Below are positions 1 to 54,410 of a stretch of 54,410 nucleotides of DNA, in pieces. Source of the stretch: a virus. The notes beneath the pieces were generated by a model. It was not told the DNA's origin. It made no database searches and worked only from the letters and a program-made list of their open reading frames with translations. The stretch is from IMG/VR virus record IMGVR_UViG_3300029266_000978, positions 1-54,410 of that record; one strand, written 5' to 3'. The translations under genes and the position numbers were made by a program. Each line of letters opens with the position of its first letter. Within the stretch, counting starts at the first letter, position 1.

Positions 1-1
1 A

Positions 2-3000
2 TCATCTATTCCAACACTTGGAATAATAGACACAACTAATAACGCTAAATTTGTTGCTTATGTTAGAGATTCTGATGCTACTATAGGCACGGAAACAAAC
101 CACCCATTAACTATAAATACTAACAATTCAGAAAGAATGCGAATCCTTTCTAACGGTATGATTGGTGTTGGAACGACTAGTCCTACTACAAGATTAACAA
201 TCAATGGAGACCATAGTGGTAATTTAGCTGCTAGAATGAATATTTATTACCCAGGATCACAAGCTGATAGAAACGCTTATTTAGACATGTGGGCTTCAGA
301 GCCAGGCGTTAGCTATAATGGTTCTGGAATAGGTAGTAATATTCTTGGAACACCATATTATGGTAAAAAGACATCCGTACAAGGAATGGCTTACATTAGA
401 TTTCTTAGTGGTACTATTGGGCTTTGGACGGGTACAGTAGCGAATACAGTTGCTACTGAAAGAATAAATATTAGTGATCAAGGATCTATAAAGTTTAATG
501 CTTACTCAGGTACCGCTAAAACAGGTACTCCAACATACGTATTAGGTACGGACGCATCAGGTAATGTTGTTAAAGTATTAGGTGGTAATATACCAGGCGG
601 TGGTGGTACAGTTACTGGAACAGGTGCTGCTACAAGAGTCGCTTTTTGGAGTGGAACTTCTTCTTTAAGTTCAGATTCTAATTTATACTGGGACAATACA
701 AATGATAGATTAGGTATTGGAGGTGGTACGCCTATAGATAGACTGCAAGTTTATGGTGGTAATAATACAGGTATAACAATTTCTTCTAGCGGTTATGTTG
801 CTAACGCAGGTTCTATGCTAAGGTTTAGAAATGGTAATTCAGAAGAACTTGCGGGAATAAAAGGTTCTTTTGAGCAATCAAATCAAGGGAATTACGGAAA
901 TTTAACATTTCTTACTAGAACAACAGATGCTTTAGGTCTTGAAGAAAAAATGCGTATCACCTCAGGTGGTAATGTTGGTATCGGAACGACTAGTCCTAGT
1001 AGTAAATTACAATTAAAAGGTGATTCAACATATTTAGAGGTTAGAGCAGCTGATAATAGTCAAGCGGTGCAATTAGGTACGGATGGCTCAGGAGACGGTT
1101 TACTTCAACTATATAGCGACGCGGGTGCTGTAAAGATTAAACTATATGGTGAAGCGGCTAGTCCTAGTTTTATTAATGCTGGTAATTTCGGTATTGGGAC
1201 AACTGCTCCTACTCAAAAATTACACGTTGTAGGTAATGTTTTCTTAAGTGCTAATAATGCGTATATAGCAAGCTACGATAATACTACCAATTATCAAGGT
1301 ACTATGAGATGGGCAGGTTTGCAACTGGGAAACAATGGAGCAAATAGAATAGTAGCAGGTAGAACAAACGCAGGAGGTTCATTTCAGTTTTGGACTAATA
1401 ATACTAATGACGCTTCTGATTACACAGTAACTCCAAACGGTGTAATGACTATGTCTATGCTTAATACAGGTAACGTTGGTATTGGGACAACTGCTCCTGC
1501 TGAAAAACTAGTAGTTGTTGGTAACTCAATTACACTTAGCAAAACTAGAGGTCTAGGAACAAACTATGCTACATCAGAAGGATGGGTTGCAAGTTCGGTT
1601 GGCACTTTTACTAGTCAGACTGGTTACTTTACTGGTAGTTTTAATACTATTGGTGGTAGTGCAGAAAACAAAATAGAATATGATATTGGACCATTTGGTT
1701 CAAGAGAACTTGTTTGGATGACAGTACCTGAAACTATCAGCAATGATGATGGTGGTTGGAATAAATCAATGACTGGATTTAATAATTCCGCTAATAACGG
1801 AATGATGTCTGTTGTTTACATGAGAAGAGATGCAGGTACTCCAGCTGGTAATTTTTATCATGGTTGTAGTGGTAGTAATACTTTAAATTTAGATGGATCA
1901 GTAAACGGTAATCCTTACTTTTGCGCATTTGGAATAAGTGTTCTTCCAGCTGATGTATGGTGTGTTTCTATAGGTATAATATATGCAACTAATGACGCTA
2001 ACACTACAGCTTCTTCTTTAACTGGTACTTATAGATTAGATACTGGTGAAAAAATACATAGTGGAACTACTTACAGACAAAAAAGCTCGTTTGCTAATCA
2101 AGAGCAAAGAGTTTATCATTACTATTCAACAAGTCCTAGTGCGCAATTAGATTTTGCAAGACCAGGGTTTTATATAATAGATGGTTCAGAACCTACGCTA
2201 AGTGAAATAACAGCTGGAGCCGCAGGTGGTAGTGATGTTTTTTGGAGTGCAAATGGTAATAATATATATAATGACAATTCTGGTAACGTTGGTATCGGAA
2301 CGGCTAGTCCTAGTGCTAAGTTAAATGTTGTTGGCACTGCTACATTAAAAGATAGTGCTTCTCAAATTACCGTAAATAATGCTGCATATACAGAAATGCA
2401 ATATGGGTCTTCAAATTATTTTAGAACTGACGGAAGCCAAGCTATAATTAACGGCCCTATTATTACTTTTAAAATAGGGGCAATAGAAAAAATGCGTGTT
2501 AATTCTAATGGTAACGTTGGTATTGGAACGACTAGTCCACAACAAAAACTTCACGCAGACGGAAATACTCAGTTAGGTAGAAATGGAAATAACACTGCAG
2601 GCGATCCACAAAAAACTATAATATCTGGCCAAGGAATAGAAGATGTATCTACTGGTAATTTTTACGGTTCTTATGGATTTTTAGAATTAAGTTCAAACAC
2701 TAATTACACAGGAAGCGCAAGGAGATTTGCAATAACAAATGGGCTTCTAGCAAACAAATTTGCTATAATCCGAAGCGATAGTGGTATGGCTACCATGCAA
2801 CTTGGCGTTGCTGGCGCGGTACCTACTGGAGCTACAGCTGATTTTGTTATTGATAATTCAGGTAAGATTGGTATTGGAACGACTACTCCTAATGATAAAT
2901 TAAATATACATAGTCCCACGGCTAGTGCTAATTTAGGTTTAAAAATTACTAGAGGCTCACAAACACACGGATTAAGATTAGGTGTTAATGACTCACACGC

Positions 3001-6000
3001 TTTTTTATGGACAACAGAAAATCAAGATTTAGTATTTGCTACAAATGACTCACAAAGAGTAGTAATACAAGCTGGCGGTAACGTCGGTATTGGAACAACT
3101 ACTCCTGCCAATAAGCTTACAGTTAATGGTACTATAGAGTTAACCACGGTGGGAAATGCTGTTGCTTTTGCAACGTCAGGAGCAGCGGCTTCAAATGGAA
3201 TTAAAACAGTAAATAGTTTTGAAACTGTTATATATAATGGTAGAGGGTCTGCAGGATTTGCAGTTGTTGGAAATTCTGATATTAGATTAGGTTTTGGAAC
3301 AGCGTATACAGCTGCTCAAACTACACTAACGCTAAAGCCCACTCAAGACGCAACTTTTGCAGGTAATGTTGAAACTAATAAAAATATATTTCAAGACATA
3401 GGAAGTAGAGGTGGATATATAATGAGACCTTGGGGAGCCGATTACTTAAACTCTACTGTAGACGTTCACACAGGGGCTATAAAAATAATATTGCCTACTA
3501 CTGGTAATATGGACGATATGCTAAAGTTCACTGTAGATATTTATCAATATCGAAACGGTGAATCTACAAGTGTTGATGTAGCTGGATATATATATCAAGC
3601 ACCTGGTAATAACACTTGGATAAATTGTACAACTATTGTAAACGCTAAAACTGCAGGAGAAAACTATACGGTTAGATATGGTGATGATGGAACCAATCAT
3701 TGCGTATGGATTGGCGAGCTTAACTCAACTTGGAATCACCCACAAGTAATTGTAAGAGATTTCTATGGAGGGTTTTTAACAGATACAAATGCATACTTAT
3801 TAGAATGGGATATTGAGTTTGAGGCAACAGCTTTTGAAGATGTTAATGTAACTCAATCAAATAACTTTCCTATGTCTTCAGGTGGAGTTAGTGGAGCTTT
3901 CTTACCACTAGCTGGTGGAACAATGACTGGCGCTACTTTACATGGAGATAATGTATTATCAAGGTATGGAACCGGCAACGATTTTTCCATTTATCATAAT
4001 GGAACTGATGGATATTTACAAAACGAAACAGGAAATTTAATCATACCAAACGGAAACGTTGGTATTGGAACATCAGCACCTAGTGAATTAGTTAATATAT
4101 TAAAAAACAATTCTGGTGGTGGGGCAAACGGACAAACTTCAATTAAAATTGGGGGGGCTACTAATTATCCTAGTTTAGAATTTGGAATTATTAATAGCTA
4201 CGATGGGATGATTAGAACTTATGGTAATGACTTAGCTATATATGCAGGTCATTGGAGAACTATAGGTGCTGTAGCAAGTGAAGATCATCAAATAAAATGG
4301 CATACTAGTAAAAATGGATCTGCTGACTGGTCAACTCCTAAAATGTACTTAGATCATAATGGGAATCTTGGTATTGGTACGACTAGTCCTGTGTCTACGT
4401 GGTTAAGCGGTTTTGATCCAGCTACAGGAAACGGTACTTTTAAATTAACTTCGGAAGGTTGGATAGTAACTCCTTATAGAACTGGTTTAGCAGGGTATTT
4501 TCCTGGGCAAGGAGCAAGACCTATAGTATGGGCTGATAGTGCTGGTACAAATATTCAGTCTTGGGACAACGGTGCAACAGATGGAGTTAGTATAAGATCT
4601 TCAAATAAATCAGTTAGACTTTTTGTAAGAGAAGATGGTAACGTTGGTATTGGGACAACTAGTCCTTCATCTAAATTAGAAATTTCGGGATTTCCTACTG
4701 CACAAGGATTAAGATTAAATTACGGTAATTCTTCAGGTACTGTTGAAGCTATAAACTTTCAAGCTAACGGTGGAGCAAATGGTGTAATTGGTATGCAAAT
4801 GGTAAGCTCCAATGTAGGTGATTTATGGTTAGGCGGGTCAGCAGGAAGAACATTAACTTTATATAGAAACGGAACCGTTGGTATTGGAACGTCTACTCCT
4901 GCTACAATATTACATGTAGCTGCCGCGAATGCTGTATTAAGAATTGAAGCTACAACAAATGGCCAGAACTGTAGTACATGGTATAAAGCAAATGGAGATA
5001 ATCAATGGGAAACTGGTTGTAATATAGGTGCTGGTACAGATTATCAAATTTATGATCGTCTTAACAGTGCTTCAAGAATGGTTGTTGGCCATAATGGTAA
5101 TGTAACAGTTCCTGGTAAAATAGGTATTGGAACAACTAATCCTGCAGTTGCGTTAGCGGTTGAAGGCCATATAAGATCTATCAATGATAATAGTGGTGAT
5201 TTTCTTGACATATTTTGTGATGGTGATGGAACAGGTAATTCTATTATTAAAACCAGCGCAAATCAGTTAATGCTTATACCACAAACTGGTGTTCTAAACG
5301 TTCAAGGAGAGAATTATGGCTCAGGTACTAATGCTAAAATAGAAATTTTTAATGCTCTTAATGCTGCTGTTAAAGTTAGCTTAAACAGCTCTGGTGATTC
5401 TTATCTTAACGGTGGTGATGTTGGTATTGGGATAACTAATCCTAGTTCTAAATTAGAGGTAGCGGGTTACATAAAAACTAGTGACGGAAACAAAGGAGCT
5501 GCGGCATACACCTTTACAACGGCCGCAAACACGGGAATGTTTAGAGATGGCGGTGCTTTAGCTTTTACAGTTGGAGGAACACAAACCGTATCTATAAACG
5601 CAGGTACAATGGGCGTTGCAGGTAGCCTTATTGTTGGAACAACAGCTTCCATTCCATCAGGAGTTAAATTTAAAGTAGATGGAGTTTCGCTAATTGAAGA
5701 CAGTCCTGGTGTTGCAGATTTTTATTTAGGAAGCTATGCAGGTACTAATCACTTCAGATTCCATACAAACAATTCAGATACTTATTTTGATATGAATTGT
5801 GGTAATTTATATTGGAGAGACGGAGGTTCTACTAGATATACTTTCTTCCCTTCAACTGCTAACATGACTGTTAATGGTACAATAACCCAGAACTCAGATA
5901 TAAGAGTTAAGGAAAATATAATTGAAATAGGTGATTGTATTAGTAAAGTTCAAGCCATGAGAGGTGTTTACTATAATAGAACTGATTTTAACACAGAGGC

Positions 6001-6193
6001 TACTAAAGTTGGTGTTATAGCACAAGAAGTTGAAGCTGTTTTACCAGAGCTTATAGTAGAATCACCTGAAGACGGACTTAAGTCTGTGGCTTACTCAGAA
6101 CTAACAGCTGTGTTAATAAATGCAATAAAAGAACAACAAGAAATTATAGAAGATTTAAAAACAAGAGTAAAACAATTAGAAATTAATAATTAA
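2..6193 (+). CDS. Giant tail fibre with S74 intramolecular chaperone (5' truncated)
   Basis: Virion receptor-binding fibre. The frame is open to the window edge, so the true start lies upstream; ATG 137 is internal, sitting in an ERMRI motif that precedes a repeat. About 15 copies of a [10 protein letters not shown]-type motif, often followed by a SKL/KLxVxG strand, recur from about 160 to 5415 and separate variable beta-rich segments. The C-terminus carries a Peptidase_S74 / intramolecular chaperone domain: [10 protein letters not shown] with the likely catalytic Ser codon at 5894 and Lys at 5909, then [15 protein letters not shown]-like sequence and a terminal coiled coil. In this family the chaperone trimerises the fibre and then cuts itself off. 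The sugar or protein target cannot be read from sequence. Confidence 0.9.
160..5440 (+). repeat. Dispersed [10 protein letters not shown]-coding repeats in tail fibre
   Basis: About 15 near-repeats of a 24-30 base unit (core GTTGGTATTGGAACGACTAG) lie near 160, 715, 970, 1190, 1480, 2285, 2510, 2865, 3080, 4055, 4360, 4640, 4870, 5120 and 5415. Several are nearly identical in DNA as well as protein, while the segments between them differ. The units are too far apart and the spacers too long and coding for a CRISPR array. They could act as homology for swapping or deleting fibre segments. Confidence 0.85.
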
Positions 6194-6203
6194 ACAAAAA
6201 CAA

Positions 6204-6578
6204 ATGGCAATTACTTACAAATGGGATATCCCACAAATGAACGCTCACATCCAAGCAGAGGGTGAAGACAATGTAATCTACACAGTACACTGGAGATACA
6301 CCGGCTCTGAAAAATCAGAAGGTAAAGATTATTCCTCAACACAAATTGGAACACAAAGTTATACTTATACATCTGGAGACCCTTTTGTACCTTATGCAGA
6401 TACTGAAGCTTTTGAAGCTATAGTTATTGGATGGTTAGAAGGATCATTAGATGTAGATGCAATGAAAGCTAGCATAGCTGCAACCATAGCGATTGAGATA
6501 GCTCCAGTAAACGAAGACTTGTATTTTACATGGATGAATCCAACTCCTCCGGTGCCACCACTTAATGACGAGGAATAA
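6204..6578 (+). CDS. Small tail-fibre-associated protein, conserved in marine phages
   Basis: 124 residues, starting 10 bases after the fibre stop. It opens with MAITYKWDIPQMNAHIQAEG and continues with VIYTVHWRYTGSE, a pattern I recall from small proteins next to fibre genes in cyanophages and other marine phages. A short alpha/beta domain is followed by an acidic, Pro-rich tail (PTPPVPPLNDEE). There is no signal peptide or membrane segment. Position suggests a fibre accessory or assembly factor; that is inference and the molecular role is unknown. Confidence 0.55.
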   Translation: MAITYKWDIPQMNAHIQAEGEDNVIYTVHWRYTGSEKSEGKDYSSTQIGTQSYTYTSGDPFVPYADTEAFEAIVIGWLEGSLDVDAMKASIAATIAIEIAPVNEDLYFTWMNPTPPVPPLNDEE

Positions 6579-6579
6579 C

Positions 6580-6599
6580 ACGTAATAATAAAACCATAA
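6580..6599 (+). promoter_or_regulatory. Repeated intergenic element, copy 1
   Basis: ACGTAATAATAAAACCATAA directly follows the stop of the 124-residue gene. The same 20-mer with one change (C to T) occurs at 32983-33002, again just after a stop codon and before a new gene group. This could be a late promoter or a leader/processing element. It does not match a clear sigma-70 or Bacteroidetes -33/-7 pattern. Confidence 0.35.
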
Positions 6600-6601
6600 C
6601 C

Positions 6602-6617
6602 TGCTCGGGGTAGAGCA
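6602..6617 (+). other. Short intergenic hairpin
   Basis: TGCTC pairs with GAGCA around the loop GGGGTA. The stem is only five base pairs and has no following T run, so it is a weak candidate for an RNA structure in the leader of the next gene rather than a terminator. Confidence 0.25.
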
Positions 6618-6632
6618 AACCTAATGTCAAAT

Positions 6633-6648
6633 TAAACCAAAACCAAAT
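6633..6648 (+). promoter_or_regulatory. Shared gene-leader motif, copy 1
   Basis: TAAACCAAAACCAAAT runs into the ATG of the next gene (6647). The identical 16-mer is found on the minus strand at 51703-51718, just upstream of the ERF annealing gene. With no Shine-Dalgarno sequence present, it may be a translation-initiation leader used in both arms of the genome. Confidence 0.35.
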
Positions 6649-6937
6649 GACACTATTTTACCAGACTAATTCGTGGGGTAGTCAGCCACAACCAACTGAG
6701 GACAGAACAAGTCTTTGGAAACACATTGCTAATAAAAAGAATTGGCGTATTGTGGAATTAATAAACGGTTACTTTCAAACAGAATATCAAGATGAAAACG
6801 ATTTTGATAGATGGCATGATGTAACTAGGAGGGAAGATCTTAAAGATGCTGAAGAAGCAATAGATCAAACTGTTAAGCATTACGCAAAAAAAGTCGAATT
6901 TCTTAACGGGCCAAAAGTAGTAAAAACATTTAAATAA
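6647..6937 (+). CDS. Hypothetical protein, 96 residues
   Basis: Not recognised. It is soluble and charged. The N-terminal half contains SLWKHIANKKNWRIVELINGYFQTEYQ, and a helical stretch with DVTRREDLKDAEEAIDQTVKHY follows. It begins at the shared AACCAAATG leader and lies just upstream of groEL, so it may be co-transcribed with the chaperonin genes. The reading frame and lack of overlap support it as a real gene; no function can be assigned. Confidence 0.6.
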   Translation: MTLFYQTNSWGSQPQPTEDRTSLWKHIANKKNWRIVELINGYFQTEYQDENDFDRWHDVTRREDLKDAEEAIDQTVKHYAKKVEFLNGPKVVKTFK

Positions 6938-6961
6938 AATAATCAAATTAAATCTAATTAA

Positions 6962-8515
6962 ATGCAATATAATAATCCTAGTGAGATAGTTAAAACTCTT
7001 ACATTCGGAAAAGAAGCGAATGACCAAATAATAGCAGGTGTCGAAAAGTTAGCAAACGCAGTAAAGTCCACATTAGGGGCTTCAGGAAAATGCGTAATTT
7101 ACGAAGACTCTGCAGGAAAACCGGTAATTACAAAAGACGGAGTAACCGTTGCAGAAAGCGTAGTCTTATTACATCCGGTTGAGAATATAGGAGCGACCCT
7201 TATAAAGCAAGCAGCAAGAAACACTGTAAGAGAAGCAGGTGACGGTACAACAACATCTACCGTCCTTGCTAACTCTTTATTAAAGATTACAAACAAACAT
7301 TTAGATGAAGAAAAAGTTAGAGAACTTAAAGCAGGCATTATTAGCGGTGCTGACAAAGTTAAAATATATCTTGATAAAACCAGTACTGTTGTTAAAGGCG
7401 CGATGTTACAAAACGTCGCTATCATTAGCTGCAATAACGATAAAGAACTTGGAACCAAAATTGGCCAAGCTTATGAGCAAGTTGGAAAGAATGGAGTTGT
7501 ATTAATGGAAGAATCCGAAACGAATGAAACTTATGTTGATTTTGTTGAGGGTGTACAATTTGATAGTGGATTAAAGTCTACTCATTTAATAACAGACAAA
7601 GACAAGCATACAGCTGTTTTAGACAACCCTTACGTACTTATTGTTTCTTCTCCTATTCCTAATATAAGAAAGATACAAAGTATCTTAGAACACGTTATAA
7701 AGGAAAAAAGAAGTTTACTTATAGTTGCAGATATGGAACAACAACCATATGCTACATTATTATCAAATAAGGTAAAAGGAAATATAAAAGTAAACATTGT
7801 AGATGTACCAGGTTTTGGATTAACAAGACAAGATACTATGGATGATTTAGCTATTCTTACCGGAGCCATTATAATGAACGAAGAATTAGGTGATGATTTA
7901 GATTTAATTAATCCTGAGGTATTAGGTAGCGTTAAGAAATCTGTTACAGATGAAAAGTCTACAGTATTACAAATTGAAGCTTCTGATGATGTTACTGAAC
8001 GAATAGCTGAAGTAACTAAAAGTATAGAGAATGAAAATAATCCATTCTTTAAAAAGAAATTAGAACAACGCTTATCAATGCTATCTGGACAAGTTGGCAT
8101 TATATATGTAGGAGCTGATACAGAAATAGAATTAAAAGAAAAGAAAGATAGAGTAGAGGATGCAATTCATGCAACCAAAGCGGCTTACAAAGAAGGTATT
8201 GTTGCAGGAGGTGGAGTTGCTTTATTAAATGCTGCCATGTCTATTAAGCCAAAAAACAAAGGAGAAGAGATTCTTTTGGAATCAATTAAATCACCTTATT
8301 ATACTATTTTAGATAATGCGGGTATTGTTGAGATTAAAAAACAAACCATAAAGAATAGGGGTATTGATGTTAAGACTGGCAAAGAAGTTAATATGATTAA
8401 AGCCGGTATTATAGATCCAGTGTTAGTTACTAAGTCTGCTCTTAAAAATGCAGTAAGTGTAGTAACAACTATTGTATCTGCCGATTGTGTAATTAGTAAT
8501 AAAAGATTAGCATAA
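6962..8515 (+). CDS. groL: Phage GroEL-like chaperonin (Cpn60)
   Basis: ATP-driven folding chamber, probably for phage capsid or fibre proteins. At 517 residues it is slightly shorter than E. coli GroEL (548). Equatorial ATP-site motifs are intact: KDGVTVA with D59 (GroEL Asp52), GDGTTT at 93-98 with D94 (Asp87), and D400 in DRVEDAIHAT (Asp398). GIVAGGGVALL at 412-422 and the C-terminal GIIDPVLVTKSALKNAVSVV segment are present. The usual Gly-Gly-Met tail is missing; the protein ends in NKRLA. Its stop overlaps the groES start (TAATG), indicating translational coupling. Confidence 0.95.
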   Translation: MQYNNPSEIVKTLTFGKEANDQIIAGVEKLANAVKSTLGASGKCVIYEDSAGKPVITKDGVTVAESVVLLHPVENIGATLIKQAARNTVREAGDGTTTSTVLANSLLKITNKHLDEEKVRELKAGIISGADKVKIYLDKTSTVVKGAMLQNVAIISCNNDKELGTKIGQAYEQVGKNGVVLMEESETNETYVDFVEGVQFDSGLKSTHLITDKDKHTAVLDNPYVLIVSSPIPNIRKIQSILEHVIKEKRSLLIVADMEQQPYATLLSNKVKGNIKVNIVDVPGFGLTRQDTMDDLAILTGAIIMNEELGDDLDLINPEVLGSVKKSVTDEKSTVLQIEASDDVTERIAEVTKSIENENNPFFKKKLEQRLSMLSGQVGIIYVGADTEIELKEKKDRVEDAIHATKAAYKEGIVAGGGVALLNAAMSIKPKNKGEEILLESIKSPYYTILDNAGIVEIKKQTIKNRGIDVKTGKEVNMIKAGIIDPVLVTKSALKNAVSVVTTIVSADCVISNKRLA

Positions 8516-8772
8516 TGCAAGCAATCAATTATTTTTTAATTATAGAAAAGATCAAAGAAGCTCCGAAGAAAGTAGGAGGTATTGAATTGACAGAAAAGCA
8601 AGATAGCGACGTTAGATATTTAAAAGCTAATGTAATTAGTGTAGGAGATAAGATTGAAGGCATTAAACCCGGTGCTTCTATAAGGTACGATAAACACGCA
8701 GGTCACGGAATAGAATGGAATGACAAGCTTTATTATGTTATTAAAGTTAGCGATGTAGTTATTGTAGAATGA
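8515..8772 (+). CDS. groS: GroES-like co-chaperonin
   Basis: 85 residues, the lid partner of the adjacent GroEL. The beta-strand start (NYFLIIEKIKEA), mobile loop with GGIELTEKQ at 21-29 (GroES GGIVLT), VISVGDKI, the IKPGASIRY turn and the ending VSDVVIVE match the GroES pattern. The roof hairpin is shortened compared with the usual 95-97 residues. It starts in a TAATG overlap with groEL and ends in an ATGA overlap with the next gene, so the three are very likely co-translated. Confidence 0.92.
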   Translation: MQAINYFLIIEKIKEAPKKVGGIELTEKQDSDVRYLKANVISVGDKIEGIKPGASIRYDKHAGHGIEWNDKLYYVIKVSDVVIVE

Positions 8773-9209
8773 GGTTAACGCCTACAGATCTAAGAGAAAT
8801 AAATTTATTTAAGTATTACAGGCTTGTCAGACGATGGGCTTGTAAAACTTATAATTTAAAAGATGCAGACTTAGAGCTGTTAGTTTATCTAGACTGCAAA
8901 GAATTTTTTACTCGCAATGATTTTATAAACGGTATATACACATATACCTGGGATAAAAACAGATGGGAAAGATTAAGAAGAAAAGGATGGATCGATGTAT
9001 TTAAAGAACGTAATAGAACTACTTCTAAATATGCGGTATATAAAGTTTCTTTAAAAGGTAAACATTTAATAAGTAGAATATATAGAATATTATTAGCGGA
9101 AGAAGATTTACCTACATCGGCTAGAAGTGTTTTTTATAACAATAAAACATATACAGACAAAGTTTTTAACAAGGCTATTGATGATATGATAAGAGATAAA
9201 GATAGATAA
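8769..9209 (+). CDS. MarR-like winged-helix protein
   Basis: 146 residues, likely DNA-binding. The order resembles a MarR-type winged helix: an N-terminal helix (LFKYYRLVRRWACKTY), LKDADLELLVYLDCKEFFTRNDF, a recognition helix around TWDKNRWERLRRKGWI, a wing with ERNRTTSKYAVYKVS, and a C-terminal helix LKGKHLISRIYRILLAEE. It starts in an ATGA overlap with groES and its TAA shares bases with the next ATG. Position amid late genes suggests late-stage control or a virion-borne regulator. Family assignment is by eye. Confidence 0.6.
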   Translation: MRLTPTDLREINLFKYYRLVRRWACKTYNLKDADLELLVYLDCKEFFTRNDFINGIYTYTWDKNRWERLRRKGWIDVFKERNRTTSKYAVYKVSLKGKHLISRIYRILLAEEDLPTSARSVFYNNKTYTDKVFNKAIDDMIRDKDR

Positions 9210-9589
9210 TGGATTTTAAATTAAAAGATTTTTCAGAACTTGTTGGTATAGACAAAGAAACTTCTACATATAGTACTCCTGTATTTAAAAAAGACTTGGA
9301 TGGAACTATAATGGGTGAAGCTAATAATGATGGAACAATCTTTATTGACAAATCATTAAAAGGTAAAGACAAGACAGAAGCAGTTGAACATGAAAAAGTT
9401 CATTTAGATCAAATGGCTCAAGGTAAACTTCAGTACACTAATGACACTGTTACCTGGAAAAAAGATACGAAATCACCGCCTAGAGTATATAAAAGAGAAG
9501 GTGGAATGTTAATAGACGAAAAAACAGGTGAAAGCGCAGAAGAAGGTGGTGCTTTTGAATGGGAAGACGAAGCATATAATAAAAAATAA
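9209..9589 (+). CDS. Minimal zinc metallopeptidase-like protein (HExxH)
   Basis: 126 residues. HEKVH at 61-65 within VEHEKVHLDQMAQG is a zincin HExxH motif. A downstream WEDEAY at 118-123 fits the EA-type third zinc ligand of gluzincins such as DUF4157-like proteins. No signal peptide or other domain is visible, so the whole protein is roughly a bare catalytic core. It is coupled to the MarR-like gene by a TAATG junction and leads into the basic-protein cluster, which could be its substrates. Activity is inferred from motifs only. Confidence 0.6.
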   Translation: MDFKLKDFSELVGIDKETSTYSTPVFKKDLDGTIMGEANNDGTIFIDKSLKGKDKTEAVEHEKVHLDQMAQGKLQYTNDTVTWKKDTKSPPRVYKREGGMLIDEKTGESAEEGGAFEWEDEAYNKK

Positions 9590-9590
9590 T

Positions 9591-9914
9591 ATGGCAATAA
9601 ACTCACAAATTAAAGCAAGATCCATAACTAGCAAAGCATCAAGTGCTTGTAAAATAAATATGGGATTAGTAAACGGGGAAAACATGATGCGCAATCATTC
9701 CGATCATAAAAATTATGCAGCTTTAACTGCAAAGAAATTTGATATTGGAGGTGGAGACACAACAATAGATAGGGAAATAACAATAGGTACTGGTACAGAA
9801 AGCCCTGAAGACAAAGCTAAACGCGAAGCCGCAGAAAAAGCAGCAGCAGCAGCAGCAGAAGCAGCAAAAGAAAAAAAGAAGCAAGAAGATCAAAAAATAA
9901 CTATAAAAGAATAA
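9591..9914 (+). CDS. Small low-complexity protein, Ala/Lys-rich C-terminus
   Basis: 107 residues from ATG 9591, chosen because it follows the previous stop by one base and has an A-rich leader (AAAAATAAT); an in-frame ATG at 9528 would overlap the upstream gene by 62 bases. The N-terminus (MAINSQIKARSITSKASSACKINMG) weakly echoes the PITSRIKR start of the next gene. A Gly/Asp/Thr segment follows, then a charged helix of EKAAAAAAEAAKEKKKQEDQ type. Function unknown; probably one of the basic virion-associated proteins of this cluster. Confidence 0.6.
   Translation: MAINSQIKARSITSKASSACKINMGLVNGENMMRNHSDHKNYAALTAKKFDIGGGDTTIDREITIGTGTESPEDKAKREAAEKAAAAAAEAAKEKKKQEDQKITIKE
9840..9857 (+). repeat. 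GCA trinucleotide repeat (6 units)
   Basis: Six GCA codons in a row encode the poly-Ala part of the preceding gene's C-terminal helix. Such a tract may vary in length by slippage without breaking the frame. Confidence 0.8.
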
Positions 9915-9918
9915 CTAA

Positions 9919-10941
9919 ATGAACTTACCTATAACTAGCAGAATAAAGCGAAGCCCTTTATTGATTGACCCTAATGAAAAAAATAAAACTGAAGTTGCGG
10001 TAAAGACGAAGACTTCTACAACTCCTGATACAGAAGAAACTATAACAACTACAAAGGAAGATCCAAACTTAACATCGTTTAAAGACAAGTGTGGAAAATT
10101 TGGAGGTAAAAATTCCGAAACTGCAGCAAAGGCCGGTTGTGTATGGAAAGATGATGCTAAAGATCCTGAGGATATAACAACTACTGAAACTAAAATAGTG
10201 CCAGGTGAAAAAGTTACTACTAAAGGTAATAATTATTCTAAGCAAACTCAAACTAGATTAGGTCCTGCTGATATTTTAAGAAATCAAAGAAGCAACAAAA
10301 GATCTAGTAAGTACGTTAGACAGTCTCAGGATGACATGGACAAGTACGATAGAAAAATGTCTAAGTATGGTGCAAGAAATGCTGAGGGAGTGTTTGTCGC
10401 AAGAGAAGGATTAAGTAGCTATCAAAAGAAAAGACTTGGAAAGCATACATCCAGATATAATGAATCTAAAAACAATAATACAAATGCTAAAAATTCAGCA
10501 AGTAGAGTTACTGAAAGTCAAGCGTCTGGAAAAGTAATAGGTGGAAGTATAAGAAGATCAGATGATCGTATAAATTCAATGGGTGATTACTCCAATGAGG
10601 AGCAAGATAAAATGAATGCGGACAACGCTGCAGCTACTGCTGAAGCTCAAGCAAATACACCTGATATAACTGTTGGCAATGATACGAAATCTAAATCCGC
10701 AGATAGTGCAGTAGAAGTTACTGATAGTGCTCCTCCTGTTGCACCATTAGGAACTGAAAAAGTAGAACAAGGAGTTAAAAAAGTTGATACTACGTATAAA
10801 GAAGCTGGTGCTCCTAAAATGAAAAAAGATTCTCCTTATAGAATGATGGGCAATAATCCTGTATCATCTAATAGAGTTAAGTCTAGACAAAACTTTACTA
10901 AATCGCCTTATCAAATGAGAGGCTCAATGTTTAAAAAATAA
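9919..10941 (+). CDS. Basic low-complexity protein with PITSRIKRSP motif
   Basis: 340 residues, not assigned to a family. It starts MNLPITSRIKRSPLL and ends with repeated Ser-Pro-Tyr turns (KKDSPYRMMGNN, TKSPYQMRGSMFKK). Between these are Thr/Lys-rich disordered stretches, one short CGKFGG...KAGCVWKDD Cys-containing segment, and a Lys/Arg/Tyr-rich helix around SKYVRQSQDDMDKYDRKMSKYG. The N-terminal motif recurs in the gene at 11373 (PITARIKRT). High charge and disorder suggest a DNA- or RNA-binding, possibly packaged, protein; this is inference. Confidence 0.6.
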   Translation: MNLPITSRIKRSPLLIDPNEKNKTEVAVKTKTSTTPDTEETITTTKEDPNLTSFKDKCGKFGGKNSETAAKAGCVWKDDAKDPEDITTTETKIVPGEKVTTKGNNYSKQTQTRLGPADILRNQRSNKRSSKYVRQSQDDMDKYDRKMSKYGARNAEGVFVAREGLSSYQKKRLGKHTSRYNESKNNNTNAKNSASRVTESQASGKVIGGSIRRSDDRINSMGDYSNEEQDKMNADNAAATAEAQANTPDITVGNDTKSKSADSAVEVTDSAPPVAPLGTEKVEQGVKKVDTTYKEAGAPKMKKDSPYRMMGNNPVSSNRVKSRQNFTKSPYQMRGSMFKK

Positions 10942-10943
10942 AT

Positions 10944-11210
10944 ATGAAATCAGCACCTGTAAAAATAAAAAACGCAGCATACGAAAAATCAAATCGTAAA
11001 ATGCGTAAAGAAAACCCGGGAATGGGTGAAAGATTAACAAGTGGTACTAATTCTAGAAGAGTAAGTTTTGCTTGCCGATTTGCAGGAATGGCCGGAGCTA
11101 TGAAAGATAGTAAAGGTGAACCAACAAGAAAAGCTATGGCTTTAAAGAAATGGGGTTTTGGTAGCGTTGGCGCTGCTTCAAGCTTTTGTAATAAAAATAA
11201 AAAGAGTTAA
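10944..11210 (+). CDS. Small conserved phage protein (DUF6321-like)
   Basis: 88 basic residues. The core GERLTSGTNSRRVSFACRFA, then GMAGAMKDSKGEPTRKAMALKKWGF and SSFCNKNKKS, matches a small family I recall as DUF6321 in tailed phages, with conserved Cys residues in the FACRF and SFCNK motifs. The N-terminal SAPVKIKNAA is a copy of the APVKI/M motif found in other genes of this window (11373, 42207). It starts two bases after the preceding stop. Function is unknown; a compact nucleic-acid-binding role is possible. Confidence 0.65.
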   Translation: MKSAPVKIKNAAYEKSNRKMRKENPGMGERLTSGTNSRRVSFACRFAGMAGAMKDSKGEPTRKAMALKKWGFGSVGAASSFCNKNKKS

Positions 11211-11211
11211 A

Positions 11212-11367
11212 ATGAGATCAAGAGGGCTAGGAGACACGGTGGAAAAAATAACTAAAGCTACAGGTATAAAAACTGTTGTGGATTTGGTATCAAAAGGATT
11301 AAACATTCCATGTGGCTGCGATGCTCGACGTGATTTATTAAATAAAACAGTACCATATAAAAACTAA
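11212..11367 (+). CDS. Small CxC protein, conserved in phages
   Basis: 51 residues from ATG 11212, which abuts the previous stop; an upstream in-frame ATG (11158) would lie inside the previous gene. The sequence RGLGDTVEKITKATGIKTVV...GLNIPCGCDARRDLLNK follows a pattern I recall in many phage genomes: GLGD-IEK-TKATGIK, then a CGC motif and a basic C-terminus. The two Cys may bind a metal or form a dimer contact. It sits in the basic-protein cluster with no gap. Function unknown. Confidence 0.7.
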   Translation: MRSRGLGDTVEKITKATGIKTVVDLVSKGLNIPCGCDARRDLLNKTVPYKN

Positions 11368-11372
11368 AAACA

Positions 11373-12536
11373 ATGGGGAAACCAGGACCAGTACAAACGC
11401 CTATAACAGCGCGTATTAAAAGAACAACACAAGGAGGAATGACTACACAGCCGCTATTAAACATGGGCGCACCTGTAAAAATGAAGCGAACTCCCGCTAA
11501 AAAATCATTAGTAGGTAATCAAGATCAATTACCTGCAAACCTTCAAGCAGACATATTAGCTGCTCCAGGGAAAATGTATGATAAATCGCCAGGGAAAATG
11601 TATGATAGATCGCCAGCTCAAATTTCAGTTGGCAAGAAAGACGAGGCTTCACAAAAAGCTATTAGAGAAGGTCTTCGCGATCAAAAAATTGATGGCTATG
11701 TAAATGATTCTGCTTTTAATGATTCTAATATGGATGGCACTATGGCATCTAGAGCTGTAAAAGGATTATATAGAATGGGCAAAAGAGCGGTACTGCGTGC
11801 TGGCGGACCAGCTGGTAATGCAATGGCTAATATATCTCAAGCAAAAGATAATATGCAAGATAAGCATGATTACAATAATAATCATTATGTAAAGTTTAAA
11901 GGTGACAATCCAAGCTTGTTTACAGGTAATGATGACAAGAAGATGCCAGATGGTGGTTACAATCCAAAGGTTAAGAAAAAAGTTTCATACGATACTGCTT
12001 ATAAAAATAGAGATAAGAAAGTTTACGGAGGTATGGATAAAGCTGCTTATACTAAAGAGGCTAAACGTCAAAATGCTAATTTTAAGAAAACAGGTAAGTG
12101 GGATGTTAAATCTAGTTACGCTAAAAAAGCAGTTGCTAAACCAGTAAATGAAATTAAGCCAACTGGTGTTACAAATAAAAAAGTTGAAATTACAACTAAA
12201 TTAGATCCTAAGGTAATAAAGAAACAAGTTTCTAAAGTTAATAAAACTCCTAAAGAAACTTCATCTAGAGCCGCTAAGTTAAGAGCTAAAGGTAATGCTC
12301 AATTAGCAGCAGGTGACACAAAAGGAGCTCAAAGAACAAGAAAAAAATACGATAGAAAGAACGCAAAGGTTGCTAGAAAAACTAAAAAAGGTACTAATAG
12401 AGTGGAGTATGACGAAAGTACTGGTAAAGGTGGAAGTGTATTAGGTAATGCACTTAGAACTGTTACAGGTAAAAGAAAAAGAGATAAAGCTGCAGCAGAC
12501 AGAAGAAAGAATGCTCCAGGAGGAAGCATGATTTAA
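11373..12536 (+). CDS. Lys/Arg-rich low-complexity protein with repeated KMYDxSP motif
   Basis: 387 residues, strongly basic. The N-terminus contains TPITARIKRTTQGG and GAPVKMKRTPAKKS, motifs shared with the genes at 9919, 10944 and 42207. A tandem PGKMYDKSPGKMYDRSP repeat sits near residues 67-83. The rest is dominated by Lys-rich helices and a final RTRKKYDRKNAKVARKTKKG segment resembling histone-like tails. No enzyme motif is present. It is probably a DNA-binding internal virion or ejected protein, by composition and position only. It ends flush with the next gene. Confidence 0.6.
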   Translation: MGKPGPVQTPITARIKRTTQGGMTTQPLLNMGAPVKMKRTPAKKSLVGNQDQLPANLQADILAAPGKMYDKSPGKMYDRSPAQISVGKKDEASQKAIREGLRDQKIDGYVNDSAFNDSNMDGTMASRAVKGLYRMGKRAVLRAGGPAGNAMANISQAKDNMQDKHDYNNNHYVKFKGDNPSLFTGNDDKKMPDGGYNPKVKKKVSYDTAYKNRDKKVYGGMDKAAYTKEAKRQNANFKKTGKWDVKSSYAKKAVAKPVNEIKPTGVTNKKVEITTKLDPKVIKKQVSKVNKTPKETSSRAAKLRAKGNAQLAAGDTKGAQRTRKKYDRKNAKVARKTKKGTNRVEYDESTGKGGSVLGNALRTVTGKRKRDKAAADRRKNAPGGSMI

Positions 12537-12935
12537 ATGAAAAAGTTATTTGCATGGCTTACAGGTAGCGTTGTCAAAGAAATTGGTAACGCTATCGACA
12601 AGCTTACAACTACAAAAGAGGAAAAGCTTATTATTAAAAAGCAAGTTCTAGAAATATTAGAGAAGGCTGATACCAATGCACAAGAACAGGTAACAGATCG
12701 TTGGATGGCGGATATGAATTCAGATAGTTACTTATCTAAAAACATTCGTCCTATGATACTTATATATATAACTTTTATATTTACAGCATTAGCTTTTACA
12801 GATGGGAACATTGGAGAGTTTCAAGTAGCAAAAGAATATATACCTATATTTCAAACTTTGTTAGTTACCGTTTACGGTGCTTATTTTGTTGGAAGAACAT
12901 GGGAAAAAGCAACAAAAATAAATAAAAATAAATAA
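12537..12935 (+). CDS. Holin-like membrane protein (3TM phage holin family)
   Basis: 132 residues. An amphipathic N-terminal helix (MKKLFAWLTGSVVKEIGNAI) and a coiled segment precede DRWMADMNSDSYLSKNIRPM, then two hydrophobic segments: about 79-95 (MILIYITFIFTALAF) and 108-122 (FQTLLVTVYGAYFVG). This order, with the RWxxDM...RP signature, fits the GTA-holin/3TM phage holin group. Holins form pores that release or activate the endolysin. It lies far from the endolysin at 41848, which has its own small membrane partner, so this could also be a structural membrane protein. Confidence 0.65.
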   Translation: MKKLFAWLTGSVVKEIGNAIDKLTTTKEEKLIIKKQVLEILEKADTNAQEQVTDRWMADMNSDSYLSKNIRPMILIYITFIFTALAFTDGNIGEFQVAKEYIPIFQTLLVTVYGAYFVGRTWEKATKINKNK

Positions 12936-12940
12936 CAATT

Positions 12941-13693
12941 ATGAAAACAAGTGGAAATTTCTATAACAACGATAGAATACTTAGCGCTAAAGCTATTACA
13001 CCAAGTGCTACTATAAATGCAACAACAAAACTTAATAAAGCATCTTTATATGTAGGAACAACTGGTAATGTTAAAGCTATTATGTCTACAACATTAGGAG
13101 GTCTTACAACTGCATTAGCAGTAACTTCAAATGGATTAACTTATATTACAGCCAATGGTGTAGCTACAATAAGCGACGATGCTTCTGCAGCTTCAGGATT
13201 AACTGTAAATACAAGTATTCCAGTACCAACAACAAACGCTATAGTAGCAGGATCAGGATATACTGTGTCTGCTTTTACAGTAACAGGAGGTAGTGGTACA
13301 GGTTTAAGTGGAACTATAGATAGTGTAAATGCTGGTGCAATTACAGGATTTACTATATTGCAAGGTGGATTAGGATACAAAGTAGGTGATGTATTAACAA
13401 TAGTTTCAGGAGATGGTATTAGTGGGGTGATATCTTTATCATCGGCACCTAATAGTGTTATGACAGTAACAGTAGCGGTGGCAGGAACAGGATATAAAGC
13501 AGGTGAAACTGTTTCATTATTTGGGGGCGACGGATTAGCTGTGCTTACTATTACAAGTGTAAACAATACTCCTATAGCTTCTCAAGCTGTTGAATTTATA
13601 GGTGTTCAAGCAGGAACGTACCTACCTGTAGTAGTGGATTACGTATTGCCGGCAACAGCTACGGCAGCAGGATCATTACTAGCAACGTATTAA
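12941..13693 (+). CDS. Spike-base-like virion protein with inserted Gly-rich domain
   Basis: 250 residues. The N-terminal SLYVGTTGNVKAIMST and C-terminal VEFIGVQAGTYLPVVVDYVLPATATAA...LLATY look like the two halves of the small phage spike-base protein family (RCAP_Rcc01079-like). They are separated here by about 160 residues. The insert contains two Gly-rich units ending YKVGDVLTIVSGDG and YKAGETVSLFGGDG, as in secreted or virion beta-solenoid repeats. It likely sits at the base of a tail spike or on the capsid surface. The family call is by pattern. Confidence 0.55.
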   Translation: MKTSGNFYNNDRILSAKAITPSATINATTKLNKASLYVGTTGNVKAIMSTTLGGLTTALAVTSNGLTYITANGVATISDDASAASGLTVNTSIPVPTTNAIVAGSGYTVSAFTVTGGSGTGLSGTIDSVNAGAITGFTILQGGLGYKVGDVLTIVSGDGISGVISLSSAPNSVMTVTVAVAGTGYKAGETVSLFGGDGLAVLTITSVNNTPIASQAVEFIGVQAGTYLPVVVDYVLPATATAAGSLLATY

Positions 13694-13750
13694 GAATTAG
13701 TAAAAACAAGTAACTATATAATTATTAATAACGACTTAAATCAAATCGAA

Positions 13751-14002
13751 ATGTCAAAAATTAAATTAAACGAAGAAGAGTTAAAAGGATTGCAAGAAGC
13801 TATCCAAAAAGTAAACAATTTTCAAATGCAAATTGGAGGTTTAGAAACACAAAAGCATCAAATATTAAGTATGATATTAGAGGCTAATGCTGCTTTACAA
13901 ACAATTCAAAAAGAATTGGAGGAAGTTTACGGAAAAGTTCAAGTAGATGTTACTACTGGTGAAATTACTGAATCTGATGAAGAACATAGTCAGGAAGATT
14001 AG
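13751..14002 (+). CDS. Small coiled-coil protein
   Basis: 83 residues. A Lys/Glu start leads into a long heptad-like helix pair (EELKGLQEAIQKVNNF, GGLETQKHQILSMILEAN, LQTIQKELEEVYGKV), then VDVTTGEITESDEE and an acidic tail. It resembles small prefoldin-like coiled-coil proteins that are common upstream of terminase genes in Bacteroidetes phages. It starts after a 57-base gap that contains AT-rich leader sequence. Function unknown; a scaffold or chaperone role is possible. Confidence 0.6.
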   Translation: MSKIKLNEEELKGLQEAIQKVNNFQMQIGGLETQKHQILSMILEANAALQTIQKELEEVYGKVQVDVTTGEITESDEEHSQED

Positions 14003-14030
14003 TATCGGTAAAGACTATAAAAATGACGCC

Positions 14031-14198
14031 ATGCACTACGCTGTTGGACAGGAAGTGTATGGTGGTCATATTATAAAGAATATAATTGAAGAAGAAAATA
14101 AGTACTCAATTTATATTGAAAAGAATAGTGAACTAATGCCTTGGAAAGATTTTAATAAAAACATGGCGATTGCGGTTGAATATGATTTGCAATATTAA
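14031..14198 (+). CDS. Small hypothetical protein, 55 residues
   Basis: Start ATG 14031 was chosen because upstream in-frame ATGs (13947, 13977) fall inside the previous gene. The product begins MHYAVGQEVYGGHIIKNIIE and reads like a small beta-barrel (SH3- or Tudor-like: VGQEVYGGHII...YSIYIEK...MPWKDF). It is not assigned. Its stop is followed directly by the next ATG (TTAATG), so the two are probably co-translated. Confidence 0.5.
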   Translation: MHYAVGQEVYGGHIIKNIIEEENKYSIYIEKNSELMPWKDFNKNMAIAVEYDLQY

Positions 14199-14815
14199 TG
14201 AAAGCTATATACGAATTTGTAGTAGAACCTATAGGGGAAAGATATAACAATGCAATAGAAATAGAAGGCAAAGAACTTTTGCTAAATACTGAAATGCAAA
14301 ATCATAGTTACTCAAATAGGCAAGCTAAAGTTTTAGCAATACCTACGGGAATAGCTACAGATATAGAAGTAGGTGATGAAGTGCTTATTCACCATAATGT
14401 TTTTAGACGTTTTAGAAACATTAGAGGAGACGAAGTAAACAGCAGGTCTTATTATAAAGACAACATATACTTTGCAAGCGAGGATCAAATATACGCTTAT
14501 AATAGAATAGATGAAAGTTGTGGTTGTAATTCTTGGAAAGCTTGTATAGGGTATAACTTTGTTAAGCCTATTAAAGAAACTAAAATGTTTTCTAATGATA
14601 TAGAAAAACCTGGAATAGGTATTTTGTATTTAAAAGATGCAGAGCTACAAGGAGTAGCAGAACAAGATTTAATCGGGTTTAGGCCCGGGGCAGAGTACGA
14701 ATTCATTGTAAATGGACATAGAGTATTCAGAGTACCCACTAATTCAATTACAATCAAATATGAATATCAAGGAAACGAAGAAGAATATAATCCTGGCTGG
14801 ACACAAAGCAGTTGA
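14198..14815 (+). CDS. GroES-fold-like protein (second co-chaperonin candidate)
   Basis: 205 residues. The first half reads like a GroES barrel: YEFVVEPIGERYNN, a GKELLLNT loop in the place of the mobile loop, AKVLAIPTG, VGDEVLIHHNVFRRF, then a lidded excursion and DNIYFASEDQIYAY. The second half (GILYLKDAELQGV...GFRPGAEYEFIVNGHRVFRVPTNSITIKYE) may be a second small beta domain. It precedes the terminase genes and could assist capsid folding with the phage or host GroEL. Sequence similarity is weak, so the fold call is tentative; no hydrolase motif is seen. Confidence 0.45.
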   Translation: MKAIYEFVVEPIGERYNNAIEIEGKELLLNTEMQNHSYSNRQAKVLAIPTGIATDIEVGDEVLIHHNVFRRFRNIRGDEVNSRSYYKDNIYFASEDQIYAYNRIDESCGCNSWKACIGYNFVKPIKETKMFSNDIEKPGIGILYLKDAELQGVAEQDLIGFRPGAEYEFIVNGHRVFRVPTNSITIKYEYQGNEEEYNPGWTQSS

Positions 14816-15035
14816 AGAACTTATTAAAGTAGCTAAGGAGGCTATTGTTGATTCAGGAGAAGATATTACAGCGGATAGATTAAAGAATGCAGCGGCAACT
14901 AAAAAGCTAGCTATATTTGATGCGTTCGAAATTCTTAACAGAATACAAGAGGAGCAAGATATTCTTGATGAAAAACCTAGAGAAATAAAAGAAGAAGAGT
15001 CTTTCAAAGGTTTTGCTGAAAAAAGATCTAAATAA
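14760..15035 (+). CDS. Candidate small terminase subunit
   Basis: 91 residues from ATG 14760, overlapping the upstream gene by 56 bases; an in-frame ATG at 14712 would overlap by 104. The helical sequence AGHKAVEELIKVAKEAIVDSGEDITADRLKNAAATKKLAIFDAFEILNRI fits a small all-helical DNA-packaging protein. Its stop overlaps the large terminase start (TAATG), the usual place for TerS. No clear helix-turn-helix is visible, so the call rests mainly on position, size and helical content. Confidence 0.5.
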   Translation: MNIKETKKNIILAGHKAVEELIKVAKEAIVDSGEDITADRLKNAAATKKLAIFDAFEILNRIQEEQDILDEKPREIKEEESFKGFAEKRSK

Positions 15036-17248
15036 TGTACAAGCAAACATTATATAAAATAATAACTCCTGTCAAATCAAACACTATATCTAGGCTAAAT
15101 AAAGCTAAGAAGTGGGAATATGGTTATAACAAAGAACACGATATTGTGGTTATAAGCAAGACAGGACAAATAGGTGATATATATAATATACAAAATCTTA
15201 AAATAGCATTACCTAAAAGACCATCTAAAATAGATGATTCTACTAACAAGTGGACACCAGAAGAATATCCTAAAGAGTTAAAGGCTATTAATAGCATATT
15301 TGACTGGAGGGATTATCCTGAAACGTTCAAATTAAAATGGGGACAATACATAGATGAGCAATTTAATAAAAGAGAAAACGGTTACTGGTTCAATAATAAG
15401 GGCTTGGGTACTTACATTACTGGTACTCACTTTATGTACCTGCAGTGGTCCAAGATTGATGTTGGGCAACCAGACTTTAGAGAATCAAATAGATTATTCT
15501 ACATTTTCTGGGAAGCTTGTAAAGCAGACAGACGATGTTATGGTATGTCATATCTCAAGAATAGACGTAGCGGCTTTTCATTCATGGCGTCTGGCGAGAC
15601 CGTTAATATGGCCACGATATCAAGTGATGCACGGTTTGGGATTTTGTCCAAATCTGGCGCCGATGCGAAAAAAATGTTCACTGATAAGGTTGTACCCATT
15701 AGTGTTAACTTCCCGTTTTTCTTTAAACCAGTACAGGATGGGATGGACCGCCCAAAGACCGAACTCGCCTATCGTGTACCCGCATCAAAATTTACCAGGA
15801 GGAGACTCGATAATAATAAAGCCACTGAAACCATCGCCGGTCTGGACACGACCATCGACTGGAAGAACACAGGTGATAACGCCTATGATGGGGAGAAACT
15901 CAAACTCCTCGTCCACGACGAAAGTGGTAAATGGGAAAGGCCGAACAACATCCTCAACAATTGGCGTGTTACCAAAACGACATTAAGATTAGGTTCTAGA
16001 ATTATTGGAAAGTGTATGATGGGATCAACATCAAATGCTTTAGATAAAGGTGGTTCAAATTTTAAAAAGTTATATAACAATTCAAACGTATTAAAAAGAA
16101 ACAAGAACGGGCAAACAGCTTCAGGATTATATTCTCTTTTTATTCCTATGGAATGGAATTATGAAGGATTTATTGATGAATATGGATATCCTGTTTTTGA
16201 TACACCTAAAGACACTGTTCTGGGCCCGTTTAAAGACGTTATAGACGTTGGGGTTATTGAGCACTGGAATAATGAGGCTGAAGGATTAAAGAGCGATCAG
16301 GATGCTTTAAATGAATTTTATAGACAGTTCCCAAGAACAGAGGAACATGCGTTTAGAGATGAAACAAAAAATAGTATATTTAATTTAGTTAAAATATACG
16401 AACAAATAGATTACAATGAGGACTTACATAATACAAATGTATTAACAACTGGAAGTTTTCAATGGGCTAGCGGTATAAAAGACTCTACAGTTTTATTTAC
16501 GCCTAATCCAAATGGTAGATTTAAAATATCTTGGGTTCCTGGTGCAAATTTGCAAAACAGGCAAGAGGTTAGAAAAGGATTAAGAATTCCAGGTAATCAA
16601 CATATGGGTGCTTTTGGTTGTGATAGTTATGATATATCAGGAACAACTGATGGCCAAGGATCTAAGGGTGCTTTGCACGGATTGACTAAATTCAGCATGG
16701 AAGATGCTCCCGCTAATACATTTTTTTTAGAGTATATAGCTAGACCACAAACCGCTGAAATGTTTTTTGAAGATGTACTAATGGCTTGCGTATTTTATGG
16801 TATGCCTTTATTATGTGAAAATAACAAACCAAGACTTTTATATTATTTTAAAAGAAGAGGCTATCGAGGATATTCTATGAATAGACCTGATAAGGTTTGG
16901 AATAAGTTATCGGTTACCGAAAGAGAAATAGGTGGAATGCCTAACTCAAGTGAAGATATTAAGCAAGCTCATGCAGCGGCTATTGAAACATATATTGATA
17001 ATTATGTCGGATTACAAGAAGATGGTCAGTATGGAACAATGTATTTTAATAATACATTAAATGATTGGGCAGGATTTGATATAAACAATAGAACGAAGTT
17101 TGATGCTGCTATAAGTTCTGGACTTGCTGTAATGGCTTGTAACAGACATTTATATCATCCAAAACAAAAAGTTGAAAGAGAACAATTAAGTTTAAAAATA
17201 GCTAAATACACCAACAGTGGTGGTTTATCAAAATTAATAGAAAAATAA
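15035..17248 (+). CDS. terL: Terminase large subunit
   Basis: ATPase-nuclease that pumps DNA into the prohead. 737 residues. A degenerate Walker A region is KNRRSGFS at 175-182; Walker B is KLLVHDE with D295/E296. A C-terminal RNase H-like nuclease is marked by the acidic strand GAFGCDSYDIS and a later Asp/Glu-containing VMACVFY/LLCENN region typical of Bacteroidetes-phage TerL. It sits between the TerS candidate and portal. Codon use changes abruptly between about 15550 and 15985, which covers Walker A to just past Walker B (see findings). Confidence 0.9.
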   Translation: MYKQTLYKIITPVKSNTISRLNKAKKWEYGYNKEHDIVVISKTGQIGDIYNIQNLKIALPKRPSKIDDSTNKWTPEEYPKELKAINSIFDWRDYPETFKLKWGQYIDEQFNKRENGYWFNNKGLGTYITGTHFMYLQWSKIDVGQPDFRESNRLFYIFWEACKADRRCYGMSYLKNRRSGFSFMASGETVNMATISSDARFGILSKSGADAKKMFTDKVVPISVNFPFFFKPVQDGMDRPKTELAYRVPASKFTRRRLDNNKATETIAGLDTTIDWKNTGDNAYDGEKLKLLVHDESGKWERPNNILNNWRVTKTTLRLGSRIIGKCMMGSTSNALDKGGSNFKKLYNNSNVLKRNKNGQTASGLYSLFIPMEWNYEGFIDEYGYPVFDTPKDTVLGPFKDVIDVGVIEHWNNEAEGLKSDQDALNEFYRQFPRTEEHAFRDETKNSIFNLVKIYEQIDYNEDLHNTNVLTTGSFQWASGIKDSTVLFTPNPNGRFKISWVPGANLQNRQEVRKGLRIPGNQHMGAFGCDSYDISGTTDGQGSKGALHGLTKFSMEDAPANTFFLEYIARPQTAEMFFEDVLMACVFYGMPLLCENNKPRLLYYFKRRGYRGYSMNRPDKVWNKLSVTEREIGGMPNSSEDIKQAHAAAIETYIDNYVGLQEDGQYGTMYFNNTLNDWAGFDINNRTKFDAAISSGLAVMACNRHLYHPKQKVEREQLSLKIAKYTNSGGLSKLIEK

Positions 17249-17252
17249 AAAT

Positions 17253-19682
17253 ATGGCTGAGTCAGTTGTAACAAGTTATTTTCCAAGCCAGATTGCTAGC
17301 GATGCGGAAAAAATGTCTATGGACTATGGAACTACTATTGGTAGAGCTATAGAACGTGAGTGGTTTAATAATGACAATGGTGGTGGTAGTAGGTTTAAAA
17401 GCAATCAAATTACATTTCACAATTTAAGATTATACGCAAGAGGAGAACAACCAATACAAAAATACAAAGATGAATTATCTATAAATGGAGATTTATCTTA
17501 TCTTAATTTAGACTGGAAACCAGTTCCAATTATACCCAAATTTGTGGATATAGTTGTTAATGGTATATCTGATAGATTATTTGACATAAGAGCTTATTCT
17601 CAAGATCCTTACGGAGTTGATAAAAGAACAAGGTATATGGAATCTCTTATTAGAGATATGCAAACAAAAGAACTTAATACTTTTGTTCAAGAAAATTTTG
17701 GTGTTAATTTATTTGAAAACAATCCAGAAACATTACCTAAAAACAAAGAAGAATTAGATTTACATATGCAGCTTACCTATAAGCAGCAAGTAGAAATTGC
17801 GGAAGAACAAGCAATACAGGTACTACTAGATGGTAACAAATATGACTTAACTAAAAGACGTTGTAATTATGATTTAACTACAATAGGTATTGGTGCAGTT
17901 AAAAATACTTTTACAAAAGCTGAAGGAGCTTTAATTGATTATGTAGATCCAGTAAATTTAATTTGGTCTTATACAGAATCACCTTATTTTGATGACATAT
18001 ATTATGTAGGAGAAGTAAGGTCTGTGCATTTAAATGAATTAAAAAAAGAATTTCCTGGATTAACTAATGATGAATTGCAATCAATTGCAGGTCAGTCAGT
18101 TAGTAACAATGGGTTTTATGATAGAACTATTAGCACTTCTAACCAGGACGATTCCAATACTGTTCAAGTCCTTTATTTTAATTATAAGACTTTTACAAAC
18201 GAAGTTTATAAAGTTAAAGAGACGGCAACAGGAGCTGCAAAGATAATACCTAAAACTGATGAATTTAATCCTCCGCCAGAAATGTATGAGGAGTATGGTA
18301 TTGAAAAATTATCTCAATCAATAGAAGTATTATATGAGGGAGTTAAAGTTGTAGGGGGCAGAATGCTTAAATGGGAGCTAGCTAAAAACATGATAAGACC
18401 TAAGAGTGATTACACTAAGGTTAAAATGAATTATAGTATTACAGCACCTAGAATGTATAAAGGTAGAATAGAATCTGTAGTAAGTCGTATAACAGGCTTT
18501 GCAGATATGATTCAACTTACACATTTAAAGCTACAACAAGTAATGTCAAGAATGGTGCCGGATGGTGTTTATCTTGATGCTGATGGTTTAGCTGAAGTTG
18601 ATTTAGGTAATGGTACAAATTACAATCCTCAGGAAGCTCTTAATATGTTTTTTCAAACAGGTTCTGTAATTGGTAGATCTATGACCCAAGACGGTGATAT
18701 GAATCCAGGCAAAGTACCTATTCAAGAAATACAAACCGGTGCAGGTGGTGGAAAAATGCAAGCATTAATTGGAAATTACAATTATTACATGCAAATGATT
18801 CGCGATGTAACTGGATTAAACGAAGCTAGAGATGGAAGTACTCCTGACGCAAGAGCTTTAGTGGGTGTTCAAAAAATGGCAGCAGCTAATTCAAATGTTG
18901 CAACAAGACATATATTAGACGGTAGTTTATTTTTAACGTCGGATTTATGCGAAGGGTTATCATTAAGAATATCCGATATTTTAGAATACTCTCCAACACG
19001 AGATGCTTTTATACATAAAATAGGTAATCAAAATGTAGCAGTTCTTGAAGAAATGAAAGACTTATATTTATACGACTTTGGTATCTTTATTGAATTACAA
19101 CCAGATGAAGAAGAAAGAGCTATATTGGAAAACAATATTCAAGCAGCTGTTCAAAGCGGATTAATAGATTTATCGGATGCCATTGATCTTAGAGAAGTAA
19201 GAAGTCTTAAACTTGCTAATCAATTGCTAAAAATAAGAAGAGTAGCTAAGCAAAAGCTGGATCAAGAAATGCAACAGCAAAACATCCAAGCTCAGGCTCA
19301 AGCCAATGCTCAAGCACAACAAGTGGCTGCTCAAGCAGAAGTTCAAAAAGGCCAAGCTTTAATACAACAAAAAATTGCATTAGTGCAAGCTCAAGCAGAA
19401 ATAGACAAACAAAAAATGATGCAAGAAGCTGCTTTGAAAAAAGAGTTAATGCAATTAGAGTTTGAAATGAACATGCAGCTTAAAGGTATTGAAGTTAGCG
19501 GGGTTAAAAGAGAAATTACGGAAAAAGAAGATAGAAAGGACGAAAGAACTAAACTACAAGCTTCTCAACAAAGTGAACTAATACAACAAAGACAAAACAA
19601 TTTGCCAGCTCAAAACTTTGAATCAAGTGGATTTGATACAATGGGCGGTGGTTTTAACTTAGGTTCGTCAGACCCTAGGTAA
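17253..19682 (+). CDS. Portal protein
   Basis: Forms the dodecameric DNA channel at the capsid vertex. 809 residues, four bases after terL. N-terminal motifs include YARGEQPIQKYKDEL and DWKPVPIIPKFVDIVVNGISDRLFD, typical of podovirus-type portals. A central stretch (SVVSRITGFADMIQLTHLKLQQVMSRM) and RDVTGLNEARDGSTPDARALVGVQKMA follow. The C-terminal 150 residues are a Gln/Ala-rich coiled coil (about 650-770), consistent with a long barrel extending into the capsid. It lies between terL and scaffold. Confidence 0.88.
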   Translation: MAESVVTSYFPSQIASDAEKMSMDYGTTIGRAIEREWFNNDNGGGSRFKSNQITFHNLRLYARGEQPIQKYKDELSINGDLSYLNLDWKPVPIIPKFVDIVVNGISDRLFDIRAYSQDPYGVDKRTRYMESLIRDMQTKELNTFVQENFGVNLFENNPETLPKNKEELDLHMQLTYKQQVEIAEEQAIQVLLDGNKYDLTKRRCNYDLTTIGIGAVKNTFTKAEGALIDYVDPVNLIWSYTESPYFDDIYYVGEVRSVHLNELKKEFPGLTNDELQSIAGQSVSNNGFYDRTISTSNQDDSNTVQVLYFNYKTFTNEVYKVKETATGAAKIIPKTDEFNPPPEMYEEYGIEKLSQSIEVLYEGVKVVGGRMLKWELAKNMIRPKSDYTKVKMNYSITAPRMYKGRIESVVSRITGFADMIQLTHLKLQQVMSRMVPDGVYLDADGLAEVDLGNGTNYNPQEALNMFFQTGSVIGRSMTQDGDMNPGKVPIQEIQTGAGGGKMQALIGNYNYYMQMIRDVTGLNEARDGSTPDARALVGVQKMAAANSNVATRHILDGSLFLTSDLCEGLSLRISDILEYSPTRDAFIHKIGNQNVAVLEEMKDLYLYDFGIFIELQPDEEERAILENNIQAAVQSGLIDLSDAIDLREVRSLKLANQLLKIRRVAKQKLDQEMQQQNIQAQAQANAQAQQVAAQAEVQKGQALIQQKIALVQAQAEIDKQKMMQEAALKKELMQLEFEMNMQLKGIEVSGVKREITEKEDRKDERTKLQASQQSELIQQRQNNLPAQNFESSGFDTMGGGFNLGSSDPR

Positions 19683-19713
19683 TAATAATAGTAATAATTA
19701 ATCATATTTTATC

Positions 19714-20880
19714 ATGTCAGAACAAACAGAAGAACAAGTACCTGCTGTTGAAGAAATCAAAGCAGAAGAATCAAAACCTATGTCGGTGGAAGATGGTGTC
19801 ATCAAAGTAGATTTAGGTCAACTAAACAAACTAAACGAAGATGCCAATACAAAGCAAGAAACAGCAGACGTGGTTGCAGATCAACCAACCGAGCCTGTAC
19901 AAAAAGTGGAAGAAGAAATACCACAACAACCAGACTCCGTTCAAGATGCTCCCCAATCAGTTATTGAAGAAATAACAGAAGAAGAAATAGAAGAAAAAGT
20001 AGAAACAATAGCAGAAGAAATTCAGCAAGCTGTTGTCGAACAAGATCTTGGAGTTCCATTACCTGAAAATATTCAGAAGGTTGTTGAGTTTATGGATGAA
20101 ACCGGCGGAAGCTTGGAAGATTACGTAAAACTAAATACAGATTATTCGTCTTTAAACGATAATCAATTATTAAGAGAATTCTACGAAAATACAAAACCTC
20201 ATTTAGATAGAGAAGAGATTGACTTTATAATGGAAGACAATTTTTCTTATGATGAAGAGGTTGATGAAGAAAGAGATATACGTAGAAAAAAATTAGCAAG
20301 AAAAGAAGAGCTAGCAAATGCTAAGAATCATCTAGACGGCTTAAAAAGTAAGTACTATAAAGAAATAAAAGCTGGAACTAATTTAGCTCCAGAAACAAAA
20401 AAAGCGGTAGAGTTTTTCAACCGTTATAATAATGAAAAACAAGAAGCAACCAAAGTAGCTGAACATCAAGTGTCTACGTTTAATGCTAAAACAGAAAAGC
20501 TTTTTTCCAATGATTTCAAAGGTTTTGATTTCAATGTTGGCGAAAAGAAATTTCGTTACAAAGTAAATAACGCAGACCAAGTAAGAGACACCCAAGGAGA
20601 TATCAATAATTTTGTCAAGAAGTTCTTGAACGATAAAAATGAAATGAATGACGCCGCGGGTTATCACAAGTCTCTATTTACAGCTATGAATCCAGATGCA
20701 ATTGCAAAACACTTTTATGAGCAAGGAAAAACCGATGCCATGAAAACAAGCGTAACTAATGCAAAGAATATTGATATGAGTCCGAGAGGGGTTCATGAAA
20801 ACGTCAAACATTCTACAGGAACTACGTTTAAGTCTATTACATCTAAAGGTTCTTCGAAGTTTGGAATAAAACAAAGATAA
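19714..20880 (+). CDS. Scaffolding protein candidate
   Basis: 388 residues between portal and major capsid, the standard scaffold position. The first third is very Glu-rich and Gln-rich and probably disordered (IEEITEEEIEEKVETIAEEIQQ). A central helical part has LREFYENTKPHLDREEIDFIMED, with Lys/Arg-rich helices further on; the C-terminus (FKSITSKGSSKFGIKQR) is basic, as scaffolds often are where they touch capsid protein. There is no protease motif. The role is inferred from position and composition. Confidence 0.65.
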   Translation: MSEQTEEQVPAVEEIKAEESKPMSVEDGVIKVDLGQLNKLNEDANTKQETADVVADQPTEPVQKVEEEIPQQPDSVQDAPQSVIEEITEEEIEEKVETIAEEIQQAVVEQDLGVPLPENIQKVVEFMDETGGSLEDYVKLNTDYSSLNDNQLLREFYENTKPHLDREEIDFIMEDNFSYDEEVDEERDIRRKKLARKEELANAKNHLDGLKSKYYKEIKAGTNLAPETKKAVEFFNRYNNEKQEATKVAEHQVSTFNAKTEKLFSNDFKGFDFNVGEKKFRYKVNNADQVRDTQGDINNFVKKFLNDKNEMNDAAGYHKSLFTAMNPDAIAKHFYEQGKTDAMKTSVTNAKNIDMSPRGVHENVKHSTGTTFKSITSKGSSKFGIKQR

Positions 20881-20901
20881 TAAAAATTTAAAATTAAAAT
20901 T

Positions 20902-22320
20902 ATGGCAGGATCATTTACAGGTAGTGTTGGCGCATTGGCGCATTTAACACCAAGACCTACACAATCGTTGTTTAACGACAACTACCTATCTCTAGCAGAT
21001 ATGGATTTTACACAACAATTTTTACCAGAAGTATATGAAAAAGAAGTAGAAAGATACGGAAACCGTACTATCTCTGGATTTTTACGTATGGTAGGAGCAG
21101 AAATGCCTATGGCTTCAGACAGAGTAGTATGGTCTGAGCAAGGTAGATTACACATTGCATATGACCCAGTTGTTATAACAGCTACAACTGTAGTTATTCC
21201 AGCAGGACCAGGTGCAGTATCACAAAATCTTATTGGACCTGGAGCTACTATCGTATGTTCTAGTGCTAACGGATTAGTAGTTGAAAAAGCTTATGTACAA
21301 AGTGTTGCAGTTGCATCAGGAGTTGCTACATTAACAGTAGCAGGTTACAAAGGAAATCTTACGGCTGTTGCAGCTAATGGAAAGATATTTGTATACGGTT
21401 CTGAATATGCAAAAGGAACTTCTAACGCAGGTACTTCAGTTGACGCTGCTTTCGAACAGTTTAGCAACAAACCTATTATCCTTAGAGATAAATACAATGT
21501 AAGTGGTTCTGATACTGCTCAAATTGGGTGGGTTGAAGTAACTACTGAAGCTGGAACTTCTGGATACTTATGGTATTTAAAGTCTGAGCATGAAGCTAGA
21601 ATTCGTTTTGAAGATCAATTAGAAATGGCTATGTTAGAAGCAGAAACTGCAACTAACCCTATTACTGCGGGTGCAGGTTTTGGTTCTGCAGGTACTATTA
21701 CAGGTTCTGATGGGCTTTTTGCTGCATTAGAAACTAGAGGACTAGTTTATTCTGATACTGATTTTGGAGGAGCAACTGGATTAGCTGATTTCGATACTAT
21801 TTTACAGGAGCTTGATAAGCAAGGAGCTATTGAAGAGAACATGATGTTCTTAGGAAGAGGTACTGCTTTAGCTATTGACAATATGTTAGCTGCTCAAAAT
21901 TCTTATGGAACTGGAGGAACTTCTTACGGAGTATTTAACAATTCAGAAGATATGGCACTTAACTTAGGGTTTAGTGGTTTCCGTAGAGGATCTTATGATT
22001 TCTACAAAACTGACTGGAAATACTTAAATGACGCTACTACTCGTGGATTAATTGATGATATTGACGGTGTAATGGTTCCAGCTGGAACGTCTACAGTATA
22101 TGACCAACAATTAGGACAGAACATTTCAAGACCATTCTTACATATTCGTTATAGAGCTTCTGAAGCTGACGATAGAAAGATGAAATCTTGGATCACTGGA
22201 TCTGTTGGTGGAAACTATACAAGCGACGAAGATGCAATGAACGTTCACTTTTTATCAGAAAGATGTTTATGTGTACAAGCAGCAAACAATTTTGTGTTGT
22301 TAAAGAAAATAGCAGCATAA
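20902..22320 (+). CDS. Major capsid protein
   Basis: 472 residues, downstream of portal and scaffold. The N-terminal region MDFTQQFLPEVYEKEVERYGNRTISGFLRMVGAEMPM leads into SDRVVWSEQGR, a pattern of Bacteroidetes-phage major capsid proteins with presumed HK97 fold. An Ala/Val/Gly-rich beta segment at about 90-170 looks like an inserted surface domain. The C-terminal part has GSYDFYKTDWKYLND and SERCLCVQAANNFVLLKK. Its leader is very A-rich, and a stable hairpin follows the stop, both consistent with high expression. Confidence 0.85.
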   Translation: MAGSFTGSVGALAHLTPRPTQSLFNDNYLSLADMDFTQQFLPEVYEKEVERYGNRTISGFLRMVGAEMPMASDRVVWSEQGRLHIAYDPVVITATTVVIPAGPGAVSQNLIGPGATIVCSSANGLVVEKAYVQSVAVASGVATLTVAGYKGNLTAVAANGKIFVYGSEYAKGTSNAGTSVDAAFEQFSNKPIILRDKYNVSGSDTAQIGWVEVTTEAGTSGYLWYLKSEHEARIRFEDQLEMAMLEAETATNPITAGAGFGSAGTITGSDGLFAALETRGLVYSDTDFGGATGLADFDTILQELDKQGAIEENMMFLGRGTALAIDNMLAAQNSYGTGGTSYGVFNNSEDMALNLGFSGFRRGSYDFYKTDWKYLNDATTRGLIDDIDGVMVPAGTSTVYDQQLGQNISRPFLHIRYRASEADDRKMKSWITGSVGGNYTSDEDAMNVHFLSERCLCVQAANNFVLLKKIAA

Positions 22321-22336
22321 TTAATTAATGTAATTT

Positions 22337-22363
22337 TTACCCTCGTTGTATTTACGGGGGTAA
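22337..22363 (+). terminator. Hairpin after major capsid gene
   Basis: A nine-pair stem (TTACCCTCG with CGGGGGTAA, one G-U pair) encloses a nine-base loop, followed by a T-containing but interrupted tail (TCATTACTTTTAT). It could be a weak intrinsic terminator or an RNA-stabilising 3' end that keeps capsid mRNA abundant while allowing read-through. Confidence 0.55.
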
Positions 22364-22398
22364 TCATTACTTTTATAAATATTTAATCTTATTATATC

Positions 22399-23208
22399 AT
22401 GGCTAAACAAGCTACAGTAGCAAAACCAGTTGAGATTGCGACTCAACCAAAAGTAAGTAAACAAGTAAAACAGGAATTTGAATTTAAAGATAGAACATAC
22501 TTTTTAATAACAGGTAATTCTCCTTTAATATTTACATTACCGTGTAAGCATTCCTCTCGTAAACCTTTACTTTATTTCGATAAAGAATCAGGTTCACAAA
22601 GAGAAATTAGATATGCTACTAATCAAAAATCTATATTTGCAGACGAGCAAGTAGGTACATCAACCTTAGGCCGTATCATATTAAGAAATGGTTCAATTAG
22701 TGTTCCTAAAGAACAACAAAATTTACAAAAATTATTATCAATATATCATCCTTTAAAAGATCTTATTTATAAAGAACTTGATGAAGTAAAAGATTCTGAA
22801 AATCATTTAGATTGGATTGAATTAGAATTAGAAGCTTTAATTAAAGCTAAAAGTTTAGATATAGATCATGCTGAAGCAATTTTAAGATCAGAATATGGAG
22901 AAGGAGTTACAAAGCTTTCTTCTAGTGAACTTAAAAGAGACATAATGTTGTTTGCTAAAAAAAATCCAGTATTATTTTTAGATTTAGCTAATGATGATCA
23001 CATACAATTAAGAAATACTGGCGCTAAAGCGGTAGAGCAAGGATTCTTGCAATTATCTGGTGATCAAAGAACTTTTACGTATGGAGATGGTGGTAGAAAA
23101 TTAATGACAATACCTTTTGATGAGCATCCTTATTCTGCATTAGCTTCTTATTTTAAGACTGATGATGGAATGGAAGTTTACAAAGCAATATTAAAGAAAC
23201 TTAGATAA
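22399..23208 (+). CDS. Conserved marine-phage protein of unknown function
   Basis: 269 residues between capsid and connector genes. A disordered start is followed by FEFKDRTYFLITGNSPLIFTLP, then IRYATNQKSIFADEQVGTSTLGRIILRNGSISVPKEQQNLQKLLSIYHP. The FADEQ...I.F.dG.l.VpK....Lq.fL..HP pattern is one I recall from structural regions of several marine phages. The second half is helical (LDWIELELEALIKAKSLDIDHAEAILRSEYGEGVTKLSS). No catalytic motif was found. Position suggests a head-completion or accessory head protein. Confidence 0.55.
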   Translation: MAKQATVAKPVEIATQPKVSKQVKQEFEFKDRTYFLITGNSPLIFTLPCKHSSRKPLLYFDKESGSQREIRYATNQKSIFADEQVGTSTLGRIILRNGSISVPKEQQNLQKLLSIYHPLKDLIYKELDEVKDSENHLDWIELELEALIKAKSLDIDHAEAILRSEYGEGVTKLSSSELKRDIMLFAKKNPVLFLDLANDDHIQLRNTGAKAVEQGFLQLSGDQRTFTYGDGGRKLMTIPFDEHPYSALASYFKTDDGMEVYKAILKKLR

Positions 23209-23215
23209 GTTACTC

Positions 23216-23256
23216 TATAGTAGTTAGGCTGCTGTAGTAGTGGCCTAATTATTATA
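23216..23256 (+). other. Strong 14-pair hairpin before connector gene
   Basis: TATAGTAGTTAGGC (23216-23229) pairs with GCCTAATTATTATA (23243-23256) over 14 positions, two of them G-U, around a 13-base loop. The downstream side is A-rich, not T-rich, so it does not look like a plus-strand intrinsic terminator. An mRNA-processing or stability element separating head and connector expression is more likely. Confidence 0.55.
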
Positions 23257-23274
23257 ATAATAAAAAACATACAA

Positions 23275-24012
23275 ATGGCAATAAGCGTAAACACTGTTTA
23301 TCAAAGAGTGCTCGGAATACTTAACAAAGAGCAAAGAGGTTATGTAACCGCTCAGGAATTTAACTTATTCGCTAATCAAGCACAACAAGATATATTTGAA
23401 CAATATTTCTATGATATAAATCAATTTGGTAGGATACCAGGAAACAGTACAGAGTACTCAGACATGGTAACTTTACTTAACGAAAAAATTAATATATTTG
23501 AAACAGTTGCAGCTCCTACAAGGAATTCTGCAAACACTCATTTTATTCAACCACCCAATCTTTATAGATTAGGTACTGTAGTATATAAGAACTCCACAAC
23601 AAACTCGTTTGGAACAACTACAATAGAAAATGTAGAAGCAGAGCGTATAAACGCTAATGAATTCTTATATATAGATGCTTCTCCTTTTACAAAGCCAAAA
23701 AACATTAGACCTGTTTTTGTATCAAATACTTCAGGTATTAAAGTATACGGAAATACAGAGGTTATACTTCCTGCGGAAGTAGATTATTATTATATAAAAA
23801 CTCCTGCGGTTGTAAATTGGGGTTATAAAATAGTATTTAATGAACCTTTATATGATGCAACAACTTCAATAAATTTTGAATTGCATGAGTCAGATGAAGC
23901 AGACCTTGTTGTTAAAATATTAGAATTAGCTGGTATACTTATAAAAGATTTAAATCTTTATCAAGTATTTAATGCAGAAGAACAAGAAACAATTAGACAA
24001 GAAAAAGCATAA
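23275..24012 (+). CDS. Head-tail connector-type structural protein
   Basis: 245 residues. MAISVNTVYQRVLGILNKEQRGYVTAQEFNLFANQAQQDIFEQYFYDIN is a helical N-terminus of the type seen in small connector proteins downstream of the capsid gene in marine Bacteroidetes phages. Beta segments follow (LYRLGTVVYKN, VEADYYYIKTPAVVNWGY), then a helix LVVKILELAGILIKDLNLYQVF. It starts after the 14-pair hairpin and ends three bases before the next gene. Assigned by position and helical-bundle-plus-beta layout; it could equally be a tail tube A-type ring. Confidence 0.55.
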   Translation: MAISVNTVYQRVLGILNKEQRGYVTAQEFNLFANQAQQDIFEQYFYDINQFGRIPGNSTEYSDMVTLLNEKINIFETVAAPTRNSANTHFIQPPNLYRLGTVVYKNSTTNSFGTTTIENVEAERINANEFLYIDASPFTKPKNIRPVFVSNTSGIKVYGNTEVILPAEVDYYYIKTPAVVNWGYKIVFNEPLYDATTSINFELHESDEADLVVKILELAGILIKDLNLYQVFNAEEQETIRQEKA

Positions 24013-24015
24013 TAT

Positions 24016-24918
24016 ATGAGTTTAATAAATCAAACAGACGAACAATACTATTTAGGCCCTGACGGGGTATGGAATAGCTGGGATGAAGATTATGGCAATT
24101 ATCAATTTGTCAGTATAAAAGATATTATTAATAATTTTATTATATCATATACAGGTGAAGACAAGATCATTCCAAAAGTAAAAAGAACAGATGTTGCTTT
24201 TCATGCTCAACGCGGTATACAAGAATTTAGTTTCGATATACTACCTTCAGTGTTAAGTCAAGAGATTGAAATTGGACCTAACTTAAACTTTGTTTTGCCA
24301 AAAGATTATGTAAATTACGTAAAACTTACATGGACAGATAGTAATGGTATTGAAAGAGTTATATATCCTGCTATGAAAACAAGTAATCCTTTTCCTATAT
24401 TACAAGATGATAACTATGAATACTTATTTGACGAACAGGATCGTGAAATAGTTTCTGCGCAATCATCAGAAACACAAAAAAAGTTTCAAAGAAGTACACC
24501 TAATCAAAATTTAGATTTACCTACAAGAGAAATTGTAGCTATAAACCATTACGGGCAACGATACGGATTATCTCCAGAGCAAGCTCAAACAAATGGTGTA
24601 TTCTATATAGATCAACTACAAGGTATTATATTTTTTGATTCAAGTTTTGTCGGAAGAATAGTTACTTTAAAATATATATCAGACGGTGTACAAAAAGACG
24701 AGGATATGTCTGTACATAAATTTGCAGAAGATGCTTTATATAAATATATGGCTTACGCAATACTTTCGACAAGAACAAATGTTCCTGAGTATTTAGTTTC
24801 TAGATTTAAAAAAGAAAGAGGAGCTGCAAAAAGAACTGCTAAATTAAGATTATCTAATATTAAAATTGAAGAGATTACACAAGTAATGCGTAATAAATCT
24901 AAAATTATAAAACACTAA
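24016..24918 (+). CDS. Head-tail joining / ring protein
   Basis: 300 residues. VSIKDIINNFIISYTGEDKIIPKVKRTDVAFHAQRGIQEFSFDIL is a recurrent motif in marine phage connector-region proteins. FVLPKDYVNYVKLTW, GIIFFDSSFVGRIVTLKYISDG and a C-terminal helical part with VHKFAEDALYKYMAYAILSTR and a basic tail follow. This combination of helix bundle and beta barrel fits a ring between portal and tail stump. It is sandwiched tightly (three-base gaps) between two structural genes. Function by context. Confidence 0.6.
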   Translation: MSLINQTDEQYYLGPDGVWNSWDEDYGNYQFVSIKDIINNFIISYTGEDKIIPKVKRTDVAFHAQRGIQEFSFDILPSVLSQEIEIGPNLNFVLPKDYVNYVKLTWTDSNGIERVIYPAMKTSNPFPILQDDNYEYLFDEQDREIVSAQSSETQKKFQRSTPNQNLDLPTREIVAINHYGQRYGLSPEQAQTNGVFYIDQLQGIIFFDSSFVGRIVTLKYISDGVQKDEDMSVHKFAEDALYKYMAYAILSTRTNVPEYLVSRFKKERGAAKRTAKLRLSNIKIEEITQVMRNKSKIIKH

Positions 24919-24921
24919 CAT

Positions 24922-27900
24922 ATGCCAGAGTTTGTACATGTTTTCCAGGCCGGAAGAATGAACAAAGATCTTGACGAAAGACTTGTTCCTAACGGTGAAT
25001 ACCGAGATGCTTTAAATTTAGATTTAGCAAACTCAGAAAATGGTAATGTTGGTTCTTTACAGAACATAAAAGGCACACTTGAGCGTAGAGGTCAATTAGG
25101 GGGTCGTGAATGGTCCGGGTCTTATATAGATGCATTATCTAACCCGGTCTGCATTGGGTCCATTAGAAACGATGTTTCAGAAAAGATATATTGGTTTATA
25201 GCGTCTGATAGTATTAGTACAATTGCAGAATATAATCAAACAACAAAATCTATTGCTCCAGTAATAGTTGATACTTTAAATATACTTAAGTTTACAAAAG
25301 ATTATCTTATAACTGGTATAAATATAATTGAAGATTTTATATTTTGGACAGATGATCAAACAGAACCAAAAAAAATAAACATAAATAAGTTTAAGACTGG
25401 ATCTACTGATTTTCTTACGCATACTAAAATACCTAAATATATTTCTGATCAACAAACATATTTAGAAAATTTAAACGGCCAGCCTAATTTTACGGAAGCA
25501 GATATAACAGTTATTAAAATTTCACCGTTAGCCGCTCCTATAATTACCGCTAGCGCCAGTAAGCACGGACCCAATATACCTGGAACAGGATTGCTGCCTG
25601 TTAGCACAACAATGGCAGTACCGGCTACTATTAATTTTACTTATGTAGAAAATGTTTCACTTGATCCTTTAAGCAGAGTTCCTTTAGATACTTATGGTCA
25701 ATACTTAGTTAATATAGCTAACTCGCCAACTTTTTATGCTGCATCGTCTATACCAAACTGGAATGGCGAAATAACATTTGTAGTTAATACAATACCTACA
25801 GCATGGGTTGCAAGTGATATCATTGAGTTAGAAGCGGATTTTACTACAGAGTTTTTTACAAATTACAAGTACACTATAAGCCTTAAGCTTACTGCTGTAA
25901 ATAATACAACAATAACAGGCCAAATACAAGCCATTTCTAATGACATTTTAACTTTTAGAAATTCAAATGAAAATATAATAGTTTATAGCTGGGACGCTAT
26001 ATTAGTAGAAGAAGCTCCTATGTTCGAATATGTTTTTCCTAGATTTGCATATAGATGGAAGTTTATTGATAATGAATATTCTTGTTTTTCACCTTTTTCA
26101 GAAGTTGCTTTTGTTGGCGGCAAGTTTGAATATTTATCTTCTGATGGATTTAACGAAGGTATGACTAATAATATTAGGCTTCTTGAAATAGGCAACTTAG
26201 CTTGGGATAGTCAAGAAGTTGTAGAATTAGATATTTTATTTAAAGAAAGCAATACTCAGGCAGTATATAGGGTAGAAACTTTAAAAAGATCTGACTTTGC
26301 CGTATTGCCTAGTACTTTTCAAGTTGAAACAGAACTTATAGGAGCTGTAGTTGAAGCTAATCAAATATTGAGACCCTGGGATAATGTACCAAGAGCGGCT
26401 AAAAGCCAGGAAATTATAGGTAATAGAATCGTTTACGGTAATTATTTACAAAATTACGATGTAGGAACTACTACTTTAAATTTAACAAACACCCCTACTA
26501 ATCATCCCGCGATTGCAGATCCTACTAAAATACAATTTCCTTTTCCTTCAGTTAAATCTATAAGAACTTACCAAGCTGGTGTAGTTTATATAGATGCTTA
26601 TGGCAGAGAAACTCCTGTATTTACAAGTAAGCAGGGTAGTATTAAAATAGATGTAGTTGATTCTAATAAAACAAACAAGTTAACAATATCGCCATCAAAT
26701 GTAGCCCCTTCGTTTGCTACTCATTATAAATTTTTTATAAAAGAAATATCAACCGAATATTACAATTTAGCTTTAGATAGATTTTATGAAGCGGAAGACG
26801 GTAATGTTTGGTTATCTTTTCCATCTTCAGAAAGAAACAAAGTTGATGAAGAAACATATCTTATATTAAAAAAGCAACACGATACAAACAAACAGGTTTT
26901 AGGTTTAAATAGGTACAAGATAATTTCTATTGAAGCAGAAGCTCCTGAATTTATATCTACTTTTGATACGGTAATTACATCAAGCATAGTAGAGCAAAAA
27001 ACTACAGTTGAAGTTGGATTTCTTTCTTTAAATTTTGAAGGACCCACATCTGATATAAATTTAGACTTTGGAGCGTCGTTAAACGGTAACAAAGTAAGAT
27101 TTACTTCAGGAGCAAGTGTTTCTGATATATATGATGTAGCTGTTTCAAGAACTTCTAATCCTAATGGAGCTCAAACTAAAATTGATTATAATTTAGTGTT
27201 AGATAGAGCATTAGGCCCTGATGCTGCTTTTTTAGCAAATATAGCTGTTGGAGCAGATTATACTGTAACAATACTTGAAGACGAAGTAAAAAACAAGCCT
27301 GAATTTGCTGGTAGATTTTTTGCTAAAGTACAAAGAAATTTTGCTTTTGATACAAATGTTATAGCTTCGTTTGCGGCTATGCCTGTGCAGTATTCAATAC
27401 TGGATGAATTTGTAGCTGATAGAGGAAGAAATTATAATAATAATGCTGGTCTTCCAGATAGTTTTTTATATGCGGACGTTGGTGCTAGAAGTACAGTACC
27501 TGGCTGTGGTAATCACGCTCCCGCTTTAAAAGTGCTTGGATGGAATGGAGGAATAGGTCATTCTATTACTAATACAAATTATTCTCCAGACGCTAATAAG
27601 CTTGGTAATTTTCAGCCACCTACTAGAGGTTCAAGAAAATTTGGAGTAATATATGCTGGTGGAAAAGCCGGTGGTACAGGTGAATTTGTAAATCAAATGT
27701 TTGGGAGTTCTAGTGTTAGTCAATATGAAGGGGGAAATTGGGCCGCTTCAACAGCTACACCAGATGGATTTTTATCCCCTGGAGCAGCAATAAGGTTTCA
27801 AAATAAAGTTGATGGAGCTTATAGCCAAGTATATAATGTTGTAGTTGCTATATCGCAAAGATCCTATAGAGGTAGAAGAACAATTCAAGAATTCCTGGGT

Positions 27901-30354
27901 CCTTGTGAGCATTCTACCGCTACATATAATCAAAAATACATTATTTATATAGAATTAGACAATGAAATAACAGAAGATTGGTTTCCTTTAGTTAATGAAT
28001 GGGATGCCTTGGAAACTGTTTTACCTTCAATTCAAGCACTTGAACCTGTAATATCTGCAGGTAAAAAATTAACTTCTCAAAACCCAGCAATATTTGAAAC
28101 AGAACCGAAAGAAACTGTTGATTTAGATTTATATTATGAAGCTAGTGACTCGTTACCTATAGCTAATTATAATGTAGCAAATCAATCGTTAGCCTGGATG
28201 AATTGTTATTCATATGGTACAGGTGTAGAATCAAATAGGATAAGAGATGATTATAACGCTGTTTTTATAGACAAAGGACCCAAAGTATCTACAGTACTAG
28301 ATGAGCCTTATGCGGCTGAAAGAAGAGGTAGTGGGTTTATATTTTCTCAAATATTTAATTCAACATCAGGTATAAACAGATTAAATCAATTTATACAAGC
28401 ATTGCCTATTACTAAGGATTTAAATCCTATTTATGGTACAATACAAAAATTGCATGCTAGAGATACTGACTTAATAACTTTATGTGAAGATAAATGTTTT
28501 AGAGTATTAGCAAATAAAGATGCTTTATTTAATGCTGATGGTAATGTAAACGTAACAAGTAATAAGGCAGTGCTAGGGCAAACTGTTCCTTATGCCGGAG
28601 ATTTTGGTATATCAAAAAACCCGGAGTCTTTTGCAGATTATGGTTTTAGAGTATATTTTGCGGATAAAAATAGAGGATCTGTAATAAGATTATCAAGAGA
28701 TGGTATAACGGAAATATCTACTAAAGGTATGGATGATTTCTTTTCAGATAACTTAAGATCATCTAAAAACTTAATAGGAAGTTATGACGAGGATAAAGGA
28801 TTATATAACCTTAAGCTTGATAGCGTTAGCCCAGAGTGGAGAACCATATTATCTGCAGACACTGCTTATCAGTTATCTGCTGCTTGCGAAACACCTTTAA
28901 CACCTTTTGATGCAAAAGAATCATTTCCCACTACAATATCTTTTAAAGAAACAGTTAACGGATGGACAAGTAGAAAATCATTTTTACCTGAAAGCGGTAT
29001 ATCTTTAAATAATATATACTATACTTTTAATAAAGGTTTAGTGTGGGAACATAATATAAACAATGTATACAATAACTTTTATGGTATTCAATACTTAAGT
29101 TCTTTTAATGTTGTTATAAATGAAATGCCTAATGTAGTAAAAGGCTATGCTACTTTAAATTATACCGGTACAAATTCAAGAGAATTAGAATACGAATATA
29201 ATAATCAATGGTATTCTATAGCTGAAATTAACGCAAATCAAAGTATACCTACTTCTACTCAAGTAAAAAAAGAAGGCTGGCGCGTTGATTATGTTAGAAC
29301 AAACCTTGAATCTGGAGAAGTAAAAGAATTTGAAAATAAAGAAGGTAAATACTTTAATTATATAAAAGCATTAAAAGTATGTAAAACAGGTGATGGTATT
29401 GGTAATAGTGCAGTAGAAGCTGATCCTCAAGATTATTTGTTAACTGTAACTATTGATCCAGCATGTAGCAGCTCCGGTGGTTCTGTGCCAGATACATTAA
29501 TATCCGGGTTTTATTTATGGTCATATCCAAAATTAAATTCAGTGGATATACGTCCTGATACTCCTCAAAATGCTAAATGTAATATTGAAGCTTATTACGA
29601 TTTAAGGAATCAAGATTATACTGATGTACTTGTTGGCGATTTGCAACTTAAATATATTTCTACAGTTGGTTTAATTGTTGGAGCGGTGTTATATGATAAT
29701 AACACGTTATTACCTGCAATTACAACTTCAGGAATGACTATATTGTACAATGGAGCAACAACATTAAGTAATGCTTCTTTAGACGCAAATAACTCGCTGG
29801 CTGTGCCTAATACATATAAATTAATAACTATAAATGCTGCCGGTACAATTACAAGTATAATACAGTATAACACTTTAGCTGCATGTATTGGAGATCCTAC
29901 TTATTCATTAAGAGGAACAGCGGGAGTAAATGATCCTAGTGTACCACATTTATTTTTTAGTATACCAGTTGTTACAAGTGCGGCGTTAGTTTGCTCAATA
30001 AAAGGGTTTATGACTTCATGGTTAGCCCTTGATCCAGAAACACGCTCAGGTGGTCAATGGAGTGTTCCAACTTCTTATTGGTATAGCCCTGCTAATTTTG
30101 TTGTAGGCACACAATTATATAGCAAATTGTCAAATGGCACTTTTGCTAAAAAGAATGTAAATAGTTCAGGTAATCCTGGCTACAGTAGAAAAGAAGTTTA
30201 TAATTTAGCTACGGGAAGCGTTATGCCTTTTGGAAGTACATGGACTGTTGAAGCAAATAAACCTGACAATAATACGGTAATAGTTACTACAAATGGTACA
30301 GGAATTATAACAGCAATAGAAATATATAATACTTTTAGTTACACTTGCTCATAA
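24922..30354 (+). CDS. Tail stabilization / tail-hub protein (propeller-like)
   Basis: 1810 residues. The start MPEFVHVFQAGRMNKDLDERLVPNGEYRDALN is characteristic of podovirus stabilization proteins (T7 gp12/P22 gp10-like role), which bind beneath the connector ring and carry spikes or fibres. Propeller-like strands recur (EKIYWFIASD, EDFIFWTDDQ, TYQAGVVYIDAYGRETPVF, GFRVYFADKNRGSVIRLSRDGI). It is unusually long: the last 350 residues after about 1450 are additional beta modules with paired Cys (VTIDPACSSS, FSYTCS), probably adhesin-like. It is in the connector-to-tail gene order. Confidence 0.75.
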   Translation: MPEFVHVFQAGRMNKDLDERLVPNGEYRDALNLDLANSENGNVGSLQNIKGTLERRGQLGGREWSGSYIDALSNPVCIGSIRNDVSEKIYWFIASDSISTIAEYNQTTKSIAPVIVDTLNILKFTKDYLITGINIIEDFIFWTDDQTEPKKININKFKTGSTDFLTHTKIPKYISDQQTYLENLNGQPNFTEADITVIKISPLAAPIITASASKHGPNIPGTGLLPVSTTMAVPATINFTYVENVSLDPLSRVPLDTYGQYLVNIANSPTFYAASSIPNWNGEITFVVNTIPTAWVASDIIELEADFTTEFFTNYKYTISLKLTAVNNTTITGQIQAISNDILTFRNSNENIIVYSWDAILVEEAPMFEYVFPRFAYRWKFIDNEYSCFSPFSEVAFVGGKFEYLSSDGFNEGMTNNIRLLEIGNLAWDSQEVVELDILFKESNTQAVYRVETLKRSDFAVLPSTFQVETELIGAVVEANQILRPWDNVPRAAKSQEIIGNRIVYGNYLQNYDVGTTTLNLTNTPTNHPAIADPTKIQFPFPSVKSIRTYQAGVVYIDAYGRETPVFTSKQGSIKIDVVDSNKTNKLTISPSNVAPSFATHYKFFIKEISTEYYNLALDRFYEAEDGNVWLSFPSSERNKVDEETYLILKKQHDTNKQVLGLNRYKIISIEAEAPEFISTFDTVITSSIVEQKTTVEVGFLSLNFEGPTSDINLDFGASLNGNKVRFTSGASVSDIYDVAVSRTSNPNGAQTKIDYNLVLDRALGPDAAFLANIAVGADYTVTILEDEVKNKPEFAGRFFAKVQRNFAFDTNVIASFAAMPVQYSILDEFVADRGRNYNNNAGLPDSFLYADVGARSTVPGCGNHAPALKVLGWNGGIGHSITNTNYSPDANKLGNFQPPTRGSRKFGVIYAGGKAGGTGEFVNQMFGSSSVSQYEGGNWAASTATPDGFLSPGAAIRFQNKVDGAYSQVYNVVVAISQRSYRGRRTIQEFLGPCEHSTATYNQKYIIYIELDNEITEDWFPLVNEWDALETVLPSIQALEPVISAGKKLTSQNPAIFETEPKETVDLDLYYEASDSLPIANYNVANQSLAWMNCYSYGTGVESNRIRDDYNAVFIDKGPKVSTVLDEPYAAERRGSGFIFSQIFNSTSGINRLNQFIQALPITKDLNPIYGTIQKLHARDTDLITLCEDKCFRVLANKDALFNADGNVNVTSNKAVLGQTVPYAGDFGISKNPESFADYGFRVYFADKNRGSVIRLSRDGITEISTKGMDDFFSDNLRSSKNLIGSYDEDKGLYNLKLDSVSPEWRTILSADTAYQLSAACETPLTPFDAKESFPTTISFKETVNGWTSRKSFLPESGISLNNIYYTFNKGLVWEHNINNVYNNFYGIQYLSSFNVVINEMPNVVKGYATLNYTGTNSRELEYEYNNQWYSIAEINANQSIPTSTQVKKEGWRVDYVRTNLESGEVKEFENKEGKYFNYIKALKVCKTGDGIGNSAVEADPQDYLLTVTIDPACSSSGGSVPDTLISGFYLWSYPKLNSVDIRPDTPQNAKCNIEAYYDLRNQDYTDVLVGDLQLKYISTVGLIVGAVLYDNNTLLPAITTSGMTILYNGATTLSNASLDANNSLAVPNTYKLITINAAGTITSIIQYNTLAACIGDPTYSLRGTAGVNDPSVPHLFFSIPVVTSAALVCSIKGFMTSWLALDPETRSGGQWSVPTSYWYSPANFVVGTQLYSKLSNGTFAKKNVNSSGNPGYSRKEVYNLATGSVMPFGSTWTVEANKPDNNTVIVTTNGTGIITAIEIYNTFSYTCS

Positions 30355-30365
30355 AATAATATAAT

Positions 30366-32309
30366 ATGCCAATAACAATTAATAATTATAATTTTACATC
30401 GGTAATATACCAGGTGGGTGAGTTTACTCCCGTATATATTGAATTCCCAACAGCCGTAATTACTATAAAGCCAAATGCAGGCTATACTGCTACATCCGCG
30501 GATTTTTCTTTAGATGCAAGCTTTTCTGATCCGGCTGTACAAACTGTAGTATTTGCTCAATCGGGATTAAATGTAACGTGTACCGTAACTTTTAAGACTG
30601 GTTTTATAATGCCTGCAAATAATTATAATATTCCATTATGTATTGTTGGCGATGCTGCAGTTAGTCTTATAACTATAGCCGGAACATTTACTTCTACAGT
30701 AGGAACTAATGTAACACCTGTAAGTCAAACAGCTGTCGTTTATAATGATTCCGGAGCATTTGGAGAAACTGATGCTTTGTTTTCAAAAACATATACCGCT
30801 GCTACAGGTTATTATTTAAAAAATCCTTCTGCTAATATTGTTACAGGTAATCAAGCTAACTATACAGTTGTTCAAACACCTACATATGACGCGGCAGGTA
30901 ACTTAACTGTTTATGCTTTAAATTGTAGTTACACATATCCTATTAATAATGTAGCGGGAGATTTTATAGATATAAAAATACCTTCAGATCTTATATTTGT
31001 GCCTGCTCAAGAAATAACATCTTACTTATTTGATACCTCCCAGGTTTCTTTAGGAGGGGCTCAAAGAGTATTAACATTGTACGGAGATTCTGGGGCTGTG
31101 TTTACAGTGCTTGTAACAGATACTTCTGGTAATTCTTACAATGCTGAATTAAATGCTACTATGGGTATTACTGGGGTTTATACAACAACAATAGTTTTTC
31201 CAGATATAACAGGAGCAACAGCTAATACTGTCTATACGATTACATTATCTGGAGATCTTGCATCTGGCTTTCCTCAAACTAATCCTATAATATTAACTCA
31301 ATATGCTATTAACCCAACTATATCTATAGCGGGGTCATCGAGCGTTGGGGTTACTGGCTTTACAACATTTACTAGGCAAGGTACTGCTTTTGCGTCTCCA
31401 GTAAACACATTTATGACAGCCTCTTGGCCGTTAACCATAGCTTCCCCTAGCACTATAACTTATGATGGTGATATTGAAATGGATGACTTTTTGTTTACGC
31501 AAGGATTAGGTATTGACCCTACTGTTGTTACAAGTGTAACAAATTCATCTACAATAACTTTGGTTAATGCTACCGGTATACTTGTAAATGATGAATTTAA
31601 TCAACTAGTATCAGGAGGCGATTCTGCACCTTTTCAATTTAAAGTTACGGGAGTTGCTGGAAATGTATTAACAGTAAGCCCAAATATTACAATTGCAGCA
31701 GGAGGTGTATTAGAAGTATATAGAACAAAAGGTAATATTATAGACGGTGCAACAATTACAGCTACTCAAGTTAATGCTCAAAGTGTTACAATAGCCTTGT
31801 CTGTTCAAGTAGTTGAATTTGGAGAAGCAGATGTTACTTTTACTCTTAATTTAGATAATGTAATAAATAAAGTAGGTACTACTTTGGTGGCTTTACAGGC
31901 GGGATATAATGCTTTAAATAGTTCTACGGCTTGTTGCGGTACCACTGCTACATACTATTTTAATTCTACTAGTTTTCAAACAGCTACGCTAATATACACT
32001 AATTCTGGAGGCACAATTTTAGCTCCAGCAGGATTTTATGCTACATCAGTAGGTCATAGATATTGGAATGGATCAGCCTTTACAACAACTACAACAACAC
32101 CTTGCCCTAGTTGCTTTGTTTCTTTAGAATTATGTTATGCTACAACACAAAACACTTTATGCTGTGGAACTGCTACTTCTGTAAATGTATTTGTAGGAGC
32201 TGGTGAAACATTCCTTAATAATAACGGATTATTTAGTAATCAAGCATTAACAATTGCTGCAGCAAACGGATTTTATAGCGATAATATAACATGTCAACCT
32301 CAACCTTAA
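30366..32309 (+). CDS. Beta-rich tail protein with Cys-rich C-terminus
   Basis: 647 residues, mostly Thr/Val/Ser-rich beta strands as in phage fibres or spikes. A C-terminal module has STACCGTTATYYFNS, TTTPCPSCFVSLELC and NTLCCGTATSVNVFV, ending in TCQPQP. The CCGT and CPSC motifs recur in the next gene and look like a shared cysteine module. There is no signal peptide. Likely a virion adhesin or tail appendage attached to the preceding hub protein; the receptor is unknown. Confidence 0.6.
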   Translation: MPITINNYNFTSVIYQVGEFTPVYIEFPTAVITIKPNAGYTATSADFSLDASFSDPAVQTVVFAQSGLNVTCTVTFKTGFIMPANNYNIPLCIVGDAAVSLITIAGTFTSTVGTNVTPVSQTAVVYNDSGAFGETDALFSKTYTAATGYYLKNPSANIVTGNQANYTVVQTPTYDAAGNLTVYALNCSYTYPINNVAGDFIDIKIPSDLIFVPAQEITSYLFDTSQVSLGGAQRVLTLYGDSGAVFTVLVTDTSGNSYNAELNATMGITGVYTTTIVFPDITGATANTVYTITLSGDLASGFPQTNPIILTQYAINPTISIAGSSSVGVTGFTTFTRQGTAFASPVNTFMTASWPLTIASPSTITYDGDIEMDDFLFTQGLGIDPTVVTSVTNSSTITLVNATGILVNDEFNQLVSGGDSAPFQFKVTGVAGNVLTVSPNITIAAGGVLEVYRTKGNIIDGATITATQVNAQSVTIALSVQVVEFGEADVTFTLNLDNVINKVGTTLVALQAGYNALNSSTACCGTTATYYFNSTSFQTATLIYTNSGGTILAPAGFYATSVGHRYWNGSAFTTTTTTPCPSCFVSLELCYATTQNTLCCGTATSVNVFVGAGETFLNNNGLFSNQALTIAAANGFYSDNITCQPQP

Positions 32310-32312
32310 AAA

Positions 32313-32642
32313 ATGGCTCAAAAACAATATAGACAACAATCAGGATCTACGCTAGGACTTTTATCAAATTGCCCTAGTTGTTCACCTCAAACTTCATATT
32401 CAGCAACAGCTTGTTCAAGTAGTGCAACTTATAACATACACAGAACAAATGGATTTAATGGAAGTCAATCAATATTATTATCGCAGACTTATAATATAGG
32501 GGATGTTGTTTATGTTAAAGCATCTGCTATTGCTCCAATAATTTGTGCTACTATTACGGGAATAAATAGTTCAGCACCTAGTTATTTTATAGATGCAGTT
32601 TCTGGACCTTGGAACAATTGTGCTAGTTGCGTAACACCTTAA
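32313..32642 (+). CDS. Small Cys-rich tail-associated protein
   Basis: 109 residues, four bases after the previous gene. LLSNCPSCSPQTSYSATACSSSATYNI, IICATITG and a final NNCASCVTP give seven Cys, several in CxxC pairs. The sequence resembles the C-terminal module of the 647-residue protein upstream, as if it were a free-standing copy. CxxC pairs could bind metal or form disulfides outside the cell. A small fibre-tip or decoration protein is a reasonable guess. Confidence 0.55.
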   Translation: MAQKQYRQQSGSTLGLLSNCPSCSPQTSYSATACSSSATYNIHRTNGFNGSQSILLSQTYNIGDVVYVKASAIAPIICATITGINSSAPSYFIDAVSGPWNNCASCVTP

Positions 32643-32651
32643 AATATAAAT

Positions 32652-32981
32652 ATGGCAAATATAACTTTAACGTTTACAAACGCTTTACCGGAAGGTATTC
32701 AAGTAGGAGATATAGCATGGTATTTAGATGCTTCAACTAACTTAGAGGTTCAAATGGGACCAATAACATCAATAACAATTAGTCCTATTACAATAGTAAT
32801 TAATGCTCCAGCGGGTGTAATTCCTCCAGCAGCAGCTGATTTTATATTCTATGTAAAAAATCCTATAGGTGTTGTAAGTTCTTTAAAAGGATACTATGCT
32901 GAGGCTCAATTTGTAAATGAATCAACTAAATATGCTGAATTGTTCTCTGTAGGTACCGAAATATTTGAGAGCAGTAAATAA
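32652..32981 (+). CDS. Small conserved tail-region protein
   Basis: 109 residues. Beta-rich first part (ITLTFTNALPEGIQVGDIAWYLD, ITSITISPITIVINAPAGVIPP) and a C-terminal signature SSLKGYYAEAQFVNESTKYAELFSVGTEIFESSK that I recall as a recurrent ending of small virion proteins in marine phages. No catalytic motif. It ends just before a repeated intergenic element. Role unknown; structural by location. Confidence 0.6.
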   Translation: MANITLTFTNALPEGIQVGDIAWYLDASTNLEVQMGPITSITISPITIVINAPAGVIPPAAADFIFYVKNPIGVVSSLKGYYAEAQFVNESTKYAELFSVGTEIFESSK

Positions 32982-32982
32982 T

Positions 32983-33002
32983 ACGTAATAATAAAACTAT
33001 AA
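32983..33002 (+). promoter_or_regulatory. Repeated intergenic element, copy 2
   Basis: ACGTAATAATAAAACTATAA differs from copy 1 (6580-6599) at a single base and again falls directly after a stop codon. The next gene begins 11 bases later, the first of the three internal virion protein genes. A related shorter form, AATAATAAAACTATG, lies immediately before the gene at 33682. It may be a late promoter or leader motif. Confidence 0.35.
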
Positions 33003-33013
33003 AACTTAATTAA

Positions 33014-33667
33014 ATGATAGGACAAATAGTAGGTGGTCTTACCGGAATAGCTAGCGGAATAATAGGTAGCGGAAAAAGAAAGCGTGAACAACGCGCTGCT
33101 CAGACAGATTACAATAATAGAAAAAGTCAATTTGAAAACTTAGATACGTCTAATGTTTATGAAGGTATGGAAAATACTATGGAGGATCTTACCGTTAATC
33201 AAGGTGCTGCACAATTTGCTGCCGAACAATCTAATCAAGGATTGTCTAATGTTATGTCAGGACTTCAGGGTGCTGCAGGTGGATCTGGAATTGCTTCTTT
33301 AGCTCAATCATTAGCTGGGCAACAACAAGCACAAACAAGACAAGCTTCACTGGATATTGGAAGACAAGAACAAGGTAACCAAGCAGCAGAACGTAAACAA
33401 GCTGGAAATATACAATTGTACGAAAGAAAAGGTGAATTAATATCTAGAGATGCAGAAAAAGATAAAACGGAAACATTATTAGGTATGTCGCAACAAAGAT
33501 TAGGTGCGGCAAATAAAGCAAGACAAGATGCTACTAATGATATAGTAGGAGGTGTTACCGGAGTAGTTGGTGCAACATTAGGAGGATTTGCTTCTGGAGC
33601 AATTGATAAAGGTGGTGCTTTTGGAGAATTTTTAGGCGCACCCGGAGGTTCTGCAAGTGGCCCATAA
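33014..33667 (+). CDS. Internal virion protein candidate (small)
   Basis: 217 residues. A Gly/Ile-rich hydrophobic start (MIGQIVGGLTGIASGIIGSG) is followed by a basic patch KRKREQRA, long Gln/Ala-rich helices (LAQSLAGQQQAQTRQASLDIGRQEQGNQ) and a second Gly-rich membrane-like stretch (IVGGVTGVVGATLGGFASGAI). This layout matches the small ejection/internal core proteins of podoviruses (T7 gp14-like role), which enter the host envelope with the DNA. It is the first of three adjacent genes of increasing size. Confidence 0.65.
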   Translation: MIGQIVGGLTGIASGIIGSGKRKREQRAAQTDYNNRKSQFENLDTSNVYEGMENTMEDLTVNQGAAQFAAEQSNQGLSNVMSGLQGAAGGSGIASLAQSLAGQQQAQTRQASLDIGRQEQGNQAAERKQAGNIQLYERKGELISRDAEKDKTETLLGMSQQRLGAANKARQDATNDIVGGVTGVVGATLGGFASGAIDKGGAFGEFLGAPGGSASGP

Positions 33668-33681
33668 TAAATAATAAAACT

Positions 33682-35124
33682 ATGAATATAAATTTAGTAA
33701 AAGGCGCTGCACTATTAGGCCAGAGTAAAGAATCTACCTGGGGAGATCGTGCTCAAGCTGTAGCAAAAGAAACCGGACAAGAGTTAGCTATAATGACTGC
33801 TCAAAACATGGCAAAAAAAGCTTTAGTTAATACTAAAGTAGGTGCTTATATAAATTCATTAAACTCTGATATTGATTTAACTCAATTAACAGGAGAACAA
33901 AATTCAGCAGTTTCTAACTATCTAGTAGAAAACAAACAAAAATACGCGGAGTACGCTACTCAAATAGCTAAAATAGATGATCCTTCTTCTGGGAGGTACA
34001 TGGAGCTTAGAGATAAAATGAATGGTATTCAAAGCAGCTTTTCTAATTTAGCAGGCCAAATGGGTACATATAAAGAAGAAAAAATAGCATACTTAAAAGA
34101 TTTTGATGATCAAAGATTATCTGATGGTAATAAATTAGGTGCTTTGAAAAATGCTGGAGATATATTTACGGATCAAGGCATAATGGGAATAGGTAAAGGT
34201 GGTAACTTAAATTTTTGGAATGAAGAAGATGGCAAATATGCTAACTATGCAACTATTGAAAAGCCTTTCTTAAAAGATTTTGCTTCTGCTGATAAAATTT
34301 TACAGCTAAACGAGAGTGTGTATAGCGCAGGTAAATCTTTAAGTGGTGCTAGGCAAAATATGGTTAGAAATAAATTAAAAAACATGATAAATTCAGGAGG
34401 TAGAGATACATTGTTATCTTTAGCGTCTGATGATTTTTTAATTGAAGGTGGTTTAAATTTAGAAGACCCATCACTTTTTGAACCGGCTAATGAAGATCTA
34501 TTAAGAGAAACAGTTCTTAATAGCTATATGGATGCCATGGTAGATAGTGCTGCTCAAGGTGCTGCTGAAAAAAGACCAGCAAATAGTGGAAGCGGAAGAA
34601 GAGGAAGCAAGACTGGTTTTAGTGGAGCTTTGAATGATGAAATTGATTTATCAGGTCCTGTTATTAATAAGGCAATGGGATTCTCTGAATTAGCAAATGA
34701 AACTCCTGGTATTGATAAAAACAATAATATAGTTAATCAAATAAATGCTATAGATCCTACAGCTAAATCAAACCCTTATATTAGTAGAGATAGAATGCTT
34801 ACTCGATGGATGGTAGGAAATGATTTTGATGATGATGAAATGGAAGAGGCTGATGTAGAGTTTACTAAAGAATACGGTAATGCTCAAATATTTAAATTTA
34901 ATGCCGCAAATCCTGCAGATTCTTATGGAACAAATATAGATGTAAACAACCCTCAAGCTTTATATGAATTTTACATACAGAATTCCGGCTTCTCTGGTAA
35001 AGCTCAAAACTATCATTTAGGTCAATATGAAACTTACAAAGGTAGAGGCAGTAAGCAAGAAAAGAATAACGAAGAAGTAATAGTTGAAGAAGAAAAAATA
35101 GAATCACCAGGTAACTTCGGTTAA
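33682..35124 (+). CDS. Internal virion protein candidate (medium)
   Basis: 480 residues, mainly helical. It opens MNINLVKGAALLGQSKESTWGDRAQAVAKE and continues with Gln/Lys-rich helices, an acidic segment (GNDFDDDEMEEADVEF) and an acidic C-terminal tail. It is not recognised by motif. It is placed between a small and a giant internal-type protein, the same three-gene order as T7 gp14-15-16, which suggests a middle ejection-tube component. The assignment rests on order and composition. Confidence 0.55.
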   Translation: MNINLVKGAALLGQSKESTWGDRAQAVAKETGQELAIMTAQNMAKKALVNTKVGAYINSLNSDIDLTQLTGEQNSAVSNYLVENKQKYAEYATQIAKIDDPSSGRYMELRDKMNGIQSSFSNLAGQMGTYKEEKIAYLKDFDDQRLSDGNKLGALKNAGDIFTDQGIMGIGKGGNLNFWNEEDGKYANYATIEKPFLKDFASADKILQLNESVYSAGKSLSGARQNMVRNKLKNMINSGGRDTLLSLASDDFLIEGGLNLEDPSLFEPANEDLLRETVLNSYMDAMVDSAAQGAAEKRPANSGSGRRGSKTGFSGALNDEIDLSGPVINKAMGFSELANETPGIDKNNNIVNQINAIDPTAKSNPYISRDRMLTRWMVGNDFDDDEMEEADVEFTKEYGNAQIFKFNAANPADSYGTNIDVNNPQALYEFYIQNSGFSGKAQNYHLGQYETYKGRGSKQEKNNEEVIVEEEKIESPGNFG

Positions 35125-35134
35125 ATTAAATTTT

Positions 35135-38100
35135 ATGGCAGAGAACATTTTAAAAAACATATGGAACGAATTATCTTCAAAAGGTAAAACGGATTCAGAC
35201 TTTGATTCATGGCAAACAAATCTAAATGAAAATGAAGATGTGCAAGCTAATGTATACAATTATTTAAAAGATAACGATTATACAAAAAGCGAATTTAGCG
35301 AATGGAAAAGCAATGCTCTTGTAGCAAAGACAAACGACTCTGCAAGTGCGAATCCAAGTGTGGAGTCAGGAAAAAAAGATACGGGATTCAAATCGGAAAA
35401 TACTTTATCGGATTCACCTATTGAAAAAAATACTTGGTTAGAAAACTTTTTAGGCGAAAAAGAAGATGCTGAAGACAAACTGTTTGGTCTTGTTGATTTT
35501 GTTAGTGATACATATAGAGCTGTAAAAAGCGGAATATCTACAGGAGCAAGTGTTGATGAATCTTTTGACTTATTTAATAAGGGCAGTAATATGTCTGATC
35601 AAGAAGTTGAGGATTTAATAATAGCAGGTAGACGAGTAGAAAACGCAGGAATGTCTAAAGAGCAACTTGAAGCTTCCGCTAAAATGGCTAAACTAAAGGA
35701 AGAAGGCTACACAGGCATGGGTGCTTTTATGGGTGCTTATTGGGATAATCCTTCCGCTTTAACTAGCATGTTTGTTTCTTCTCTTTCTATGATGGCTGCC
35801 AGTTTTATAGATAGCGGCGAGGTTAGAGCTAGTTCCGCAGCAGGATCAGGAGCAGGAGCCACAGCAGGTGCAGGTGCAGGTGCGGGAGTTGGAGCATTAT
35901 TTGGCGGTGTTGGTGCATTACCTGGAGCAGCAATAGGTGCTAAGCTAGGAGCAGTAAGTGGAGCTATGAGTGGAATTACCGCTGCTATGGAAACAGGTCT
36001 TACAACCGCTCAGCTTCTTCAGGAATCGGCTGAAGAAACAGGTGTCGAGTGGGGGGCTATGGATGATAAGCAAAGAATAGCTTATGTAAGGGAACTTACT
36101 TCTGATAAAGAAAGATTTAATGATATAACAAACAAAGCTTTAGCAAGAGGTTTGACAATAGGAAGTGTTGATTTTGCAGTTAACATGGCTACTTTTGGAA
36201 CTGGAAAACTTGTTTTTGGAGCGGTAAGTAAAAGTGCAGCAAGTGCTTTAACAAAGCCAATAACAGGATTAGCCGCTGGTTCTGTTGAAACAGTAGGATC
36301 AGGTTTTGGTGAATATTTAGGTCAAAAAGCTGCTGGTCAAGAATATAACTTTGAGGAAATTGCTTTAGAAGCTTTCGCTGATAAATCAGCAACAATCGTA
36401 ACGGCTGTTAAAGGCATGAAAAAAGGCAATCCTTCTTATTCTATTAACGGGCAAAAAATGAATGGTAAGCAAATGTCCGATGCTTTAAAAATTATGGACG
36501 ATTTGTCTTATGTAAAAGCTGACATTAAAATTGATGATTCTCCAGCTGTACAAAAAATAGTAGACAATAGAAGACAAAACATATCTGCAGATCAACAAGT
36601 AGATAGTAGGATAAATGATGTAAAGGATAGAACAGAAGCTATAAAGTTAACAAAAGAATACGATAAATTAAAAGGCAATAGAGAAGGTAATAAAACTAAG
36701 CTTGCACAAATACAAGAAAAGCTTACTATTATTTCAGATAAATATACTAATTCACAGATTGATGCAACAATAGATCAAAGACAGAAAGCTGTTGCTGAAG
36801 CTGTTGAAACTAAATTTGAAGAAAGTTTTAATAAAAATGTTAAAGCTCTTACAGATGCTCAAGAAGAAATAGGCGTAGAGCCTGTGGTTTTTGAAAATGA
36901 TGAATCTTTTTATAGTGAAACATCTAAAGAATTAAATATTACTGAAGAATATTTAAAAGAAAATGCTGTTGATGGTATATTTGTTGGGAACGGTAAAGTT
37001 TATATAAATAAAGCGCAAGCTAAAAGAAGTATAAATATTGCAACTGGAAACACAGGCGCAATATCCGTTGCAAGTCACGAAGTATTGCATCCTATATTTA
37101 ATGCTTTAATTGGAGGAGCTAAAACGCAAGGAGAATTTGTTAAGCAGTTTAGAACAAGAATGACTGGTAAACAAAAAACTTATGTTGACGCGCAATTAAA
37201 GGAAAGAGGATATACTAAAGAGGTTACAGGTATTGAGCTTATGAATATTTTTTCAGATGGTATAATTAAAAATGAAATAACATACGATCAAACATTCTTT
37301 GAAAAGTTAGGTGATAATATTATAAGATTATTTAAAGGGCAAGGCTTTGATAAATTATCTTTTGATAACGGTAAAGAAGTATATAACTTTCTTAAAGAGT
37401 ATAATACAAGTATAAAAGCTGGTAAATTAAGTGACAAAGCTATATCTACTATAAAGAAAGCTGAAGTTGAAAAGAAAACTAAAGTTGCGGATGCTAAGCT
37501 ATTACAAGAAGAACAATTTTCAAAAACATTAACACCTGAGCAAAGCGCTGAAACATCAGCCGATATAGCTAACATTAAAAAATTAGCAGAAGAAAATGCG
37601 GCGTTGGCTAAAAAGTATAATAAGGAACCTATAAAATCTCCTAAGCAAACTAGATTAGAACAGAAAGTTTTATCAAGCATTAAAGAAATCATAGACAAAG
37701 TTGTTACAAATAGAACAAAAGCTTTATATGATCCTATTGCAGATGATGCAAAACGAAATGTAACTAGAGATTCATTTAAAGAATCTATGCGTAGTGACAT
37801 TGAAGCTATGGTTTTGAACGAGTATAATGGTTCTCAGGAATTAGAAAAATTTATAGTAAACAGAAGTTACTTAAGAGCAAACGATTTAGCTAAAAGATTA
37901 GGTATTGAATCTCAAGAAGACGGAGGTATAAAATCTGATGTAGATTCCGCTAAAAATATAACTAACACAAAAGATGAACAAACAATTGATCGTAGTGGTA
38001 CAGTAGAGCGTGGCCAGGCTACATTTGATGAGCTTGATATTGTTGATGATAAACTTATATCAGAAATAGAATCAGAGTTAGATAGAGAGCTTAAAACACG

Positions 38101-41100
38101 CGCATCTAAAGGCACATTATCTGAAATGATTTCAGTTAAAAGAGGTAGAGAAATTTATCTTATATCTTGGCTAGAAAATTATATAGATAAAACATTATTT
38201 AAAAAGATTTTAAAAAAATGGGGAGCTATTGGTGAATCTAAAGGTAAGGTTGTTATACCTGCTGGTTATATAGATTTTTTAAATAGTAAAAAAGCTTTTG
38301 ACATTGTTACTAAAGCATTGCCTATAAAAACTATTAAAAAAAGTTATAGTAATTTATTTAAAATAGAAAGATTAGGTAGAGAATTAACACCTGAAGGTAA
38401 TCCTATATATAAAATACCACCTATAAATAAGAAAACTTTTTTAACTTATTTTCTTGACGGTAAAAAGAATACTATATTAGAAAGACAAAAGCAATTAGCT
38501 AGAGAAATAATAACGCCTGTTACTAAAGAACTTATTGCGGAGTATGCTACTGAAGAAAATATTTCTAAATTAGTAGCAAGACAATCTATAGCTCCTGAAA
38601 CTGCTGTAGATATAGCTAATAAAATAGTTATCGATGCCCAAATAAACGATTTAGAATCTAAGATTGATAGATACAAAGGGGAAACTAAAGGTTTTGATAT
38701 TATACAGTTTTCTAAAAACAATAATTTACAAGGATCTGATTTAAGGGATAAAAAAGGAACTTATAATATTTACGCAGCTTCTAGGCTTGATGCAGATAGC
38801 GCAGCGTTTTTAAAGTTTCCAGCTAGAATAAAGAATTTTATATATGATTTAATTGATAAGGGCCGACTTACAGGTAATGCTTTTGGCGGAGTTGTATATG
38901 AATCTTTAGTGTTAAAGACTTTAAAATCTGCAGCTAGAAATATACCTGGCTTAAGTATTATAACAAAAGATAAAAAAGGTCAACAAGGATCTAAAGGTTA
39001 CGATAGCACTGGAGGAGGTGATATTGATATTGTATTTACTAAAAAGAATGGTAAAAAAATAAAAATACTATTAGAGATTAAAAAGAATGCTAAAGTTAGA
39101 TTTGGCCAAGTAACATTAGGTATAGAAGATGGTATAGTTATATTAAGAAAAAATGGTGATAAATTAGATCCGACTACTATACCTGGAGGAGTAAGCTTAG
39201 TGGCTAGAGCACAAGAAGGTTCTGCTAACTTACAAAAAATATTAGATATAGTAAATAAAGAAGAAGGAACAAATATTAAATCTATTCCTTTAAAAACTTC
39301 TATAAGTAAAAAAACTTATGAGAAAGCTGTAAATTCAAAACCTTATAAAGATTTTATAAAATTAACAGAAGAGTTAGATAAATCAAGAGTAGCTGATCAT
39401 TATAATAAAAAAGGCGTATACTATATACAAATAGGAGGCAAGGGTTTATATTTTATGGGAAAAGATATACATAATTTAGGCGTACCTGAATTAGATGCAT
39501 CTTTTAGAGGAACAGTTCGAGTTAAAAGAGGATCTGTTCAACAAAAAGGTACGGTTTACATGAGCTTAATATCTGAACCAAAAATTGTTGCTAGTACTTT
39601 AAAAAATTCTCCTTATACTCTTGAGACAAAAGAAGGTATTGAAAAAGTATTTAATCAACCGCTATTACAATTATCTAGATCATTGAATGAAGACTTTAAT
39701 GATATAGTTGAAGGTGCAACAAATATAGACAGTAAAAAAAGATATTCTGATGCTAAAGGTAAAGTAAGAGGTAGAAACAAAGGTAAGTTTAAGTTTTTTA
39801 TTCCGCCATCTGCAGATGATTTTGCAGGTTTGGTTAGTAGGCTCTTAGGTAAAGGTAAAAAAGGAGATGCTAATGCAGCTTGGTTTAAAGAAAAATTATT
39901 TAATCCTTTTGCTAAAGGTATTAGAGATTTTGAATCTTATAAGCAACAAACTACCGCTATGGTAAAAGCCTTAAAGAAGCGTGTTAAAAACATTCCTAAA
40001 GGTTTATCTAAAATAGGAGATACTGGATTTACAAATGAAGCTGCAGTAAGAGTATATCTTTGGGCTAAAGCAGGTGTTGAAATACCTGGTTTATCTAAAA
40101 CAGATCAAAAAGAATTAATAGATTTAGTAGAAAATAGCCCAGGCTTATTAGGGTTTGCTAATGAATTAGAACAAGCTTTTAATGGTTATCCAGAGCCGGA
40201 TAATGGATGGCTAGCAGGTACGGTTACTACTGATATTATTAACATGGTTAATACCGCTAAGAGAGCTGAATTTTTACAAGAATGGCAGGACAATGTGGAT
40301 GTAATCTTTTCTAAAGAAAATTTAAACAAACTTAGGGCGGCATATGGTGATAATTATGTAGAAGCTATGGAAGATATGCTTTACCGAATGAAGTCTGGTA
40401 GAAATAGACCTTCTGGAGCTAACAAGCTTACTAATAAATTTATGAATTGGATAAACGATTCTGTAGGTACAATAATGTTTTTCAATACAAGATCAGCATT
40501 ACTACAAACATTATCTATAGCTAACTTTATTAACTGGGGAGATAATAATCCCGCTAAAGCTGCTGCAGCTTTTGCTAATCAAAAACAATTTTGGTCAGAT
40601 TTTGCAATGTTATTTAACTCTGATTTTCTTAAACAAAGAAGATCTGGTTTAAAGAATGATGTGAATGCAGATGATATTGCTAGTGCAGCAGAATCTGCAA
40701 CTAATAAATCAAAAGCAGTATTATCTTCTATATTAAAAATGGGATTCTTACCTACACAAATGGCGGATAGTTTTGCTATTGCAATGGGTGGTGCATCATT
40801 TATAAGAAATAGAATTAATAAATACAAGTCCGAAGGACTAGACACTAAAGCTGCTGAAGAACAAGCTTTCTTAGACTTTCAAGAAGTAGCAGAAGAAACA
40901 CAACAATCGTCTAGACCTGATAGAATATCACAACAACAAGCAAGTCCATTAGGACGTATTATATTAGCTTTTGCAAACACCCCTATGCAATACATGAGAT
41001 TAACGAAAAAAGCTTTCTTAGATCTTAAAAACAATAGAGGTGATCCTAAATCTAATATATCCAAAATAGTTTATTATACTTTTATTCAAAACGTTATATT

Positions 41101-41683
41101 TTCTAGTTTACAATCAGCATTATTTGCAAGTTTAGCATTAGGCGATGACGAAGAGGAAATGGATAAGAAGGAACTTAGAATAGCAAATTCAATGATGGAT
41201 ACCATACTTAGAGGTTTAGGTATTTATGGAGCTATAGTTTCTACTGGTAAAAATATAGTAATGGAAATTGATAAACAATCGAAAGCTGACAGACCTGATT
41301 TTACTAAGGCTGCAGACAAGGTTTTGGATTTATCACCTCCTTTATCTTCTAAGATAAGAAAGTTACAAAGTGCTGGTAGAGCATTTAGTTATTCTAAGAT
41401 TAGAGATAGAATGGTTGGGTATGGCTTAGATAATCCTGCTTTTTATGCAGGTGGCCAAGTAGTGTCTGCTTTAACAAATCTTCCTGTAGATAGAGCTATT
41501 AAAAAAGCGGATAATATAAGAGTAGCTATGGATAATGATACTAAATTATGGCAATCAATAGCACTAATGTTAGGTTATAGTCAATGGGATTTAGGATTAA
41601 TTGAAACAGGACCTAAGAAAAAAGGTTTTGGAAAAGTAAAAGAGTGGAAAAGAAAGTGGAAAAAGTCTAATTGGAAGAAATAA
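35135..41683 (+). CDS. Giant internal virion protein with protease-like and nuclease-like motifs
   Basis: 2182 residues, the largest complete gene here. Order: an N-terminal helical region; a Gly/Ala zipper at about 232-285 (GAGATAGAGAGAGVG) suited to membrane insertion; an HEVLH zincin motif at 648-652 followed by GIELMNIFSDGI as a possible third ligand; long charged helices; a PD-(D/E)XK-like motif (E1256, D1296-I-D1298, E1314-I-K1316); then a long helical C-terminal region (MNWINDSVGTIMFFNTRSALLQ, LGRIILAFANTPMQYMRLTKKA) and a basic end. Such proteins are ejected into the host. The enzymatic roles are inferred. Confidence 0.7.
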   Translation: MAENILKNIWNELSSKGKTDSDFDSWQTNLNENEDVQANVYNYLKDNDYTKSEFSEWKSNALVAKTNDSASANPSVESGKKDTGFKSENTLSDSPIEKNTWLENFLGEKEDAEDKLFGLVDFVSDTYRAVKSGISTGASVDESFDLFNKGSNMSDQEVEDLIIAGRRVENAGMSKEQLEASAKMAKLKEEGYTGMGAFMGAYWDNPSALTSMFVSSLSMMAASFIDSGEVRASSAAGSGAGATAGAGAGAGVGALFGGVGALPGAAIGAKLGAVSGAMSGITAAMETGLTTAQLLQESAEETGVEWGAMDDKQRIAYVRELTSDKERFNDITNKALARGLTIGSVDFAVNMATFGTGKLVFGAVSKSAASALTKPITGLAAGSVETVGSGFGEYLGQKAAGQEYNFEEIALEAFADKSATIVTAVKGMKKGNPSYSINGQKMNGKQMSDALKIMDDLSYVKADIKIDDSPAVQKIVDNRRQNISADQQVDSRINDVKDRTEAIKLTKEYDKLKGNREGNKTKLAQIQEKLTIISDKYTNSQIDATIDQRQKAVAEAVETKFEESFNKNVKALTDAQEEIGVEPVVFENDESFYSETSKELNITEEYLKENAVDGIFVGNGKVYINKAQAKRSINIATGNTGAISVASHEVLHPIFNALIGGAKTQGEFVKQFRTRMTGKQKTYVDAQLKERGYTKEVTGIELMNIFSDGIIKNEITYDQTFFEKLGDNIIRLFKGQGFDKLSFDNGKEVYNFLKEYNTSIKAGKLSDKAISTIKKAEVEKKTKVADAKLLQEEQFSKTLTPEQSAETSADIANIKKLAEENAALAKKYNKEPIKSPKQTRLEQKVLSSIKEIIDKVVTNRTKALYDPIADDAKRNVTRDSFKESMRSDIEAMVLNEYNGSQELEKFIVNRSYLRANDLAKRLGIESQEDGGIKSDVDSAKNITNTKDEQTIDRSGTVERGQATFDELDIVDDKLISEIESELDRELKTRASKGTLSEMISVKRGREIYLISWLENYIDKTLFKKILKKWGAIGESKGKVVIPAGYIDFLNSKKAFDIVTKALPIKTIKKSYSNLFKIERLGRELTPEGNPIYKIPPINKKTFLTYFLDGKKNTILERQKQLAREIITPVTKELIAEYATEENISKLVARQSIAPETAVDIANKIVIDAQINDLESKIDRYKGETKGFDIIQFSKNNNLQGSDLRDKKGTYNIYAASRLDADSAAFLKFPARIKNFIYDLIDKGRLTGNAFGGVVYESLVLKTLKSAARNIPGLSIITKDKKGQQGSKGYDSTGGGDIDIVFTKKNGKKIKILLEIKKNAKVRFGQVTLGIEDGIVILRKNGDKLDPTTIPGGVSLVARAQEGSANLQKILDIVNKEEGTNIKSIPLKTSISKKTYEKAVNSKPYKDFIKLTEELDKSRVADHYNKKGVYYIQIGGKGLYFMGKDIHNLGVPELDASFRGTVRVKRGSVQQKGTVYMSLISEPKIVASTLKNSPYTLETKEGIEKVFNQPLLQLSRSLNEDFNDIVEGATNIDSKKRYSDAKGKVRGRNKGKFKFFIPPSADDFAGLVSRLLGKGKKGDANAAWFKEKLFNPFAKGIRDFESYKQQTTAMVKALKKRVKNIPKGLSKIGDTGFTNEAAVRVYLWAKAGVEIPGLSKTDQKELIDLVENSPGLLGFANELEQAFNGYPEPDNGWLAGTVTTDIINMVNTAKRAEFLQEWQDNVDVIFSKENLNKLRAAYGDNYVEAMEDMLYRMKSGRNRPSGANKLTNKFMNWINDSVGTIMFFNTRSALLQTLSIANFINWGDNNPAKAAAAFANQKQFWSDFAMLFNSDFLKQRRSGLKNDVNADDIASAAESATNKSKAVLSSILKMGFLPTQMADSFAIAMGGASFIRNRINKYKSEGLDTKAAEEQAFLDFQEVAEETQQSSRPDRISQQQASPLGRIILAFANTPMQYMRLTKKAFLDLKNNRGDPKSNISKIVYYTFIQNVIFSSLQSALFASLALGDDEEEMDKKELRIANSMMDTILRGLGIYGAIVSTGKNIVMEIDKQSKADRPDFTKAADKVLDLSPPLSSKIRKLQSAGRAFSYSKIRDRMVGYGLDNPAFYAGGQVVSALTNLPVDRAIKKADNIRVAMDNDTKLWQSIALMLGYSQWDLGLIETGPKKKGFGKVKEWKRKWKKSNWKK

Positions 41684-41689
41684 AAAAAT

Positions 41690-41851
41690 ATGAATTTAAG
41701 TGAATTGAAGTTGTATATTATAAATGGTAGCGCTATAGGCGTAACTACTTATACGCAAATTGAAGATTGGTTAAAAATAATATTGCTGGTTGTCACTATA
41801 GGTTATACTGTAGCAAAATGGTCATATGTAAAAAAGAAAGATAATGAATGA
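41690..41851 (+). CDS. Small holin-like membrane protein
   Basis: 53 residues. The protein starts MNLSELKLYIINGSAIGVTTY, has a single hydrophobic segment at about 28-41 (LKIILLVVTIGYTV), and ends in a Lys-rich cytoplasmic tail (KWSYVKKKDNE). The TGA stop overlaps the endolysin ATG (ATGA), the classic holin-endolysin arrangement. Similar short proteins precede lysis genes in other Bacteroidetes phages as I recall. It would open or disrupt the inner membrane so the M15 enzyme can reach peptidoglycan. Confidence 0.7.
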   Translation: MNLSELKLYIINGSAIGVTTYTQIEDWLKIILLVVTIGYTVAKWSYVKKKDNE

Positions 41852-42198
41852 GATACTTTAAAATAGAAGAATTTGATTCGCCTGACGAACCAGGTAGCGG
41901 TGAGAATATGAGTAAAGAATTACTAGCTATGCTTGAAATTGTAAGAAAAATGTATGGCCCTGTAATTATAAATTCAGGATACCGTTCTATTGATCACAAT
42001 AAAAAAGTTGGTGGAAAAGTAACGTCATCTCATTTAAAAGGTTTAGCTGTTGATATTGCATGCAATAACTCAATAGATAGATTTAAATTAACAGGCATAT
42101 TAAGAAAGGTAGGCTTTACTAGAATAGGTGTAGGCAAAACATTTATTCATGCAGATATTGATAAAACAAAAACAACTCACGTAATGTGGGTATATTAA
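41848..42198 (+). CDS. M15-family peptidase endolysin
   Basis: Cuts peptide bonds in peptidoglycan (D-Ala-D-Ala-carboxypeptidase-like/M15A). 116 residues. INSGYRSIDHNKKVGG and SSHLKGLAVDIA give the zinc-binding SxHxxGxAxD pattern; a late FIHADID supplies the last His and catalytic Asp. No signal peptide, so release needs the overlapping upstream holin. It is a single catalytic domain without a cell-wall-binding module, as usual for phages of Gram-negative hosts. Confidence 0.9.
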   Translation: MRYFKIEEFDSPDEPGSGENMSKELLAMLEIVRKMYGPVIINSGYRSIDHNKKVGGKVTSSHLKGLAVDIACNNSIDRFKLTGILRKVGFTRIGVGKTFIHADIDKTKTTHVMWVY

Positions 42199-42206
42199 TA
42201 AAAAAT

Positions 42207-42611
42207 ATGAGAACAAAAGGAATTGGACCACAAGGATTAGGCTTATTAGGAAACAACGGTTATCACATAGGATCGCCCGCAAATTTTAAAGAGCACAAGA
42301 TGTATAGCAAATCTGGCAAAGAGGTTAATGCTGAAACAAATCAAGAACACTTAGATTTAAAAGAAGATGGCTACGGCCATGAATCTCCTGCTAAATGCTG
42401 GAAAGGTTATAGTCGAGTGTCTGGCACAAAGAAGGGTGCTAAAGGTAGTTGTAAAAAAAGCGGTGCTCCGGTAAAAATAAGAAAAGCAGCAGGAAGTAGA
42501 AAAAATACTCGTGAAGCAGCGGAAGTTGAAGTAAAGAAAACATCTAAGTTTATGCGTAAAGCCGGGAGTAGGGCTTCAGGAGGTGGTCAAGATAGAAATG
42601 TTACTGAATAA
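42207..42611 (+). CDS. Small basic protein with CWKGY and APVKI motifs
   Basis: 134 residues from ATG 42207 (an in-frame ATG at 42186 lies in the endolysin). MRTKGIGPQGLGLLGNNGYHIGSPAN is Gly-rich. SPAKCWKGYSRVSGTKKGAKGSCKKS contains a Cys pair, and GAPVKIRKAAGSRK matches the motif in the genes at 10944 and 11373. Net charge is strongly positive. It is the last gene of the late operon, ending at the terminator. A packaged nucleic-acid-binding protein is possible; function unknown. Confidence 0.6.
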   Translation: MRTKGIGPQGLGLLGNNGYHIGSPANFKEHKMYSKSGKEVNAETNQEHLDLKEDGYGHESPAKCWKGYSRVSGTKKGAKGSCKKSGAPVKIRKAAGSRKNTREAAEVEVKKTSKFMRKAGSRASGGGQDRNVTE

Positions 42612-42616
42612 AAAAA

Positions 42617-42637
42617 GGGAGGCTAACTAAACCTCCC
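42617..42637. terminator. Bidirectional intrinsic terminator between converging operons
   Basis: GGGAGG (42617-42622) pairs with CCTCCC (42632-42637) around a nine-base loop. The plus strand continues CATTTTT; the minus strand continues into seven T (A7 at 42610-42616). It sits between the last late gene (+) and nrdA (-), serving both transcripts. The six-pair GC stem with T runs on both sides is a clear rho-independent signal. Confidence 0.9.
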
Positions 42638-42647
42638 CATTTTTCAA

Positions 42648-42664
42648 CTAACTAACTAACTAAC
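42648..42664 (+). repeat. CTAA tandem repeat at nrdA end
   Basis: Four CTAA units plus C lie between the terminator and the end of nrdA. On the minus strand this reads TTAG repeats overlapping the nrdA stop, giving stop codons in several frames. It is probably a simple-sequence tract with no larger structure; the terminator loop carries a related CTAACTAAA. Confidence 0.6.
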
Positions 42665-44378
42665 CATCACACGCTACGCAATCTTCATTCATTGCTTGAG
42701 CGGCAATATCTCCACGTAGAACACTTTCTGTTCTAGTATAATATAAAGTTTTTACTCCATTTTTCCACGCATCCATATGCACTTTGTTAAGCCACTTAGG
42801 TGTTGCTTCACTTGGAAAAGCTAAGTTTAAACTTACTGATTGATCTATATACTGCTGTCTTAATCCAGCCTGCTTAACTAATTCTAATTGATTTATCTCT
42901 TTAAAAGTTTTAAAAACTTCTTTCGCAGGTATATCATGCCCAACTCTAATATCATTAAGTTGATCAATATCTTGTACGGAACCTCCGTCAGCAAGTATCT
43001 TATTCCATACTTCTTCATTATTTAATTTGTGTTTTCTTAATAACTTAACTAATGTAGGATTCTTCCTTATAAAAGTTCCTTTAGCGCTTTGCTCTGTAAA
43101 TACATTAGCAGCCCAAGGTTCTATCCCCGCAGAAACATTACCACTAAGCTTACTATTAGATACAGTGGGAGCAACAGCACGCAAATGAGTATTACGCATA
43201 CCAGTACCAACACACCAAAGAGGTTCACCATAGATCTCTGCAAGGTCCATTGAAGCTCGCTCACTTTCAATTTTAATCTGCGAAAAAATCTTCCTAGTCT
43301 CAAACTGAGATAATAAACCTTCGAAAGGAATACCTTTTTCCTGGAGATATGTATGCCATCCAAGTGCGCCCAATCCCAGTGCTCTCCCTTTTTGTGCAGA
43401 TCGAATAGAGTTTTCGAACCCACGTAAGCCTTTGGCTCTCTGAATAAATTCTTCCATAACGCCATCAAGAAAGAATATGGAGTCATATATAAGGTTAGTG
43501 TCTTTCCACTCTTCATACTTAGCTAAATTTAATGATGATAAACAACATACAAAACTATGGTTTTCATCTGTGTGTAATGTAATTTCAGAGCATATGTTTG
43601 TCATATGAACTTTTAATCCGTTTTGTTTATATGCTGGAGGATTAGCTTTATTAACATTTCCTTTAAACATAATATAAGGTTCTCCTGTTGCTTTACGCTT
43701 TCTAAGTAGCTTGCTCCATTTATTTCTAGATTCAGGATCTCCTTGTTCTAGCTTACGCATAAACTTATCTCCTACTACTGCACATTGATGCAAGTTAAGT
43801 GATTGTCTATTTACATCTCCTTTAGGTTCTCTAATCTCAAGCCAGTCTTCAAAATCCCCATGCTCTATATTCATATTAACACTCGCAGCACCTCTTCTAA
43901 CTGAGCCTTGGTTTGTAGCTAATATAGTAGAATCATATATTTTACAGAAGGGTACAACACCATCAGAAGTTCCATTTCCAGTTATTCTAGTTCCTGCAGG
44001 TCTTATTTGATTAATACCAATTCCTACACCGCCGCCGTGTTTAGCTAGCAACATCATTTCTAAATTCTTTTGACCTATGTCCTGGATAGAGTCTGCAACA
44101 TCAATGCCAAAGCAAGAGATAGGGAGGCCACGGTCAGTACCAGTATTACTAAGTACCGGACTTGCGAGGCATAACCATCCATTCCATATGTAACTAAAAA
44201 ACGTTTCAGCCATTTCAGGCTTATATAATCTACGAGCAACTGTTTTAGCGACTCTTTGGTATGCTTCTTTAGGCGTTTCTCCGTCGAATAAATATCCCCC
44301 GGATATAGTCTTCTTGTATACGTCTGTATTACCCCACGCAGGGTAATCTTCTCCTTTAATCCAGTTTTCATTCCACAT
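42660..44378 (-). CDS. nrdA: Ribonucleoside-diphosphate reductase, class I alpha subunit
   Basis: Makes deoxynucleotides by reducing ribonucleotides, with NrdB. 572 residues, much shorter than E. coli NrdA (761), and it lacks the N-terminal ATP-cone activity site, so dATP feedback is probably absent. The active-site set is present: C89 (PISCFG), N261-I-C263-S-E265, and C278/C279 in FVCCLSSLNL as second redox Cys; LYYTRTES carries the paired Tyr of the radical path. The C-terminus has CVACDG (C567, C570) for rereduction. It is the last gene of the minus operon. Confidence 0.95.
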   Translation of the reverse strand: MWNENWIKGEDYPAWGNTDVYKKTISGGYLFDGETPKEAYQRVAKTVARRLYKPEMAETFFSYIWNGWLCLASPVLSNTGTDRGLPISCFGIDVADSIQDIGQKNLEMMLLAKHGGGVGIGINQIRPAGTRITGNGTSDGVVPFCKIYDSTILATNQGSVRRGAASVNMNIEHGDFEDWLEIREPKGDVNRQSLNLHQCAVVGDKFMRKLEQGDPESRNKWSKLLRKRKATGEPYIMFKGNVNKANPPAYKQNGLKVHMTNICSEITLHTDENHSFVCCLSSLNLAKYEEWKDTNLIYDSIFFLDGVMEEFIQRAKGLRGFENSIRSAQKGRALGLGALGWHTYLQEKGIPFEGLLSQFETRKIFSQIKIESERASMDLAEIYGEPLWCVGTGMRNTHLRAVAPTVSNSKLSGNVSAGIEPWAANVFTEQSAKGTFIRKNPTLVKLLRKHKLNNEEVWNKILADGGSVQDIDQLNDIRVGHDIPAKEVFKTFKEINQLELVKQAGLRQQYIDQSVSLNLAFPSEATPKWLNKVHMDAWKNGVKTLYYTRTESVLRGDIAAQAMNEDCVACDG

Positions 44379-44379
44379 A

Positions 44380-44589
44380 TTATATTTCTAGTTTTTTCTC
44401 TGCAATATCTTCTGCTGCTTTTGCTTGTAGTTCAGAAATAGCATGATCATATCCAGGCATTAGTTTAATTGTTTCTAAAGTACCTATTCCTAAGTCTTTA
44501 AAGTTTTGAGCTTCTGCCATAAGATAATTTGTAATCTTACCTAAAGTCTCAATTTTGTTTTTCATTTCTAATAAAGTCTGTTCTTTCAT
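44380..44589 (-). CDS. Small protein between nrdB and nrdA
   Basis: 69 residues from ATG 44589; an upstream TTG would overlap nrdB. MKEQTLLEMKNKIETLGKIT is followed by a helical segment, LGIGTLETIKLMPGYDHAISELQAKA and an acidic-basic end. No Cys and no glutaredoxin or thioredoxin motif, so it is not an electron donor. It is coupled between the two reductase subunits (one base before nrdA, 17 bases after nrdB). An accessory or regulatory partner of the reductase is possible but unproved. Confidence 0.55.
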   Translation of the reverse strand: MKEQTLLEMKNKIETLGKITNYLMAEAQNFKDLGIGTLETIKLMPGYDHAISELQAKAAEDIAEKKLEI

Positions 44590-44606
44590 TTTATTGTTTT
44601 TTAAGT

Positions 44607-45575
44607 TTACCAAATATCTTCATAGTCTTCACCTTCGCCTGCTTTCGAATAGTCGGTCGGACGAATAGCAAAAAAATCAGTGTGGGTAACGCCCCCGGTA
44701 AGATGATAAAACCAATCAAGGTTAGAAGCCGCCGCGGTGTCATATGCAAAATACGATCCCGGGTCAACATAACCCAATTCAACAAGTTTTTCATTTGTTC
44801 TCTTCTTTATAAAGTGTTTTAGATCTATTGCTTTAATGCCTTCAATATCACCCATTTCAAACATCTTATCAATATACTTAGTTTCTAATTTAACCATTGC
44901 TTCTGCAGCAGCTATTATATCTTCACGACATAAATGCAGTAATTGATTGTCTTCTTCACACATATGACGGAATAATTGACAACCCATCTTACTATGCAAA
45001 GACTCATCTCTTACAGACCATTTCATTTGTTGCCCTATACCTTTAAGTAAATTGCGTAACTGAAATGAATACAATACAGCAAAAGCAGAATATAAACTGA
45101 CACCTTCTGCGAACGCGCTAAAGACCGCCAATGATTTTGCGATACCAGAGCTAGAATTACCGCTGTAAGCAACCAAATTGTTAAACCGCTCAGCAGTAGC
45201 GGGTTCATGTAAAAAAGCTTCATAATTTTCTAATTTTAATGTTTCATTTAAATAGCTATAAGCTACTGCATGTACAGTCTCTTGCGAGCCAAACATCATC
45301 GCCATCTGTTGTATTTCGTGTTTAGGAAACCACGATACGACTTTCTGGGTCCAGTAATCTGAAACAGCGCATTCGGTTTGCGCGAATCCAAGAAGTATGT
45401 TCCCAACAAGGTGTTTTTCTTTTTCATCTAATTTTTCATTCCAATCTTTAATATCACTTTGCATGCTTATCTCGGTGTGTAACCAAAATGCTTGTGCTTG
45501 CTTTAACCATCCCTCTGTGTAGTATTCTGGATACTCAAAAGGCTTATACGCTACGCGCTCATCGAACAGTCCCAT
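44607..45575 (-). CDS. nrdB: Ribonucleoside-diphosphate reductase, class I beta subunit
   Basis: Carries the dimetal site and tyrosyl radical that start catalysis in NrdA. 322 residues. Ligands fit the family spacing: E68 (first ligand), E99, H102, E157, E191, H194; the radical Tyr is Y106 in HAVAYSY. The first ligand is Glu rather than the usual Asp (see findings). The C-terminus (EGEDYEDIW) is the acidic, Tyr-bearing tail that docks on NrdA. Its ATG shares bases with the stop of the upstream gene (TAATG). Confidence 0.93.
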   Translation of the reverse strand: MGLFDERVAYKPFEYPEYYTEGWLKQAQAFWLHTEISMQSDIKDWNEKLDEKEKHLVGNILLGFAQTECAVSDYWTQKVVSWFPKHEIQQMAMMFGSQETVHAVAYSYLNETLKLENYEAFLHEPATAERFNNLVAYSGNSSSGIAKSLAVFSAFAEGVSLYSAFAVLYSFQLRNLLKGIGQQMKWSVRDESLHSKMGCQLFRHMCEEDNQLLHLCREDIIAAAEAMVKLETKYIDKMFEMGDIEGIKAIDLKHFIKKRTNEKLVELGYVDPGSYFAYDTAAASNLDWFYHLTGGVTHTDFFAIRPTDYSKAGEGEDYEDIW

Positions 45576-45733
45576 TATTTATAAACGGTTAAGGCTAGAT
45601 CAACAAAAGGTATGTATAGCACATACGTAGTTTGTTCTGATTCAGCATATGTTCTCATACCTAGGCATATACCTGGATAAGTTCCTAATTCTAGGATCCA
45701 AGCGCCTTTGTCTTCATCTTCTTTAAAATTCAT
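45575..45733 (-). CDS. Small conserved phage protein, 52 residues
   Basis: Start ATG 45733 overlaps the upstream gene by four bases (ATGA) and its stop overlaps nrdB (TAATG). The product reads MNFKEDEDKGAWILELGTYP, then GICLGMRTYAESEQTTYVLYIPFVDLALTVYK. The W-IL-LGTYPGI-LG-R...VLYIPFVD layout recurs in short phage genes I have seen near nucleotide-metabolism genes. Two tight couplings and uninterrupted use of the strand support a real gene. Function unknown. Confidence 0.65.
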   Translation of the reverse strand: MNFKEDEDKGAWILELGTYPGICLGMRTYAESEQTTYVLYIPFVDLALTVYK

Positions 45734-45894
45734 ATAATTCCATGTTTTTTTTGTAGTTCAACTATATCTTTATATTTAACCTTACCTTTAATTTCCCAGC
45801 TCCATTTAACAAACTTGTCAATTTGGCGCTCAGCATATTTTTGTCTGGCTATTTTTTTTGCTTGGAAAGGATTAACCTTACTGTCTCTTGACAT
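45730..45894 (-). CDS. Small hypothetical protein, 54 residues
   Basis: ATG 45894 lies inside the end of the upstream nuclease gene (46-base overlap) and the TGA overlaps the next ATG. MSRDSKVNPFQAKKIARQKY, ERQIDKFVKWSWEIKGKVKYKD and VELQKKHGII form two basic helices. The ATGA junction and coding continuity make it plausible. It is not recognised; a small DNA-binding role would fit the charge. Confidence 0.5.
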   Translation of the reverse strand: MSRDSKVNPFQAKKIARQKYAERQIDKFVKWSWEIKGKVKYKDIVELQKKHGII

Positions 45895-46307
45895 TCTAAT
45901 TGATTTTGAGGTTTATAAATAGTATATCCTGGAAATTGAGTAGTAACTAATTGTTTAAATAGTTTCCATCGCATTGGGAATGACTCATTAGCTCTACCTT
46001 TTGTTTCAATTATAAAATCCTCACCTATAAAGTCTGGAGTATATTTAATAGGTAAAATTCTTTTCTCACCTCTATTTTTATAATCTCCTTTACCATTAGC
46101 TTGTCTTTCATAGACTTGATTTTCAAAATGAAAACCATTTAATAAAACAAAGGTTTCTCCTTCATATTTGCTTTTTATGCCCGCTTCTTTCATGGCTACG
46201 TACATATGCTTTTCAAGTCCTGAAGCAAAGTCAATACCATCATATGATACTTTCTTTGCTCTAACTGGACCTCGCTTGCCGCTCTTTCTTTTAAAAGGTT
46301 TTCGCAT
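45849..46307 (-). CDS. Endonuclease I-like Holliday-junction resolvase
   Basis: 152 residues from ATG 46307 (an upstream ATG would overlap the neighbouring gene more). The basic start RKPFKRKSGKRGPVRAKKV is followed by FASGLEKHMYVAMKEAGIKSKYE, then YTPDFIGEDFIIETKGR. The E, D and ExK residues match T7 endonuclease I (SGLE..., YTPDF..., ETKG), a PD-(D/E)XK nuclease that resolves branched DNA and debranches replication products before packaging. It sits in the replication operon, 17 bases overlapping the MazG-like gene. Confidence 0.75.
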   Translation of the reverse strand: MRKPFKRKSGKRGPVRAKKVSYDGIDFASGLEKHMYVAMKEAGIKSKYEGETFVLLNGFHFENQVYERQANGKGDYKNRGEKRILPIKYTPDFIGEDFIIETKGRANESFPMRWKLFKQLVTTQFPGYTIYKPQNQLECQETVRLILSKQKK

Positions 46308-46530
46308 CTTGTTCTTGTAAATCTTCTGTGTAAACTTCTTTAGCTTTTTGTAAATACAATACAGCATCCATAAGTTCTTCTTGTAAATGATTAAGCCATT
46401 CAAACATTGCTGCTGGATCTTGCTCAAGAGTTACGCCATACTTTTTAAAGCCTACGTCAGATCTTGATACAAACTTTGTTACAACTCTTTCTACAACTGG
46501 ATCTCTAAATTCTATTTGTTTTGTTTTCAT
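46291..46530 (-). CDS. Small MazG-like phage protein
   Basis: 79 residues. FVSRSDVGFKKYGVTLEQDPAAMFEWLNHLQEELMDAVLYLQKAKE matches a small family with a helical EWLxHLxEELxDAxxY core, reminiscent of the all-alpha NTP pyrophosphohydrolase half-fold (EExxD). It begins in an ATG/TAA-type overlap with the GIY-YIG/MazG gene (46530) and its end overlaps the resolvase. It may pair with the MazG half of its neighbour. No full EExxE...ExxD set is seen, so catalysis alone is doubtful. Confidence 0.6.
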   Translation of the reverse strand: MKTKQIEFRDPVVERVVTKFVSRSDVGFKKYGVTLEQDPAAMFEWLNHLQEELMDAVLYLQKAKEVYTEDLQEQDAKTF

Positions 46531-47294
46531 TATAGTGTTTGTTTTACAAAGGTTCCATTAATCATATTACCCTTGCGATTTTTAATTACATCATAAGCTG
46601 ATGTTACGCAGTCTTCTATTCTAAGATCTTCTAATGCTGCTAAGTTAGTCAAAACTATTGTAATATCCCCTATTGCATCAATAGTTTCTGCTATATCATT
46701 CTTAAGCAAAGCTTCAGCTAATTCACCAACTTCTTCTACTAATTTTAAATATTGAGTTTTAGAATCACCTTTAGAATATATACCTTTATCTTTGGCCCAT
46801 ATTCTTATTGAATCATATATGTTTTCTTCTAATTCTTCTGGAATTTCAACAGTTGCCATCGCTACTTCAAAAGCTTTATTATAAATATAACATCTCTCTT
46901 TATTAAACATTGAGATTTTAGCGTTTGACATTATCCAATCAACAGCTGATGGTGTTACTTTAAATTTGCCGTGTGGTGTTTCCCATTCCATATCTAATTG
47001 ATCTAATAATCTGCCTTTTAATTTATTTAAAGGACACGGGAATGTACTTGTTTGTTCTGTAGAATTTATTTTCATTTTATTTGATTGTGTTAAATTTTTA
47101 TATGATTGTCTGTCAATTTTGTAACCATGGGCTTTTTGTAATTGTATTTCCATAGTTGATATATAATCTATATCCTCGCTTTCAAGTAAAACTTCATACT
47201 CGCCTTTAGCATATCCTTGCTGCTTAGTAACTCTTGTATAAAGATTACGTGTAACTCCAATTTTTTTACCGGGAATGTGATAAATATAATACAT
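46530..47294 (-). CDS. GIY-YIG-like / MazG-like fusion protein
   Basis: 254 residues with two parts. Residues 1-65 look like a compact GIY-YIG nuclease: YYIYHIPGKKIGVT, catalytic-type Arg in TRVTKQQG and Glu in MEIQLQKAHGY. Residues about 165-245 are MazG-like: LKLVEEVGELAEALLKN (E187, E188, E191) and ETIDAIGDITIVL (E203, D206, D210), an NTP pyrophosphohydrolase pattern. An internal ATG at 47075 has an A-rich leader (CAATCAAATAAAATG) like other gene starts here, so a shorter MazG-only form may also be made. Confidence 0.65.
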   Translation of the reverse strand: MYYIYHIPGKKIGVTRNLYTRVTKQQGYAKGEYEVLLESEDIDYISTMEIQLQKAHGYKIDRQSYKNLTQSNKMKINSTEQTSTFPCPLNKLKGRLLDQLDMEWETPHGKFKVTPSAVDWIMSNAKISMFNKERCYIYNKAFEVAMATVEIPEELEENIYDSIRIWAKDKGIYSKGDSKTQYLKLVEEVGELAEALLKNDIAETIDAIGDITIVLTNLAALEDLRIEDCVTSAYDVIKNRKGNMINGTFVKQTL

Positions 47295-47302
47295 AGTTTT
47301 TA

Positions 47303-48130
47303 TTATTTGCCAACACTTAACTCTGCTTTAATTGCAGCATAAGGATTGTAGTTATTTAATTTAATTTCGAAATCGCATGGTATATAAAGTGTTTGACTAT
47401 CTTTAGCTATAAACAAGCCTTCGTCTAATTCTAACTTAGGTAAAGCTCTATTTGATCTAGTTAAGTATAACCTAGCTTGATCTAAATGATTGTTGTATAA
47501 ATGACAATCACCTAACTGACCTATTAATTCTCCAGGCTCATATCCAGATCCTTTAGCTAACATCTCTAGTAGCAATCCATACATTGCTATATCATAAGGT
47601 AATCCTAAAAATACATCAGCAGATCTTTGTTGCCACATTAAATCTAGTTTACCCTTGTTTATATAAACTTGGAAAGCGTAATGACAAGGAGGCAATGCCA
47701 TTTCTTTTAGATCTTGCGGAGCCCACGCGCTAACTATTAAGCGCCTCGATTGAGGATCTAGCTTAATGCTATACACTAATGATTTAAGCTGATCTACGCC
47801 TTCAAAATCGCGCCATTGTTTTCCATAAACTGGGCCTAATGTTTCATCTGTTCTGCCTGATCTTTCATAATCAGGTCTCCAATACTTAACGCCGTTATCT
47901 TCTAAGTATTTTAAATCTGTTCTACCATTTAATATCCAAAGCAATTCTGTTCTTGCTGCATTAAAAGAAACTTTCTTTCCAGTTAATAAGGGGAACCCGT
48001 CAGACATCTGGTGTCGTATAGTTCTTCCGAAGATAGATCGCGTCCCAGTGCCTGTTCGGTCCTCCTTATCCATTCCTGTGTTGAGTATTTCTGATAGTAA
48101 TCCTCTGTATTCATTTTCTATGTTTTTCAT
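47303..48130 (-). CDS. thyA: Thymidylate synthase (ThyA type)
   Basis: Converts dUMP to dTMP with methylene-tetrahydrofolate. 275 residues from ATG 48130; the in-frame ATG at 48181 would overlap the upstream gene by 71 bases. Family motifs are all present: DRTGTGTRSIFG at 24-35, catalytic C149 in LPPCHYAFQVY, QRSADVFLGLPYDIAMYG at 168-185, GDCHLYNNH at 207-215. With RNR and MazG-type genes it supports dNTP supply. It overlaps the upstream 87-residue gene by 20 bases. Confidence 0.95.
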   Translation of the reverse strand: MKNIENEYRGLLSEILNTGMDKEDRTGTGTRSIFGRTIRHQMSDGFPLLTGKKVSFNAARTELLWILNGRTDLKYLEDNGVKYWRPDYERSGRTDETLGPVYGKQWRDFEGVDQLKSLVYSIKLDPQSRRLIVSAWAPQDLKEMALPPCHYAFQVYINKGKLDLMWQQRSADVFLGLPYDIAMYGLLLEMLAKGSGYEPGELIGQLGDCHLYNNHLDQARLYLTRSNRALPKLELDEGLFIAKDSQTLYIPCDFEIKLNNYNPYAAIKAELSVGK

Positions 48131-48374
48131 AATAGTATTTACAATATTCAAATATTTTCTGCCATATGACAGTCTTTTCATAACTCTCGGGACTTTGGTT
48201 TGTTGATCCTTTATTTGTTATAACAACATACCATTCAGTGGTAGACTTTGCTTTAGGTGCTATAGCTATGCCATTGTTTACACACCATCTATATGCTTCC
48301 CAATCTTTGGAATCATATCCGGTTATACCCATATCGATAGAACCTTTACGCTTCTTGCCTATACCACTACCCAT
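48111..48374 (-). CDS. Small hypothetical protein, 87 residues
   Basis: A basic start (MGSGIGKKRKGSIDMGITGY) is followed by SKDWEAYRWCVNNGIAIAPKAKSTTEWYVVITNKGSTNQSPESY and an aromatic helical end (IWQKIFEYCKYYYEKHRK). Start ATG 48374 immediately precedes the primase stop on this strand, and the end overlaps thyA by 20 bases. The layout is that of a small alpha/beta phage protein of unknown function; no catalytic motif seen. Confidence 0.6.
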   Translation of the reverse strand: MGSGIGKKRKGSIDMGITGYDSKDWEAYRWCVNNGIAIAPKAKSTTEWYVVITNKGSTNQSPESYEKTVIWQKIFEYCKYYYEKHRK

Positions 48375-50096
48375 TTATTCCCATGGCATTTTTTCGCCGC
48401 TAACATTAATTTGTTCATGAGGTATAAAACAACCTGACTTCGGTTCCCATTTAAAATGTGCTTCAGCTCCATTAGTACCTAAGTTTTGAAACTTAACTTT
48501 TAACACTTTAGCTTTAACAGTTTTCTGTTCATAATCTCTATGAACTAATATACCATGATAAGAAGCATCATACCATTCACCTCCTCCTTTAATGTTATAC
48601 ATTGTAGGTTCTTCTATTTGTCCTTGTTGATTCTTATACATCTTAGTAGGATGTGCAACAATAAATACTAATACGTCATACTTCTTAGCAAAGAGTTCAA
48701 TCTTCATTAAGTATTCCATAGTATATCTATTAACATCCTCAGTCTTACAATCTACATCTCTTACCTTATTGAATGGATCAATGACTAAACATTTAATACC
48801 TTTACGTTTAACTAGCTCAGCTCCTTTACGAAGAACAGATTCTAAAGTATAACGTTCCATATCAATGTGGAAATAATTACTATTACAATGATCAGCTACT
48901 TGATTCCATCTTTCCCCACCAATATCTTCTTTAGTAGGCATGCCTTGCCAAGTCTTACGCATTAATTTATGAGCGTGTAAATAAGTTGGTTGATTCTCCG
49001 GCGAAGCAAAAGCCGTTTTCCATCCATAATTAGTATTGTATCCAATAACCATTTGATCGACAAAATCTGACTTACCGGAAGACGGAATGCCAGTAACAGT
49101 AATGAATTGACCAGTGTAAGTTGAAAAGATATCGTCAAAATTTTGAAGGCCAACTTGAAATCCTGGTTTAAAGCCATTGCGAACAAAGTCGGTAACTTCA
49201 TCTTCAACATCCCTGAACGTTGTAACATTCTCGAGAGGTACAGGTCTTGCTCCTTCAATTCTCTCTGATAGTTTTTGTTTTCCATATTTTTGTAGGTATT
49301 CATTTGCATCTTTGCAATCATCGAATGATGCTAGATAACAAACTTCAGAGCCTAACCTTCTGACTAATTCAGATTGTAATGCTTGTCCAGCTTCATCGGA
49401 ATCACATGCTAATATTATCTTTTCTTTATCGCTAAAGTAATCAATACAAGCATCTAAGTATTCTAAGTTATTTGTGTTAAGAGTTGCACCATTAGGAACA
49501 GATATAGCGTTTGGTATACCGGCTTCATGCAATGCTAATACATCCATTTCACCTTCTACTATAACACAATATTCATATCCTATTATACTATTTATATTAT
49601 AGAATACTTTTTCAGCACCCTTATATAACTTAAAGTTTTTTCTTCCATCGCGATACTTAATATTAATAAGTTGATCACCCATAAAATAATTAAACTTTAT
49701 AACATTCTCGGTTTTACCGGTCTGAGGCATAAACTCAGGACCCTCACTGATATTTAAATCAATAAGAGTCTGAGTAGATATTCCTCTTGTTTTAAACCAT
49801 TCAATTACTTTATCACTGACAAACTCAGGATTCGCACTAGTAGTCTTAGTGACTGGTCTAACGTAGGTTTTTTCACTAGCTCCCTTACGTTGGTACGTAT
49901 GTAATTGAAATGATGTATTACAATTGTGACAAGTACCGAGACCACGTTCCCAGTCGTAAGAAGCACACTTTGCTTTTACATTTTTGGGTTTTCTATCAGG
50001 AGAACAGTTAGGGCATATACCCTGTTTCTTTCCTTCCTCAAGCTTATGTTGATTGAATTCATCAATCTCAAATCCATTGATCTCTGTTGTCTGCAT
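48375..50096 (-). CDS. Primase-helicase (T7 gp4-like)
   Basis: Replication engine that makes primers and unwinds DNA. 573 residues. Zinc-binding domain: C28, C31, C44, C56, C59 in ICPNCSPD and TCHNCN. TOPRIM primase: VEGEMDVLALHEAGI (E181) and ILACDSDEAG (D232, D234). DnaB/RecA-like helicase: Walker A GIPSSGKS at 336-343, Walker B KCLVIDPFNKV (D440) and HPTKMYKNQQG plus YNIKGGGEWYDASYHGIL near the C-terminus. It is fully bifunctional in one chain. It is downstream of SSB and recombination genes. Confidence 0.93.
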   Translation of the reverse strand: MQTTEINGFEIDEFNQHKLEEGKKQGICPNCSPDRKPKNVKAKCASYDWERGLGTCHNCNTSFQLHTYQRKGASEKTYVRPVTKTTSANPEFVSDKVIEWFKTRGISTQTLIDLNISEGPEFMPQTGKTENVIKFNYFMGDQLINIKYRDGRKNFKLYKGAEKVFYNINSIIGYEYCVIVEGEMDVLALHEAGIPNAISVPNGATLNTNNLEYLDACIDYFSDKEKIILACDSDEAGQALQSELVRRLGSEVCYLASFDDCKDANEYLQKYGKQKLSERIEGARPVPLENVTTFRDVEDEVTDFVRNGFKPGFQVGLQNFDDIFSTYTGQFITVTGIPSSGKSDFVDQMVIGYNTNYGWKTAFASPENQPTYLHAHKLMRKTWQGMPTKEDIGGERWNQVADHCNSNYFHIDMERYTLESVLRKGAELVKRKGIKCLVIDPFNKVRDVDCKTEDVNRYTMEYLMKIELFAKKYDVLVFIVAHPTKMYKNQQGQIEEPTMYNIKGGGEWYDASYHGILVHRDYEQKTVKAKVLKVKFQNLGTNGAEAHFKWEPKSGCFIPHEQINVSGEKMPWE

Positions 50097-50153
50097 TTAT
50101 TTAATTTAATTTAATTAATTATTCTCCTACTAAAGGGATATGTTTGTCTGTAC

Positions 50154-50462
50154 TTAAAAAGGTAAATCGTCTGCAGGCATTGGTGCTGCTGCTGCTTGCT
50201 GTGGCTGATCGGTTCTTGGTGCTGCTGCAACATTATCTCCGTTAGTCCATACTACCTTTACATTTCCAAGATAAACCTTAGCTACTTTAGCTTCGCGCTC
50301 TTCTTTTGATTGTTCTACAACTACAGGTCCTTGATTACCGAACTGATCGACTTCATCATTGATTGTAATTGTGATAGGTAAATACTTACCCTTCTTTCCT
50401 ACATAGATCTTTTCTTTAGGAATTTCATTTAAATTGATACTTGCTTTAATAATACTTGCCAT
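50154..50462 (-). CDS. Single-stranded DNA-binding protein candidate
   Basis: 102 residues. MASIIKASINLNEIPKEKIYVGKKGKYLPITITI is an OB-fold-like strand order (DEVDQFGNQGPVVVEQSKEEREA...VYLGNVKVVW), followed by an Ala/Gln/Pro-rich linker and an acidic tip PADDLPF. The DDLPF ending resembles the SSB tail (DDIPF) that recruits replication and repair proteins. It lies between the exonuclease and primase-helicase genes, where an SSB is expected. Assigned by tail, size and context. Confidence 0.75.
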   Translation of the reverse strand: MASIIKASINLNEIPKEKIYVGKKGKYLPITITINDEVDQFGNQGPVVVEQSKEEREAKVAKVYLGNVKVVWTNGDNVAAAPRTDQPQQAAAAPMPADDLPF

Positions 50463-50464
50463 AA

Positions 50465-51196
50465 TTATAGTGTTTGATTTATAAAATAATTTTGTGGATT
50501 AAAATCCGGGTTTTCGTAAAACAATTTATATGCTTCACATGCTCTTTCAACTTTATCCTTGCCTTTAGCATAGAATTCTTCTGAACAATCGTATATACCT
50601 ATTTGATTTGTTGATTTATCTATAGCTATGAATATTAATTCATAACCAAACAATTCACGATATATATAAGCTTGACTGTTATAATTATATTTTTGCGCAG
50701 AGTAACGGAATTTTGTTATATCGGCTGTTGTTTTTAAATCAATAACCAGTTTTTGATCGTGATTTATTATATCAGCTTTACCTTTCCAAAGTCTTCCATT
50801 TATCTTTGCAATACCAGGTACTTCATATTCAATGTTATTACCTTGTATTAAGTCTAAGCAAATTTCATTAGACATCATAGTGTCTATCATTACTTCTAAC
50901 TTATCTACTTCGGATTGTAACAAACACATTTCGCCACCTGATATCTCTTTATATGCTTTAGTATTTCTAGTAGTAGCTTCAACTATTCTAAATTTCTTAA
51001 GCTTTTCAGGTTCAAGAATTGCAGTATGAAAGTAACCACCTACTAAAAACGCTGGGATTTGCTTTTGAGCATCTCTTAGCGATAAAGGATTAGTTAATAG
51101 CTTAGAGATATCTGAGTTACTTAGAAATTGCTTTCCAAAGTCACCGTAATAATGCTCATCTATTCTAAGCTTATCTAGTTCTTCTTTTCTTGTCAT
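50465..51196 (-). CDS. PD-(D/E)XK exonuclease (RecB/Cas4-like, DUF3799 type)
   Basis: 243 residues. Resects double-stranded DNA ends to feed the neighbouring annealing protein. GGYFHTAILEPEK at 53-65, E125 in EYEVPG, KGKADIINH with D142, VIDLKTT with D153-L-K155, and NSQAYIYRE with Q175 give the RecB-family nuclease order. The start overlaps the annealing gene by four bases (ATGA), the usual exonuclease-annealase pair of phage recombination systems. Confidence 0.85.
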   Translation of the reverse strand: MTRKEELDKLRIDEHYYGDFGKQFLSNSDISKLLTNPLSLRDAQKQIPAFLVGGYFHTAILEPEKLKKFRIVEATTRNTKAYKEISGGEMCLLQSEVDKLEVMIDTMMSNEICLDLIQGNNIEYEVPGIAKINGRLWKGKADIINHDQKLVIDLKTTADITKFRYSAQKYNYNSQAYIYRELFGYELIFIAIDKSTNQIGIYDCSEEFYAKGKDKVERACEAYKLFYENPDFNPQNYFINQTL

Positions 51197-51696
51197 AATG
51201 TTTTTAAAGTTTCAGCAGGAATAGTATATTTAGATTTTATTGCATCCAACTTACCACCTGCTTTTAAGTAGTCTTTTGCTTTTGTTAATGCTTCTCCTTG
51301 AAGCGTTGGTTTATTAAGAGCATCACTGTCTTGAGTGTCATCGATTAGAAATAAATTTCCAAGAGCGTATTTTTTTCCATAAGAAGAAGCACTACCAAAC
51401 TTTTGCGGCATTTGCATACCTTTTTGAGCCAGGTCGATTCCGACGATTGAAGTAGCGTGTATAGCATTTTCACCATCAGACACAGTAGCTTTAGACTCTA
51501 GAATAGGAAAGTCTTGATTAGACTCTATTAATCTTTCGCTAATTATTACTGAGACACCTAGTTCTAGTAAATAAGGTTTAGTTGCTTCAAGGATGTCTTC
51601 GGCGGATCTGAAGTTATACTTGCCGAAGGAGTTAAATCTACTTTTTTTCGATTTGAACTTTGTCTGGATTGTAGCCAGCTTTTCATTTAATTGCAT
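51193..51696 (-). CDS. ERF-family single-strand annealing protein
   Basis: 167 residues. Pairs complementary single strands in recombination and replication repair. FGKYNFRSAEDILEATKPYLLELGVSVIISE and FGSASSYGKKYALGNLFLIDDTQDSD are the ERF superfamily signature. The C-terminal half is charged and likely contacts partners. It follows a repeated 40-base promoter candidate (51715-51754) and an AACCAAAACCAAAT leader, and is translationally coupled to the exonuclease. Confidence 0.88.
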   Translation of the reverse strand: MQLNEKLATIQTKFKSKKSRFNSFGKYNFRSAEDILEATKPYLLELGVSVIISERLIESNQDFPILESKATVSDGENAIHATSIVGIDLAQKGMQMPQKFGSASSYGKKYALGNLFLIDDTQDSDALNKPTLQGEALTKAKDYLKAGGKLDAIKSKYTIPAETLKTL

Positions 51697-51702
51697 ATTG
51701 GT

Positions 51703-51718
51703 ATTTGGTTTTGGTTTA
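51703..51718 (-). promoter_or_regulatory. Shared gene-leader motif, copy 2
   Basis: On the minus strand this reads TAAACCAAAACCAAAT and lies just before the ERF gene start (51696). It is identical to 6633-6648 on the plus strand. Confidence 0.35.
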
Positions 51719-51754
51719 TTAAATTATCTGCACTCTGTCGTAGTACGTTTGTAA
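51715..51754 (-). promoter_or_regulatory. Promoter candidate, copy 1 (40-bp element)
   Basis: On the minus strand: TTACAAACGTACTACGACAG followed by AGTGCAGATAATTTAATAAA. It is identical to 54261-54300 at 33 of 40 positions. Shared parts are TTACAAA, TACGACA, AGT and GATAATnTAATAAA, the last resembling a -10 region. It stands 19 bases before the ERF start. Likely a phage-specific promoter for the recombination-replication block. Confidence 0.6.
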
Positions 51755-51765
51755 AATTGTTTATT

Positions 51766-52515
51766 CTATAGGTAATCTATTACTTGATCAGGTTCGGTAT
51801 TAGCTATTAGTTTATCTATAGCTTCTTTTTTTATTTGTGATACTCTTACATTAGCTGTATCCATACTCATGTTTAATATAGAGGCAATTTTCTTTGCCGA
51901 CATTCTATCACAATCTAAACCATATGAATATCTTAATACATCATATTGTCTTTCAGTTAAGTATTCTCTCATTAAACCTAATAGATAAGCATTCATTAAT
52001 CCTATATTATAAGGAGCAGAGTTATCTTCTATTTGATACACAGGGTTTTCTTCGTCATTATTAGTGTCATCATAGCTTGAGAATACACTATTAAAAAATA
52101 AAGAAACCATTTTGTTATCTTCAGGGTTTTTTCTTATTTGATTTAATTTATGTTCTGGTATCTTTACATCTCCTCTATTAATATCTATAGCTCTTCTTAT
52201 AGCTCCCTTAATTCTTTTACTTAAGAATGATTTTAAAGTTTTTTCAATGTCTTCTGAATCAATTAATTGATCCCAGTCTAATTTATCTACTGCTCTAACT
52301 AATCCGGAATTACCTTCTTGTATTAAATCATTAATACTTAATACGCCTGAAGCTTGCTGAGATGTTGCAAACTTGCGAGCTAAGTTTTCTACCAACGGCA
52401 TAAACTTTATTATTAGTTCATCTCTTGTATAGTAGTCATAAAACTTGTCTTCTGGCATAGACGCTTTTAAATCCTCCTTATATCTTATATAATTTCGGAT
52501 ATTGTATTTTTTCAT
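51766..52515 (-). CDS. Sigma-70 family RNA polymerase sigma factor
   Basis: 249 residues. Directs host RNA polymerase to chosen promoters. Region 2 spans about 33-115: ELIIKFMPLVENLARKFA, INDLIQEGNSGLVRAVDKLD (region 2.2 contact) and FLSKRIKGAIRRAID for -10 recognition. Region 4 is near 185-240: LTERQYDVLRYSYGLD, SAKKIASILNMSMDTANVRVSQIKKEAIDKL, a helix-turn-helix for the -35 site. Regions 1.1 and most of region 3 are absent. It overlaps the upstream HTH gene by four bases. A likely middle/late switch for this phage. Confidence 0.88.
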   Translation of the reverse strand: MKKYNIRNYIRYKEDLKASMPEDKFYDYYTRDELIIKFMPLVENLARKFATSQQASGVLSINDLIQEGNSGLVRAVDKLDWDQLIDSEDIEKTLKSFLSKRIKGAIRRAIDINRGDVKIPEHKLNQIRKNPEDNKMVSLFFNSVFSSYDDTNNDEENPVYQIEDNSAPYNIGLMNAYLLGLMREYLTERQYDVLRYSYGLDCDRMSAKKIASILNMSMDTANVRVSQIKKEAIDKLIANTEPDQVIDYL

Positions 52516-53129
52516 AGCTGTCTATTTAGTAGTTCTTTTTCTTTCTTAAGTTCATTACCCATGTTTCTATATATTGTTCTTGTTGAGCAACCAAGGTAAT
52601 TTGCTAATTTACTTATGGTTATTTTCTCCTTGCTGTGTACTATTATCATAGCATCGTAAATTTCAGACTCAGATATTTTGCTTCTACCTATCATGTGACC
52701 TACAATAGATAACTTTTGTCTTACATCAAGACCAGTAAAGTCTTTGAATATTATTTTACGTAATTTATTAGGAGGAGCTTTATCTAGATCCATAAGGGAT
52801 ACATCGTATACCATGCTTTCTAGTAATCTCTCTGAAACATTGAAGGTAGTAAAATTATTTCTATTATCACATATATATTCAGCTATTTTTTTAAAGCCTT
52901 CTTGCGTCATATTAGAATTCAAGTACCATAATACATATAGATGCCATTTAAGACTCTTATAAGTAGTGATTTTGGCCTTAGAGCCGAAGAGTGTATAGCA
53001 TTCATGCGTACCCTTCTCGTAAAAGTATCCCCAGTCAAATGTCTCTGTTGGTTTGTCTGAGATAGGATTTCTTTTATATGTAACTCTATGCCGATGCAGG
53101 TAATCCATTCTTCTTTCTTTCTGTGACAT
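52512..53129 (-). CDS. HTH protein, probable transcription regulator
   Basis: 205 residues. The N-terminal two thirds are a helical domain of unknown type (WYLNSNMTQEGFKKIAEYICDN, VSERLLESMVYDVSLMDLDKAPPNKL). The C-terminal 40 residues form a clean helix-turn-helix: KITISKLANYLGCSTRTIYRNMGNELKKE. It is ATGA-coupled to the sigma factor, suggesting joint control of transcription or an anti-sigma/activator role. The DNA target is unknown. Confidence 0.65.
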   Translation of the reverse strand: MSQKERRMDYLHRHRVTYKRNPISDKPTETFDWGYFYEKGTHECYTLFGSKAKITTYKSLKWHLYVLWYLNSNMTQEGFKKIAEYICDNRNNFTTFNVSERLLESMVYDVSLMDLDKAPPNKLRKIIFKDFTGLDVRQKLSIVGHMIGRSKISESEIYDAMIIVHSKEKITISKLANYLGCSTRTIYRNMGNELKKEKELLNRQL

Positions 53130-53142
53130 TAGCCTCTTACTA

Positions 53143-53180
53143 TTTATTAATACTAGCTAGTGTCGCACTATTAGTATAAG
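53143..53180 (-). promoter_or_regulatory. Weak promoter candidate, related element
   Basis: On the minus strand: TACTAATAGTGCGACACTAG then CTAGTATTAATAAA, 14 bases before the HTH gene start. It keeps the CGACA and TAATAAA blocks of the 40-bp element but with three fewer bases between them, so it may be a divergent third copy or coincidence. Confidence 0.3.
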
Positions 53181-53374
53181 ATTAATTTTAGTCTTCTGTT
53201 ATATTTCTTAAAAAGCTTTGCTTTATTTTGTAGTCTTCCGTTACAAATAATTATATTTTTGTTTTGCTGGAATTCAGCTGAGATAACATCTCTTACAATA
53301 CTACCATGCAATTCAGCTATCCTACTGGTTAACAGCGCTATATGCTGCTTTTTTCTTTTGTTATCAAAGTTCAT
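53171..53374 (-). CDS. Small basic hypothetical protein, 67 residues
   Basis: MNFDNKRKKQHIALLTSRIAELHG, VISAEFQQNKNIIICNGRL and a basic hydrophobic end (KLFKKYNRRLKLILY). Overlaps the upstream gene by 11 bases. It has the look of a small early protein, possibly nucleic-acid-binding; no recognised family. Confidence 0.5.
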   Translation of the reverse strand: MNFDNKRKKQHIALLTSRIAELHGSIVRDVISAEFQQNKNIIICNGRLQNKAKLFKKYNRRLKLILY

Positions 53375-53642
53375 ATTTATTTTTAAGTGCTATTATTTTG
53401 TTATTAATTTCTGCAGCTTTAGTATAGTCTTCAACGTCTATCATTTCTTTACGAGCTTCCTCTAATTTAATTAACTCTTCAGCTATAAGATCTTGTTGAC
53501 TAACAGTGCCAAGAGATATATCGTCTTGTCCTTCAAGCATGCTTTCTAAATCTTTTTTAAATTCGTCGTCATGAGCTTTTTGTTTTTTAATAATTAAATT
53601 TACTATAGCTTCAGCTATTCTATTGATATCTTTGTCAGTCAT
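53364..53642 (-). CDS. Small coiled-coil protein with UVR-like helix pair
   Basis: 92 residues. The C-terminal EELIKLEEARKEMIDVEDYTKAAEINNKIIALK resembles the UVR domain of UvrB/UvrC (L..x.EM..A....DYxxAA.xRxxI..L), a helix hairpin used for protein-protein contact; the rest is a charged helix. Could bind UvrA/C-like host proteins or a Clp adaptor; that is speculation. Its start shares bases with the stop of the upstream gene (TAATG). Confidence 0.5.
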   Translation of the reverse strand: MTDKDINRIAEAIVNLIIKKQKAHDDEFKKDLESMLEGQDDISLGTVSQQDLIAEELIKLEEARKEMIDVEDYTKAAEINNKIIALKNKYEL

Positions 53643-53782
53643 TATTTTGTTTTAAATCTTTCCACTCTTTCTTTTACAGCTTTATTTATTTTAGCTTTTT
53701 CTTCATACCTATCTTTTAATCTTGTCTCTAGCCAACCAGTTATAGGATTTATTAAATGGTCGTTTAAGCTTCTATCTTTCAT
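53642..53782 (-). CDS. Small basic protein, 46 residues
   Basis: ATG 53782, TAA 53642-53644 overlapping the next ATG (TAATG). MKDRSLNDHLINPITGWLET, RLKDRYEEKAKINKAVKERV and a basic end. The start overlaps the end of the upstream gene by 11 bases. Tight coupling on both sides supports it. Function unknown. Confidence 0.5.
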   Translation of the reverse strand: MKDRSLNDHLINPITGWLETRLKDRYEEKAKINKAVKERVERFKTK

Positions 53783-54251
53783 TAGGTCTAGTAATTATTT
53801 GTTCATTCTTATTTCGCACAGTATGTTTTTCATTCTCATAATAATTCCAGTAAGCTGTAACAGAATCGCCTTCAACTTTATATTCATCAGGCATACATTG
53901 AGGAGGTTGAGTAAAACCTGTGTTGAATATACCACCTGGAGTACGGCCTAATACTTTTTTGCATTTAGTTATAGTTAAATGTTGTCTGCCGTAACGCTTA
54001 GTGTATTCATCGCCTAAAGCTAACATATGAAAGTATAGCCAAGAGTAATTAGCGCTTGATTGTCTAGCCCATACAGCAGACGGATGGTTTTTGTGAGTTG
54101 ATTTATAAGGTACATCGGCATCTGAGCCATCAAGTAAATTATGTGCAGTACAAAGTAGTTGAGCAGATTCTAGTATCATTTTAACAACGTGCTTGTTATA
54201 CTGGTATTGTGCTGCTTTTTCGGGACAGCTGGATAAGTAAAATATATTCAT
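53772..54251 (-). CDS. Conserved phage protein of unknown function, 159 residues
   Basis: MNIFYLSSCPEKAAQYQYNKHVVKMILESAQLLCTAH, THKNHPSAVWARQSSANYSWLY, LGDEYTKRYGRQHLTITKC, FTQPPQCMPDEYKVEGDSVTAYWNYYENEK. This is a well conserved phage protein as I recall: paired HVVKMILE, THKNHPSAVW and PPQ-MPDEYK motifs with several His residues that could bind a metal or DNA. A pyrimidine-dimer DNA glycosylase-like fold has been suggested for similar proteins, but I cannot confirm it here. It is preceded by the 40-bp promoter candidate. Confidence 0.6.
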   Translation of the reverse strand: MNIFYLSSCPEKAAQYQYNKHVVKMILESAQLLCTAHNLLDGSDADVPYKSTHKNHPSAVWARQSSANYSWLYFHMLALGDEYTKRYGRQHLTITKCKKVLGRTPGGIFNTGFTQPPQCMPDEYKVEGDSVTAYWNYYENEKHTVRNKNEQIITRPNER

Positions 54252-54260
54252 AGTTATTGA

Positions 54261-54300
54261 TTTATTATATTATCATTACTTTGTCGTATTACATTTGTAA
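54261..54300 (-). promoter_or_regulatory. Promoter candidate, copy 2 (40-bp element)
   Basis: On the minus strand: TTACAAATGTAATACGACAA then AGTAATGATAATATAATAAA, ending nine bases before the 159-residue gene. Differs from copy 1 (51715-51754) at 7 of 40 positions. The part TAATACGAC matches the start of the T7 RNA polymerase promoter, while GATAATATAATAAA looks like a -10 box, so the polymerase or sigma involved is open. Confidence 0.6.
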
Positions 54301-54408
54301 TTCTAATTCAGCGTTAATATGATCACGAATTTCGTGGTAATTTACGTTGTCTAAAAAAGCTCTAGCGTAGTCAGCGGCTAATTGCGGTGTGTGTATAGCA
54401 TAATTCCC
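54289..54408 (-). CDS. C-terminal fragment of a hypothetical gene (partial)
   Basis: 39 in-frame codons enter from the window edge and stop at 54289-54291. The visible part reads GNYAIHTPQLAADYARAFLD, then NVNYHEIRDHINAELELQM, mostly helical. The start lies outside the window. Its stop falls inside the first bases of the promoter candidate for the next gene. No family recognised. Confidence 0.55.
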   Translation of the reverse strand, partial: GNYAIHTPQLAADYARAFLDNVNYHEIRDHINAELELQM

Positions 54409-54410
54409 CC

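What the first reader, a model, noticed from the sequence alone, without database searches (positions are those of the whole stretch)
6962..8772. Phage-encoded GroEL and GroES pair with no host-type C-terminal tail
The sequence shows a full GroEL (ATP-site Asp residues intact) and a GroES with a shortened roof, joined by TAATG. Phage GroES-like proteins are known, but a complete GroEL/GroES set inside a late operon is uncommon. The missing Gly-Gly-Met tail suggests a chamber tuned to phage proteins.
Basis: partly seen in the sequence, partly recalled or inferred. Interest (0 to 1): 0.7.

Follow-up and report, generated by a model that had tools for sequence, protein, structure and literature searches.

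The report
Phage-encoded GroEL/GroES folding-chamber pair
A marine virus of (probably Bacteroidota) bacteria carries its own two-gene protein-folding machine, a GroEL barrel and a GroES lid; such pairs are already known in related phages, but this whole viral lineage has lost the contacts that normally hold two GroEL barrels back to back, and the roof of the lid, so it may run as a single open-topped barrel.

Summary
In detail: window 6962-8515 encodes an intact 517-aa GroEL and 8515-8772 an 85-aa GroES, joined by TAATG; ATP-site Asp52/87/398 are present, the Gly-Gly-Met tail is absent and the GroES roof is deleted. The reading is partly right. It is a virus-owned pair under purifying selection, not a recent host copy, but it is not uncommon: 81 of 81 loci of its own family, 13 of 13 elemovirus-type and 69 of 80 of a third family carry GroEL followed by GroES, and isolated Flavobacterium, Cellulophaga and Maribacter phages have pairs. 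Tail loss is general in these phage GroELs (0 of 174 keep it) and says little about tuning. More telling: the two salt bridges joining GroEL's rings are possible in 37 and 39 of 39 cellular GroELs and in 0 of 91 family members; the loop holding E461/S463/V464 (mutated in single-ring mutant SR1) is deleted. Best explanation: a phage folding chamber working as a single ring with its own roofless lid. Phage single-ring chaperonins are known (OBP, AR9) but work without a lid. Single-ring behaviour is inferred, not shown.

The parts
6962..8515 (+). GroEL (group I chaperonin), 517 aa, no GGM tail, ring-ring contact loop deleted
8515..8772 (+). GroES (co-chaperonin lid), 85 aa, mobile loop kept (GGIEL at residues 21-25), roof hairpin deleted
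8513..8517 (+). TAATG: GroEL stop / GroES start overlap, expected to couple translation
   Evidence: sequence
8769..9209 (+). 146-aa protein of unknown function whose start overlaps the GroES stop; conserved next to the pair in 81 of 81 family loci
   Evidence: no Pfam match
9209..9589 (+). 126-aa protein with an HExxH (HEKVH) zincin-like motif, found next to the pair in 79 of 81 loci; motif kept in 73 of 79
   Evidence: no Pfam match

Best explanation
A phage-owned, working group I chaperonin and its own co-chaperonin, encoded together in the strand of structural genes, that fold phage proteins during virion production. SHOWN by sequence: intact GroEL with the full ATP site, GroES with conserved docking residues, overlap of the two genes, strict co-occurrence, purifying selection, long independent descent in phages. 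INFERRED: the GroEL works as a single heptameric ring rather than a back-to-back double ring, because the cross-ring contacts are deleted or variable throughout the family; the GroES caps that ring through its I/L-E-L mobile loop but, lacking the roof, leaves a wider dome, as T4 gp31 does; without a second ring to eject the lid, the altered apical docking surface (L234Q, V264S/A, Y203H) would have to give looser lid binding. Substrates (capsid, tail or fibre proteins) are unknown.
For: Pair and fold; AlphaFold model pLDDT 84.9, best PDB matches E. coli GroEL Z 44.9 and human Hsp60 single ring Z 44.1 (a fold match does not itself speak for a single ring); GroES model pLDDT 88.2 matches Hsp10/GroES chains (top E 4e-6) and, more weakly, gp31 (E 3e-3, 11% identity). 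Selection: dN/dS about 0.04-0.09 for GroEL and 0.02-0.14 for GroES. Co-occurrence: 81/81, 13/13, 69/80. Ring interface: R452-E461 pair possible in 37/39 cellular against 0/91 family members; K105-E434/D435 39/39 against 0/91; remaining interface sites at the 88th percentile of equatorial variability against the 48th. The 461-464 deletion is seen for the window protein by MAFFT and by phmmer; the model shows no helix Q, as in phage EL (PMC7185714). SR1 = R452E/E461A/S463A/V464A (PMC12696368); mitochondrial Hsp60 lacks the same two salt bridges (PMC5575113). Lid: positions 25 and 27 are I/L and L/I/M/F in 50/50 distinct window-family GroES; the Glu at position 26 fits the report that V26D, unlike I25D or L27D, does not abolish binding (PMC5575113).
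Against: No ring was modelled or measured. Phage EL chaperonin also lacks helix Q yet forms double rings through other contacts (PMC7185714), and human Hsp60 forms transient double rings. For the elemo and manatee families the position of the gap shifts between alignments, so the deletion is firm only for the window family. The cellular controls are mostly one phylum plus a few others; modern Bacteroidota GroELs were not available. Lid-binding strength cannot be read from sequence.
Confidence: 0.55

Rival explanations
1. Ordinary double-ring GroEL/GroES with a remodelled (not lost) ring interface, doing what host GroEL does but supplied in extra amount late in infection.
For: Full-length GroEL fold, intact ATP site and GroES docking residues; phage EL shows that a different ring interface can replace the usual one (PMC7185714).
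Against: Both conserved cross-ring salt bridges absent in 91/91, contact loop deleted, remaining interface sites highly variable, where a replacement interface would be expected to be conserved.
Confidence: 0.3
2. The phage GroES mainly works with the host GroEL (as T4 gp31 does) and the phage GroEL is an independent, lid-free holdase like phage EL, OBP or AR9 chaperonins.
For: Roofless lid as in gp31 (PMC6318259); known phage single-ring chaperonins need no lid (PMC9598537); 11 of 80 manatee-family loci show no GroES near GroEL.
Against: GroEL and GroES overlap in 78 of 81 window-family loci and co-occur in 81 of 81, and GroES is under purifying selection with it.
Confidence: 0.12
3. A recent copy of a host groESL operon, or a cellular contig mistaken for virus.
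For: GroEL is a near-universal cellular gene and some 'phage' records with GroEL are plainly cellular contigs (e.g. Acinetobacter MD-2021a).
Against: At most 43% identity to the cellular or ancestral GroELs aligned; reversed gene order (31/31 cellular loci have groES first); terminase, portal and tail fibre in the same window; own clade 100/100; in a scan of 84,980 cellular genomes with six query-specific peptides only one family-level match (62%), on a contig that carries the phage neighbourhood.
Confidence: 0.01

Closest known systems
GroEL-GroES pair of Podoviridae sp. ctfjg026 (MW202828, Manatee Spring) and its viral-contig family
   Same: Same order (GroEL then GroES, overlapping), no GGM tail, roofless GroES; its terminase is the closest among named phage records (61.7%)
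   Different: GroEL only about 36% identical; many relatives have other sequence or genes between GroEL and GroES
GroEL-GroES pair of Flavobacterium elemoviruses (MT497098 and others, 68 records)
   Same: Same order with the same 1-base overlap, roofless GroES of 83-84 aa, no tail
   Different: GroEL about 38% identical; there the pair lies on the strand opposite to its neighbours
Cellulophaga phage phi38:1/phi40:1 (Callevirus) GroEL and Cpn10
   Same: Phage-owned pair in a Bacteroidota phage; GroES roof also missing; GroEL detected by mass spectrometry (PMC13288928)
   Different: GroES lies before GroEL with a gene between
Phage EL, OBP and AR9 chaperonins
   Same: Phage GroEL relatives with altered ring-ring contacts or single rings (PMC7185714, PMC9598537)
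   Different: About 21% identical for EL; reported to work without a co-chaperonin
T4 gp31
   Same: Phage co-chaperonin without the GroES roof loops (PMC6318259)
   Different: Longer mobile loop, works with host GroEL, no phage GroEL; fold match weak here
Human mitochondrial Hsp60/Hsp10
   Same: Lacks the same two cross-ring salt bridges and exists largely as single rings (PMC5575113)
   Different: Cellular; about 36% identical over the aligned fold

Membership tests
Group I chaperonin (GroEL/Cpn60) | Cpn60 sequence and fold over the whole length | tested here: met
   Pfam E=2.5e-47, residues 30-514; GroEL structures at the top of the fold comparison, Z 44.9
Group I chaperonin (GroEL/Cpn60) | ATP-site residues incl. 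D52, D87, D398 | tested here: met
   Present, invariant in 91/91
Group I chaperonin (GroEL/Cpn60) | Works with a separate GroES lid | tested here: inconclusive
   Cognate GroES gene co-occurs 81/81; binding not tested
Group I chaperonin (GroEL/Cpn60) | Conserved double-ring contacts (K105-E434/D435, R452-E461, S463, V464) | tested here: not met
   0 of 91 against 39/39 and 37/39 cellular. The salt bridges are lacking also in an accepted member, mtHsp60 (PMC5575113), so this lowers 'double-ring GroEL', not 'group I chaperonin'
Group I chaperonin (GroEL/Cpn60) | Gly-Gly-Met C-terminal tail (usual, not defining) | tested here: not met
   0 of 174 phage relatives; 31/31 cellular controls have a Gly-rich tail (slightly broader pattern)
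Co-chaperonin (GroES/Cpn10) | Cpn10 barrel with mobile loop and hydrophobic docking residues 25 and 27 | tested here: met
   Pfam E=1.8e-8; model; I/L and L/I/M/F in 50/50
Co-chaperonin (GroES/Cpn10) | Roof beta-hairpin closing the dome (usual, not defining) | tested here: not met
   Columns 46-54 deleted in 114/114; also absent in gp31 (PMC6318259), so it does not exclude membership
Single-ring chaperonin | Heptamer that does not pair into 14-mers | not testable with these tools
   Only the interface residues could be examined
Giant-phage lid-free chaperonins (EL/OBP/AR9) | No cognate GroES needed | tested here: inconclusive
   A cognate GroES gene is present, but whether it is needed was not tested; EL itself only about 21% identical

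The most novel reading that the evidence does not exclude
A natural phage-encoded single-ring GroEL that works with its own GroES, the lid being roofless and its grip weakened so that it can be released without a second ring: a viral counterpart, reached independently, of the mitochondrial Hsp60/Hsp10 cycle and of engineered SR1 systems with loosened GroES.
Probability: 0.4. Interest if true: 0.62.

Novelty: new variant of a known kind. Interest (0 to 1): 0.4.

Why it matters
Phage chaperonin pairs are known and widespread, so the pair itself is not news. If the single-ring reading holds, this large viral family would be natural proof that a minimal one-ring chaperonin with a cognate lid can cycle, and would give hundreds of natural sequences for asking how lid release works without ring-to-ring signalling, a question so far addressed mainly with mutants (SR1) and mitochondrial Hsp60.

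Tried and rejected
Recent host copy or contamination: rejected by tree, gene order and neighbourhood. The GGM-tail loss as a special trait: rejected, general in these phages. A numbering error of one in my first residue table was found and corrected. A single clade of window+elemo+manatee is neither shown nor rejected (p-AU 0.21). Modern Bacteroidota GroELs could not be fetched as controls; the reconstructed ancestral Bacteroidetes-group protein (PDB 9rwr) stood in. Promoter and terminator scan was uninformative (23 promoter-like sites, shuffles 14.7 +/- 3.7). Marine et al. 2017, the key earlier survey, is not in the held library; what I know of it rests on its citation in PMC7185714 and on memory. 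A look for phi38:1 GroEL in virions failed for a term error and was not repeated.

Full report
WHAT IS THERE. The window is a 54,410-base virus record. On the + strand, 6962-8515 encodes 517 aa and 8515-8772 encodes 85 aa, sharing one base in TAATG; the next gene (8769-9209) overlaps the GroES stop by four bases. Pfam and PHROG name them GroEL and GroES with strong scores. The genes from the tail fibre (137-6193; S74 chaperone end) through the pair to terminase (15035-17248) and portal (17253-19682) lie on the + strand; nucleotide-metabolism and replication genes lie on the - strand. So 'inside the late strand' is fair, though no transcription data exist.

HOW COMMON. 262 of 50,697 phage records match the GroEL protein, all at under 60% identity, some of them plainly cellular contigs. 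Scanning IMG/VR with the window protein gave 216 loci, with a distant relative (Manatee Spring phage) 442, with the elemovirus protein 14. Among those kept, GroES follows GroEL on the same strand in 81/81, 13/13 and 69/80 loci (the 81 include one contig binned in a cellular MAG), and none of 174 complete GroELs has the Gly-rich tail. Cellular controls have groES first (31/31) and a Gly-rich tail (31/31). Earlier work already reported GroEL in 36 environmental genomes of Flavobacteriaceae phages related to phi38:1 (PMC5332604), both genes in phage Panino (PMC11590407) and, as cited in PMC7185714, phages with both genes (Marine et al. 2017). The nearest named phage by terminase is MW202828 (61.7%), then elemoviruses (44.7%): a relative of Bacteroidota podoviruses; the host is inferred.

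DESCENT. The window family is one clade (100/100) on a long stem; in the larger tree the window, elemo, manatee and Panino proteins group at 93/88 apart from cellular GroELs. In a smaller tree this group plus phi40 has SH-aLRT 98; the three main families alone as one clade are not rejected (p 0.21), while window plus the ancestral Bacteroidetes-group protein is rejected (p 0.003). Long branches call for care. In the cellular collection the six query peptides found only one family-level match, on an 8.3-kb contig with the same phage neighbourhood, binned in an Alphaproteobacteria MAG. dN/dS is under 0.2 for both genes in the pairs compared where it could be computed: both are in use.

ANATOMY OF THE GROEL. 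The ATP site aspartates are intact in 91/91. The model has the full GroEL fold. Two deletions stand out, at E. coli about 427-434 and 461-464, seen with MAFFT and phmmer. They remove partners of both cross-ring salt bridges, K105-E434/D435 and R452-E461, and S463/V464; R452 is Tyr here and in about half of the family. SR1, the classic single-ring mutant, is R452E/E461A/S463A/V464A (PMC12696368). Bridge-capable pairs: 39/39 and 37/39 cellular, 0/91 and 0/91 here; leftover interface sites sit at the 88th percentile of variability in the equatorial domain, against the 48th in cells. The model lacks helix Q (coil 453-465; block pLDDT 77-84), as reported for phage EL (PMC7185714). The apical docking face is changed too (L234Q 91/91, Y203H 90/91, V264 to Ala/Ser 88/91).

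ANATOMY OF THE GROES. The barrel and mobile loop are kept; the roof is deleted in 114/114 distinct sequences across three families. Docking positions 25 and 27 stay I/L and L/I/M/F; position 26 is Glu in 49/50 of this family. In E. coli V26D is tolerated while I25D and L27D are not (PMC5575113). Gp31 of T4 also lacks the roof, which leaves a wider opening (PMC6318259).

HOW IT MOST LIKELY WORKS. Phage GroEL and GroES are made together, form a chamber, and fold phage proteins. A single-ring GroEL with normal GroES is trapped shut; loosened lid binding restores cycling (PMC5575113). The altered docking face together with the lost ring interface fits a single-ring cycle. This last step is inference; the known phage single-ring chaperonins OBP and AR9 are reported to need no lid (PMC9598537), so a lidded one would be new as far as the papers read here go.

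VERDICT. A real, conserved, virus-owned chaperonin pair of a known kind; the structural variant (no ring interface, roofless lid) is the part worth testing.

Noticed in passing
window 8769-9589: Two small genes follow the pair in nearly every family locus (81/81 and 79/81): a 146-aa protein whose start overlaps the GroES stop, and a 126-aa protein with an HExxH zinc-protease-like motif (kept in 73 of 79). They could be partners or clients of the chaperonin; neither has a Pfam match.
   Followed up: partly
window 137-6193: 2018-aa tail fibre full of repeated VGIGTTSP-like segments, ending in a Peptidase_S74 intramolecular chaperone domain; its C-terminal third is not conserved beside the pair (found in 14 of 42 loci with room).
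   Followed up: partly
L100 1-8332: Phage contig with the same gene neighbourhood binned in a GTDB Alphaproteobacteria MAG (DQLC01000067.1); the MAG (about 1.1 Mb) shows only one Cpn60 match. Likely a binning error.
   Followed up: partly
L118, L137, L143, L183, L192: In the manatee family different unrelated genes sit between GroEL and GroES (for example a 185-aa protein in L192 that looks by eye like a 2OG-Fe(II) oxygenase), so the pair is interrupted there while the order persists.
   Followed up: no
window 42660-53129, - strand: Ribonucleotide reductase large and small subunits, thymidylate synthase, MazG-like protein, Toprim/DnaB-like primase-helicase and a sigma-70-like factor.
   Followed up: no
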